In this document: piece by piece, positions 1 through 44,462 of the stretch
Layout of the letters: each line of letters begins with the position of its first letter
Numbering within the stretch: position 1 is the stretch's first letter
From: Gammaproteobacteria bacterium
Lineage (GTDB): Bacteria > Pseudomonadota > Gammaproteobacteria > Pseudomonadales > Azotimanducaceae
DNA length: 44,462 bases
Assembly: GCA_026707045.1 (NCBI GenBank)
Contig: JAPOXO010000113.1
Location: 1-44,462, forward strand
Reading direction: 5' to 3'
The notes under the pieces: generated by a model
The model's input: only the letters and a program-made list of their open reading frames with translations
Database searches by the model: none
Told to the model about the DNA's origin: nothing
Position numbers and translations under genes: made by a program

Positions 1-1
1 A

Positions 2-538
2 CCCTTAGTCTCTAGTGCACACCGAGAACGGGTACGCAACTACATAGATATTGGAGTTGCAGAGGGTGCTTCATTAGTTGTGGATGGTCGAGGTCTCACA
101 GTTGAAGGACGGGAAGATGGATTCTTTCTCGGTCCGTGTCTTTTCGACAACGTCAACTCTGACATGCAGATCTATCGGGACGAAATCTTTGGACCCGTGC
201 TGTGTGTTGTTCGAACACAGTCTCAAGAGCACGCAATGGAGCTGGTCAATGATCACGAATACGGCAATGGCACCTGCATTTTTACTCGAGACGGAGAGGC
301 AGCAAAGTACTTCGCCGACCGCATCAAGGTTGGTATGGTGGGGATCAATGTGCCACTTCCGGTTCCCGTCGCGACTCACAGCTTCGGAGGTTGGAAAAGG
401 TCACTGTTCGGCGACCTGTATGCGTATGGACCGGATGCAATTCGGTTCTACACACGTCGCAAGACCATTACTCAAAGATGGCTTTCAGGGGGCGTACGAG
501 AGAAGCTGAACTTTGCTTTCCCTAGCGATCCTCTCTAG
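2..538 (+). CDS. mmsA: Methylmalonate-semialdehyde dehydrogenase (CoA-acylating), C-terminal part
   Basis: The reading frame is open from the left edge, so the N-terminal half, including the catalytic cysteine, lies outside the window; about 178 residues remain. The family oxidises methylmalonate or malonate semialdehyde to propionyl- or acetyl-CoA in valine, thymine and inositol breakdown, in the cytoplasm. Family motifs visible are GPLVSS-type residues at the edge, GFFLGPCLFDNV, the IYRDEIFGPVL block that carries the conserved aldehyde-dehydrogenase Glu-Ile-Phe-Gly-Pro, NDHEYGNGTCIFTRDG, VGMVGINVPLPVP and HSFGGWKRSLFGD. These match MmsA better than generic aldehyde dehydrogenases because of the GNGTCIFTRDG and VGINVPLPVP segments. 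The gene ends at TAG and faces a convergent luciferase-like gene 37 bases away. It appears intact within the window. Confidence 0.9.
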   Translation, partial: PLVSSAHRERVRNYIDIGVAEGASLVVDGRGLTVEGREDGFFLGPCLFDNVNSDMQIYRDEIFGPVLCVVRTQSQEHAMELVNDHEYGNGTCIFTRDGEAAKYFADRIKVGMVGINVPLPVPVATHSFGGWKRSLFGDLYAYGPDAIRFYTRRKTITQRWLSGGVREKLNFAFPSDPL

Positions 539-543
539 TGTGC

Positions 544-567
544 GGGTCGGGTAGAGTTGTCCGACCC
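544..567. terminator. Hairpin between two convergent genes, possible bidirectional terminator
   Basis: GGGTCGG at 544-550 pairs perfectly with CCGACCC at 561-567 around a 10-base loop. It lies in the 37-base gap between the stop of mmsA (+) and the stop of the luciferase-like gene (-). There is no long T-run on either side, so an intrinsic terminator is plausible but not proven. Confidence 0.45.
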
Positions 568-575
568 ACAATCAG

Positions 576-1580
576 CTAATCAAACTGAAAATTCTTTGCG
601 GTAAATGCTTCAAGCGTCTCGTAGGATTGGTCCAGCTCGCGACTTGGCGGTGCGATGATGCTTGTAGTAATCCCTTGCCTCGCATGAGTTTGAATTCGTT
701 CGCGACACTCTTCGGCCGATCCGACAACCCCAATTTGATCTACTAGTTCGTCATGAAATGCGGCTGCCGTTCGATTGCGATCACGTGCTGCCCATCCTTC
801 GAGGATTTCATTCGCCTCATGTTCGTAGCCACACCACTTCAGGAAATTGTTGTACACGGGGTTTGAGAAATAGGGAATGAAGTGCTGTCGGAACCGATCG
901 TAACCTTCTGTCTTGTCGTCCGTCACAATTACTGCATAGCGATTCACAATCTCTAAATCCTCAATTTGCTTGCCTGCACGCTCCGCTCCTATACGAATGT
1001 GCTCAAGCATCTTGGGAAGCGCAGACTTCGGCCAAAGGTTGAGAATCACACCATCTCCATATTGAGCAGCCATTTCCAGCATTTTGGGCCTTAGTCCAGC
1101 GAGGTAAATCGGCACTGGCGGCTCCGTGGGTCTTTGAGAGTAACCTCGACTGTAAACCGTCTGCAAATCGGTGAAACTTGTTTTTTCGCCATTTAGCATG
1201 CTGCGAACCACTATTGCCGTCTCTTTGACGCGAGTTAGTGGTTTCTCGAGCTTGATCCCGTTGAAGTTTTGCATGATGATTTCGCTCGAAGAACCTAGTC
1301 CAAGAATGAAGCGCCCTGGCAGCGCTTGAGCAATTACGTCCGTAGATGCGGCGAGGACTGTAGGAGATCTGGTGTAAACGGGGACAATTGCCATCCCAAT
1401 TCGAAGCTTCTTTGTGTGGGCGGCAATGAGGGCTGCAGTCGTCATGCCATCGGGTGCTCCAGGATCTGCAAACCATCCGTCGGTATATCCGTTTTCTTCG
1501 GCCCAATGCACGAGATCAATAGTGTCTTGAAGCACTTGATTGAGTGGAAGTGATACTGCCATTCGCTTCTTCAAAGCCAT
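576..1580 (-). CDS. Luciferase-like (LLM class) flavin/F420-dependent oxidoreductase
   Basis: A 334-residue protein of the bacterial-luciferase-like TIM-barrel family, near the usual 300-350 residues. Members use FMNH2 or coenzyme F420 for oxidoreduction of diverse substrates in the cytoplasm; the substrate here cannot be told. Features seen are the N-terminal strand MAVSLPLNQVL, a WAEENGYTDGWFAD helix-strand, the LRIGMAIVPVYTRSPTVLA segment typical of the family (where an R-S/H-P turn lines the flavin phosphate site), GRFILGLGSSSEIIMQ, and PVPIYLAGLRPKMLEMAAQ. ATG start has AAGGAG about nine bases upstream. It lies downstream of the PPOX gene on the same strand (111-base gap), suggesting co-transcription. 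A second paralogue lies just beyond at 2272. F420 use is possible but not established. Confidence 0.85.
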   Translation of the reverse strand: MALKKRMAVSLPLNQVLQDTIDLVHWAEENGYTDGWFADPGAPDGMTTAALIAAHTKKLRIGMAIVPVYTRSPTVLAASTDVIAQALPGRFILGLGSSSEIIMQNFNGIKLEKPLTRVKETAIVVRSMLNGEKTSFTDLQTVYSRGYSQRPTEPPVPIYLAGLRPKMLEMAAQYGDGVILNLWPKSALPKMLEHIRIGAERAGKQIEDLEIVNRYAVIVTDDKTEGYDRFRQHFIPYFSNPVYNNFLKWCGYEHEANEILEGWAARDRNRTAAAFHDELVDQIGVVGSAEECRERIQTHARQGITTSIIAPPSRELDQSYETLEAFTAKNFQFD

Positions 1581-1691
1581 AGACTCAGTCTCCTTGATTC
1601 GACAGGGTTAAAAGCTAAGAACCAGTAACCATGGTTGATTTGGGGCTTGCTCGCAATTTTATTGGCAGGCGTAGATGCCGTTTCCGGTGTA

Positions 1692-2165
1692 CTAGTAGCG
1701 GCCGCCCAATTTTGCATGATCCCATGAGATGAATCGTTGCGGAATGAACTTCAATACGACACGCTTTGAAGCCGTACCGCCCACCGATTCTCTTAGCTTT
1801 TCTCGTTGTTCCTTTGTGAGGCTCCGGCCTTTAGCATTAATGTTCACCAATGTCTCTGCCACGGTATCTTGGTCTTCAACGATCTCAGTCTGGGCATAGA
1901 CAACAAGCCCTTTGAGTTCGGCATACTCCTCCCCCGATTCAATCAGTAGTGAAGCACGGGGATCTCGTTTCCAGTTATTCACCTTTTGGCTCTTCGCGAA
2001 CGTTGTGCAATAGCAGTTCCGATTCGCATCTGCGTAGTACCACATCGGCATCGGATGTGGAAATCCAGTGCGACCGTTCGACACGATGATCAGTGTGTGC
2101 GAACTAGCGAGATACTCGTCAATCTCAGAATCTGTAAGTTCGATCGTTTTTCTTCGAGATGGCAT
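1692..2165 (-). CDS. PPOX-class (pyridoxamine-phosphate-oxidase-like) FMN/F420-binding protein
   Basis: A 157-residue split-barrel flavin-reductase-fold protein. The family includes pyridoxamine 5'-phosphate oxidase relatives and F420-dependent reductases. Seen are ELTDSEIDEYLASSHTLIIV near residues 10-29, HPMPMWYYADANRNCYCTT at about 37-55 (the strand pair PMxMWY is typical), KSQKVNNWKRDPRASLLIE at about 58-76 (phosphate-binding K and WKRDPR), and WDHAKLGGRY at the C-terminus, which resembles the W-x-K-L end of general-stress/PPOX proteins. It is flanked by two luciferase-like proteins, which favours a role in the same flavin or F420 chemistry. The 106-base gap to the divergent gene at 2272 probably holds promoters for both directions. 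Substrate unknown. Confidence 0.8.
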   Translation of the reverse strand: MPSRRKTIELTDSEIDEYLASSHTLIIVSNGRTGFPHPMPMWYYADANRNCYCTTFAKSQKVNNWKRDPRASLLIESGEEYAELKGLVVYAQTEIVEDQDTVAETLVNINAKGRSLTKEQREKLRESVGGTASKRVVLKFIPQRFISWDHAKLGGRY

Positions 2166-2271
2166 GTGCTAAGTCTCAGCAGCGTCTGGGTACGTTCATT
2201 AAACACAAACTCTCCTGATGGACTATTCGGTTCTGCTAAGGTATGCAACTCTTCCGTAAGAATCAGCAATC

Positions 2272-3270
2272 ATGCGGCTTGGCATTCTCTGTGGAATCGG
2301 CAATAACTGGCGAAAAACCATCGAAAAGGTGCGTATCGCCGAGTCTTTAGGCTACGAAATGGTGGCAACTGGTGAAGCTTGGGGTACTTCTACCCTTCCT
2401 TGGATGACTTTACTTGCTACTCACACGGAACGAATTCAAATCGGAACATCGATCCTAAACGTCTATTCAAGATCTCCGGCTGCCATCGCGCAGGAATTCG
2501 CCATGCTTGACGTGCTATCAGATGGAAGGATGATCTGTGGCCTCGGCTCTTCTGGCCACCGTGTCATCGAGCACTTTCATGGTGTTGAGTTCAAGACACC
2601 ATTGAGAAGGTTGCGCGAATACGTGGAGATCATCAATACGCTCGTTGCCGGCGATCGGCTCGAGTACGAAGGCAAGATATTTCAGATGTCGCGTGGATTT
2701 ACTTTGGACTACCAACGACCTCGTACCCACATTCCAATCTACATTGCGGCAATCACTCCAAAATCCATTGTTCAGACCGGAGAAATTGCGGACGGCATCT
2801 TTCCCATCCACTGGCCTAGAGAGCATTTTTCCACTCTTCGTACACAGCTTGTAGCTGGAGCATCCAAGACAGGTCGAAGCGCCGATGCCATTACCATCGC
2901 GCCCTTTACGAACGTATACGAACTCAACGGGAAGGACGACGAAAGTGTTTGGATGGCCGCCCGGGCTCCACTGTTTTATTACATCAATCGGATGGGTGAC
3001 TTCTATTGGAATATGCTGGCAGACAATGGATTTGAGAAGGAAGTACTTACCTCGCGAGAGGCTTGGAGCCAACGGGACCGTGCAGGTGCGATGTCTGCGA
3101 TTAGCAAAGACATGGTGCGAGAAATTCAGGTAATTGGCGCGCGCGAAGAGCTGTCCGCGCAATTAAGAGAACGATCCGACCTGGGTGCCGATGTCCAACT
3201 AATCCCTATGCCGACGGGAACAACTGATCAAGTTGCGGGGCAGCTTGAGCAATTCATCAGCGAATCATAG
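2272..3270 (+). CDS. Luciferase-like (LLM class) flavin/F420-dependent oxidoreductase, second copy
   Basis: A 332-residue TIM-barrel flavoprotein related to but clearly distinct from the product of 576-1580. Diagnostic stretches are GIGNNWRKTIEKVRIAESLG, RIQIGTSILNVYSRSPAAIA (the family flavin-phosphate segment), GRMICGLGSSGHRVIEHFHG, and IPIYIAAITPKSIVQTGEIA. The ATG start follows a 106-base divergent promoter region. The two copies face outward around the PPOX gene. Sequence shows fold and family only; cofactor (FMN or F420) and substrate are undetermined. Confidence 0.85.
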   Translation: MRLGILCGIGNNWRKTIEKVRIAESLGYEMVATGEAWGTSTLPWMTLLATHTERIQIGTSILNVYSRSPAAIAQEFAMLDVLSDGRMICGLGSSGHRVIEHFHGVEFKTPLRRLREYVEIINTLVAGDRLEYEGKIFQMSRGFTLDYQRPRTHIPIYIAAITPKSIVQTGEIADGIFPIHWPREHFSTLRTQLVAGASKTGRSADAITIAPFTNVYELNGKDDESVWMAARAPLFYYINRMGDFYWNMLADNGFEKEVLTSREAWSQRDRAGAMSAISKDMVREIQVIGAREELSAQLRERSDLGADVQLIPMPTGTTDQVAGQLEQFISES

Positions 3271-3345
3271 GCACTGGAATTGGCGTGTTCAGATTAGAAC
3301 GGCGGTCGTTCCACTAAAGAGACAACGAATTTCCAATACAACGCA

Positions 3346-4578
3346 ATGACGAAATTGAACGACTACGAATTTCGCCCAGTGGCCCTGGGCGAGTTGAAGC
3401 AATTCCTTAGTTTGCAGCGCTATGTATTTGCCGGCGATGCTAGCCCGTCAAAGGAAAAGAAAGAAGAGGAAGACACGAACCTCTTGGAACGCGAAAACGC
3501 AAAGGCTGCATTTTTCAAGGGAAAGATTGTTGCTACGTTTGGTCAATTTCCTTTTCAGATGCGGTTTAACGGTAAGGAAGTTCAAGCGGATGGAGTCACC
3601 TCGGTTGGAACCGATCCAGGTCATCGACGCAGAGGGCTCGTTCGCAAGTTGGTCACCGACCGACTTCGAAAAGCTTACGAAGAAGAGATCCCTGCATCCA
3701 TTCTGTGGGCTTCGATGGGGGCCATTTATCAACGCTTTGGATATGGATTGGCTTCGTCTGGTTACAGATATCAATTTGATCCCCGCATGGCCGAGATTCA
3801 GTTTGATTCAATTTCATCGAAAGGGAGCATTACACGGTTCGAACCAGGCGTCGCACCTGCTGTAGTTCGAGAACTCTATGAAGAGTATCGAACTCCAAGA
3901 AACCTCTTGCTACACCGTCCATCCGCGGTCTGGGACAAAGCGTATTTCGGACCGAACCCCAACTACCACTATGCGGTTCGCTACGAAGAAAGCGGCAAGC
4001 CAGATGGTTACATTTCCTACCGATTGCGTGAGATTCCTAATTCGACGGACGGTCCCGACCAAAGACTGAGTGTTCAGGATTTCGTTTACCTAAATAACGA
4101 GGCTTATCGTGCGCTTTGGGACTACATTCGAAATCACGATCTGGTGAAGGAGGTTGTGATTTACGCTCCATTGGACGACCCCGCGACTCACATGCTTCTG
4201 GAACCTAGACTTCTTCATCCACGTTGGTTTGAGGGAGTTTGGCTGCGAGTTGTGGATGTCCAGAAACTGACATCTAGCAGGAGCTACCCAATCAAAGGCA
4301 GTGTGTGTTTCGAAGTCGAGGAAGACACAGACTGTCAGTGGAACGTGGGTCGATATCGAGTAGAGTCAGATGGTCGAGAATGTATGGTTACTAAGACTGG
4401 GGACGACGCTGACTTTCAAATTAGCATCAATGGACTTGCTTCACTGCTAAGCGGTCAAACTTCTCTGTCTGTGCTATGCCATTCAGGTAGAGCAGAGCTT
4501 CAGGATCGAGACAGATTGCCATACATTGACGGATTCTTTGCAACCCGTTACAAACCACATTGTGTCGACGATTTTTGA
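3346..4578 (+). CDS. Eis-like GNAT N-acetyltransferase with C-terminal SCP2-type domain
   Basis: A 410-residue protein matching the Eis family (about 400 residues), which acetylates amines on aminoglycosides, peptides or other substrates using acetyl-CoA. The first GNAT domain contains the acetyl-CoA pyrophosphate-binding loop TSVGTDPGHRRRGLVRKL at residues 85-102. Tyr133 in YQRFGYGLAS aligns with the catalytic Tyr of mycobacterial Eis. A second GNAT-like region follows, then a C-terminal sterol-carrier-like fold (SVCFEVEEDTDCQWNVGRYR onwards). The protein ends in Phe (DGFFATRYKPHCVDDF); in Eis the C-terminal Phe carboxylate acts as the catalytic base, so this end looks functional. There are 75 bases between it and the upstream luciferase-like gene, so co-transcription is possible. 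The natural substrate is unknown. Confidence 0.8.
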   Translation: MTKLNDYEFRPVALGELKQFLSLQRYVFAGDASPSKEKKEEEDTNLLERENAKAAFFKGKIVATFGQFPFQMRFNGKEVQADGVTSVGTDPGHRRRGLVRKLVTDRLRKAYEEEIPASILWASMGAIYQRFGYGLASSGYRYQFDPRMAEIQFDSISSKGSITRFEPGVAPAVVRELYEEYRTPRNLLLHRPSAVWDKAYFGPNPNYHYAVRYEESGKPDGYISYRLREIPNSTDGPDQRLSVQDFVYLNNEAYRALWDYIRNHDLVKEVVIYAPLDDPATHMLLEPRLLHPRWFEGVWLRVVDVQKLTSSRSYPIKGSVCFEVEEDTDCQWNVGRYRVESDGRECMVTKTGDDADFQISINGLASLLSGQTSLSVLCHSGRAELQDRDRLPYIDGFFATRYKPHCVDDF

Positions 4579-4609
4579 GTCTCAAAATGGGACAGGGACG
4601 CTCATAGAG

Positions 4610-5521
4610 TCAGTCGAGGAGGCACTCTAGGTGGATGGCGGAGCATCGAGCTAGGGCATTGACGTCATATCCTCCTTCCAATGTGGAAACAACGCGACCT
4701 TTCGCGTAGGTCTGTGCCATGTCCACGATCCACTGAGAGATCCAGCGAAAGTCCTCGTCCTGCAGTTGCAATTGCGCCAATGGATCTTCAGCGTGTGCGT
4801 CGAATCCAGCTGACACAAGTATGAGGTCCGGCCGATGTTGAATCAATGGTTGAGTCCAATTCTGTTCAATTGCCTCTCTGAATCTCGATCCATTTGTTCC
4901 TGCAGGCAGGGGTGTATTCACGATGTTGGATCTGTCGATGTCTTGCATTCGATATGGATAGAACGGAAATTGAAAGCTTGAGCAGACTAGAACTTCCGGT
5001 CGGTCGGCAAACATCTCAACAGTTCCGTTTCCGTGGTGAACGTCGAAGTCGAGCACAGCGACCCGTTCGACGGTGTCCAACGCATAGTCCGCCGCAATTG
5101 CCACGCTATTGAACAAACAAAATCCCATAGCTTGCACTGACTCGGCATGGTGTCCTGGTGGCCGAACGACGCAAAATGACCTTCTATGTCTTCCAGAGAG
5201 AGATTCCCTCACTGCTGAGACTGCTGCTCCGACCGCCCTACGCGATGCATTCAACGAGTTAGGACCCATTGATGTATCGGCATCAACTCGAACTAGACCG
5301 GCGGTAGGGGCTAGCGAGGCAATTTGATCGACAAAATCTCGATCGTGAACTCTTGCCAATTCTTCGTTGCTCGCTAATTCAGGAACTATCCGTTCAACTT
5401 TCTCAACCAGTTCAGAGGCTTCAATAAGCCTAGAAACAGCAGAAAGTCTCTGAGGCGATTCGGGATGCCCTGGAGGAGTTTCATGGAGAAGGAAATCCGG
5501 ATGCGTGAACAATGCGGTCAT
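4610..5521 (-). CDS. Histone-deacetylase-family (acetylpolyamine/acetoin-type) zinc amidohydrolase
   Basis: A 303-residue bacterial member of the arginase/deacetylase superfamily, class II HDAC-like. It hydrolyses amide-linked acetyl (or similar acyl) groups; bacterial members act on acetylpolyamines or unknown substrates. Seen are HPDFLLHETPPGHPESPQRL at 7-26, the catalytic His pair in RPPGHHAE (His124, His125), the zinc site DFDVHHGNGT (Asp160, His162) and the third ligand in SAGFDAHAEDP (Asp241), so all catalytic residues are present. It is the last gene of the minus-strand run starting at 11676, 15 bases after the CoA-transferase gene. In that context it may deacylate an imported acylated amine or peptide, which is inference. 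Confidence 0.87.
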   Translation of the reverse strand: MTALFTHPDFLLHETPPGHPESPQRLSAVSRLIEASELVEKVERIVPELASNEELARVHDRDFVDQIASLAPTAGLVRVDADTSMGPNSLNASRRAVGAAVSAVRESLSGRHRRSFCVVRPPGHHAESVQAMGFCLFNSVAIAADYALDTVERVAVLDFDVHHGNGTVEMFADRPEVLVCSSFQFPFYPYRMQDIDRSNIVNTPLPAGTNGSRFREAIEQNWTQPLIQHRPDLILVSAGFDAHAEDPLAQLQLQDEDFRWISQWIVDMAQTYAKGRVVSTLEGGYDVNALARCSAIHLECLLD

Positions 5522-5536
5522 AACAGTCTTGCCGAT

Positions 5537-6664
5537 TCAGTTCTCGAATTCAGCCCGGATTGCTTCGCTGTGCTCACCTATGCGAGGAAGCCTTAGGTTA
5601 CGAGATTTGCGATTGGAATCTGGGTGTGCTGGAATAGATACGACACCGGTTTCACTCTCTATTTCCCATCTTCTCAGTTGCATATGACGAGCGAAATCGG
5701 CCATATTGTTCAGCTCACCAAATGCAATCCGAGCCGACAAAAGCAACTCACACATCTCTTTCCGTGTGCGTTTGCCGAAAAAGTCTTGAACGAGGCCATC
5801 CACCGCCTCGCGTCTAGACATGCGAGCAGCGTTGTCAACATAGTTCGGATTGGAAACTAGATCCGGGCGATTCAAGACTTCGTTTGCGAACGAAGCCCAT
5901 TCGTGGTCGTTTTGAACGGAGATCACAATTACATGCCCATCGGAAGTCGAGAATCCTCCGTAAGGGGTAATCGAAGGATGCGCTAGACCAATTCTCTCCG
6001 GTCCGTGCCCCTTGTCTTCATGATGAATTAGGGGAACGCTCATCCATTCGCCCATTACGTCAAATAGTGACAATTTGATGCTTGTCCCCAAGCCGGTCTT
6101 GAACTTCCGTACCAGCGCTTCGTTGATAGCGAGCGCGGCCGATATTCCTGTTGCAGTATCGACCACAGACACGCCCACGCGCCCCAGTTCTCCCGGACCG
6201 CCAGAAATCGAGATCAATCCAGACTCGGCCTGGATGAGAAGATCGTATGCTTTCATTTGAGCGTATCTTCCTTCTTCTCCGTATCCCGAAATATCGCAAG
6301 TGATGAGGTGCGGGAACTCTTTACGCAACTCGTCTGAACCCAATCCCACACGTGCTGCGGCACCTACCGCTAGGTTTTGGAGGAAAACATCACCCTTTCG
6401 AAGGATGCGTTTAATGAGAGCGACATCGTTGGGATTCTTGATATCCACAACGAGCGACTCTTTGCCTCGATTAGACCATGCAAAGTACGCGCTTTGACCA
6501 TTCGCCGCTGTGTCGTAGCTTCGAGCAAAATCGCCCGAGTCACGTTCAAGCTTGATCACACGCGCACCAGCGTCGACAAGACGACAGCTAGCCACTGGAG
6601 CAGCAACAGCCTGTTCCAAAGCTACAACAAGAACACCGTCAAGCGGCAATTCGTTTGAACTCAT
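5537..6664 (-). CDS. CaiB/BaiF (class III) CoA transferase family protein
   Basis: A 375-residue protein of the formyl-CoA/carnitine-CoA transferase family, which moves CoA between carboxylic acids through an Asp-anhydride intermediate. The N-terminal block LPLDGVLVVALEQAVAAPVA and GARVIKLERDSGDFAR are typical of CaiB/Frc. Asp169 in GVSVVDTATG is at the catalytic Asp position (Asp169 in formyl-CoA transferase). Length is near the usual 380-430. Its ATG overlaps the stop of yejE by four bases (ATGA), indicating translational coupling with the importer genes. The acyl substrate is unknown; the operon suggests activation of an imported or released acid. Confidence 0.88.
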   Translation of the reverse strand: MSSNELPLDGVLVVALEQAVAAPVASCRLVDAGARVIKLERDSGDFARSYDTAANGQSAYFAWSNRGKESLVVDIKNPNDVALIKRILRKGDVFLQNLAVGAAARVGLGSDELRKEFPHLITCDISGYGEEGRYAQMKAYDLLIQAESGLISISGGPGELGRVGVSVVDTATGISAALAINEALVRKFKTGLGTSIKLSLFDVMGEWMSVPLIHHEDKGHGPERIGLAHPSITPYGGFSTSDGHVIVISVQNDHEWASFANEVLNRPDLVSNPNYVDNAARMSRREAVDGLVQDFFGKRTRKEMCELLLSARIAFGELNNMADFARHMQLRRWEIESETGVVSIPAHPDSNRKSRNLRLPRIGEHSEAIRAEFEN

Positions 6665-7713
6665 ACTGCAACCGGAGTCGCGGATGGTGCCGCATGAACA
6701 GAAATGGAACGGCGTGGATCAAGAGCATCGCGCACTGCCTCGCCGATAAAGATGAGCAAGGTAAGCATCACCACCAAAGTGGTGAAGACTCCAGCCGCGA
6801 TCCACCAGGAGTTCAGATTGGCTTTTGCTGTCGAGAGCAATCTGCCTAAAGATGGAGCGTCGTAAGGAAGGCCAAATCCCAAAAAATCCAATCCGGTCAA
6901 AATGGTTATCGAATTCGTCAAGATGAACGGAAAGTAGGTGAGGGACGCGACCGCAGCATTGGGCAAAACGTGACGAAGCATGATTAGCGTCTGTCGTACT
7001 CCAAGAGCTTGTGCAGCTCGAACGAATTCGAAATTTCTTGCGCGTAGAAACTCGGCTCTCACCACACCGACCAATGCCATCCAAGAAAACATGACCAGAA
7101 TGCCCAACAGCCAAAACACGTTGGGCTCGATCATGCTGGCCAAAATGATGAGTAGAAATAGGATGGGAAGACCAGCCCAGACTTCCACAACTCGCTGGCC
7201 AAACAAATCGACCATGCCCCCAAAGTATCCTTGAAGAGCTCCTACAAGAATTCCTATAACGGAGCTCAAGACAGTCAGCGTCAATCCGAATAGAACTGAC
7301 AATCGGAATCCATACAGCAGTTTTGCAAAGATGTCCGAACCCAATCCGTCGGTTCCCATGAGGTGAGCGCCGTCAGGACTGGCGGGCACAGCGTTTTTGT
7401 ACCAGTCTATAGTGTCGTGAGAAAAGCGAATTGGCGGCCATATTGCCCATCCGTCTGAAGCGATTAGATCTTGTACATAAGGGTCGATGTACCAGGCTTC
7501 AGTTTCCAGCACTCCTCCAAGCTCCTTTTCCGTATAGGAAAAGAGCATCGGGAGGTGTAGTTTTCCATTGAGTGAGAAAACGATAGGTTTATCGTTGGCG
7601 ATGAATTCAGCAAGAAGGGCGACCAGGAATAAGGACAGAAAAATCCAGAGAGAATAGAACCCTCTCTTATTGGCCTTGAAGTTCGCCAGTCGTCTTTGAT
7701 TGAGCGGACTCAT
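6661..7713 (-). CDS. yejE: YejE-type peptide ABC transporter permease
   Basis: A 350-residue inner-membrane permease of the OppC/YejE class (E. coli YejE is about 341). An N-terminal membrane segment at about 22-40 is followed by the long periplasmic loop characteristic of YejE (GAHLMGTDGLGSDIFAKLL marks its end), then the permease domain with GFRLSVLFGLTLTVLSSVIG and an EAA-like loop FVRAAQALGVRQTLIMLRHV. The YejABEF system imports peptides such as microcin C in enterobacteria. Its start overlaps yejB by four bases (ATGA) and its stop overlaps the CoA-transferase start. No yejF ATPase gene follows, which is unusual. Confidence 0.9.
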   Translation of the reverse strand: MSPLNQRRLANFKANKRGFYSLWIFLSLFLVALLAEFIANDKPIVFSLNGKLHLPMLFSYTEKELGGVLETEAWYIDPYVQDLIASDGWAIWPPIRFSHDTIDWYKNAVPASPDGAHLMGTDGLGSDIFAKLLYGFRLSVLFGLTLTVLSSVIGILVGALQGYFGGMVDLFGQRVVEVWAGLPILFLLIILASMIEPNVFWLLGILVMFSWMALVGVVRAEFLRARNFEFVRAAQALGVRQTLIMLRHVLPNAAVASLTYFPFILTNSITILTGLDFLGFGLPYDAPSLGRLLSTAKANLNSWWIAAGVFTTLVVMLTLLIFIGEAVRDALDPRRSISVHAAPSATPVAV

Positions 7714-8786
7714 GTGACTCGTTTTTCAAAGTCGATTCGAGGATCGACAAGCACGTAGACCAGATCACCAATCAGCTGCATGACCAACGCAAGCAGACTG
7801 AAGCAAAAGAGTGTCGCAAACAAAATTGGGTAATCCCTGACAACAACTGCTTCATATCCCAGCAAACCAATTCCATCGAGTGAGAAGATCACCTCAATAA
7901 GAAAGGCCCCTGTGAAAATGATTCCGACGAAAGCGGCGGGAAAGCCAGAAATGACGATCAGCATGGCATTGCGGAAGACATGGCCGAAGAGCACCCGTTT
8001 TGGTGTTAATCCCTTGGCTCGCGCGGTCATAACAAATTGCTTGCTGATTTCTTCGAGAAAGCAGTTTTTGGTAAGCATCGTCAGAGTGGCGAAGCCGCCC
8101 ATAGTCAAAGCTATTACTGGGAGCGCAATGTGCCAAAGAACGTCGAACACTCTGCCAAAGAACCCCAGTTCGTCGAACGAATCCGATAGTAGGTTTCGCA
8201 TTGGGAACCAATTTAGCCACTCGCCGCCGGCGAAAAATACGACCAAGATGATTGCGAACAGAAACTGTGGGATTGCGTAGGCCGTAAACACGGCTGCACT
8301 CGTCCATATGTCGAATGGAGCTCCATCGCGTACGGCTTTGGCGATTCCCAACGGGATTGAGATCGAGTAGATCAAGAACATGGAACTCAATCCAAGTGCG
8401 AGTGAAACCGGAAGTCTCTCCAATACGATTTCGAGCACCGAACGATCTTGAAAATAGCTCGTCCCAAAGTCTAGTCTCATGTAGTTCCACAGCATCAAGA
8501 CGAATCTCTCGTGTGATGGCTTATCGAACCCAAAGTGTTTGTTGATTTCTTCAATGAACTCTGGGTCCAACCCAGAGGCTCCCATGTACGCCGATTGGTC
8601 GGAAGGACCCATGCTCTCTGCTGTGGAGACGCTAGCCGTCGTAGAGACATTGAGACCGGAGAACTGAGCAATCGCTTGCTCGACTGGTCCTCCAGGTGCA
8701 AACTGGATCACGACAAAATTCACCAACATAATGCCGAATAGCGTTAGTGGAATGAGAATTAGTCTTCGGAGGATGTACTGGAGCAC
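7710..8786 (-). CDS. yejB: YejB-type peptide ABC transporter permease
   Basis: A 358-residue inner-membrane permease (E. coli YejB about 364). It begins with MLQYILRRLILIPLTLFGIM, the typical OppB/YejB first helix, followed by QFAPGGPVEQAIAQ and a long periplasmic insert (about residues 40-85) that distinguishes YejB from OppB. The EAA loop is FVMTARAKGLTPKRVLFGHV, and the C-terminal block includes GIGLLGYEAVVVRDYPILF. The start is GTG, directly abutting the stop of yejA with no spacer; the stop overlaps the yejE start by four bases. It would pair with YejE in the membrane. Confidence 0.9.
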   Translation of the reverse strand: MLQYILRRLILIPLTLFGIMLVNFVVIQFAPGGPVEQAIAQFSGLNVSTTASVSTAESMGPSDQSAYMGASGLDPEFIEEINKHFGFDKPSHERFVLMLWNYMRLDFGTSYFQDRSVLEIVLERLPVSLALGLSSMFLIYSISIPLGIAKAVRDGAPFDIWTSAAVFTAYAIPQFLFAIILVVFFAGGEWLNWFPMRNLLSDSFDELGFFGRVFDVLWHIALPVIALTMGGFATLTMLTKNCFLEEISKQFVMTARAKGLTPKRVLFGHVFRNAMLIVISGFPAAFVGIIFTGAFLIEVIFSLDGIGLLGYEAVVVRDYPILFATLFCFSLLALVMQLIGDLVYVLVDPRIDFEKRVT

Positions 8787-10652
8787 CTAGTTTCGCCCTG
8801 TGTATTCATCCACTGCTTTGGCTTTCTCTTCGTCCCACCACCAGAGATGAACGTGACTGGTAATGCGATTGAGTGGCACAGGACTTGGTTGCCCGAACTT
8901 ATTCCAATACGCAATTCCAACTTTCTCTTTCGCCATGCCTGGTATGAAGTAGAAGTTCCACAACAGTACCCGATCAAGTGCCCGTATGGCAGCTGCGTAG
9001 GTGTCAAAATCCTCTGCTGTCTTAATTTTCTCGATCAAGTGATCTAGAGCAGGGTTTTCTATATTCGCCCAGTTAGAACCGTATTCGAGATCAACCAAAG
9101 CACTGTTAAAAGCGTTGTCGATAGTGGCAGTTGGAGTATTGTCTGGCAGGAACCAAATGGCTCCCCCATCAAAGTCACCAGCACGCATCCGATACAACCA
9201 GTTCGAAATTTCAGGTGATTTGATCGACGACGTTATTCCAACCCGCTCGAGGACTTGGGTGTAATGGATGAACGACCCTCCTAAAGCGGGAGATACTGCA
9301 ACGAAGCGTATATGGAAGTGTTCACCAGTCTCTGAATGGACAAGTTTGTTCTTCTTGACTACCCATCCTGCTTCTCTGAGCAGTCCTTGAGCTCTAACGA
9401 TAGTCTCCCGACTCCAACCGTCCCCTTGATTGGGAGGAGGTTGGTATGGTTCGGTGAACACGCGTGAGGGCACCAAATGACGAACTTCTTCGAGAAGCTC
9501 CAACTCCTTTCCTTCAGGCAATCCTTGGGACGCATACATTGGAGAACCGTGAAAGTAACTGGTAGCTAGGGAATAGAAATCGTAATTTCTCTTGTTTAGC
9601 CAAACAAAGTCATTGAGCAACCACAGGGCTTCGCGGACTCTTATGTCTTGAAAGCGTGGCTGTTCCAAGTTCCAGAAAATAGGCCACCAAAGTCCTGCTG
9701 GCCGCATTTGAGGTATATAGCTCTTCTTGAATAAGCCCCTGTGAAAGGGAGTGAAGTCGTACGCAGTTTCCCATAGACGAGGAATGTTCTCGACGTGGAC
9801 ATCAACCACATTTCCCTTCAACGACTCGGTTTGAACCTGATCGTCACGGAAATAGTCAAATTTGATTTTGTCGAAGTTGAAACGACCACGATTAATTGGA
9901 AGGTCAGCACCCCAGTAGTTTTCAACCCGTTCGAAGGCGACCCATTGCCCGACATAAAAGTCTGAAATCCTATATGGACCTGATCCTAGAGGTGGAGTTA
10001 CGGTAGTCTCAGTTATGTCCTCGGATACCCAATAGTGTTTTGGGAGCACTGGCAATACGCCAATTCGCATGGGCAGGAGAGGATTTGATCGTTCACTTTC
10101 GGTAATGTGATAACGGACCTCTCGGTCATTGAGCACTTCAATGTGAGTGAAGGGTTCTATTGGATTCTGAATTGAGGGATTGGATCGGTTTTTGTAGACA
10201 TCGAAACTAAATTCAAGATCTTCAACAGTAATCGGCTTGCCGTCATGCCAACGCGGTTGGGGATGTTGCCTTAAACGAAATCCAATCCACGCTTTGTTTG
10301 CCGGAATTGCAATTCCATCAGCAATGACGCCGTATATGGTTGAAATCTCATCTGCCGCGAAGTCCACAAGTGAATCGAGAAGCAGGTTGTCCGTTGGCGA
10401 GCCAACGGACAGTCCGGCGGCGACTCGTCCCCTTGGTGGAACGGGATTGAAGCTATCCCAATTGCCCATTTGCGGAATCCGAATCGTTCCACCCTTGGGC
10501 GCGTAAGGATTTACATATTTCAGATGCTGGAAGTCGGGAGCGTAGCTTGGCTCGGCAAGGAAAGCGTATCCATGTTTGTATTCAGTGGCACAAACGAAGC
10601 AAGCAAAAAAGGCACTAATTCCTGTCGCCCAGATTGAGTTGCGACGAGTCAT
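8787..10652 (-). CDS. yejA: YejA-type periplasmic peptide-binding protein
   Basis: A 621-residue extracellular solute-binding protein (family 5), close to YejA (about 604). I chose the ATG at 10652: it gives a hydrophobic secretion signal (MTRRNSIWATGISAFFACFV, residues 1-20) and a 19-base gap after the upstream gene, whereas the earlier GTG at 10739 would add 29 unlike residues overlapping that gene. Family features are the YVNPYAPKGGTIRIPQMGNW segment, typical of YejA, GKPITVEDLEFSFDVYKN, LGSGPYRISDF and LRRAL-type helices. It delivers ligand, probably a peptide or peptide-like compound, to YejBE. No clear lipobox. No obvious Shine-Dalgarno is seen before the ATG. Confidence 0.88.
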   Translation of the reverse strand: MTRRNSIWATGISAFFACFVCATEYKHGYAFLAEPSYAPDFQHLKYVNPYAPKGGTIRIPQMGNWDSFNPVPPRGRVAAGLSVGSPTDNLLLDSLVDFAADEISTIYGVIADGIAIPANKAWIGFRLRQHPQPRWHDGKPITVEDLEFSFDVYKNRSNPSIQNPIEPFTHIEVLNDREVRYHITESERSNPLLPMRIGVLPVLPKHYWVSEDITETTVTPPLGSGPYRISDFYVGQWVAFERVENYWGADLPINRGRFNFDKIKFDYFRDDQVQTESLKGNVVDVHVENIPRLWETAYDFTPFHRGLFKKSYIPQMRPAGLWWPIFWNLEQPRFQDIRVREALWLLNDFVWLNKRNYDFYSLATSYFHGSPMYASQGLPEGKELELLEEVRHLVPSRVFTEPYQPPPNQGDGWSRETIVRAQGLLREAGWVVKKNKLVHSETGEHFHIRFVAVSPALGGSFIHYTQVLERVGITSSIKSPEISNWLYRMRAGDFDGGAIWFLPDNTPTATIDNAFNSALVDLEYGSNWANIENPALDHLIEKIKTAEDFDTYAAAIRALDRVLLWNFYFIPGMAKEKVGIAYWNKFGQPSPVPLNRITSHVHLWWWDEEKAKAVDEYTGRN

Positions 10653-10671
10653 TAGTTGAAACCGAGCGAGT

Positions 10672-11676
10672 CTAGACTCTGTAGACCTTGGCGGCTGTGC
10701 CGAAGAACATTTGGTCTTTCTCGTCCTCCGTGAAGTCACTCACGATCTTTTTGAGTCCGTTCCAAAGAACGTGATACGAAATGGAGAGTCGATCTACGGG
10801 AAAATTACTTTCGAACATACATCGATCGGGTCCGAAGCACTCAATTGTGTGGAGGTAGTAGCGACGCTGGGCTTCGGCAAACTCATCGGATGTCGGGGGC
10901 GTGGGGTTCTTGTCCCAGCCGAATCCATTGTCAGGCATTGCCATGCCACCCAGCTTTGCGTGTACGTTTGGACATTGTGCAATGTCGGCGATATCTGCTT
11001 TCCATTGTTCAAAAATCTCTTCTCGACGCCCAGCGTAAGCACCTACACCGAGAGGTGTGCCAAAGTGGTCGAGAATCATGGTCGTTTCTGGTACCGCCTT
11101 TGCAAGTTCAAAATACTCTTGGTTCTGGTGGTAGAAATGCCATGTGTCGTACGTGTAGCCAAGCTGGCCTAATCTGCGAACTCCTGCCTGGAAGTCCGAT
11201 CGTGTGTAGGGGCAGGGCTGTCTGCTTCCTCGATTCGTTAGGGTTCCGGTTGTATCGTGGGGTCCGGCATGTCGAATTCCCCTAAACAGACCGTTGCCAG
11301 CCTCTTCATGTGCGTTCAATACTTCTTCCACACTGTCGCCGAGTGTCATATTTACATGTGAAACGATGGCAGCAATAGTTGCTTTTCCTTCTTCCTTTGC
11401 ACTCTCGGCTGCCACCTCTGCAACGAATTCCGTCTCCCCGATTGGACGCATATGCTCAGGTCCCTCGGTTCGATAGTTGGACCTGCAATCGATAAACACG
11501 GTCTTCTCTATGTTGTGACCGGATTCGGTATCGTTCCACAGGTCTTCGAGTACATATCGACCCCACATGGAAACGGATTCCCACAGATGGTGATGTGGGT
11601 CGACAATCCTTCGATCTGGGTCGATGATGTCTTCTCGTACCAGATCAAGCCATTCGTTGCTACCGGGTGTTGTCAC
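10672..11676 (-). CDS. Amidohydrolase-2 family metal-dependent hydrolase (TIM barrel)
   Basis: A 334-residue protein of the amidohydrolase-2 family, which contains lactone hydrolases, decarboxylases and amide hydrolases. The N-terminal metal motif is DPHHHLW at residues 26-32. Further barrel motifs are FRGIRHAG (about 130), TMILDHFGTPLG (about 203-214), VHAKLGGMAMPD (about 242-253) and FESNFPVD (about 303-310), all expected for this family. The start is GTG with GAGG about nine bases upstream. It is the first gene of the yejABE-CoA transferase-HDAC operon. The role could be hydrolysis of an imported lactone or amide; the exact reaction cannot be read from the sequence. Confidence 0.85.
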   Translation of the reverse strand: MTTPGSNEWLDLVREDIIDPDRRIVDPHHHLWESVSMWGRYVLEDLWNDTESGHNIEKTVFIDCRSNYRTEGPEHMRPIGETEFVAEVAAESAKEEGKATIAAIVSHVNMTLGDSVEEVLNAHEEAGNGLFRGIRHAGPHDTTGTLTNRGSRQPCPYTRSDFQAGVRRLGQLGYTYDTWHFYHQNQEYFELAKAVPETTMILDHFGTPLGVGAYAGRREEIFEQWKADIADIAQCPNVHAKLGGMAMPDNGFGWDKNPTPPTSDEFAEAQRRYYLHTIECFGPDRCMFESNFPVDRLSISYHVLWNGLKKIVSDFTEDEKDQMFFGTAAKVYRV

Positions 11677-11759
11677 CTTACCAGACCTCTAAACCGAATG
11701 AAAACACAGTGTTTCTCATCTTACTAAATGCACGAGTGAACCTCTCAAGCGTATGTATT

Positions 11760-11820
11760 CAACCGAACACTAACTTGCATATATGTAGAACTTAATCTGT
11801 ATGGAGTTCGTGTTCGGTTG
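11760..11820. promoter_or_regulatory. 11-bp perfect inverted repeat, candidate operator
   Basis: CAACCGAACAC at 11760-11770 is the exact reverse complement of GTGTTCGGTTG at 11810-11820, separated by 39 bases. The nearer arm is 84 bases upstream of the amidohydrolase start. Perfect 11-base arms with this spacing could be two sites for one regulator or the stem of a long hairpin. A CATATATG palindrome lies between the arms at 11779-11786. Confidence 0.4.
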
Positions 11821-11901
11821 GTGAATCGAGCAACTAGGATGTCTGTTCTTGCGTTAGCGTGCCTCAGCGCGAGCTACACCGGCACGATCGCTTTCGGTGA
11901 G

Positions 11902-12239
11902 TTACGACTTTGCAATCTCAATTTGATCTTCTGTCAATAGCGGTCGTTGCAAGTTCCTAACTTTTAAAAGTCTCGCGGCAAGCGAACGGGTATGTTGGGA
12001 GCTGAATGTAGTGATTTGTTCGAAGAGTTGCTCGCCATCATGTTCAGCCCAAGAACTGATTACTTCAATATATTCAAGACTGCGGGGCTTCTAATGACAT
12101 TCAGCGAAGTATCTATTGACAATTAGCCGAAAAATCTTTTGTAGTTGAAAGCCTTGTGGCATACCTAATTTCTGATCTCATGGATCTCAATCAATTCCCA
12201 GCAAATCTTGTCGATTTTGCCCAATTCTTCGTCGCCTAC
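11902..12239 (-). pseudogene. Possible decayed gene remnant (unidentified)
   Basis: On the minus strand, 12090-11902 reads as 62 protein-like codons ending in TAA (containing SLEYIEVISSWAEHDGEQLF and later LAARLLKVRNLQRPLLTEDQ) but has no usable start; a stop codon bounds it upstream. Further upstream, 12239-12168 in another frame reads DEELGKIDKICWELIEIHEI and then a stop, and it is preceded in its own frame by a TGA. The amino-acid composition and charge pattern look like real protein, so the simplest reading is a frameshifted, stop-containing remnant. I do not recognise the family. Chance coding potential is the alternative. Confidence 0.3.
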
Positions 12240-12342
12240 TCAAAGACATATTGTCGAAAATGCCCTATCGAAGCCAAGGCTTGCGGTGCCTGCGATCCGC
12301 CGAGCAACATTACAATAATGGTCATCAGCTTGGAAAATGAAC

Positions 12343-12365
12343 GATAGGTTTGGTAGAGACCTATC
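12343..12365 (+). promoter_or_regulatory. Leader hairpin upstream of the PhyH operon
   Basis: GATAGGTTT (12343-12351) pairs with AGACCTATC (12357-12365) as a nine-bp stem with one G-T pair and a five-base loop. It ends 70 bases before the GTG start of the PhyH gene. A T-rich stretch follows at about 12388-12398, 23 bases away, too far for a standard intrinsic terminator. It could act in attenuation or mRNA stability. Confidence 0.3.
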
Positions 12366-12435
12366 AGTTTGAGCACGCTTCAGCTGTCTTTTTTCTTTGT
12401 GCTGGATCGTTGCCATTTTGGGGAGGGAACTCATA

Positions 12436-13638
12436 GTGAATTCCAATAGTGAACTTCAAGGCATGCAAGTATTTGGAGACACCGACGTTGGGTGGTGTCC
12501 TAATACACCAATTAATGAAACATTGGATGAAGCAGGCAATGTAATAACCGATAAGAGGAGGCAGTTCGGTGTCGCTGATCCTCGTTCGCCTTCGAAACGC
12601 TTGTTCGATGACTACGAAGTCTGCAAGTTGCGGGAAAAACTGGAAAAGTTCAATGGTTATACCGGTTTAGACATCTGTGAACCACATGAAATCGAGAAGG
12701 CAAAGACGATTTTCTTTCGAGATGGTTTTGTCGTAGTAAACAATCTGCTCGACGAGGAGACTTTAGCTCGATTTCGAGAAGGGTCTGCGCGTGTGCTCAA
12801 GCAAATCCTCGAGCCGGACGGTCATGATGGCCGCAAGTACATTACGGAAACTTCTAGGCTGCCGCATCGGTACAGCTACGGAACTACGTCGGCTTCACGC
12901 CAAATGCTCCACGAGCAGGCGTGGGCATCTATGGTCGACCTGCCGACAACGACTCCTCTACTGACAGCTTTGTTTGGCAACAAAGACTACATGGTTTCTG
13001 GTGCTGGAGGCGACCTTTGCTTACCAGGTGCTGTCGAATATCAGCACTTGCACATGGACTTGCGCGAGTATCAAAACATACCTGAGTCCCGCCGAAAGCA
13101 AGCAGAAGAACTCGGCGTGAAGTTGCAGATGCGCGAAGGGACTGAGGAGTTAGAGCTCAAGACTCAGCGAGAAATCGTCGACCACACTCCTCCGATTATC
13201 ACGATCAATTTTGTGATGTGCGACCTGACTTGGGAAAACGGGCCCATAAGACAGATTCCGGGCAGTCATAAAGCAGTTAGACATCCACCTCCACCGTCCG
13301 AAGAACCGGAGTGGATGCGCATGTGCACCTTGGTAGGTGCTAAAGCCGGTGCAGGGGTATTCCGAGACAATCGTGCATGGCACGGCGCCACCCCGAATCT
13401 AAGCAGAGAGATTCGTTCGTTGCCTAACGTCGAATATGGTGCGCCGTGGATCGCCCGTGGTGGCAAGCCAACGATGCCATATGAGATTTGGGAGACTCTC
13501 TCGGACCATGCAAAACACATATGTCGGTTCGTTAAGGCCGATCCGGGAGTTTGGCCAGCTGGTGCTGGATTCAACCATTCTCTAGCGTCAGAGCGTAAGA
13601 GAGTCAAGGAAGAAGCAATAGCAAAAGCGGCCGGCTGA
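12436..13638 (+). CDS. Phytanoyl-CoA dioxygenase (PhyH) family Fe(II)/2-oxoglutarate oxygenase
   Basis: A 400-residue protein with the PhyH double-stranded beta-helix, in a family that hydroxylates acyl-CoAs, ectoine, halogenated or secondary-metabolite substrates using Fe(II), O2 and 2-oxoglutarate. Metal ligands seen are the H-x-D pair in QHLHMDLREY (His206, Asp208) and the distal His316 in NRAWHGATPN, with Arg-rich residues after it for 2-oxoglutarate. GPIRQIPGSHK at about 269-279 is typical of the family. I chose the GTG at 12436 because GGGAGGG lies eight bases upstream; an upstream TTG lacks such a site and an ATG at 12463 is also possible. It is the first gene of a nine-gene plus-strand run. 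Substrate unknown. Confidence 0.82.
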   Translation: MNSNSELQGMQVFGDTDVGWCPNTPINETLDEAGNVITDKRRQFGVADPRSPSKRLFDDYEVCKLREKLEKFNGYTGLDICEPHEIEKAKTIFFRDGFVVVNNLLDEETLARFREGSARVLKQILEPDGHDGRKYITETSRLPHRYSYGTTSASRQMLHEQAWASMVDLPTTTPLLTALFGNKDYMVSGAGGDLCLPGAVEYQHLHMDLREYQNIPESRRKQAEELGVKLQMREGTEELELKTQREIVDHTPPIITINFVMCDLTWENGPIRQIPGSHKAVRHPPPPSEEPEWMRMCTLVGAKAGAGVFRDNRAWHGATPNLSREIRSLPNVEYGAPWIARGGKPTMPYEIWETLSDHAKHICRFVKADPGVWPAGAGFNHSLASERKRVKEEAIAKAAG

Positions 13639-13753
13639 CGAGCAAAATACCCTAATTCCCGACTCATTGTGCGGATTTATCGCTCTGCACATTACTCAAA
13701 CTGGCTTCTATGCAAAATGGCGTGCACTTTGTGATTGCCTATTGGAGGGATCT

Positions 13754-14554
13754 ATGAGCGAGCCAGCAGTTTTGTTCGATGTCTCGGACAAAGTACTGAC
13801 AATCACTCTCAACAATCCGTCGAAACTCAATCCCATTGCAGACAACATGTCGTTTCCTGCAATAGGCCGACTCGGAGATGCTGTTCGAGATCCAAATATA
13901 GGTGCAATAGTCTTGACGGGCGCGGGTCGGGCCTTTTGTGCAGGGGGCGACGTCAGCAATATGGGAGGTACCGACCCTAATGGCGAGCCGCTCACTTTTG
14001 AACAATCAGTGGATCGACAAAGAGAGCGACATCTGTTTCCTTACCTTCTTCACACCATTCCCAAAGTCACGATTGCAGCGGTAAATGGACACGCGGTTGG
14101 TGCAGGCTTAGGAATTGCCGCTTCCTGCGACTTGCGAATTTCTTCGACAAAGGGCAAGTTTGGTACAGCATTTGCTAATGTGGGGCTGGGTGGAGACTTC
14201 GGAACCACTTGGCAACTAACTCGCTTGCTTGGAGAGTCCAAAGCCAAGGAGCTCTTCTTCCTGCCTGACATTATCGATGCTCAGGAAGCGTTGCGCATTG
14301 GACTCGTAAATAGAGTGTTGCCTGACGAGTCTTTTGCTGATGGCGTACACGAAATTGCAGCTCGCATTGCTAAGGGACCGCTTGTTAGCTACCGCTGGAT
14401 GAAGCAGAACATCAATCAGTCGTCAATTTCAGACTTCATGACGATGTTGGAGAAGGAGGCGGTGACCCATCTCCGTTGTGCCCAATCCAATGATCACAAA
14501 GAGGGTGTGTCAGCTTTCATGGAGAAGCGAGCCGCTAATTTCTCCGGTACCTGA
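13754..14554 (+). CDS. Crotonase (enoyl-CoA hydratase/isomerase) family protein with non-hydratase active site
   Basis: A 266-residue crotonase-fold enzyme. The ATG at 13754 is preceded by GGAGGGA three bases upstream and starts the conserved MSEPAVLFDVSDKVLTITLN; a longer frame upstream is not family-like. The first oxyanion-hole segment GRAFCAGGDVSNM and the second, VNGHAVGAGLGIAASCDLRI, are present. The two glutamates of true enoyl-CoA hydratases are replaced (Gly in GAGLGIA; Phe in FGTAFANVG), while GLGGDFGTTWQLTRLLG places an Asp where PaaG-type isomerases have one. This fits an enoyl-CoA isomerase or related reaction better than hydration. It lies 115 bases after the PhyH gene and overlaps the MoxR gene. 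Confidence 0.83.
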   Translation: MSEPAVLFDVSDKVLTITLNNPSKLNPIADNMSFPAIGRLGDAVRDPNIGAIVLTGAGRAFCAGGDVSNMGGTDPNGEPLTFEQSVDRQRERHLFPYLLHTIPKVTIAAVNGHAVGAGLGIAASCDLRISSTKGKFGTAFANVGLGGDFGTTWQLTRLLGESKAKELFFLPDIIDAQEALRIGLVNRVLPDESFADGVHEIAARIAKGPLVSYRWMKQNINQSSISDFMTMLEKEAVTHLRCAQSNDHKEGVSAFMEKRAANFSGT

Positions 14555-15563
14555 GCAATTTCAATCTCACATTGGTAACAAACAAGAAATATCGATTCCG
14601 ACAAGCACGGACGCGAATACTTTGACCGAAATTCAAAAACTGGCCGAATCTGTTGACTCGTTGAAACAGAGTTTTGAGGATCACAGCTACATCTGCAGCA
14701 ATCAGATAGCAACAGCTGTCTATCTTGCGTACCACTTACGCAAGCCCGTGCTGATCGAAGGTCCTCCAGGAGTTGGAAAGACCGAACTTGCGAAGACAAC
14801 GGCGGATATGTTCCAACTACCATTGATCAGGTTGCAGTGCTACGAAGGATTGGACGAAGCAAAGGCGATATACGAATGGAAATACGGCAAGCAACTTCTC
14901 TATACACAAGTTCTCAAGGAGACTCTCGACGAAGTGCTTCAGGGAGCACAAGGGTTTGCGGAATCGGTCAATCGATTGCATGAATTTGGCGACATCTTTT
15001 TCTCGCAAGAATTCATGGAACCTCGACCCCTACTTAAGGCGTTGCAAGAGGAAGATGGTTGTGTCCTGTTAATCGATGAGGTAGACAAGTCAGATCACGA
15101 GTTTGAGTCGCTACTTCTTGAGATCCTGTCCGACTTTCAAGTTTCAATACCCGAAATTGGGACTGTCAAAGCTCGTCGCGAGCCGCCCATGGTGTTTCTG
15201 ACTAGTAATAACACTCGCGAGATCTCAGATGCACTGAAGCGCAGGTGCTTGCATCTCTACATTCCGTTCCCTGATATGGATCTGGAGCAACGAATCATTC
15301 ATGCCCGAGTACCAGAAATTCCGGAGTTGCTCCGCAAGCAACTGGTGGCGTTCATCCAAGAGCTTCGCGACATGGACTTGAAGAAAGTCCCTGCAATCAG
15401 CGAAACCATTGATTGGGCAAGAACACTGCTGCTGCTTCACACGGAATCGCTCGACCCCGATCTTGTTCGAGAAACGCTAAACGTGATTTTGAAATTTCAG
15501 GAAGATATTGACAACATCAACACTGATATTCCGTCCATCACTAACAAAGCGGTCAACGCTTGA
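14490..15563 (+). CDS. MoxR-family AAA+ ATPase
   Basis: A MoxR-type AAA+ ATPase of about 357 residues (usual 300-350); these work with VWA proteins as chaperones that mature enzymes or insert metals. Seen are Walker A LIEGPPGVGKTE (about residues 88-99), Walker B CVLLIDEVDKSD (about 191-202), sensor-1 FLTSNNTREISDALKRRCLH (about 236-255) with the Arg finger pair, and PALIS-type SETIDWARTLL near the C-terminus. The start is uncertain: ATG at 14490 overlaps the crotonase gene by 65 bases; GTG at 14478, GTG at 14505 and TTG at 14622 are alternatives, and family similarity begins only near residue 50. The VWA partner follows after 26 bases. Confidence 0.87.
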   Translation: MITKRVCQLSWRSEPLISPVPEQFQSHIGNKQEISIPTSTDANTLTEIQKLAESVDSLKQSFEDHSYICSNQIATAVYLAYHLRKPVLIEGPPGVGKTELAKTTADMFQLPLIRLQCYEGLDEAKAIYEWKYGKQLLYTQVLKETLDEVLQGAQGFAESVNRLHEFGDIFFSQEFMEPRPLLKALQEEDGCVLLIDEVDKSDHEFESLLLEILSDFQVSIPEIGTVKARREPPMVFLTSNNTREISDALKRRCLHLYIPFPDMDLEQRIIHARVPEIPELLRKQLVAFIQELRDMDLKKVPAISETIDWARTLLLLHTESLDPDLVRETLNVILKFQEDIDNINTDIPSITNKAVNA

Positions 15564-15589
15564 AAGAGAGTGTGTGAGAAGTAGGGAGT

Positions 15590-17068
15590 ATGGATCGCAC
15601 ACTTACTAGTTTTATAGCGGCACTTCGAACGGCGGAAGTCCGAATATCTCCCGCCGAAACATTGGATGCTTTGAGTGCTGTAGAACTTACTGGATATCAC
15701 GATCGCGAATTTCTGAAGAACACATTGGCTTTGGTTCTTCCCAAGACGATTGATGAAAAGGAAACTTTCGACAACACCTTTGAGGAATTCTTCAAGTTCA
15801 ACGACATAACTGGTCAACGGAAGACCGACTCCGAAGCGGATGAATCCGACCAGGATTCGGAAAATTCGGGAGAAGGTACAGGCCAGAGCCAAGGTTTAGG
15901 AGCAAATCGGGGAGGTCGATCTTCAAAAGCCGGAGCAGAGGAAGCAGGTGTTATCGACGACGAGGATTCCACTGAGAACCTTGGTCCAGGTCCGCTTGCT
16001 GAACCTTCCTCAGCGTTGGGTGTACTGCTGATGCAGAACGACCGAATTGAACTCAACGTTCAAGTCGCAGGCGCCGCGAAAGTGGTAAAGCTCGAAGACA
16101 TTCAAGTATTCACTCAAAAGGGACTCTACACGCGGCGGATTCTCGAAGAAATGGGGCTTGCCGAGCTACAACGAGAAATCAATTCGGCAAGGACAAGTGA
16201 AGATCTTCCGGTGAGGAGGTTGGGTCGAGAACTAAAACATCGACAGGATTGGTTGCGAGAGCAAGTAAGAGACTATGTCGAAAAGCAATTCTTGCTCTAT
16301 GCAGACGCACACGGGTTCCGCCTAAGGGAAGAACTCCTCCGCAAGGTCAAGCTCTCCAACATCGAACATCGTAACTTTAGACTGGTACAGGAAATTGTGT
16401 ATCGCATGGCGAAGAAGCTCGTCGCATTGCATTCACGCCGGAAGAAGGTGTACAAGCGAGGGGTGCTCAATGTCTCACGTACTCTACGAAAAAACATGAG
16501 CTACGACGGCAACATTTTTGACCTACATTGGAAATCCATAAAGGTTGACCGCCCGTGTGTTTACGCGATTTGCGATGTAAGTGGCTCGGTATCAAACTAT
16601 GCGAGATTCATGCTGATGTTCCTATACAGCCTCGAGGAAGTCATGCCGAAAGTGCGCTCTTTTGCATTTTCTTCAGATCTCGGAGAAGTTACAGAGCTCT
16701 TCGAACGGAACTCTCTCGAGGACGCCATTGCAAAGACATTGCGAGACTATGGAGGAGGCTCCACTGACTACGGTCAAGCGTTGATAGACTTTCGAAAGAA
16801 GTGTCTGTCAGACATTGACAATCGAACCACCGTCATCATTCTCGGAGATGCTCGAAACAACTACGGAGAAGCTCACCAACAAGTTTTGAAAGAGCTCTAC
16901 GAAGTGTCCAAAAGAGTGATTTGGCTAAATCCTGAATCGCGCAGTACATGGAACACTGGAGACGCTATCATGAGGAAGTACACGCCCTATGTGCATCAAG
17001 CAGAAGAATGTAATTCTCTCATTCACTTGGAGCGCGTCGTGGGCAACTTGCTTCGGACTGTCCAGTAG
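15590..17068 (+). CDS. VWA domain protein, CoxE-like partner of MoxR
   Basis: A 492-residue cytoplasmic protein. The N-terminal ~70 residues are helical; residues 78-130 are a Ser/Glu/Gly-rich linker (for example ENSGEGTGQSQGLGANRGGR at 91-110), and a helical middle section leads to a C-terminal von Willebrand A domain. The MIDAS metal site is complete: Asp329, Ser331 and Ser333 in DVSGSVS, Thr392 in GGGSTDYG, and Asp420 in ILGDARNN. CoxE-like VWA proteins partner with MoxR ATPases in enzyme maturation (CoxD/CoxE act on carbon monoxide dehydrogenase). The gene sits between moxR and the Opp-type importer, eight bases before the next gene. Its client is unknown. Confidence 0.87.
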   Translation: MDRTLTSFIAALRTAEVRISPAETLDALSAVELTGYHDREFLKNTLALVLPKTIDEKETFDNTFEEFFKFNDITGQRKTDSEADESDQDSENSGEGTGQSQGLGANRGGRSSKAGAEEAGVIDDEDSTENLGPGPLAEPSSALGVLLMQNDRIELNVQVAGAAKVVKLEDIQVFTQKGLYTRRILEEMGLAELQREINSARTSEDLPVRRLGRELKHRQDWLREQVRDYVEKQFLLYADAHGFRLREELLRKVKLSNIEHRNFRLVQEIVYRMAKKLVALHSRRKKVYKRGVLNVSRTLRKNMSYDGNIFDLHWKSIKVDRPCVYAICDVSGSVSNYARFMLMFLYSLEEVMPKVRSFAFSSDLGEVTELFERNSLEDAIAKTLRDYGGGSTDYGQALIDFRKKCLSDIDNRTTVIILGDARNNYGEAHQQVLKELYEVSKRVIWLNPESRSTWNTGDAIMRKYTPYVHQAEECNSLIHLERVVGNLLRTVQ

Positions 17069-17076
17069 AGGTCACT

Positions 17077-18783
17077 ATGGCTGACGCTATCCAAGGAACA
17101 ACCGCACCGGTAAACGTCAGTTCAGCTTGGCAACTCACCAAGTACGGTCTCATTGGACTTTTGTTCTTCATCCTACTTCTTGCCGCATTGGGATGGATTA
17201 CTTCCAACTCGGCTGCCAGCACGAGATCTTCTCAAGCTGTAGATTTCGCGACCAATACAGTCACGTTGGCGTTAAGCACTGAACCTCCTCAGCTTGACTC
17301 AACCCGAGCAACTGACATGGTTTCTGGAATGTTGCTCGGTCACACGATGGAAGGGTTACTTCGCTACGGACCCAACAATGAACTCATTCCGGGAATGGCC
17401 GAGTCATGGGATATTCATGAGAATGGCGGGACATTTCATCTACGACAGGATGCGCTTTGGAGCAATGGGTCTCCCGTAACGGCGCATGACTTTGTCTTCG
17501 CGTGGAAGACAGCGCTAGATCCCGACACCGGTTCGCAATACGCATTCATTTTGTTCCCTATTAAAAATGCACGAGGCATTAGCGAAGGCGAAATGGATCC
17601 CGAAACGTTGGGAACCAAGGCAATTGACGACTTTACTCTCGAGGTGGAGTTGGAACAGCCCACCGCTTATTTTCTAAAGTTGCTTGCATTCCCCACTTAC
17701 TACCCGATCAATGAATCGTTCTATCTGTCGACTGACGGCGGCTATGGATCGGAAGCTGAAAATCTTATCTACAACGGACCGTTCAAGATTGTGAAATGGG
17801 TACACGATGCGAGCCTTCGGCTGGAGAAAAATGAAGTCTATTGGAATCGGGATGCTACAAAACTCGATGCTATTGACTATGCATACATCCTGTCGGATGC
17901 CAACGCTACTTTGAATCTATTTGCGACCAACAAGATCGCTCTCGCGGGACTGAATTCCGAAAATCTGGAACGCGCGTTAAAGAATCGCTGGCGCATCAAG
18001 CAGCACAATGACGGGTCTGTGTTTTTTCTCGAGATTAATCACCGACCTGATCGCATCACCGCCAACTATAACTTGCGTAGGGCACTTCAGCTAGTGCACA
18101 ACCCGTCGGAATTGGTCTACAAAGTCCTGAAACTTCCTGGAAATCTTCCTGGCGAGTCAATCTTCCCGGTCTGGCTCAATGGCGTTGATGGTCTCTTTCG
18201 AGACGAGTACCCGGGACCGAAGTACATTGTCAACGAAGAGAAGGCACGCGAACACCTTGCAATGGCACTAGAGGAGCTTGGTGTTGACGAGCTTCCACCC
18301 CTAGTGCTTTTGGCGGGCGACAACCCTGTTTCAAACAAGCAGTCGGAGTACTACCAGCGATTGTGGAAGGAAAAGCTTGGCATCGAGGTCAAGATCGACA
18401 AGCAAATCTTCAAGCTCCGTTTGGAAAAAATGACTACTGGCGAATTCGATATTGTTGCCGCTGGCTGGGGCCCCGACTACCACGATGTAATGACATTTGG
18501 CGACTTGTTCGCTTCGTGGAATCTAAACAATCGCGGGCGCTATGCCAACGAGGAGGTAGATCGCCACGTTGCGATCGCGCAAAGTTCTAGCGATCCTGTA
18601 GAACGAATGGAAGCAATGGATAGAGTGCAGCAGCTCCTGCACGACGACGTGGCAATTCTCATCCAGTACGAACGGGGAAGCGTCTACGTTTCAGACGATC
18701 GTGTAAAGGGAGTCACTCGTCGAGCCGTCGGCTTAGACCCCGATTACACGCGTGCGTACATCGCGAGGGACAGTGAAGGCTAA
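17077..18783 (+). CDS. Oligopeptide/dipeptide-type ABC transporter substrate-binding protein
   Basis: A 568-residue family 5 solute-binding protein close in layout to OppA/MppA. Visible are TVTLALSTEPPQLDSTRATD (about residues 61-80), VSGMLLGHTMEGLLRYGPNN, GSPVTAHDFVFAWKTALDP and NGPFKIVKWVHDASLRLEKN, all OppA-like. The N-terminus is odd: about 22 polar residues precede a hydrophobic segment (residues 23-43, YGLIGLLFFILLLAALGWIT) with no lipobox cysteine, so it may be an uncleaved membrane anchor. The ATG start has AGAGG five bases upstream, overlapping the end of the VWA gene. It is followed by four importer genes in order. Ligand probably a peptide or small amide; not determinable. Confidence 0.88.
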   Translation: MADAIQGTTAPVNVSSAWQLTKYGLIGLLFFILLLAALGWITSNSAASTRSSQAVDFATNTVTLALSTEPPQLDSTRATDMVSGMLLGHTMEGLLRYGPNNELIPGMAESWDIHENGGTFHLRQDALWSNGSPVTAHDFVFAWKTALDPDTGSQYAFILFPIKNARGISEGEMDPETLGTKAIDDFTLEVELEQPTAYFLKLLAFPTYYPINESFYLSTDGGYGSEAENLIYNGPFKIVKWVHDASLRLEKNEVYWNRDATKLDAIDYAYILSDANATLNLFATNKIALAGLNSENLERALKNRWRIKQHNDGSVFFLEINHRPDRITANYNLRRALQLVHNPSELVYKVLKLPGNLPGESIFPVWLNGVDGLFRDEYPGPKYIVNEEKAREHLAMALEELGVDELPPLVLLAGDNPVSNKQSEYYQRLWKEKLGIEVKIDKQIFKLRLEKMTTGEFDIVAAGWGPDYHDVMTFGDLFASWNLNNRGRYANEEVDRHVAIAQSSSDPVERMEAMDRVQQLLHDDVAILIQYERGSVYVSDDRVKGVTRRAVGLDPDYTRAYIARDSEG

Positions 18784-18789
18784 CAAGCG

Positions 18790-19722
18790 ATGATCCGATA
18801 TGTTCTCTGGCGGCTTCTTCAGGGAGTCATCACTGTCTGGTTCATTGCAACCGTGACATTCTTTGTGATGCACAACCTTCCGGGCGATCCTCTTGCGGAC
18901 GACAAGGCAGTTTCGGAAAAGATTCGAGAAAACCTCGAAGCAAAGTTGGGGTTGGACAAGCCTGTTGTTCAACAGTACTTCATCTATATGCGAAACATGG
19001 TGGGTGGCGACTTTGGACTGTCATTCGTTCACGAGAATCGAAGAGTAAATGAGATCATTCGTGATCATTTTCCCGTGTCAGCCATTCTTGGGATTCTCGC
19101 CATTGTTATTGCTGGATTCGGTGGGATTCTCTGGGGTGCCTTAACTGCGCTGTATCGAAACCGCTGGCCGGACATAGCCATCATTTTGTTGGTCATATTA
19201 GGAATCTCAGTTCCCTCATTTGTGTTTGCCACGGTTGGACAACTTGCACTTGTCACAATCAACAACTTAGCAGGATTCGAAGTCTTGCCGGTGGCAGGGT
19301 GGGGCACCGTGGCGCACATGTTGATTCCAGCGTTGGTTTTGGGGCTTGGAACCATGGCGTTTCTAACACGTCTCATGCGGACATCGATGCTGGAGATTGT
19401 GTCATCCGACTTTGTACGCACGGCAAAAGCGAAGGGCGTACCGATGGCGCAAATCTTCTCCAGGCATCAGCTTAGAAATGCTGTTCTCCCAGTTGTCACC
19501 GTATTGGGTCCCTCGATTGCAGGGATAACTACGGGTGGATTCGTGGTGGAGAACGTATTTGGAATACCTGGACTTGGCCGCTATTTTGTACTTGCCGTGC
19601 AGCAGAACGATTATGGTGTGATTATGGGAACCACGGTCTTCTACGGTGCGTTTCTTGTATTGATGGTCATTCTCGTAGACATTCTTTACGCGGTCATCGA
19701 TCCTAGGGTACGCCTCGAATGA
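18790..19722 (+). CDS. oppB: OppB/DppB-type ABC transporter permease
   Basis: A 310-residue inner-membrane permease with about six membrane segments. It begins MIRYVLWRLLQGVITVWFIA, followed by FFVMHNLPGDPLADDKAVSE, both hallmarks of OppB/DppB. The EAA loop that docks on the ATPases is FVRTAKAKGVPMAQIFSRHQ (about residues 211-230), and FVVENVFGIPGLGRYFVLAV follows as in the family. Start lies six bases after the binding-protein stop; its own stop overlaps the next start by four bases. Confidence 0.92.
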   Translation: MIRYVLWRLLQGVITVWFIATVTFFVMHNLPGDPLADDKAVSEKIRENLEAKLGLDKPVVQQYFIYMRNMVGGDFGLSFVHENRRVNEIIRDHFPVSAILGILAIVIAGFGGILWGALTALYRNRWPDIAIILLVILGISVPSFVFATVGQLALVTINNLAGFEVLPVAGWGTVAHMLIPALVLGLGTMAFLTRLMRTSMLEIVSSDFVRTAKAKGVPMAQIFSRHQLRNAVLPVVTVLGPSIAGITTGGFVVENVFGIPGLGRYFVLAVQQNDYGVIMGTTVFYGAFLVLMVILVDILYAVIDPRVRLE

Positions 19723-21092
19723 GTGATCTTTCTTTCAAACCTATCTCGCTCGCTGCAGACGTCGAGGAACGTTCACGTCCGTCACTCTCCTACTGGCAGG
19801 ATGCGTGGATTCGATTGCGTGCCAATAAACGGGCATTTGCATCGCTATTTGTGATTATTGGGATGTTGGTGTTTGCATGTGCCGGTCCCCTGGTTTGGCA
19901 CATTGATCCAGACGCACAGGACTTGGATCAGACATCTAAACCTCCTTGGGGCGATCGGAATGCGTTGGTACAAAGTTACGAACCATGGGCAGGCGTGACG
20001 TCCGCGGAACCGCAAGGCAACAATTTGTCACCCGAATCACTTGAAGTTGTGGGTGATGCCACTACGACCTTTGTTCGTTTAGTTTGGGACCCAGTTCCCA
20101 ATTCGAATGGCTATCGCATTTACCGACAAATCGTTGAACCGCGAGTAGGGGATCCTCTAGGTTTGCCGATAGGCGACACGAAAGGAGCTACGTCTGTGAG
20201 TTTCGAAGATCGCCTTGATATCAAACCCAAGTCATATTGGTACTCAGTGGTAGCAGTGAATGAACAAGGTGAAGAATTTCCCGAGGCAGCGACTCTGAAG
20301 GTGGATGTCGCGTTTTCCACAACGATTGCCAATGCCGTTGAGCGGGGATATATAGAGGACGAGAATTCCGTCGCCATCGGGGACACGATCAAGGTCCCAC
20401 TTCATCCCTTGGGCACCGACTATCTTGGGCGCGACATGTTGTCTCGTCTAATGGAGGGAGCGCGGATTTCGTTGTTTATAGGAATCGTTGCACCTTTCCT
20501 GTTTGTAATTGCGGGTGTCATATACGGAAGTTTCGCAGGATTCATAGGCGGGAACTTTGATCATGTCTTGATGCGCTTTGCAGATTTCGTGATCGCACTG
20601 CCATTCCTTTTGTTCATGATTCTGTTCAAGCTCCTGTTCGGAATAGGGCCAGGAGAAAGTGGGATTCTGCCCATGTTGGTAGCACTGGTCGTGCTCAGTT
20701 GGCCTGGAGCGGCACGACTCGTTCGTGGCGAGATTCTGCAAATCCGGGAGGAAGGCTATGTTGAGGCCTCGCGACTTTTGGGCACGAAGACGCCCCGTTT
20801 GATTCTTCGACACATGATTCCCAACACAATGGGCGTGGTTCTCGTGACATTTACTTTCGCTGTGCCCAGTGCGATTTTTACTGAAGCGTTTCTTTCCTTC
20901 ATCGGTATGGGAGTAACCGCACCTACAGCATCGTGGGGTTCAATGTGCAACGATGGCATCAAGACAATGGAGACTACCCCCCACGAACTGATCTTCCCGG
21001 CATTGTTCATAAGTATCACAGTGCTAGCTTTCAATTTCTTGGGCGATGGATTGCGTGATGCATTGGACGCTCGCATGCGGTATGGAGAGTAG
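19719..21092 (+). CDS. oppC: OppC/DppC-type ABC transporter permease with inserted fibronectin-III-like domain
   Basis: A 457-residue permease, about 150 residues longer than usual OppC (about 300). The N-terminal helix (about 40-60) is followed by a periplasmic loop carrying an extra domain at about residues 105-197: VRLVWDPVPNSNGYRIYRQI and PKSYWYSVVAVNEQGEEFPE have the Trp, Tyr and strand pattern of a fibronectin type III fold. The normal sequence resumes at HPLGTDYLGRDMLSRLMEGA (about 229-248). The EAA loop is GYVEASRLLGTKTPRLILRH and the C-terminus has EAFLSFIGMGVTAPTASWGS. It starts by a four-base overlap with oppB. The domain probably faces the periplasm near the binding protein; its role is unknown. 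Confidence 0.88.
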   Translation: MSDLSFKPISLAADVEERSRPSLSYWQDAWIRLRANKRAFASLFVIIGMLVFACAGPLVWHIDPDAQDLDQTSKPPWGDRNALVQSYEPWAGVTSAEPQGNNLSPESLEVVGDATTTFVRLVWDPVPNSNGYRIYRQIVEPRVGDPLGLPIGDTKGATSVSFEDRLDIKPKSYWYSVVAVNEQGEEFPEAATLKVDVAFSTTIANAVERGYIEDENSVAIGDTIKVPLHPLGTDYLGRDMLSRLMEGARISLFIGIVAPFLFVIAGVIYGSFAGFIGGNFDHVLMRFADFVIALPFLLFMILFKLLFGIGPGESGILPMLVALVVLSWPGAARLVRGEILQIREEGYVEASRLLGTKTPRLILRHMIPNTMGVVLVTFTFAVPSAIFTEAFLSFIGMGVTAPTASWGSMCNDGIKTMETTPHELIFPALFISITVLAFNFLGDGLRDALDARMRYGE

Positions 21093-21094
21093 GC

Positions 21095-22099
21095 GTGGCG
21101 CTACTTGAAGTCACGGATCTCCACGTGGAGTTCACTACCTATGGCGGAATCGTCCATGCGGTTCGGGGCGCTAGCTTTTCAGTCGAGCGAGGCGAGACCC
21201 TAGCAATCGTCGGAGAATCCGGTTGTGGAAAGTCGGTTTCCGTACAAAGCATCATGGGCCTGATCCCAATACCCCCCGGTCGAATCACTCAAGGAACTGC
21301 GACTCTCGACGGACACGACATCTTGCAAAGCCGAGTAATCGACGGCAAGGACATTCGAGGAAGCAAAGTGGGGATGATTTTTCAGGATCCCATGACATCG
21401 CTGAATCCCACAATGTCGATTGGGGCTCAAATTGCCGAACCTTTAAGAGTTCATAACGGTATGTCGCGAGGAGCAGCCATGAAAAGGGCTGTGGAACTCC
21501 TTGATCTGACTCGTATTCCGGAAGCGAAGAAGAGATCTCGTCAATATCCATTCGAGTTTTCTGGAGGCATGCTTCAGCGAGCAATGATTGCAATGGCTCT
21601 CGCATGTGAACCGGCTGTTCTCATTGCCGATGAACCGACAACCGCACTGGATGTGACTATTCAAGCCCAGATTTTGGACCTGGTTCACGACCTACAGCGA
21701 GAAAACGGCATGGCCTTGATCTTGATCACACATGACTTGGGCATCGTGGCACGAATGGCGAATCAAGTAGTTGTCATGTATGCAGGGGAAGTTCTGGAGT
21801 CAGGTACGGTGGATGAAATTTTTTATAAGTCTGCACATCCCTACACAATAGGGCTGACTGCCGCAATGCCAACGAACCGTCGCGAGGTCCAGCAAAGTTT
21901 GATGCCAATTCCAGGCACGCCACCGGACTTGTTCTCTCCACCTGAGGGATGTGGTTACGCCGCGCGGTGTCCGTATGCCATGGAGGTTTGTGTTTCGAAT
22001 CGTCCGGAAATTTTCGATGTATCGGCATCCCATGGCTCCCGCTGTTGGTTGCACCATGAAGACTGTTCGGTTGAAGTAGCCGAGATTTCCACGGCATGA
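21095..22099 (+). CDS. oppD: OppD/DppD-type ABC transporter ATPase
   Basis: A 334-residue ATPase that powers the OppB/C permeases. Walker A is GESGCGKS at residues 40-47, Q-loop near FQDPMTSLNP (about 96-105), signature FSGGMLQR at 155-162, Walker B VLIADE at 175-180, and H-loop ILITHDLG. The C-terminal oligopeptide domain holds GCGYAARCPYAMEVC and a later CWLHH, the four-Cys pattern seen in Opp/Dpp ATPases that can bind an iron-sulfur cluster. The start is GTG, two bases after the oppC stop. Its stop overlaps the next start. Confidence 0.93.
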   Translation: MALLEVTDLHVEFTTYGGIVHAVRGASFSVERGETLAIVGESGCGKSVSVQSIMGLIPIPPGRITQGTATLDGHDILQSRVIDGKDIRGSKVGMIFQDPMTSLNPTMSIGAQIAEPLRVHNGMSRGAAMKRAVELLDLTRIPEAKKRSRQYPFEFSGGMLQRAMIAMALACEPAVLIADEPTTALDVTIQAQILDLVHDLQRENGMALILITHDLGIVARMANQVVVMYAGEVLESGTVDEIFYKSAHPYTIGLTAAMPTNRREVQQSLMPIPGTPPDLFSPPEGCGYAARCPYAMEVCVSNRPEIFDVSASHGSRCWLHHEDCSVEVAEISTA

Positions 22100-23109
22100 G
22101 TAGCCCACTCGTAACGGTTGAGAGACTAACCAAGCATTTTCGAATTGGTCGCAATCAGACTGTGCATGCAGTTGACTCTGTTTCCTTGGATATCAATGAA
22201 CGGGAAATTGTTGGATTGGTTGGCGAGAGCGGATCGGGGAAGTCTACGTTGGGCAAAACGATGATTGGCTTGCATCACAAGACACATGGTCGTGTGATTT
22301 TCGATGGGGAGCAACTTCCGCAAGACTACTCCGCAAGTGACTTTCAGAAATATGCGCATCGAATGCAGATGATCTTTCAGGATCCCTACTCTTCACTCAA
22401 TCCCCGAATGACTGTCGGAGAAATTGTAGGTGAGGGGCTGCGTTTACATACATCACAGTCGATGAGCGAAATTCGTGACGCGACTGCCGAATGGTTGGAA
22501 CGCGTTGGGTTGAACGCCGATCACATGGCCCGCTATCCTCATGAGTTCTCCGGAGGTCAACGCCAACGCATCGGTATTGCTAGAGCTTTGATCTTGGATC
22601 CAGATTTCGTCGTTTGCGACGAGCCGATTTCGGCTTTGGACGTATCCGTTCAAGCCCAGGTTGTGAACTTGCTGGGAGAGCTCAAGGATTCGCTCGGTTT
22701 GACATTGTTGTTTATAGCTCACGACCTTTCAATGGTTCGATACGTTTCAGATCGAATTGCAGTCATGTATCTGGGTGCATTGATTGAGATTGGGCCCGCA
22801 GACGAGGTTTTCTTCACTCCGAAGCATCCCTATACGCAGCTATTGGTGGAATCCAATCCGGAACCAGACCCCGAACACGAGAGAGTTCGTGAATCCACTC
22901 GGATTCAAGGCGAGATTCCATCACCTGTAAACATCCCACCGGGCTGTCGCTTCTCAGATCGTTGCCCATTTGTGATGGACAAGTGCCGCCACGAAACTCC
23001 AGAACTGTTGAAAATCAGCGAGGAAGCGGTAGATCGGCATGTCGCCTGTCACTTATTCGGTGAAGACTTGACCAGCTCAGATTTGGCAGAAAATCAGGCC
23101 TCTGCTTGA
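22096..23109 (+). CDS. oppF: OppF/DppF-type ABC transporter ATPase
   Basis: A 337-residue second ATPase of the importer. Walker A GESGSGKST is at residues 43-51, Q-loop FQDPYSSLNPR at about 95-105, signature FSGGQRQRIGIARAL near 154-168, Walker B FVVCDEPISALD, H-loop FIAHDLSMVRY. The C-terminus has GCRFSDRCPFVMDKC and VACHLF, again the Opp/Dpp four-Cys pattern. It starts with an ATGA overlap of oppD and ends the plus-strand run. OppD and OppF together form the ATPase heterodimer; they might also serve the YejBE permeases nearby, which lack an ATPase. Confidence 0.93.
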   Translation: MSSPLVTVERLTKHFRIGRNQTVHAVDSVSLDINEREIVGLVGESGSGKSTLGKTMIGLHHKTHGRVIFDGEQLPQDYSASDFQKYAHRMQMIFQDPYSSLNPRMTVGEIVGEGLRLHTSQSMSEIRDATAEWLERVGLNADHMARYPHEFSGGQRQRIGIARALILDPDFVVCDEPISALDVSVQAQVVNLLGELKDSLGLTLLFIAHDLSMVRYVSDRIAVMYLGALIEIGPADEVFFTPKHPYTQLLVESNPEPDPEHERVRESTRIQGEIPSPVNIPPGCRFSDRCPFVMDKCRHETPELLKISEEAVDRHVACHLFGEDLTSSDLAENQASA

Positions 23110-23496
23110 CCATTGGTCCCACTAGCAGTCGTCGGCAAGTTTCGTTTCCTGCGATTGCTAAGTTCCCTGAAGCTTATCGCACTATAGGACCACCTGTTCG
23201 GTCTTGAATTGAAGTTGGCCCTGACTTAGTGCAGTGCTTTGTTCGAAAACAGGAATTAGTTACGAATTGTGGGTCTGGATCACACTATTCTTGTAAACCA
23301 AGATAGACAACGCGCTCAATCAAATGCGGAAGCTAAAAGACTCTTGGGTCGATTCTTTGTTGGCCGTAAAGTCGCGTGATTAACTCTTTTCGGTTGCTAG
23401 GACTCCGGAACGCTGCAATTGCTTCAATGTTGCCCGTCACCGTCATTTAGCCATTTATCTCTCGGGTACGACGTAGCCTCATTGAGCAGATATGCA
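23110..23496. other. Intergenic region between convergent genes, nothing recognised
   Basis: About 387 bases between the end of oppF (+) and the end of the large permease gene (-). No reading frame of protein-like character, no tRNA-like cloverleaf and no stem with a T-run was found on either strand by eye. Confidence 0.6.
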
Positions 23497-26400
23497 CTAG
23501 TTGGTGTCGTCTCCGCCGGCCCGAGTCCATCGAATTGCATCGGCATAGACATAACCAAATCCGAGCTTGCTACGAACTTCTACCAGATCAACAGTGACCG
23601 TCCCTTTGTTCAACGAAAACTCCCCAATTTCCCTCCAGCCGTGAGGGTTTTCGTCGTAGGTAAACTCCGCTTGCCATTCATTCTTCCCATCTTCTATGGC
23701 AAAGCTGTATACGATCTCAGGTCTATAACCAAGCTGTATTGCTGGTAAGTGATACTCGAGCTTCCAAGTTGAGGAGTCAGGTATTTCGGCGGCAAATCTG
23801 ACTTCTGGATTAGTTTTGTGGATTAGTAACTGTGCTGTTGTCCTACGAAAGGCACCATAAGCACTAGAGAATTGTGTTCTAGCCCAAACGCCTTGTTCAG
23901 AGAAGGTTCTATTCCAGGCTGGAAGACCAGCATCTAGATCGAGCTGGAAGAGCGTACTACCTCGAAACCATTTCGCAGGTCCGATTGAGATGGGTCGATC
24001 GAGGTTGGGGTTGGTCTGAAACACTTGGAACCCCTGGTCGAGATCATCGACGATGATCTCGTTGCTGTGGGAGACCCAATTGCTTTCCTCTATGAACGGA
24101 GGAACTTGTTGAATTGCCTTGTGATCTTCAGGTTCCAACTCGACTGCAACACGAAGGGGGATTCTATTAAGAGAAAGATAGGGATTAATGCGAACTGCCT
24201 TCACCTGATACGGAGTCAGCAAATTTATCCTCTTTGCAGACAGTCCATTTATCAAAACAGTATTGCTTCTTCGCCAAAACGGTGCAATCCAATCTTTTGT
24301 GTCTTCCGTAGGATAGTCAATATGGACAATTCCCGTAGTCTGGGTGACGTTTCTGACATCAACTGAGGTCAGCCATCGAGGATTGCCACCCTCAGCATCC
24401 TCGATTCTGAGGGTCGATGCATTCGATGCTATGAATCCCGGCAAGTCTGAGGTGTCAAGCCATTTTGTTAGAAATGGCTCGACCACTACACCGCGTGTTC
24501 GAGCGCTCTCTAGTAAATCTTCAAGTACGTAGTTCCTACCAGCAAATTGATCTCGAAAGTCGTCCAGCCAATCCGCCACCGCACTGGTGTCGTTTGCCAT
24601 CAGTAAGGCTAGTGCGATCTGCTGACACTTAAGTTGCAAGAGCTCTAGGTCATATTGAAGACCATTGGTTGTAGGGAGATCAGAAAGTGGGGTGTCTTCC
24701 ACGCTGCTCCAAACGCTTGCTCGATGGGTGTATTCTCCAGAGGCCTGATAAGTACCAAAGACATACCTTCGGTCAAAGTAACCACTGTCTGCAGCCCACG
24801 CAATGGGTTCCAAATTGAGTGTAGTTATGTCGGCAATAAAAAAGGTCGAGTAGATTGAGGAATAGCTGAACTCAAGCTCAAACATAGTTGCAATTAGCGA
24901 CCGGATCACCTGATCTAAAGCTTGAGCGTGTGCTCCACGTGCTGAGGTGGAATGTGACCAAAAGCGTTCAGGCAGACTGAGTGCAACATTTTCCGATTCA
25001 AACTCTCCTTCAAAGAACATGACCAACACACTTCTTAGGTGTTGAGCCAGTTCATCCTCATGCTCAGCAAAGCCGGACACTCTATCCATTGCGGTTTTTA
25101 GTTGGGATCGCGGGAATCCGTGCTCTTTCATCAATACAACACCCGGAAGCAAGTTCGCAGAGTTCATTCGCCACCCACCGGCTGTTGTGCGAAGTCTGCG
25201 TGGGACTTCCACTAGTGCAAGATCGCGGTGCGCGATTGAAATACCTTTGCTAGTAAAACCTTGAACCAGATCCTCGAATTGCTCGAACAGCGCTTGATTT
25301 TCGATTTGAGAGAGTAGATTCAGGTTCTTTGCATGAAGCTTGTGTAGATGAATTGAGCTATTGATTCCACCAATTTCAACCTCAACACTTTCAAATTCCG
25401 AAGCAAATAAGCCCAACTCGTGTACAGGATTCGTAGGACGAACGATGAATCTTCGAAGTGTGCTCGATTCGTCCAGTTTCGAGCCATGTGCTACAAGGCT
25501 CCATTTTTGAGGAGTGAGCTGGACGTTGAGACTGACCTGAAAGTAGTCCCGACCCTGCTGCAATGACCTGTAGTCACCGTTCACCGGTCCCGGCGTGGGA
25601 TACCAATGAACGCCTGGCATCAGCGCCACATATCTGTTTGTGAACACCGATGCGTCAGTTCCGAGCAAAGAGGAGGCAACAATGGGTACTTCGGAACTAT
25701 TTTGGTAGTCAACCGCGCTATCAAAATATGCGAATCGATGATTAGGAACACCGTCTGCGCGAATCCGAAGTGAATATTCTGGACTCCCATCTGATGGTTC
25801 AGGTTGATCAATTCTCAACAGTCCATCCTCAAATGTAAAGTCCGCAGGAATCTCATTGAGTTCGATTTGACGGACTTTCATCGATGGATTGAAAGAGAAG
25901 ACAAGAGGCTTGGAATCCAGATCCTCTATAGCCAACTTTATAACAAGATCGATGTCCAGGAGTTGTCCCGGATCGATGATCACATCGCCCGATAGCTCTT
26001 TGAAATCTATATGGCCGACCCATTTGACTGCTTGATGGGCCTGCTGCCACTTGCTCGACTGATGAAAGGGAGCTTGAGCACCGGCGAAGGCTACCGAATA
26101 GAGGCACCCGAATGAGAGCACTGCGCCACCTGCTGCCAAAATGCTGAAAGATGTCGCAATGCCATCTCTTCGTTTATGCAGCAGGGTAGCGGTGACAATG
26201 AAGCCAATCGCTCCAAAAAGCGTAGCGATTCTCACCACCACTGTCTCCCATTTTGGAAACTGAGGCAACAAGTCAGAAATGAACAAAACGTCATTGGATG
26301 ATGGTGAGACGATCGCGCGAAGTGAATAGGGCACTTCCACGGCCACAAAAAACCATACAGACATTGCGAGAATTCCAATGGCAACTACAAAGATGCGGAC

Positions 26401-26940
26401 TCGTATCACGCTTGACAGAAAGACGGTAAACGTACACCAGATTAAAAGCATGACCGGCAGATCTAGAAGCAAGAGATTGAGCATTGAGTGAATTTGGAAT
26501 GGCTCACTCCAACCAAAACCCGCCGTGCTCACAACAAGCCCTAATGTATAGGCGGATAGCGTGAGTATTGCAGCCAGAAACCAAAGGAGACCGGTTAAAC
26601 CGAGAATTCGACCGGTGAAGTACTGAATATTCGTTAACGGTTTGGAGTCAAGCACTTCTTCGATGCGGTTTCTCACTTGCTGATGAGTCGAATCAAAAGC
26701 CAGCAGCAAAGCTGCCATTTGGAACATCAGGAAGAATGTGGGATCGATGCTTCCCAATAGGTAGAACGGAGTGTAGTTCGTCGGTGTGTAGGGCGCAATA
26801 AACTGAAGGCCCAAGCAAGAAAAAGTGTAGCCAACACCGGTAAGCAACGTAATTACCACAACACATGCCCAAAACCGTCCTTGGCGTCTTGCGGTTCGGG
26901 CTTCGGAGAATGCAACGTTGAGAGTGTTTGCTACTAACAT
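23497..26940 (-). CDS. Large ABC-2-type permease fused to a catalytically dead M1-peptidase-like region and golvesin-like tail
   Basis: A 1147-residue protein. Residues 1-290 hold about seven predicted membrane helices (for example 24-46, 66-82, 112-137, 155-178, 182-203, 236-255, 264-288) with the QQVRNRIEEVLDSKPLTNIQ cytoplasmic loop typical of ABC-2 permeases associated with M1 peptidases. Residues about 300-720 resemble an M1-aminopeptidase-type region: MPGVHWYPTPGP (441-452), VQLTPQKWSLVAHG (473-486) and ALVEVPRRLRTTAGGWRM (575-592), but no HExxH zinc motif occurs anywhere. The last ~130 residues, with GWREIGEFSLNKGTVTVDL and GFGYVYADAIRW, look like a golvesin-type beta-sandwich. No ABC ATPase gene is adjacent. 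Domain names are by motif recognition; function unknown. Confidence 0.72.
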   Translation of the reverse strand: MLVANTLNVAFSEARTARRQGRFWACVVVITLLTGVGYTFSCLGLQFIAPYTPTNYTPFYLLGSIDPTFFLMFQMAALLLAFDSTHQQVRNRIEEVLDSKPLTNIQYFTGRILGLTGLLWFLAAILTLSAYTLGLVVSTAGFGWSEPFQIHSMLNLLLLDLPVMLLIWCTFTVFLSSVIRVRIFVVAIGILAMSVWFFVAVEVPYSLRAIVSPSSNDVLFISDLLPQFPKWETVVVRIATLFGAIGFIVTATLLHKRRDGIATSFSILAAGGAVLSFGCLYSVAFAGAQAPFHQSSKWQQAHQAVKWVGHIDFKELSGDVIIDPGQLLDIDLVIKLAIEDLDSKPLVFSFNPSMKVRQIELNEIPADFTFEDGLLRIDQPEPSDGSPEYSLRIRADGVPNHRFAYFDSAVDYQNSSEVPIVASSLLGTDASVFTNRYVALMPGVHWYPTPGPVNGDYRSLQQGRDYFQVSLNVQLTPQKWSLVAHGSKLDESSTLRRFIVRPTNPVHELGLFASEFESVEVEIGGINSSIHLHKLHAKNLNLLSQIENQALFEQFEDLVQGFTSKGISIAHRDLALVEVPRRLRTTAGGWRMNSANLLPGVVLMKEHGFPRSQLKTAMDRVSGFAEHEDELAQHLRSVLVMFFEGEFESENVALSLPERFWSHSTSARGAHAQALDQVIRSLIATMFELEFSYSSIYSTFFIADITTLNLEPIAWAADSGYFDRRYVFGTYQASGEYTHRASVWSSVEDTPLSDLPTTNGLQYDLELLQLKCQQIALALLMANDTSAVADWLDDFRDQFAGRNYVLEDLLESARTRGVVVEPFLTKWLDTSDLPGFIASNASTLRIEDAEGGNPRWLTSVDVRNVTQTTGIVHIDYPTEDTKDWIAPFWRRSNTVLINGLSAKRINLLTPYQVKAVRINPYLSLNRIPLRVAVELEPEDHKAIQQVPPFIEESNWVSHSNEIIVDDLDQGFQVFQTNPNLDRPISIGPAKWFRGSTLFQLDLDAGLPAWNRTFSEQGVWARTQFSSAYGAFRRTTAQLLIHKTNPEVRFAAEIPDSSTWKLEYHLPAIQLGYRPEIVYSFAIEDGKNEWQAEFTYDENPHGWREIGEFSLNKGTVTVDLVEVRSKLGFGYVYADAIRWTRAGGDDTN

Positions 26941-26959
26941 GCCGACAACGTCAAAATTC

Positions 26960-27172
26960 TCATGCTTTCAAGAACTCTTTTGCTATATAGGTTTGAGGAT
27001 CTGTCTTGACTAGTATGGGTTTTCCACTGATGTCAAAAAGCTGACATCTAACTGGGTGTCGAATAGGAGAGTATAGAGAGATATCCTCTCCCGCTTTCAA
27101 CAAGCACATATTGCTGTCTACATCCAAAAACAGCTGGATGGTTCGAAAATACGATGCCTGAAAGTCGCCCAC
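26960..27172 (-). CDS. Possible small protein upstream of the large permease
   Basis: A 70-residue reading frame with GTG start, 19 bases upstream of the large permease and co-directional. It contains AGEDISLYSPIRHPVRCQLF, a mix of charged and beta-type residues that looks protein-like, but no family is recognised and no clear Shine-Dalgarno is seen. The start lies next to the candidate promoter of the divergent TonB receptor, so it may be untranslated leader instead. Confidence 0.35.
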   Translation of the reverse strand: MGDFQASYFRTIQLFLDVDSNMCLLKAGEDISLYSPIRHPVRCQLFDISGKPILVKTDPQTYIAKEFLKA

Positions 27173-27173
27173 A

Positions 27174-27203
27174 TTGAGTGCTCCAATTCAATTTGAATAC
27201 AAT
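27174..27203 (+). promoter_or_regulatory. Candidate sigma-70-type promoter of the TonB-dependent receptor
   Basis: TTGAGT at 27174-27179 and TACAAT at 27198-27203 are separated by 18 bases, a good match to the housekeeping consensus. Transcription would start near 27210, about 30 bases before the GTG start at 27239. Assigned by eye. Confidence 0.45.
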
Positions 27204-27238
27204 TCTGACCAATCCTTTGCCTTTTCAGAGGTGTATGT

Positions 27239-29812
27239 GTGAAAACGTACTTCAGATACTTGAGACACATTCCATCACTCGCGCTTGTGGCAATTCTGTC
27301 TTTTTGCTTCATGGGTGGTGGAGTTTCAGCACAGGAGGTGGGAGAGGCTACAGCAGACCCAAACGACGAAATAGAAGAACTGACCGTAGTTGGATCTAGA
27401 CGCCTAGATCGGTCCGCTGCAGATTCTCCGGTTCCAGTAGATGTGATCGACGGCGAGGACATGCTCGCATACGGTGCGAACGACATGGACGAACTATTGT
27501 CGATCGCCGTTCCTTCATACAACGTTGGAATCGAACCAATCAGCGACGCGGCGACGTTTATACGTCCAGCCATGCTGAGATCTTTAGCTCCTGACGCAAC
27601 ACTAGTGCTCGTCAACGGCAAGCGTAGACACCGTGCCGCCGTAATTGCCTTGTTAGGCGCTGGCGCAGCTGGAGGAGCACAAGCTCCGGATCTTTCCGCT
27701 ATTCCAGCGATTGCACTAAAGCGTGTCGAAGTTCTGAGAGACGGCGCCTCCGCACAGTATGGTTCCGATGCTATCGCAGGGATTATTAACTTGGTCCTTC
27801 GTGACAGTTCTGACGGTATCACCATTGACTCGAAAATTGGCCAGCACTACGAGGGAGACGGACAACAACTATCGGTTGCCGCAAACATCGGACTACCCAT
27901 GACAGACTTGGGTTTTGCGAACCTCAGTTTTGAGTGGAAGGAAAACACTGCAACAAGTCGAAGCCAACAGCGCGGAGACGCACAGGGATTGATAGATGCT
28001 GGAAATTCGCATGTTCGTCAACCTGCTGCCCAAATTTGGGGATCGCCTGACATTTATGACGACTTCAAGCTATTCGGAAATTTTGGACTAGATATCAATC
28101 CGTCGACCGAGGTCTATGCTTTCGGCAATTGGTCCGAGAGAGAAGTCGTAGGAGGGTTTTACTTCAGAAATCCGCATACCCGAAACGGTGTGTTTCGGGG
28201 TCCAATTGTAGATGGTGTACCTACTGTCAAGGTCGCCGACCTTACTGGCGACATGTCGGGCAATTGTCCGGTGGTTCCCATCATCAACAATGTTCCTGAC
28301 GCAGATGTCCTAGCGGGCCTCAGAACCAACCCGGACTGCTATTCTTTGATAGAGAAGTTCCCCGGAGGCTTCACGCCGAACTTTGGTGGTCAGGTTGCCG
28401 ACATGAGCATTGCAGGTGGCTTTCGGGGACATCTCGATAATGGTTGGTATTACGATTTCAGCGCGACGGTTGGTAGAAGCTATGCGTTGTTCTATATCTT
28501 CAATACGATCAACCCGCAGCTTTTGACTTTGCGAAATGACATTCCAACGCACTATGAAGCCGGCGCGTATACAGAAACCGACCGAGTTTTCAATTTTGGC
28601 ATGTCAAAGCAACAGATGCTTGATAACGGCATTCCGCTTAATATTGCATGGGGATTGGAGTACCGGACGGAAATGTTCCGCATTACCAATGGAGAACCCA
28701 ATTCCTTCCACATCAATGAAAGCCTTGCGGCTCAGGGATTTGGGGTTGGATCCAACGGATTCGCTGGATTTCCGCCAAGCGACGCTGGCATTAGTACCGT
28801 TTCAGCACAATCTGCTTACATAGACTTGGAATCGGATGTTTCCGACGAGCTTCTTGTCGGAGGAGCGCTTCGTTTCGAACGATGGCCAGACTATGGCAAT
28901 ACCCTTGATGGAAAAGTGGCGTTTCGCTACGACGTCAATTCTGAAGTAGCCGTACGAGGCGCAGTCAGTACTGGATTCCGTGTACCGACGGCCGGCCAAG
29001 CGAATCTGAGAAATGTGACGACGGAATTCAACATGGGAGCACTGGCAGATATTGCAACTTTGCCTCCCACCAATCCTGTTGCTCAACAAAAAGGTGCAAC
29101 GGCACTCACGCCGGAAAAATCCGTAAATCTCACTTTCGGAGTTGTTGCCTCGGTGCGTGATATTGACGTGACAGTTGACTACTACAGTATCGAGGTTGAG
29201 GACCGTATTGCATTCACTAGTCGGTTCAACTTGACGCCTCAAGATATTGAAGCCTTGTTAGCTGCCGGCGTTGCAGACGCGACTAGCTTCTCAAGCGTGC
29301 GTTTCTTCTCGAACCAGCAGACTTTGCGATCTTCCGGAATTGATGTCGTGGCATCCATGCCGATCGAATTAATGGACGGAACTACCACTGTCACCGTCGC
29401 GGCAAACTTCGGAGACGTGGAACTGGAATCGTTCAATCCCGAATTCACCAGTGAAAATCGAAGGAAGCAAATCGAGGATGGTCAGCCAGGATCGAAAATA
29501 TCGGCGACGATGAATCACGATCAAGGTCAGTGGTCGGCGATGCTTCGAGTTCGATACTACGGCGAACACTACGATTCCCCAACTAATGATGGATCAGTCT
29601 CGTACTATCCCGATCCCGCGTTTCTATTGGATGCGGAGGTTCGCTATCAGGTTGACGACAACTTCACGGTAACAGGTGGACTCCAAAATCTTTCAGACGT
29701 TTATCCTTCGGACAATCCAGCGGGCGAAGTCGCAGGATTGATCTATGCTGAGCAGTCGCCTTACGGATTCAATGGAGGCTACTACTACGCAAGGGTAACC
29801 TGGAGACGTTGA
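27239..29812 (+). CDS. TonB-dependent outer-membrane receptor
   Basis: An 857-residue outer-membrane beta-barrel receptor that takes up a bulky ligand using TonB energy. Signal peptide at about residues 1-32 (ends FMGGGVSA before QEVGE). The TonB box region is EELTVVGSRRL, followed by a plug domain with PVPVDVIDGEDMLAYGANDM, DATLVLVNGKRRHR, KRVEVLRDGASAQYGSDAIA and GIINLVLRDS (plug end). The barrel includes RGAVSTGFRVPTAGQANLRN, typical of the family, and closes with YYYARVTWRR. Start is GTG with AGAGG about eight bases upstream. Ligand not identifiable; no ExbB/ExbD or siderophore genes are nearby. It is divergent from the large permease. Confidence 0.92.
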   Translation: MKTYFRYLRHIPSLALVAILSFCFMGGGVSAQEVGEATADPNDEIEELTVVGSRRLDRSAADSPVPVDVIDGEDMLAYGANDMDELLSIAVPSYNVGIEPISDAATFIRPAMLRSLAPDATLVLVNGKRRHRAAVIALLGAGAAGGAQAPDLSAIPAIALKRVEVLRDGASAQYGSDAIAGIINLVLRDSSDGITIDSKIGQHYEGDGQQLSVAANIGLPMTDLGFANLSFEWKENTATSRSQQRGDAQGLIDAGNSHVRQPAAQIWGSPDIYDDFKLFGNFGLDINPSTEVYAFGNWSEREVVGGFYFRNPHTRNGVFRGPIVDGVPTVKVADLTGDMSGNCPVVPIINNVPDADVLAGLRTNPDCYSLIEKFPGGFTPNFGGQVADMSIAGGFRGHLDNGWYYDFSATVGRSYALFYIFNTINPQLLTLRNDIPTHYEAGAYTETDRVFNFGMSKQQMLDNGIPLNIAWGLEYRTEMFRITNGEPNSFHINESLAAQGFGVGSNGFAGFPPSDAGISTVSAQSAYIDLESDVSDELLVGGALRFERWPDYGNTLDGKVAFRYDVNSEVAVRGAVSTGFRVPTAGQANLRNVTTEFNMGALADIATLPPTNPVAQQKGATALTPEKSVNLTFGVVASVRDIDVTVDYYSIEVEDRIAFTSRFNLTPQDIEALLAAGVADATSFSSVRFFSNQQTLRSSGIDVVASMPIELMDGTTTVTVAANFGDVELESFNPEFTSENRRKQIEDGQPGSKISATMNHDQGQWSAMLRVRYYGEHYDSPTNDGSVSYYPDPAFLLDAEVRYQVDDNFTVTGGLQNLSDVYPSDNPAGEVAGLIYAEQSPYGFNGGYYYARVTWRR

Positions 29813-29834
29813 TTCCAATCAACTTAATCTAGAA

Positions 29835-29869
29835 GCTGTCCCCTGTTGGCTTGTACGACAGGGGACGGC
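29835..29869 (+). terminator. Strong hairpin after the TonB receptor gene
   Basis: GCTGTCCCCTGT (29835-29846) pairs with ACAGGGGACGGC (29858-29869) as a 12-bp stem with one G-T pair and an 11-base loop, starting 22 bases after the receptor stop. No T-run follows, so it may terminate weakly or trim and protect mRNA ahead of the ABM gene. Confidence 0.5.
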
Positions 29870-29943
29870 AATCCAATGTAACGGTATGCCTGTTCCGTCG
29901 GGAAGGGTACGCCACACCTAAATGCAAAGGAGACAAGTGCCAA

Positions 29944-30225
29944 ATGATTGCATTGCTTGCAAAAATGAGTATCGCAGAAGGAAAGGAAGCGGAATTTGAA
30001 AAAGTCATGGGCGAATTGATTGATCAAGTTCGAGCCAACGAACAGGGGAACAAGCTGTACACACTCGTCAAGAACGACTCCGGATACACAGTCATGGAGA
30101 TTTACACTAGTCAAGAAGCACTTGCTGCCCACATGCAAAGCGAACACTTTAGGGCTGCTGGACCTAAGTTTGCGGGTCTCCTCGCAGGAAGACCGGAATT
30201 GACACAGTTTGAAGTTGTAGCTTAG
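29944..30225 (+). CDS. Antibiotic-biosynthesis-monooxygenase (ABM) family protein, quinol monooxygenase-like
   Basis: A 93-residue ferredoxin-like protein of the ABM family, often annotated as putative quinol monooxygenase (YgiN-like). The motifs MIALLAKMSIAEGKEAEFEK (1-20) and a central E-x-Y-x-S segment (MEIYTSQEALAAHMQSEHF, about residues 47-65) with the conserved HMQSEHF are diagnostic. I chose ATG at 29944 since AAAGGAGA lies ten bases upstream; a longer frame upstream adds unrelated residues through the hairpin. It is separated from the receptor by a strong hairpin, so coupling is uncertain. Substrate unknown. Confidence 0.85.
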   Translation: MIALLAKMSIAEGKEAEFEKVMGELIDQVRANEQGNKLYTLVKNDSGYTVMEIYTSQEALAAHMQSEHFRAAGPKFAGLLAGRPELTQFEVVA

Positions 30226-30292
30226 AGAAGCCTTTGGAAACCTACTCGGAGTGCCAGTGTCTCAACAGTTTGGTAAGTTCGACAAGCGGTTG

Positions 30293-31366
30293 CTAACGTA
30301 TTGTTACAGTGACCTTGCGTAGAGTCTCTCCTTGTTGATCTCGAATTTCGCCAATCGCTTCCGACGCTTCCCAATCGAACTTGACGATGCCGAAATTATT
30401 CACGCGGACGTTGTCACCAGCAACACGAAAACTATTCTTCTCTCCGGCACCGAACCCAAATGAAGAAGTAAGTGAACTGGATGTGACTTCGTAGAGGTCG
30501 TACCCGACGCCATTCGGATCGTCCTCGCGTAACTTAGATATCTCCCCTAGGTGGCGATCTCCGCTCAAAATGACTACAGTTGCACTTGCGTTTTTGATCG
30601 CCTTTAAGAGTCTAGACCTCTCGTTAGGCATGGATCCCCATCTTTCAAAGCAGTGTTCGTTCGGAATCACTTGGATTCCCGAGACAAGAAGGTGAAGATC
30701 AGCTTCCTCCAGCAATTGATCCTCCAACCAAGTCCATTGCTCCTCGCCGAGCATGGTGGCTTCAGGATCAAAAGTGGGAACTATATTGCGAAATGGACAT
30801 TTCGGAGTTGGCGAACCTTGTTTGATCGGAGACCGAAAGTATCTTGAGTCCGTGAGGATCACTTGCACTTTTCGGCCAGAGACCTCAATCCATGCAGAAC
30901 CGTAAACTCCGGGTGTTTGGAACCTGATCGAATCCTTGTCTACTCCCCAGAAATTCAAGAATTTCTGTTGTGAAACTCTCTTGAGGCTGAACTCTCTCCC
31001 TCCATCATTCACCCCATAGTCGTTATCGTCCCACGTCGCGTGAAAGCGAGCGATTTTCTTTAGCTTTTGAAATCCGGAAGAAGCACTTAGTCGTTCGTAA
31101 TCCGGACCAAATGCCTCGTAGGTACCTTGACTGACCACTTCACGGGAGTCAACGTAGACATTGTCTCCCATGAAAATCATGTCGGTGGGATTCGCTTTTG
31201 CGATTGAATTCCATATGGGATGATCGGGATTCTCGTCGTCCGCACAGGAGCCAAACGCTATAACCGTAGGTGTGTGTGACTCCTCTTCTCCGACTGCAAT
31301 CGTTCCGGATCCGAGTAGACACAGAGAAACAACAGTCGAGTTGAAAGAAATCCGAGAGATCATCAT
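30293..31366 (-). CDS. PhoD-like alkaline phosphatase/phosphodiesterase, exported
   Basis: A 357-residue calcineurin-like phosphatase of the PhoD family. Signal peptide at about 1-25 (STVVSLCLLGSGTIAVG). Metal-site motifs are FGSCAD (38-43), MGDNVYVDS (66-74), ATWDDNDYG (110-118) and SGDRHLGEI (about 254). It likely hydrolyses phosphate mono- or diesters in the periplasm. It starts three bases after the cobT stop and is co-directional, so it looks like the third gene of a cobS-cobT-phoD operon. It ends facing the ABM gene. Confidence 0.87.
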   Translation of the reverse strand: MMISRISFNSTVVSLCLLGSGTIAVGEEESHTPTVIAFGSCADDENPDHPIWNSIAKANPTDMIFMGDNVYVDSREVVSQGTYEAFGPDYERLSASSGFQKLKKIARFHATWDDNDYGVNDGGREFSLKRVSQQKFLNFWGVDKDSIRFQTPGVYGSAWIEVSGRKVQVILTDSRYFRSPIKQGSPTPKCPFRNIVPTFDPEATMLGEEQWTWLEDQLLEEADLHLLVSGIQVIPNEHCFERWGSMPNERSRLLKAIKNASATVVILSGDRHLGEISKLREDDPNGVGYDLYEVTSSSLTSSFGFGAGEKNSFRVAGDNVRVNNFGIVKFDWEASEAIGEIRDQQGETLRKVTVTIR

Positions 31367-31369
31367 GAG

Positions 31370-33184
31370 TCAGTTCTCAATGTCAAAGAGTGCTGCGAGC
31401 TGGTCGGTTATTGCTCCACCTAGTTGTTCCGCATCGGTTATGGTCACGGCACGACTGTAGTGGTTGGTAACGTCGTGGCCAATGCCAATGGCTATTAGTT
31501 CTACCGAAGAGTAGTTCTCAATCATGTCGATGGCGTACTTCAGATGCTGCTCCAGATAGTTGCTGGGGTTAACCAAAAGCGTGGAATTGTCTACCGGCAA
31601 ACCATCAGAGATGACCATCAGAACCTTGCGTTGCTCGTTGCGACCCGCCAGGCGATTGTGAGCCCAGATCAGAGCTTCACCATCGATGTTTTCCTTTAGC
31701 ATTTCTTCGCGCATCATTAACCCCAAATTTCGCCGACATCTACGCCAGGGAACATCGGCACCCTTGTAGACAATGTGTCTGAGGTCATTAAGACGGCCTG
31801 GATTCGAGGTCTTGCCCGAATTGATCCACTCCTCACGAGACTGGCCACCACGCCACGCGCTGGTCGTGAAACCCAAGACCTCGACGCGAACCGCACATCT
31901 TTCCAGCGTCCGACCCAGAATGTCTCCACACATCGCCGCTATGGCGATAGACCGACCACGCATCGAACCTGAGCTGTCGATTAGCATGGAAACGACCGTA
32001 TCTCGGAACTGCAATTCCTTTTCCTGCTTGAATGCCAATGGCTGCATTGGATTCACGATGACTTGCTCGAGCCGCGAAGTGTCGAGCATGCCCTCGTCCA
32101 AATCGAATTCCCATGTGCGATTTTGTTTGGCCATGAGCCTTCGTTGCAATCGAGTAGCTAGTTGTGAGGTGGCGTGTTTGAGCGGAACCAACTGTCGGTC
32201 CAAGACGTCCCTAAGTCGAGCGAGTTCTTCGGGCTCGCAAAGGTCTTCGGCCTGAACGACTTCATCGAACTCGGTAGTGAAAGGTTTGTATTCCACGTCA
32301 ACACGAATGTGCCCCGCTTCGTCAATGTTGGCAAGTTGCGATTCATCAACATCGGCGTCTGTTCCGAGTTCCGATGTGTCCAAGTCGGCATCCATTTCGG
32401 CTGTCGTGGATTCACTTTCTGAATCTGCATCTCCCATGGAATCCTCATCGAGGACAACATCCTCAGCGGAATAATCGGGATCCGGTTCATCTTCTGAGTC
32501 GGATTGAGATTCCTGTTCGTTTTGGGCGAGTTCGGGCTGATCCTCGTATTCAGGTACCAACCCAAGATCCAAGAGTATGTCGCGACACCGCCTCGAGAAA
32601 ACTTGTTGATCCTGAATGCAGTCTTCGAGGGCGGCTATATCTTTTCCAGCCTGTTCTTGAACGTATTCTCTCCAAAACTGCGCAACGTTTTCCGCCGCAG
32701 GCGGCAATTTTCGTCCTGTCAGCTGTTGGCGTACGATCAGACCTACTGCCACACCAAGAGGTGCTTCGGTTTCCGCAGTGATTCGATCGAAGAGTGACTG
32801 CTTGCAAATCGCTTCCAACGATGCATCAAGATTCTTTGCAACACCCTCCATTCGCAAAGACCCAATAGAAGCAACTCTAGCGTCTTCCACCCATCTGAAC
32901 AGCTCTTGTGCCGGACCGGTTGAAGGGCACGTACTCTGGTAGATTCTTTCGTCGTGGTAGCGAAGCCGCAGTGCAATTTCGTCCCCGACGCCTCGCACGA
33001 CGTTCAATTCATCCTCGGTACATCCCAAGTCGGGTAGTGGCACCCGCACTGCATTCCCTTGAACCGACGGTGATCCTTTACTAAAGCTAACATCGAGCTC
33101 ATCGTTCTCAGCGATCGCTCTTATGGTTGCGGTCATCGCCCTCTTGAAGGGCTCGAGTGGATTGTCGAGTCGGTCTTCCGACAT
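31370..33184 (-). CDS. cobT: CobT-like cobaltochelatase VWA subunit
   Basis: A 604-residue protein matching CobT (about 600-640). CobT is the VWA/MIDAS subunit of aerobic cobaltochelatase, which with CobS and CobN inserts cobalt into hydrogenobyrinic acid diamide. Seen are the N-terminal domain [20 protein letters not shown], an acidic low-complexity linker at about 215-290 (for example [20 protein letters not shown]), the segment [20 protein letters not shown] (345-364) and the VWA domain with MIDAS DSSGSM (Asp403, Ser405, Ser407), followed by [16 protein letters not shown] and [10 protein letters not shown]. It lies ten bases after cobS. CobN and cobalamin genes are absent from the window, so its job may not be cobalt chelation. 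Confidence 0.9.
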
Positions 33185-33194
33185 TGGAATGGAT

Positions 33195-34193
33195 CTACGC
33201 TTGAATTGTTATTTCAGCAGTGGCGTCTCCCAAGTCATCGCCCATGCAGCGTTGGTAGTACTCCGCGATGACCGGACGTTCCAGTTCGTCGCACTTGTTA
33301 AGGAACGTAACGCGAAATCCGAATGCGATGTCGTCGAATATTTCTGCGTTCTCGGCCCATGTTAGAACCGTTCTAGGGGACATAACCACCGAGACATCGC
33401 CATTCACGAAACCTTTTCGAGTTAGGTCCGCTACGCTAACCATATTTGCGATGGTTCTACGACCTTCATCCTTGTCTTGCCAGGTCTTGGCTTTGCCGTA
33501 GACGATGTCGACCTCGACGTCGTGAGGAAGATAATTCAAGGTTGCAACAATGTTCCATCGGTCCATCTGACCATGATTGATTTGTTGTGTACCGTGGTAC
33601 ATGCCCGTTGTGTCTCCCAAACCTACAGTGTTCGTAGTGGAAAAGAGTCGAAACCAAGGATGCGGAGTGATTACTCGATTCTGATCCAGTAGGGTCAGTT
33701 TTCCTTCAACTTCCAATACCCTTTGAATGACAAACATCACATCGGGCCGACCAGCGTCATACTCGTCGAACACTATGCAAGTGGGGTGCTGCAAGGCCCA
33801 GGGCAAGATTCCCTCTTTGAATGTTGTAACCTGCTGACCGTCCTCTATCACGATGGCATCTTTGCCCACAAGGTCAATTCGACTGATGTGGCTGTCTAAG
33901 TTCACACGAACGCAAGGCCAGTTTAATCGGGCTGCCACCTGCTCGATATGCGTAGACTTTCCGGTGCCGTGGTAACCTTGAATCATCACTCGTCGGTTGT
34001 GTGCGAATCCTGCAAGAATTGCCAGTGTCGTTGCTGGGTCAAAACAATATCCTTCATCGATGAGAGGCACATAATCGGTGCGTTGACTGAACGCAGGAAC
34101 ACTTAGAGGCCGATTCAACTGAAAAGCCTTCTGGGCATCGACGGTCGTATCTGGAACCATGTCTGCGCTGAGCCCTGATTCGTGAACGTTCAT
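33195..34193 (-). CDS. cobS: CobS-like cobaltochelatase AAA+ ATPase subunit
   Basis: A 332-residue AAA+ ATPase. Compared with Cob[21 protein letters not shown] (62-81) carries Walker A (73-81), [20 protein letters not shown] (139-158) Walker [21 protein letters not shown] the sensor-1 region, and [20 protein letters not shown] the C-terminal block; agreement with CobS is strong throughout. The ATG at 34193 has AGGA about seven bases upstream; an earlier GTG at 34223 adds ten non-family residues. Partner cobT follows after ten bases. The 165-base gap to the divergent phosphatase gene probably holds promoters. Confidence 0.92.
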
Positions 34194-34358
34194 TCGAGTC
34201 CTATAGTTAGCGCCAGAGCTCACCAGCTAATGAACTACTGTTGGCTTTGACCGTAGTTTGACGAGGTGTAATTTTACGAATGACTCTCGGACAGACTTAG
34301 CAAGAGTCCTATGTTTATGCTAGGTGCAAGTATTCGTATGTTTAGGGAATAACGCGAT

Positions 34359-34910
34359 ATGGCAAACATCTACTTTGTACGCCACGGCGAGGCCTCTGCT
34401 ACTTTTGCCGATCATCAAGATCCGGGGCTCAGCGAGTTGGGTCGTACGCAAGCTGAACAAACAGCTCGTAAACTAAATAAGCTAGGTCCGCTCCCAGTCT
34501 TGAGTAGCCCGCTGTTGCGTACCCAAGAAACCGCTAGATGCTTAACCAATCTTTGGAATACCACCCTCAAGATCGATGCAAGATTCTCCGAGATTCCCAC
34601 TCCCGCAAGCCTGGAATTTGCAGAAAGGTCGTCATGGTTGAACAAGATCATGAACGGGTCGTGGATGGATTTAACCAACGAGCTACAGTCATGGCGAAAT
34701 ACCATGATCGACGCAACTTTGAAGTTTCAAGGCGATTGTGTTGTCTACTCCCACTTTGTTGCAATAAACGTTGTTGTTGGGGCAGCATCAGGTCTGTCCG
34801 AATTGATTTCGTTTCGTCCAACCAACGCTTCGATCACGTGCGTTAGCAACACGAACAATACACTGTCGGTCGTGTACAAGGGCTTGGAAGCAACAACCAA
34901 GGTGAACTAG
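34359..34910 (+). CDS. Histidine phosphatase (phosphoglycerate-mutase-like) family protein
   Basis: A 183-residue cytoplasmic phosphatase of the SixA/GpmB superfamily. The catalytic motif VRHGEAS (residues 7-13) includes the phosphorylated His9, and LSSPLLRTQETARCL (about 50-64) and VVYSHFVAINVVVGAAS (second His, about 128-144) complete the active site. Its neighbour holA and the leuS-lptE-holA block suggest it occupies the place where cobC-type phosphatase lies in some relatives, but that link is inference. AGGGA lies about eleven bases before the ATG. Substrate unknown. Confidence 0.88.
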   Translation: MANIYFVRHGEASATFADHQDPGLSELGRTQAEQTARKLNKLGPLPVLSSPLLRTQETARCLTNLWNTTLKIDARFSEIPTPASLEFAERSSWLNKIMNGSWMDLTNELQSWRNTMIDATLKFQGDCVVYSHFVAINVVVGAASGLSELISFRPTNASITCVSNTNNTLSVVYKGLEATTKVN

Positions 34911-34922
34911 CTGCACCTAGTT

Positions 34923-35954
34923 CTAGGCATCATAGTCAATGGTGTGCCATCGTATGCGTGGTTCAATGGTTGGGACGTCTTGAGAACCGGCAATTCCGAC
35001 AAGTAGACTGCATACTGAATTCCAAGCATCACCTGCAAGAACACCCTTGCGCTGGCTATCGATGTTTGTACATTCAACCATGAGTCTCTTGATGTTTTCG
35101 AGTCCTAGTCTCCGGGTCGCGACTTCGATTGGTTTCATTCTCCGCTGCGACATATTGATGCGTTCTCCACGCTCTACCGCATGCATTCGTCGCAATTGCA
35201 GAGCAATCAATCCTATTATTGATAGTGGTTCGGTTCCGTCACGTGAAAGAGCCATGAGGCTCTTGTTCATTCTTGAAGTCTGTCCAAGGCATGCCGCATC
35301 AATCAGTTCAAAAGGACTACTCGAACTCCAGTTCTGCATATTGAGCTCTTCCGAGCTGATTTCTTCCTCCGAATCTAGAAAGGTAAGGTGAAGTCGCTCA
35401 ATTTCTTGGTTTGCAGCAAGAAGATTTCCCTCTGTAAGGTCGGCGATTTCTTCGACGGCGTCTCGTGACAGTGAAAGCTGCTTTTCCTGAGCACGGTTGG
35501 CGATCCATTGGGAAAACTGTGCTGGAGGAAGTGGTTCGCATATCACGACGACCGCTTGCTCAAGCAAAAGTCGAAACCAAGCTGAAGACCTATGGCGATA
35601 CTCAAAGGTTTTTCCACGCACTAGCAAGACTATGTCCGGATTTGGGTCTGAAAGATAGGATTTGATCGTCGAAATTGATGAACGATCGATCGCGTTGGTC
35701 TTCATTGACAGATCGAACGTTCGTTTTTCGGCGAACAGTGACGAACCCTGAGCTTCCAAGAAAGCGGACTCCCATTCTTCTTTTGTTCCTACCTCCATTT
35801 GAATAATCTCGTCAAAGCCGTGTTTCTGGGCACACGTGACTAATGTTTGAATGCTCTCTTGCATTAAGAGCAAATCGGTTCCAGCTACGTAGTAGAGCGA
35901 AGCAAGTTGACCGTCTTGCAGTCTGCCTTGAAGATGATGTGAAGAGATCTCCAT
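34923..35954 (-). CDS. holA: DNA polymerase III delta subunit
   Basis: A 343-residue clamp-loader delta subunit (usual about 340). Seen are LYYVAGTDLLLMQESIQTLV near the start (family has YLLxGxEPLLxxE), LLVRGKTFEYRHRSSAWFRL, VVICEPLPPAQFSQWIANRA, LTEGNLLAANQEIERLHL (highly typical: GNLLAAxQEIEKL) and MSRDGTEPLSIIGLIALQLR-type residues later. It opens the beta sliding clamp for loading. It follows lptE by 12 bases in the leuS-lptE-holA operon. No nadD gene follows, unlike many gammaproteobacteria. Confidence 0.92.
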   Translation of the reverse strand: MEISSHHLQGRLQDGQLASLYYVAGTDLLLMQESIQTLVTCAQKHGFDEIIQMEVGTKEEWESAFLEAQGSSLFAEKRTFDLSMKTNAIDRSSISTIKSYLSDPNPDIVLLVRGKTFEYRHRSSAWFRLLLEQAVVVICEPLPPAQFSQWIANRAQEKQLSLSRDAVEEIADLTEGNLLAANQEIERLHLTFLDSEEEISSEELNMQNWSSSSPFELIDAACLGQTSRMNKSLMALSRDGTEPLSIIGLIALQLRRMHAVERGERINMSQRRMKPIEVATRRLGLENIKRLMVECTNIDSQRKGVLAGDAWNSVCSLLVGIAGSQDVPTIEPRIRWHTIDYDA

Positions 35955-35966
35955 TGACTTGGCCAG

Positions 35967-36518
35967 TCAATCCTCGGATTTTTGGATTGGTTTGTTTTCT
36001 GGAGCGCGCTGCATTTCGTATGAGAGAATTCGAATGATCTCCCCTACGATTGTGTTTGTAAGCTCTCGACGGACAAGCTGTTCCTCAGCCGACGTAGAAA
36101 GTAGATTTTCCGCATTTACTTTCACAGGTTGAGTGGCAGACAACGTAATGACATCCGAGTCGCTCTGTATTACCGGTAGTCCAATGCTAAGCTTCACTGT
36201 AAGCGTGAGTTCGTACTCGATCATTCCTCCGTGAGGAGCAAGGAGAGACGCTTGTTTCTCAAAGTCATGCTGGGAAATTCGGACGCGCACATCTGGTGAC
36301 GTCCCCGAGTCGACACTTATGCCAATTTGCTTAAGGTGTCGCTTCAATGATTGAGTAATCCTTGAAGACTGGGCATCCGTGATTTCAACAGAACTAACGT
36401 AGTTCGCGAGCGTTTCGGTCCGAAGATGGAATCCGCATCCAGCACACAATAGCGCGATGCTCAACAGGACCAGTAATCTAGTGGCAGCCGCCGTGGTGAG
36501 TTTCAAGTGACCTAGCAC
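35967..36518 (-). CDS. lptE: LPS-assembly lipoprotein LptE
   Basis: A 183-residue lipoprotein that plugs the LptD barrel and helps place LPS in the outer leaflet. A hydrophobic signal (TRLLVLLSIALLCAG, about 13-27) ends at a lipobox with Cys28 (CAGCGFHLR), and GFHLR right after the Cys is a family hallmark. The remaining sequence (VRVRISQHDFEKQASLLAPH and ELTNTIVGEIIRILSYEMQR) fits the two-layer LptE fold. It sits between leuS (15-base gap) and holA (12-base gap), the standard order. Confidence 0.92.
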   Translation of the reverse strand: MLGHLKLTTAAATRLLVLLSIALLCAGCGFHLRTETLANYVSSVEITDAQSSRITQSLKRHLKQIGISVDSGTSPDVRVRISQHDFEKQASLLAPHGGMIEYELTLTVKLSIGLPVIQSDSDVITLSATQPVKVNAENLLSTSAEEQLVRRELTNTIVGEIIRILSYEMQRAPENKPIQKSED

Positions 36519-36533
36519 TTCAGAACAATTGAG

Positions 36534-38978
36534 TTAGGATTCTTGAGCTACTACCAAGCTGAGCATTCGTCCAGGTACATAAATAACTTTCCGAATGCTC
36601 TCTTCGTTGGCGTATCGTGCAACGTTTTGAAGTTGCAGTGCCTGTTCCTTGACTTCGTCTTGGGTGGCGTCGACAGGAATTTGAACCTTCCCACGAATTC
36701 TGCCGTTCACCTGTACTGCAATTTCTACGCTCTTCTCCTCCAACAGGCTTTCGTCAAAGGTTGGCCATTCACCTGATTCGAAGATGCTCGTTGTGTTTCC
36801 CAATCGTTCATATAGTTCTTCGGCGATGTGCGGGCAAAAGGGCGCTACTAATGTCACAAGTGGTTCGATCTCTACCTGCCGCGCTTTGCGCCCATCGGAA
36901 CGTACTACATTCAGATACTCCATCATGCTTGCAATTGCTGTATTGAATCGAAGCTCTTGTATCGCAGAAGTTACATGCTTTATGGTCCTATGGAGAGCTT
37001 TTTCAACGGTGGGATCAGATGGTTCGTTTTGAGCTTCATTGACAGTCTGCCAAAGTCGATTCAGGAACGATCGGGGACCCAAGATTCCGTGTGCTTGGTA
37101 GTCACCTCCCTGCTCATATGGCCCAAGGAACATTAGATACATGCGCACCGTATCGGCACCATACTCAGCAATAAGATCATCTGGAACAATAATGTTGCCT
37201 CGACTCTTAGAAATCTTCTTTCCATCCTTAATCAACAAACCGTGTGCTCGAAACTTTCGATACGGTTCTTCGAAATTCGTAAGACCAAGATCGGATAGAG
37301 CCATGATGAGAAATCTCGAATACAGTAGATGCAAGACAGCATGTTCGTTGCCACCAATGTATGAGTGAACGGGCAACCATGTATCGAGCATTTCGGACTC
37401 AAAGGCTTGGTTATCGTTATCAGTGCATGGATAGCGCAGGAAGTACCATGCACTATCTAGGAATGTATCCGAAACATCAGTTTCCCTCCTTGATTCAGCC
37501 CCACATGTCGGACACGGAGCGCTGCTCCACTTCTCGTCTCGTGCGAGCGGACTCTTTCCGTCTTCTCCCGGTTTGAAGTCTTCAAGATATGGGAGGACGA
37601 CTGGCAAGTCGTCCTCGGGTACCACTACTGGTCCACATTGGTCGCAATGAATGATTGGAATGGGAGGACCCCAATAGCGTTGTCTGGATATGCACCAATC
37701 GTGAAGTCTGTACGAAGTCGATTTGCCGCCCAGTCCACGCCTCGCAAGGTCGCTAACAATCTGAGTTTTAGCATCATCGCTTGAGAGCCCGTCAAAACGT
37801 CCGGAGTTCACAAGTTCTCCATCGCCTTCGTACGCTTGTGCAAAGTACTGTTCGGACTCGTCGTGAGGATTCTGGATGACTTTGCGAATAGGCAGCTCGA
37901 ACTTTGTAGCGAACTCGAAGTCGCGCTGGTCGTGCGCGGGGACGGCCATGATCGCGCCTGTACCGTAACCTGCTAGAACATAGTCCGAAATCCAAATCGG
38001 AATCCGTTCACTGTTAACGGGATTGACGCAGTATGATCCAGTGAACACACCGGTTTTGTCGCGATCTACTTTTTGTCGTTCAATCAGGTCTTCAAGCTGT
38101 ACACGTTTGATGTAACCTTCAACTATTGACTCTTGCTCAGGCTTGGTTAGTTCACGCACCAAGTCGTGCTCGGGAGCGAGGACCATGTACGTTGCACCAA
38201 AAAGAGTGTCCGGGCGTGTCGTGAAAACTTCAATGAATCGTTCTGATTCGGCAACGCCAAACTTTACGGTAGCCCCCTGACTCGCACCAATCCAGTTGGT
38301 CTGTGCCACTCTTGTAGTATCCGACCAATCAAGTTTCGGAATATTTGCAAGCAATCTCTCGGCATATTCGGTGATTCGAACGAACCATTGGGGGAGATGG
38401 CGTTGCTCTACGTTCGAATCACATCTTTCGCACAGTCCTTCAATCACCTGTTCGTTAGCCAAGACGGTCATACACTTCGGACACCAATTGACCGGTGCCT
38501 CTCGTCGGACAATAAGACCTGCCTTGAAGAGCTGAACAAAGATCCATTGGGTCCATCGGTAGTACGAAGGATGTGTGGTGTCGACGGTGTGGTTCCAATC
38601 AAACATTCCGCCGATTCTTCGGAGCTGCTTTGAGAAGTTTTCGATATTTTTGGGAATCAACTCATTAGGATTGGTGCCGGTGTTTAGGGCAAAATTTTCC
38701 GAGTGGATGCCAAAAGCATCGAAGCCCATCGGTTGAAATACGGATTTTCCCATTAGTCGGTGGTACCGACCCTGAATGTCTGCACCCGTGTATGCGTAGA
38801 TGTTTCCAATATGTAGGCCTTCTGCGGATGGATAGGGAAACATCATCAGGTTGTAAAAAGGGCGCTTTGCCTCCCGAAGTTCTGATTCGGAGAAAGAGTT
38901 TGTGCCTTGATTTTCCCAACGCTTTTGCCACTTTTCTTCGGTGGCAGTGGGGTCATATGAATCCATTTCTACTGGCAT
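36534..38978 (-). CDS. leuS: Leucyl-tRNA synthetase
   Basis: An 814-residue class I synthetase (usual about 860) that charges tRNA-Leu. The HIGH motif appears as HIGN (56-59) in FPYPSAEGLHIGNIYAYTGA, the KMSKS loop as KKISKSRGN, and the editing domain includes TTRPDTLFGATYMVLAPEHD and GTGAIMAVPAHDQRDFEFAT, which carries the conserved Asp of the CP1 editing pocket. Zinc-type CxxC pairs occur in CPKC...CERC and CPTC. The C-terminus VQVNGRIRGKVQIP is typical. The start used is the ATG giving MPVEMDSYDP; the ATG four codons later is a plausible alternative. Confidence 0.95.
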   Translation of the reverse strand: MPVEMDSYDPTATEEKWQKRWENQGTNSFSESELREAKRPFYNLMMFPYPSAEGLHIGNIYAYTGADIQGRYHRLMGKSVFQPMGFDAFGIHSENFALNTGTNPNELIPKNIENFSKQLRRIGGMFDWNHTVDTTHPSYYRWTQWIFVQLFKAGLIVRREAPVNWCPKCMTVLANEQVIEGLCERCDSNVEQRHLPQWFVRITEYAERLLANIPKLDWSDTTRVAQTNWIGASQGATVKFGVAESERFIEVFTTRPDTLFGATYMVLAPEHDLVRELTKPEQESIVEGYIKRVQLEDLIERQKVDRDKTGVFTGSYCVNPVNSERIPIWISDYVLAGYGTGAIMAVPAHDQRDFEFATKFELPIRKVIQNPHDESEQYFAQAYEGDGELVNSGRFDGLSSDDAKTQIVSDLARRGLGGKSTSYRLHDWCISRQRYWGPPIPIIHCDQCGPVVVPEDDLPVVLPYLEDFKPGEDGKSPLARDEKWSSAPCPTCGAESRRETDVSDTFLDSAWYFLRYPCTDNDNQAFESEMLDTWLPVHSYIGGNEHAVLHLLYSRFLIMALSDLGLTNFEEPYRKFRAHGLLIKDGKKISKSRGNIIVPDDLIAEYGADTVRMYLMFLGPYEQGGDYQAHGILGPRSFLNRLWQTVNEAQNEPSDPTVEKALHRTIKHVTSAIQELRFNTAIASMMEYLNVVRSDGRKARQVEIEPLVTLVAPFCPHIAEELYERLGNTTSIFESGEWPTFDESLLEEKSVEIAVQVNGRIRGKVQIPVDATQDEVKEQALQLQNVARYANEESIRKVIYVPGRMLSLVVAQES

Positions 38979-39258
38979 TTTGGGCGCAGAAAGAGGAGGA
39001 GATTAGCGAGCGATGATACCACTTGGACTTGCTTGGGGCATGTCGGTTCAAAGAACCGTAGATAGAAGGCAAAAACTCAGTCTTTGCTTGAAACCGTTTG
39101 ATCCACAGCATTTTCGAGCGACCTTCGACTCAGGCTTCGTCTTTTGAGGAGACCTGGACAAATCATTCGTCTAACAAATCGGCTGAACTGTACTTGGTTT
39201 CTGTCGTTCTATTGTGGTAAATTGAAAGTACGTAGCAAACTATTGGGTCGCTAACTCG
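38979..39258. other. Divergent intergenic region upstream of leuS and a small membrane protein
   Basis: About 280 bases. It contains a perfect six-bp hairpin (CGGTTC-AAA-GAACCG, 39044-39058) about 66 bases upstream of leuS, and a candidate promoter for the plus-strand gene (listed separately). I see no T-box or other recognised riboswitch. Confidence 0.5.
39194..39223 (+). promoter_or_regulatory. Candidate sigma-70-type promoter of the small membrane protein
   Basis: TTGGTT at 39194-39199 and TAAATT at 39218-39223 are 18 bases apart, and the start codon at 39259 is 35 bases downstream, the same layout as the receptor promoter at 27174. Assigned by eye. Confidence 0.4.
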
Positions 39259-39492
39259 ATGTCGACCACATTCTTGGATCTTCTACATAGCTTGAGAGTG
39301 CTGCTGGTCGCTTTGCTGCACTACATTGGCATTAGGGGAGCCCTGGGAACATTCGGAGTCTTCTTAATGGGCTTTGGAATCTACACCATTTGTACATCAT
39401 TTGCGAGTTTCAACATACTAAAGTCAGAATTGGGAACTCTGCTCTTTTTCCTAGGTGCAAACATTCTCGCTTGGAGTTGCGATCGTAGATAG
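39259..39492 (+). CDS. Small hydrophobic membrane protein, unknown function
   Basis: A 77-residue protein with two or three strongly hydrophobic segments (about 8-25, 27-48 and 57-72; for example GTFGVFLMGFGIYTICTSFA), ending in Cys-Asp-Arg-Arg. The hydrophobic pattern and the upstream promoter-like sequence support a real gene, but no Shine-Dalgarno is obvious and no family is recognised. It stands alone between leuS (-) and the ThDP enzyme (+). Confidence 0.5.
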   Translation: MSTTFLDLLHSLRVLLVALLHYIGIRGALGTFGVFLMGFGIYTICTSFASFNILKSELGTLLFFLGANILAWSCDRR

Positions 39493-39901
39493 CACTTTGT
39501 ACGAGTTTCGCTAAAGCGTGGTTAATGTTTAGCAACTATGTGCTTAAAGCTACGGTTGGGATAAGACCAAACTGGTTGACGAAGTCTCGTTTACATAGGC
39601 ATTTGGCATGCCAGATCAATTGCTAAGATGTGATCCGTAACGTGACGTTTGTACGCTGTTTCTAACCGTTCCTCGTTTCACTACACGCTCAATCGTCAGA
39701 TTGAATCAGCGAGCACGGTACATTTCTCGAATTGATTGGTGCCAATACCTTTTGTCATTGATCAACCTTCAGGCACCGCCGAACTCTCGATTTTGGTCCT
39801 TGTTAGCAGTCTTGTCTAGTGACCATATCCAGGTGTCGAGTAAAGTATAGGAGTCCATATCGTTTGGGACGTTGAAACGTTCGCGAATTGAGGAGAGTTC
39901 C
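39493..39901. other. Intergenic region with two palindromes upstream of the ThDP enzyme
   Basis: About 409 bases without a gene. TGGCATGCCA at 39604-39613 is a perfect 10-bp palindrome, and ATTGGTGCCAAT at 39735-39746 is a 5-bp inverted repeat sharing the TTGG...CCA core. They could be binding sites for one regulator. No promoter with good -35 and -10 spacing was found. Confidence 0.4.
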
Positions 39902-41563
39902 GTGAATGGGTATGACCTAGTAGCAAAGTGCCTCAAGGCAGAGGGAACCGAGTGGATTGCTTGTTTCCCCGACAATCCACTAATTGAAGCGTCGGCTCGC
40001 ATAGGAATCCGTCCCATTGTATTTCGACAGGAACGAGGTGCGATCAACGCAGCCGATGGCTACTCCCGACAGTCAGCGGGCAAAAAGGTTGGAGTGTTTG
40101 TCTCGCAGTCTGGACCGGGTGTAGAAAACTCATTCGGCGGTATCGCACAAGCTTGGGGATATGCTGTTCCCCTTCTATTCTTACCCGGAGGCAGCGGAGT
40201 TGGTAGGTACGATGTGCAACCAAATTTTTCAGCGGTGAAGAACTACGAGCACGTATCCAAGCTTGCTATATCGATTGATCAACCTGGTCGAACTGCTCGT
40301 GAAATGCGGCGTGCGTTTCACACTCTCAAGCAAGGACGTCCTGGTCCGGTTGTCGTCGAAATGCATGGCGATGTCCTTGGTAGCAATATTGAAGAAGCAG
40401 AGAATGTATACAGCGTGCCTCAGGCGATTCTCACACAACCGAACTCAAACGACATCAAAGACGCGATTCGTCTACTCAACGAAGCACGTAATCCCGTGTT
40501 GTGGGTGGGGCAAGGAGTGTTGTACGCGGACGCATGCCAACAACTTATGGACTTTGTAAATCTTGCTCAAGTTCCAGTCATAACCACCATGCAAGCCAAA
40601 AGTGCTTTTCCCGACGACCATGCTTTGGCACTGGGTTCAGCGAATCGAACTGCGCCAAAAACCGTTTTCGAGTGGCTGGGAAGCGCCGACCTTGTATTTG
40701 CAATAGGATCAGCGCTGACACGAACGGGATTTGGATTGCAAATTCCAGAGGGCAAGCGAATTGTTCAGTCGACTAACAACGCAATGGACATAAACAAGGA
40801 CTACGACATCGAGCTTGGGCTAGTAGGAGATGCGAAACTTACACTGCATTGCCTGATTGATGAATTCAAGGCTCAAGTGGGGGACAATGGTCGACCTCAT
40901 AACGAATCTCTTACCGAGGCGATAAGAGCTAGCAAGCGATCTTGGTTAAACGATTGGGACCACAAACTTAATTCAACGGAGACGCCGATAAATCCCTATC
41001 GGGTAATCAATGCAATTAACAATGTAATCGATCACCAACGTTCCGTGGTTACCCATGATGCCGGCAATCCCCGAGATCAAATCATGCCTTTCTACCGAGC
41101 ATCAAAACCCTTCGGCTATATAGGTTGGGGAAAAACTACACATCTTGGCTACGGACTGCCACTTGCGATTGGAGCCAAATTGGCCGATCCAGAGAAGTTT
41201 TGTATGAATTTCATGGGCGACTTGGCATTCGGACATACGGGAACCGAAATCGAGACTGCAGTTCGAGCGGAAGTACCGATTACTACTGTAATTGTCAATA
41301 ACGGAACAATGGGCGGTTATGACAAAAAACTCAAGGTCGCAATGTCCAAATACGGTGTAGGCAACCAGACTGGAGAATACGCTGCGATGTCTCGGGCACT
41401 TGGTGCGACTGGGATTGTGGTCAATCGACCGGAAGAGATCGAGCCTGCGCTTCAATCAGCACAGCGAGAAAACTCTGAAGGGCGGACGGTTGTTGTGGAA
41501 GTTATCACTCGACAAGATACTGATTTCTCCCAGTATCCAGCCCACCTCCATTCAGCTGCCTGA
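39902..41563 (+). CDS. Thiamine-diphosphate-dependent enzyme, acetolactate-synthase-like
   Basis: A 553-residue ThDP enzyme with the N-terminal Pyr, central and C-terminal PP domains of the acetolactate synthase/benzoylformate decarboxylase superfamily. The catalytic Glu44 is in FRQERGAINAADGYSR; the central domain has PVLWVGQGVLYADACQQLMD; the ThDP/Mg site runs from Gly439-Asp440 (MGDLAFGHTG) to Asn467 (VNNGTMGGY). Start is GTG at 39902 with GAGGAG seven bases upstream, better than the earlier TTG. No small regulatory subunit or ilvC is adjacent, so a catabolic decarboxylase or ligase is more likely than branched-chain amino-acid synthesis. Substrate unknown. Confidence 0.87.
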   Translation: MNGYDLVAKCLKAEGTEWIACFPDNPLIEASARIGIRPIVFRQERGAINAADGYSRQSAGKKVGVFVSQSGPGVENSFGGIAQAWGYAVPLLFLPGGSGVGRYDVQPNFSAVKNYEHVSKLAISIDQPGRTAREMRRAFHTLKQGRPGPVVVEMHGDVLGSNIEEAENVYSVPQAILTQPNSNDIKDAIRLLNEARNPVLWVGQGVLYADACQQLMDFVNLAQVPVITTMQAKSAFPDDHALALGSANRTAPKTVFEWLGSADLVFAIGSALTRTGFGLQIPEGKRIVQSTNNAMDINKDYDIELGLVGDAKLTLHCLIDEFKAQVGDNGRPHNESLTEAIRASKRSWLNDWDHKLNSTETPINPYRVINAINNVIDHQRSVVTHDAGNPRDQIMPFYRASKPFGYIGWGKTTHLGYGLPLAIGAKLADPEKFCMNFMGDLAFGHTGTEIETAVRAEVPITTVIVNNGTMGGYDKKLKVAMSKYGVGNQTGEYAAMSRALGATGIVVNRPEEIEPALQSAQRENSEGRTVVVEVITRQDTDFSQYPAHLHSAA

Positions 41564-41585
41564 TCGTTCTAATTCTGGCGCGGGG

Positions 41586-42290
41586 CTAGCCTCGATCAAA
41601 TGCCCCGAACAGATCTACTTCGTCGGACGGTTCAAGAATGTCCGGCGAATTGTTTCGCACGCTGTTCACTTTTCTGCTCACCGCGTGATAACGGTATGGA
41701 CCCAAATACGGCTCTTGGATGAGACTCTGGAGCGAAGAGGACGATGTATTTGGGTCCAACCAAAGATCATAGTTGTTAGGTTCAATGATCGCTGGCTGTC
41801 GGCGATGGATTTTTGACAGATCGGGCGATGCCTGAGTTGTGATCAGAGTGAAAGTCTCAAGCGGCTCCCCTTCCTTCTCCCAGGATTCCCAAAGCGCAGC
41901 TACGGACAGTGGTCGCGCGTTCTCTGAAGAGATGAAATAAGGTTGTTTTGCACCTCCAACTGAAGACCACTCAAACCATCCGTTTGCGGGAACTAGGCAT
42001 CTTCTGGTTCGGAATGCATTTCTGAACGAGGGCTTCGAATGGACCGATTCTGCTCTAGCATTGATGAGTCGTGAGCTGATAGAGGTGTCTTTTGCCCAAA
42101 ATGGAACTAAACCCCATCGAAGAATCGAAATCTCCCGACTTCCTGAATCATCAACGCGACAAGCTGCAAACTCCTGCGTTGGAGCCCCGTTGTAGCGCAC
42201 CGGTAGAGCAGGGTCTTGTGGAATAGTGAAGACACTATAGAGTGCATGCAATTCCGACCAACTCAGTTGTTGTGTAAAACGGCCGCACAT
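41586..42290 (-). CDS. SRAP-domain protein (YedK/HMCES family)
   Basis: A 234-residue protein that forms a covalent crosslink with abasic sites in single-stranded DNA and so protects them. All catalytic residues are visible: Cys2 in MCGRFTQ (the nucleophile once Met1 is removed), Asn77 in LINARAES, Glu107 in NGWFEW and His162 in SKIHRRQPAII. The usual H-x-R-M-P stretch reads H-R-R-Q-P here, a small deviation that keeps the His. It faces the ThDP gene tail-to-tail with a 22-base gap. Confidence 0.92.
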   Translation of the reverse strand: MCGRFTQQLSWSELHALYSVFTIPQDPALPVRYNGAPTQEFAACRVDDSGSREISILRWGLVPFWAKDTSISSRLINARAESVHSKPSFRNAFRTRRCLVPANGWFEWSSVGGAKQPYFISSENARPLSVAALWESWEKEGEPLETFTLITTQASPDLSKIHRRQPAIIEPNNYDLWLDPNTSSSSLQSLIQEPYLGPYRYHAVSRKVNSVRNNSPDILEPSDEVDLFGAFDRG

Positions 42291-42505
42291 ATAAGAAATC
42301 TGTTAGTTGTGTGATTCCGACATCACAAGCATATGCCCTCGAAAGTCTGCTAACGAGCTAGCGAGTAATCATACAAAACGGTTCAAACAATCAAGTTTGT
42401 GATTAGTCCCAAAGTCTATTTGGGTTCAAGTCCAAGCTAGTTTGGTTTAATTGAAAGTCGCAATTGGTCTTGACACAATCTGTTCCGTTTGGGATTGGTT
42501 CGAAT

Positions 42506-43684
42506 ATGACATCAGTCGATATACCCTCCAGCAGAGACGACATCACTACTCAATGGCTTTCGCATGCCTTGGAAGAGTCGTTTCCAGGAATTGGCAGCGA
42601 CATCCTAAACATCAATATCTCTGAAATTGGTGTTGGATTTGGGTTGATGGGAGCTCTCTGTCGCGTGCAGATCGAATACTCCGAGAAGAAAGAGCAATAT
42701 CCAAGTTCGGTTGTGATCAAGATGTCCAGTTCTGATCCAGCCAGTCTCAAACTAGCCAAGTCGCTGGATCTGTATCGGCGAGAGTACAACTTCTATTCGG
42801 AGATTCAGCAAGTTGCAGAGATTCGAACACCAAGGCTCTATTGCAGCGCTTACGAGAAAGGAGACAACCGCTTCTTTTTGATATTGGAAGACTTGCAATC
42901 GATGGAGTCCGTCAATCAGCTTGACGGGGCGAGCCCCAGGCAAGCAATTGCTGCAGTAAGGGCTATTGCAAGACTGCACGGTCAGTTTTGGAATCGCACC
43001 GATACCGAGGAACTTCAGGACGTGTATCGAATTACGCCGCTTAGTGCCGCAGCAATACACTTCGTCTACTTGACAAACGTTGAAAGCTCAATTCGAAACT
43101 TTGGGAAGTACTACACGCCCGAGTTGGAGTTAATAGTTCGGACCATTGGACGTAGAGCTACTGAATTTCTAATCGCATCGGGAAGTCAAGGTGAGACTTA
43201 CATCCACGGAGACTTCAGATTGGACAACCTGTTCTTCGGCGATGACCTGGAATGTGCCGCAGTGGATTGGCAAGTGAGTGGAACATCCAACGGTTTTTTC
43301 GATCTTGCTTATTTCTTGACAGGAAGCCTTGCGTCGTCGACGCGACGAGAGGTGGAACGAGAAGCAGTGCGCAACTATTGTGAAGTTCTTAGCGACTCAT
43401 TGGAATCGCCACTGACATTCGACGAAGGCTGGGAATTCTATCGACAAGCAATCTTGGCTTGCTTGTTCACTTCTGTAATTGTGACGGGAGGTCTGGATCT
43501 CTCGGTCGATCGAAGCAACGAGTTGGTTGTGGAGGGCTTAAAACGAACATTGATAGCTATCGAAGAACTGAACTCGGGGGAATTCTTGAACGAATCGGTC
43601 AAACAGACTTTTCAAGCAAGGATTGCGAATTTTCCAGCAAACTTTGCCTACGCCATTCACCGAGTCTTTCAAAGAGGCAAGTAG
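42506..43684 (+). CDS. Phosphotransferase of the APH/ecdysteroid-kinase-like family
   Basis: A 392-residue protein with an aminoglycoside-phosphotransferase/EcKinase-type kinase fold. The ATP Lys is in VVIKMSS (Lys72), the Brenner motif in YIHGDFRLDNLFF has catalytic Asp236 and Asn241, and the metal Asp254 is in AAVDWQVSG; the helix Glu is in YRREYNFYSEI. It would phosphorylate a small hydroxylated molecule. Bacterial members often sit beside acyl-CoA and dehydrogenase genes; here the neighbours are SRAP and lnt. Start chosen at ATG 42506; an upstream TTG at 42464 is less likely. Not an evident antibiotic-resistance enzyme. Confidence 0.83.
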   Translation: MTSVDIPSSRDDITTQWLSHALEESFPGIGSDILNINISEIGVGFGLMGALCRVQIEYSEKKEQYPSSVVIKMSSSDPASLKLAKSLDLYRREYNFYSEIQQVAEIRTPRLYCSAYEKGDNRFFLILEDLQSMESVNQLDGASPRQAIAAVRAIARLHGQFWNRTDTEELQDVYRITPLSAAAIHFVYLTNVESSIRNFGKYYTPELELIVRTIGRRATEFLIASGSQGETYIHGDFRLDNLFFGDDLECAAVDWQVSGTSNGFFDLAYFLTGSLASSTRREVEREAVRNYCEVLSDSLESPLTFDEGWEFYRQAILACLFTSVIVTGGLDLSVDRSNELVVEGLKRTLIAIEELNSGEFLNESVKQTFQARIANFPANFAYAIHRVFQRGK

Positions 43685-43732
43685 GACGCTGGAGGAATCC
43701 AAAGTTACGGTCAGATTTCCTAATGTTGTCGC

Positions 43733-44462
43733 TCAGTGACGAGTGAGCCTTGTCAATACGAGAGTTAGCGATATTGTGGCCAAGATGCCAATGAGAAAAA
43801 AACCGTCGAATATGTTCTGAACGAACCCGGCAACAAACATGAAAGGAGTAGATCCTTTTCTGGTCTCAATAGTAGAGGTTAAAACGCCGGGAGTGTTCGA
43901 AGGCAATCTTGCCACTAATTTACCTTTTGGATCTACGACGCCGGTGATTCCACTGCTGGTAGCACGTACGACATATCTTCTTGTCTCAATTGCGCGCATT
44001 CTGGCAATTTGCATGTGTTGGGCTGGTCCGAGGGAATTCCCAAACCATCCGTCTTCACTAATCGCGACCACGAAGTCGGTGTCCTGAGCTCGCTGGCCGA
44101 TTAAGTACGGAAAGGCAATTTCGTAGCAAATGCTCATACCCAAAGTGCAACAATCAAGTTGTAGGGGAGCTTGACTCGAAGGCCCGGCCATTATCCTTGA
44201 ATTTGGAATGTTCATACCACTTTGAATGGGACCGAAAACCCAGGCGAACGGTGTGTACTCTCCGAACGGAACTCTCTTGTACTTCAAGAAAGTATCGGTG
44301 CCCCTGTCAGGGTTCACACCAACCGCTCCGTTGTATACCTCGAGTTCGCTCCGCATGTCATCGCTTATGTAAACACCCGCCAGAATAGAAGAGTTCATTC
44401 GCTGCGCCAACAATTGGATGTACGGTGTGGCTTGGTGTTCCCTAATCGGCAATGCACCCTCT
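43733..44462 (-). CDS. lnt: Apolipoprotein N-acyltransferase, C-terminal part
   Basis: The frame is open to the right edge, so the N-terminal membrane half is missing; about 242 residues remain. Lnt adds the third acyl chain to lipoproteins in the inner membrane. The nitrilase-type periplasmic domain shows the full catalytic set: Glu in EGALPIREHQ at the very edge (44459-44461), Lys in KYKRVPFGEYTPF and Cys in MSICYEIAFPY. SEDGWFGNSLGPAQHMQIAR and TSSGITGVVDPKG are typical. The last ~25 residues (FFLIGILATISLTLVLTRL) form the final membrane helix. In many gammaproteobacteria lnt lies just upstream of leuS; here about 4.8 kb of other genes intervene. Confidence 0.95.
   Translation of the reverse strand, partial: EGALPIREHQATPYIQLLAQRMNSSILAGVYISDDMRSELEVYNGAVGVNPDRGTDTFLKYKRVPFGEYTPFAWVFGPIQSGMNIPNSRIMAGPSSQAPLQLDCCTLGMSICYEIAFPYLIGQRAQDTDFVVAISEDGWFGNSLGPAQHMQIARMRAIETRRYVVRATSSGITGVVDPKGKLVARLPSNTPGVLTSTIETRKGSTPFMFVAGFVQNIFDGFFLIGILATISLTLVLTRLTRH

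Follow-up and report, generated by a model that had tools for sequence, protein, structure and literature searches.

The nine-gene region at positions 12436-23109 of the analysed DNA (the window, 44,462 nt in full) was found to consist of two units that differ in age, and not of one. MoxR-VWA-OppABCDF is an older, family-wide core unit, and a PhyH oxygenase and a crotonase are a genus-level addition in front of it. Our preferred reading, to which we assign a probability of about 0.5, is a two-part operon in which the MoxR-VWA pair of the old core would act in a NorQD-like manner on a client in peptide uptake or use, the PhyH and crotonase genes having been added later.

All nine genes lie on the + strand, in one direction and tightly packed, and a Pfam scan agreed with the families that the initial annotation had named for them. 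The outer boundaries also stand, as the GTG at 12436 that begins the PhyH gene aligned with the starts adopted for two relatives (L079 and L078) and the oppF stop is at 23109. Two adopted starts depart from those of the longest ORFs. For the crotonase, ATG 13754, with GGAGGG located 5' of the codon, is the most likely start, and MoxR most likely begins at TTG 14622, where ATG, GTG or TTG occurs in 34 of the 41 relatives printed; the crotonase/MoxR overlap is therefore probably not real. With the revised starts, the intergenic gaps are, in order, 115, 67, 26, 8, 6, -4, 2 and -4 nt. Thus, gaps of at most 115 bases were described correctly (the largest separates PhyH and crotonase), whereas of the "several" start/stop overlaps only two, oppB/oppC and oppD/oppF, proved to be true. 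On the + strand, no promoter-like match was detected 3' of the PhyH start (one match ends at 12437), both terminator-like matches were located within genes, and the totals of such matches were no higher than in shuffled sequence. We infer a single transcript for the region. Structural genes of CO dehydrogenase, methanol dehydrogenase or nitric oxide reductase, which had been reported as missing, were likewise not evident when the window's ORFs of at least 150 aa were read by eye.

The first two genes code for a PhyH-family oxygenase of the Fe(II)/2-oxoglutarate type (12436..13638; Pfam PhyH, 7.8e-13) and a crotonase-fold acyl-CoA enzyme, PaaG/isomerase-like (13754..14554; Pfam ECH_1, 5.6e-53). 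The HxD...H pattern is present in the window's PhyH protein: candidate ligands H206-x-D208 and H316, which we take to bind iron, were invariant together with R327 in all 7 aligned sequences, and the PDB relatives of this protein were weak only. As to the crotonase, each of the 4 PDB relatives displayed, none of which is a canonical hydratase, has an Asp aligned with D148. Canonical enoyl-CoA hydratases use two catalytic Glu residues.

The initial annotation had suggested that the nine genes could be one uptake-and-degradation pathway whose oxygenase or transporter is serviced, for example by metallation of the oxygenase, by MoxR-VWA. The tight co-directional packing would fit this idea, and L078 and L079 share the complete gene order, as does L094, there with two PhyH genes. 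However, PhyH was not found upstream of the module in 53 of the 59 named family loci with sufficient upstream sequence (the window aside). The 6 loci that had it all belong to the window's genus, PhyH and crotonase being placed immediately 5' of MoxR in 3 of the 59, and PhyH homologues at 55-64% in 10 genomes of other genera occurred in varied contexts. The neighbourhood check for scattering was thus answered differently for the two parts, as PhyH and crotonase are scattered across loci and the MoxR-VWA-Opp block is kept together. Because of this difference, servicing of PhyH by the pair is disfavoured, and a single nine-gene pathway was rejected as highly improbable.

The third and fourth genes encode a MoxR-type AAA+ ATPase (14622..15563; AAA_5, 1e-13; start placed by comparison with relatives) and its VWA-domain partner of the CoxE type (15590..17068; VWA_CoxE, 2.7e-33, domain score 115.7 bits against a cut-off of 26.4). 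The residues that we assign to the Walker A, Walker B and sensor motifs of MoxR were invariant in 14 rows, and the MIDAS of the VWA protein (D329-x-S331-x-S333, T392 and D420) was invariant in 29 rows. The window therefore contains what defines a MoxR-VWA chaperone pair, a Walker A/B ATPase adjoining a VWA protein with intact MIDAS. Among solved folds, the VWA model (pTM 0.48) best matched a NorQD-complex chain that is presumably NorD, and this match was modest (E 4.2e-6, TMq 0.32, TMt 0.58); neither the VWA protein nor its alignment yielded a match when searched by sequence against the PDB. Where sequence sufficed, MoxR adjoins VWA in 67 of 73 named family loci, the others being L085, L091, L092, L093, L130 and L156. 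Moreover, no MoxR match was detected in any of the 7 genomes examined that lost VWA, so MoxR and VWA travel together. We know of no client for most MoxR-VWA pairs.

The remaining genes are oppA, for an oligopeptide-binding protein (17077..18783; SBP_bac_5, 1.9e-69), the permease genes oppB (18790..19722; BPD_transp_1 and BPD_transp_1_N) and oppC (19719..21092; BPD_transp_1 and OppC_N), and the ATPase genes oppD (21095..22099) and oppF (22096..23109), both with ABC_tran and oligo_HPY. By domains, the set is complete: SBP_bac_5, two BPD_transp_1 and two ABC_tran/oligo_HPY proteins. Its predicted substrate, judged from domains and relatives, is oligopeptides. Oligopeptide-binding proteins were among the best PDB relatives of OppA, and no NCBIfam oligopeptide-importer cut-off was reached by OppA, OppB or OppC. 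OppC contains an FN3-like insert of ~155 aa (19944-20408), which was modelled with pLDDT 91.5 and whose Foldseek matches were mostly FN3 domains; a Pfam scan of the insert found nothing. From the inferred topology, we expect the insert to lie in the periplasm.

The family consists of uncultured marine and sponge bacteria. A standard Opp importer was present at the MoxR-VWA locus in 69 of 80 evaluable family loci, in some of which the contig ends after oppA and only this gene is visible, and it was no more than 600 nt from VWA in 63. Another oligopeptide importer was found in 6 loci, and 5 had none. The median gap between VWA and oppA was 28 nt, and 40 of 55 standard loci had a gap of 50 nt or less. 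The 83 family rows leave out 10 loci of other families and 4 Steroidobacter relatives; also excluded was L068, which is a second, diverged copy within the family genome G046. Loci L038-L057, largely from the same genomes as L078-L157, were not used in the family-row count, and the 98-row tree has long outgroup branches.

Parsimony on the VWA tree gave 3 neighbour changes at the VWA-Opp junction across 44 loci, compared with 16 upstream of MoxR and 21 downstream of oppF, and across 70 loci 28 changes upstream of MoxR versus 10 downstream of VWA; these counts, from one tree and our own conservation-rule ORF calls, are approximate because the simple rule misread some high-GC loci. Singleton genes were scored as their own state at all three junctions, and L142, in which an ORF artefact makes VWA its own neighbour, was counted as a change. 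Co-directional replacement importers were scored as no change because their OppA shares the standard cluster. The VWA-Opp junction is more durable than its surroundings, and the union of MoxR-VWA with a full oligopeptide importer, noted initially in the window, is conserved.

Additional evidence came from loci in which the importer was exchanged. In L101, L109, L121 and L138, a non-orthologous importer is located 17-23 nt past VWA (measured from longest-ORF starts), whereas close relatives keep the standard one. The replacement importers of L108 and L156 are oriented convergently to VWA, which excludes co-transcription of importer and VWA there. A single clade for the exchanged loci was rejected (AU p 1.4e-6, in a test run after a quick tree had been viewed and with the group defined by importer type), and the importer was swapped in place more than once. 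L101, L109 and L121 may represent one exchange because the fork there is weak, so five changes may be four. The NCBIfam scan covered the replacement importers of L101 and L156, for which Opp models ranked first at scores under the cut-off, several ATPase models excepted; those of L108, L109, L121 and L138 were assigned through 74-94% OppA identity to the L101 OppA. The standard long OppC was not seen in any of the six exchanged genomes, and its absence from these genomes, G097-G102, and from G104 is provisional because all are drafts of unstated completeness. Since the exchanged genomes showed no long OppC, the replacement OppC of L101 has 295 aa and the FN3-like insert is expected to be periplasmic, we rejected this insert as the main client of the pair. 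MoxR itself was relocated in one clade formed by L085, L091, L092, L093 and L130, which points to one separation event. VWA stays by Opp in this clade, and MoxR is 9 kb off in L085, on another contig in L091 and far off on the chromosome in L092 and L093.

It is possible, although in our view not probable, that this is synteny without function, i.e., that the pair chaperones some other client and that the adjoining locus is an importer-exchange site, used through recombination between conserved flanks. In L101, L109 and L156, the downstream NUDIX, ABM, CobT and CobS genes were retained despite the exchange, and two exchanges placed the importer on the opposite strand. Opp also survives loss of the pair, being kept without MoxR or VWA in 7 genomes of the same genus, and the pair outlives loss or relocation of Opp in L062, L063, L098, L134 and L136; in G030 and G104, the pair is present but the standard Opp is not. 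Against this reading are the VWA-Opp junction, which changes far less than both outer junctions, the co-directional replacements 17-23 nt past VWA, and the clade in which VWA remains with Opp where MoxR had moved. Among 52 family genomes, pair and importer presence were not significantly associated (Fisher p 0.29). This result, together with the survival of Opp without the pair, led us to reject strict co-dependence, and the link is not obligatory.

Outside the family, OppA, OppB and OppC matches near VWA were absent from all 26 loci, as they were from 4 diverged second-copy loci inside it. The moxR-vwa relative of cultured Peristeroidobacter (L149 and L150) does not adjoin Opp either. In 4 of the 26 loci outside the family (L067, L070, L071 and L077), moaA and/or a molybdopterin oxidoreductase occurred near VWA. 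One report (PMC4240915) describes CoxD and CoxE as acting on the Mo-Cu cluster of CO dehydrogenase, and the pair might similarly mature a molybdoenzyme. In 36 genomes of the order's other families, the oxidoreductase (E < 1e-140) was present in 8 of 11 with VWA and 9 of 25 without (Fisher p 0.07). However, no close relative of the moaA-linked oxidoreductase was found in the window's genus (best E 6.7e-32), whether or not the pair was present, and co-occurrence within the genus was unsupported. Xanthine-oxidase-type Mo enzymes fared no better as a partner, as all 61 family genomes examined, pair-less ones among them, had such enzymes, and moaA homologues, present in 91 of 97 genomes, were useless as a marker. 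A molybdoenzyme client thus appears improbable.

Returning to the preferred reading, a MoxR AAA+ ATPase and a VWA adaptor would be encoded with a complete oligopeptide importer throughout the family, and the PhyH and PaaG-like crotonase placed before them in one genus would lie outside the core function. By analogy, the MoxR ring would drive the VWA protein, most likely as in NorQ-NorD, and the latter may dock its client via the MIDAS and then remodel or metallate it. We infer that the client most likely takes part in the uptake or use of peptides, being either the Opp complex generally or a cytosolic metalloprotein needed during peptide import; the pair would aid the importer and not be essential to it. 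Retention of the pair beside the importer even after importer swaps suggests an unrecognised link between a chaperone and peptide uptake. A more specific proposal, which we consider unlikely, is that ABC importers can be among the clients of MoxR-VWA machines, VWA being an importer-facing adaptor for assembly, activation or gating. This would explain why VWA stayed with Opp despite MoxR relocation and replacement by non-orthologous importers. The presence of the pair beside a peptide importer family-wide, through more than one in-place exchange, provides a concrete client hypothesis, and if it is true, MoxR-VWA machines extend from cofactor insertion to transport.

Several known systems may be compared with this locus. 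NorQ-NorD, which serves Fe_B insertion into nitric oxide reductase, shares the combination of a MoxR AAA+ protein and a VWA protein with MIDAS and, in a modest match, offers the nearest solved fold to the window's VWA model, but the window pair adjoins a peptide importer and no nor structural genes (norB/norC) were seen by eye in the window's ORF list. CoxD-CoxE has in common the VWA_CoxE Pfam domain and an AAA+ partner, and some relatives of the window pair are beside Mo-cofactor genes, but coxMSL were not seen by eye in the same list. MadB_ATPase and MadC were the best NCBIfam matches of MoxR (302.1 bits) and VWA (122.8 bits), but these scores are far under the curated cut-offs (475 and 600, respectively), and we found no literature on MadB/MadC as a MoxR-VWA pair. 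Separately, NF047782 is a beta-lactamase model. CobS-CobT of cobaltochelatase is likewise a MoxR-VWA pair and occurs in the window at 31370-34223; CobS_N and CobT/CobT_C domains are absent from the studied pair, whereas both are found in this other one. Finally, OppABCDF importers share the full five-gene set, and the window OppA is nearest to solved peptide-binding proteins, but here OppC has an FN3-like insert, OppA-C remain under the NCBIfam cut-offs and MoxR-VWA is located in front.

A gene-neighbourhood check of the nine-gene set, which the initial annotation had described as one operon that could serve a dedicated uptake and degradation pathway, showed that MoxR-VWA-Opp holds family-wide, whereas the PhyH oxygenase and crotonase genes are separate from it. 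We compared the nine proteins by tblastn with 80 named loci (four Steroidobacter relatives and 76 others, 59 of which extend at least 3.6 kb upstream of the VWA gene). Not counting the window, PhyH was found upstream in six of these 59 loci (L078, L079, L082, L083, L086 and L094), and PhyH plus crotonase stood directly before MoxR in three (L078, L079 and L094). PhyH homologues (55–64%) were also present in 10 genomes of other genera, in varied contexts. When the family was considered as 83 rows (the window, the 76 named loci and six unnamed ones), the standard OppABCDF importer lay within 600 nt of the VWA gene in 63 and farther off in six; another six had a different importer, five had none, and in three the sequence ended too early. 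Thus, MoxR-VWA-OppABCDF is a family-wide arrangement, and the nine genes are two units of different age.

The physical description of the array was confirmed by a Pfam scan: the nine genes occupy 12436-23109, all on the plus strand, and belong to the families named initially. Two starts were corrected, that of crotonase to ATG 13754 and that of MoxR to TTG 14622, a position at which 34 of 41 relatives displayed carry a start codon, and the gaps in gene order are then 115, 67, 26, 8, 6, −4, 2 and −4 nt. Scanning the array revealed no plus-strand promoter-like match 3' of the PhyH start and two plus-strand terminator-like matches, both within genes; neither class of match was more numerous than in shuffled sequence. 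This signal scan is consistent with, but short of proof for, a single transcript of the nine genes. The window (contig C73) belongs to a draft genome of 3.34 Mb. Uncultured Gammaproteobacteria and Pseudomonadales are its nearest named relatives, and several of these bear the title K189A clade and one HTCC2089; judging by isolate names, several of them are presumably sponge bins.

Regarding the two enzymes in front of the block, PhyH retains candidate iron ligands. Because D148 of the crotonase occupies the position of the Asp in its closest solved relatives, the enzyme more likely catalyses an isomerisation like that of PaaG, which is one of the relatives, than a plain hydration.

Neighbor changes were counted on a VWA tree. 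A set of 70 loci required at least 28 changes of the gene before MoxR and 10 of the gene after VWA. In the 44 loci with all three junctions, there were 16 changes upstream of MoxR, 21 downstream of oppF and three at VWA-Opp, a swap to another co-directional OppA being scored as no change. The VWA-oppA gap had a median of 28 nt; of 55 standard loci, 40 had a gap no longer than 50 nt. S-adenosylhomocysteine hydrolase and acyl-CoA thioesterase genes were frequent upstream of the block, and NUDIX, ABM, CobT and CobS genes downstream. A second MoxR-VWA pair, CobS-CobT (Pfam CobS_N, CobT and CobT_C), is located at 31370-34223, ~8 kb downstream in the window, and CobT follows Opp in many family loci.

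In six loci, a different oligopeptide importer was found at the same site, with OppA 28–30% identical to that of the window and OppD and OppF fused. It follows VWA by 17–23 nt on the same strand in L101, L109, L121 and L138; in L108 an importer of this type is convergent with VWA, and so is the importer of L156, which belongs to a second type (about 38% to the other). The standard long OppC was not detected in these six genomes, which are drafts of unstated completeness. On a 30-row MoxR+VWA tree, a single clade for the four co-directional exchanges was rejected (AU p 1.4e-6), and five importer changes were required, or four if L101, L109 and L121 count as one. The importer has been swapped in place. 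Of the two pair members, VWA is the one retained beside the importer: L085, L091, L092 and L093, which form one clade, still have VWA before Opp, and their MoxR is found 9 kb away, on a different contig or at a distant chromosomal site. In L130 of the same clade, the contig stops directly after VWA, and MoxR had no match in the available sequence of the genome.

Several observations argue against a dedicated link between pair and importer. Seven same-genus genomes (92–96% complete) keep the standard Opp and lack both VWA and MoxR matches, and two genomes (G030 and G104) keep the pair and lack the standard Opp. Among 52 family genomes (at least 90% complete, at most 5% contaminated), 43 had both, one the pair alone, seven Opp alone and one neither (Fisher p 0.29). 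In seven same-genus genomes of 2.5–2.8 Mb (L158-L164), OppABCDF adjoins a histone-deacetylase-like gene (window 4610-5521), as would result from removal of the whole stretch from there to oppA.

Of 369 genomes sampled across the class, only 11, including that of the window, had a VWA match (E <= 1e-60). Gene surroundings were compared at 30 loci. Of these, 26 lie outside the family: 10 in other Pseudomonadales families, four in Steroidobacter relatives and 12 in 10 further genomes of the class. The other four are diverged second copies within the family (L068 and L074-L076). None of the 30 had a match to OppA, OppB or OppC; ABC ATPase matches (27–33% to OppD or OppF) were within reach in several, and in the Steroidobacter relatives such a match adjoins a betaine-type transporter gene. 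Four of the 26 outside loci (L067, L070, L071 and L077) have moaA and/or a molybdopterin oxidoreductase close by. In 36 genomes from other families of the order, this oxidoreductase occurred in 8 of 11 with the VWA protein versus 9 of 25 without (p 0.07), a co-occurrence that is suggestive only and fails in the genus of the window. The diverged second VWA genes of L074-L076 (34–40% identity) lie near a histidine kinase and a response regulator, and a related kinase/regulator pair is upstream of MoxR-VWA in L062 and L063. A record titled Klebsiella pneumoniae (L146) carries the family's MoxR-VWA-Opp block and groups among family rows, which suggests a mislabelled metagenome bin.

OppC of the window contains an insert of ~155 aa (19944-20408), modeled with confidence as a fibronectin type III (FN3)-like domain (pLDDT 91.5; Foldseek matches mostly FN3). 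Over 53 rows, the insert has a mean identity to the window of 0.41, lower than the 0.73 of the core. OppC matches (E < 1e-100) also occurred elsewhere in the order, in nine of 36 other families. In a literature search on OppC and FN3, the ten papers listed of 188 partial matches did not mention FN3. Elsewhere in the window, an SBP_bac_5 protein and two permeases are encoded on the minus strand (5537-10739), with an amidohydrolase before them and a class III CoA-transferase after them; no adjoining ATPase gene was seen. A 1147-aa protein (23497-26940), which ends in a Golvesin domain and resembles ABC-2 membrane proteins weakly, had no clustered relatives among the compared loci.

The Walker A, Walker B and sensor residues of MoxR are invariant (14 aligned rows), as is the VWA MIDAS (D329-x-S-x-S, T392 and D420; 29 rows). 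The best structural match of the VWA model (mean pLDDT 75, pTM 0.48) was a chain of the NorQD complex, presumably NorD. Among the papers listed, titles and abstract openings yielded no report of MoxR-VWA with an oligopeptide or ABC transporter; the search covered few subscription journals and does not prove absence from print. In NorQD, a VWA-domain finger inserts into the MoxR pore; the proposal is that the ATPase then twists and stretches a linker of NorD, permitting metal insertion (PMC13036017). By analogy, the pair might dock on and remodel its client via the MIDAS, and conservation points to a client tied to peptide uptake or use. Besides NorQD, the other close analogue of the pair is CoxD/CoxE (PMC4240915).
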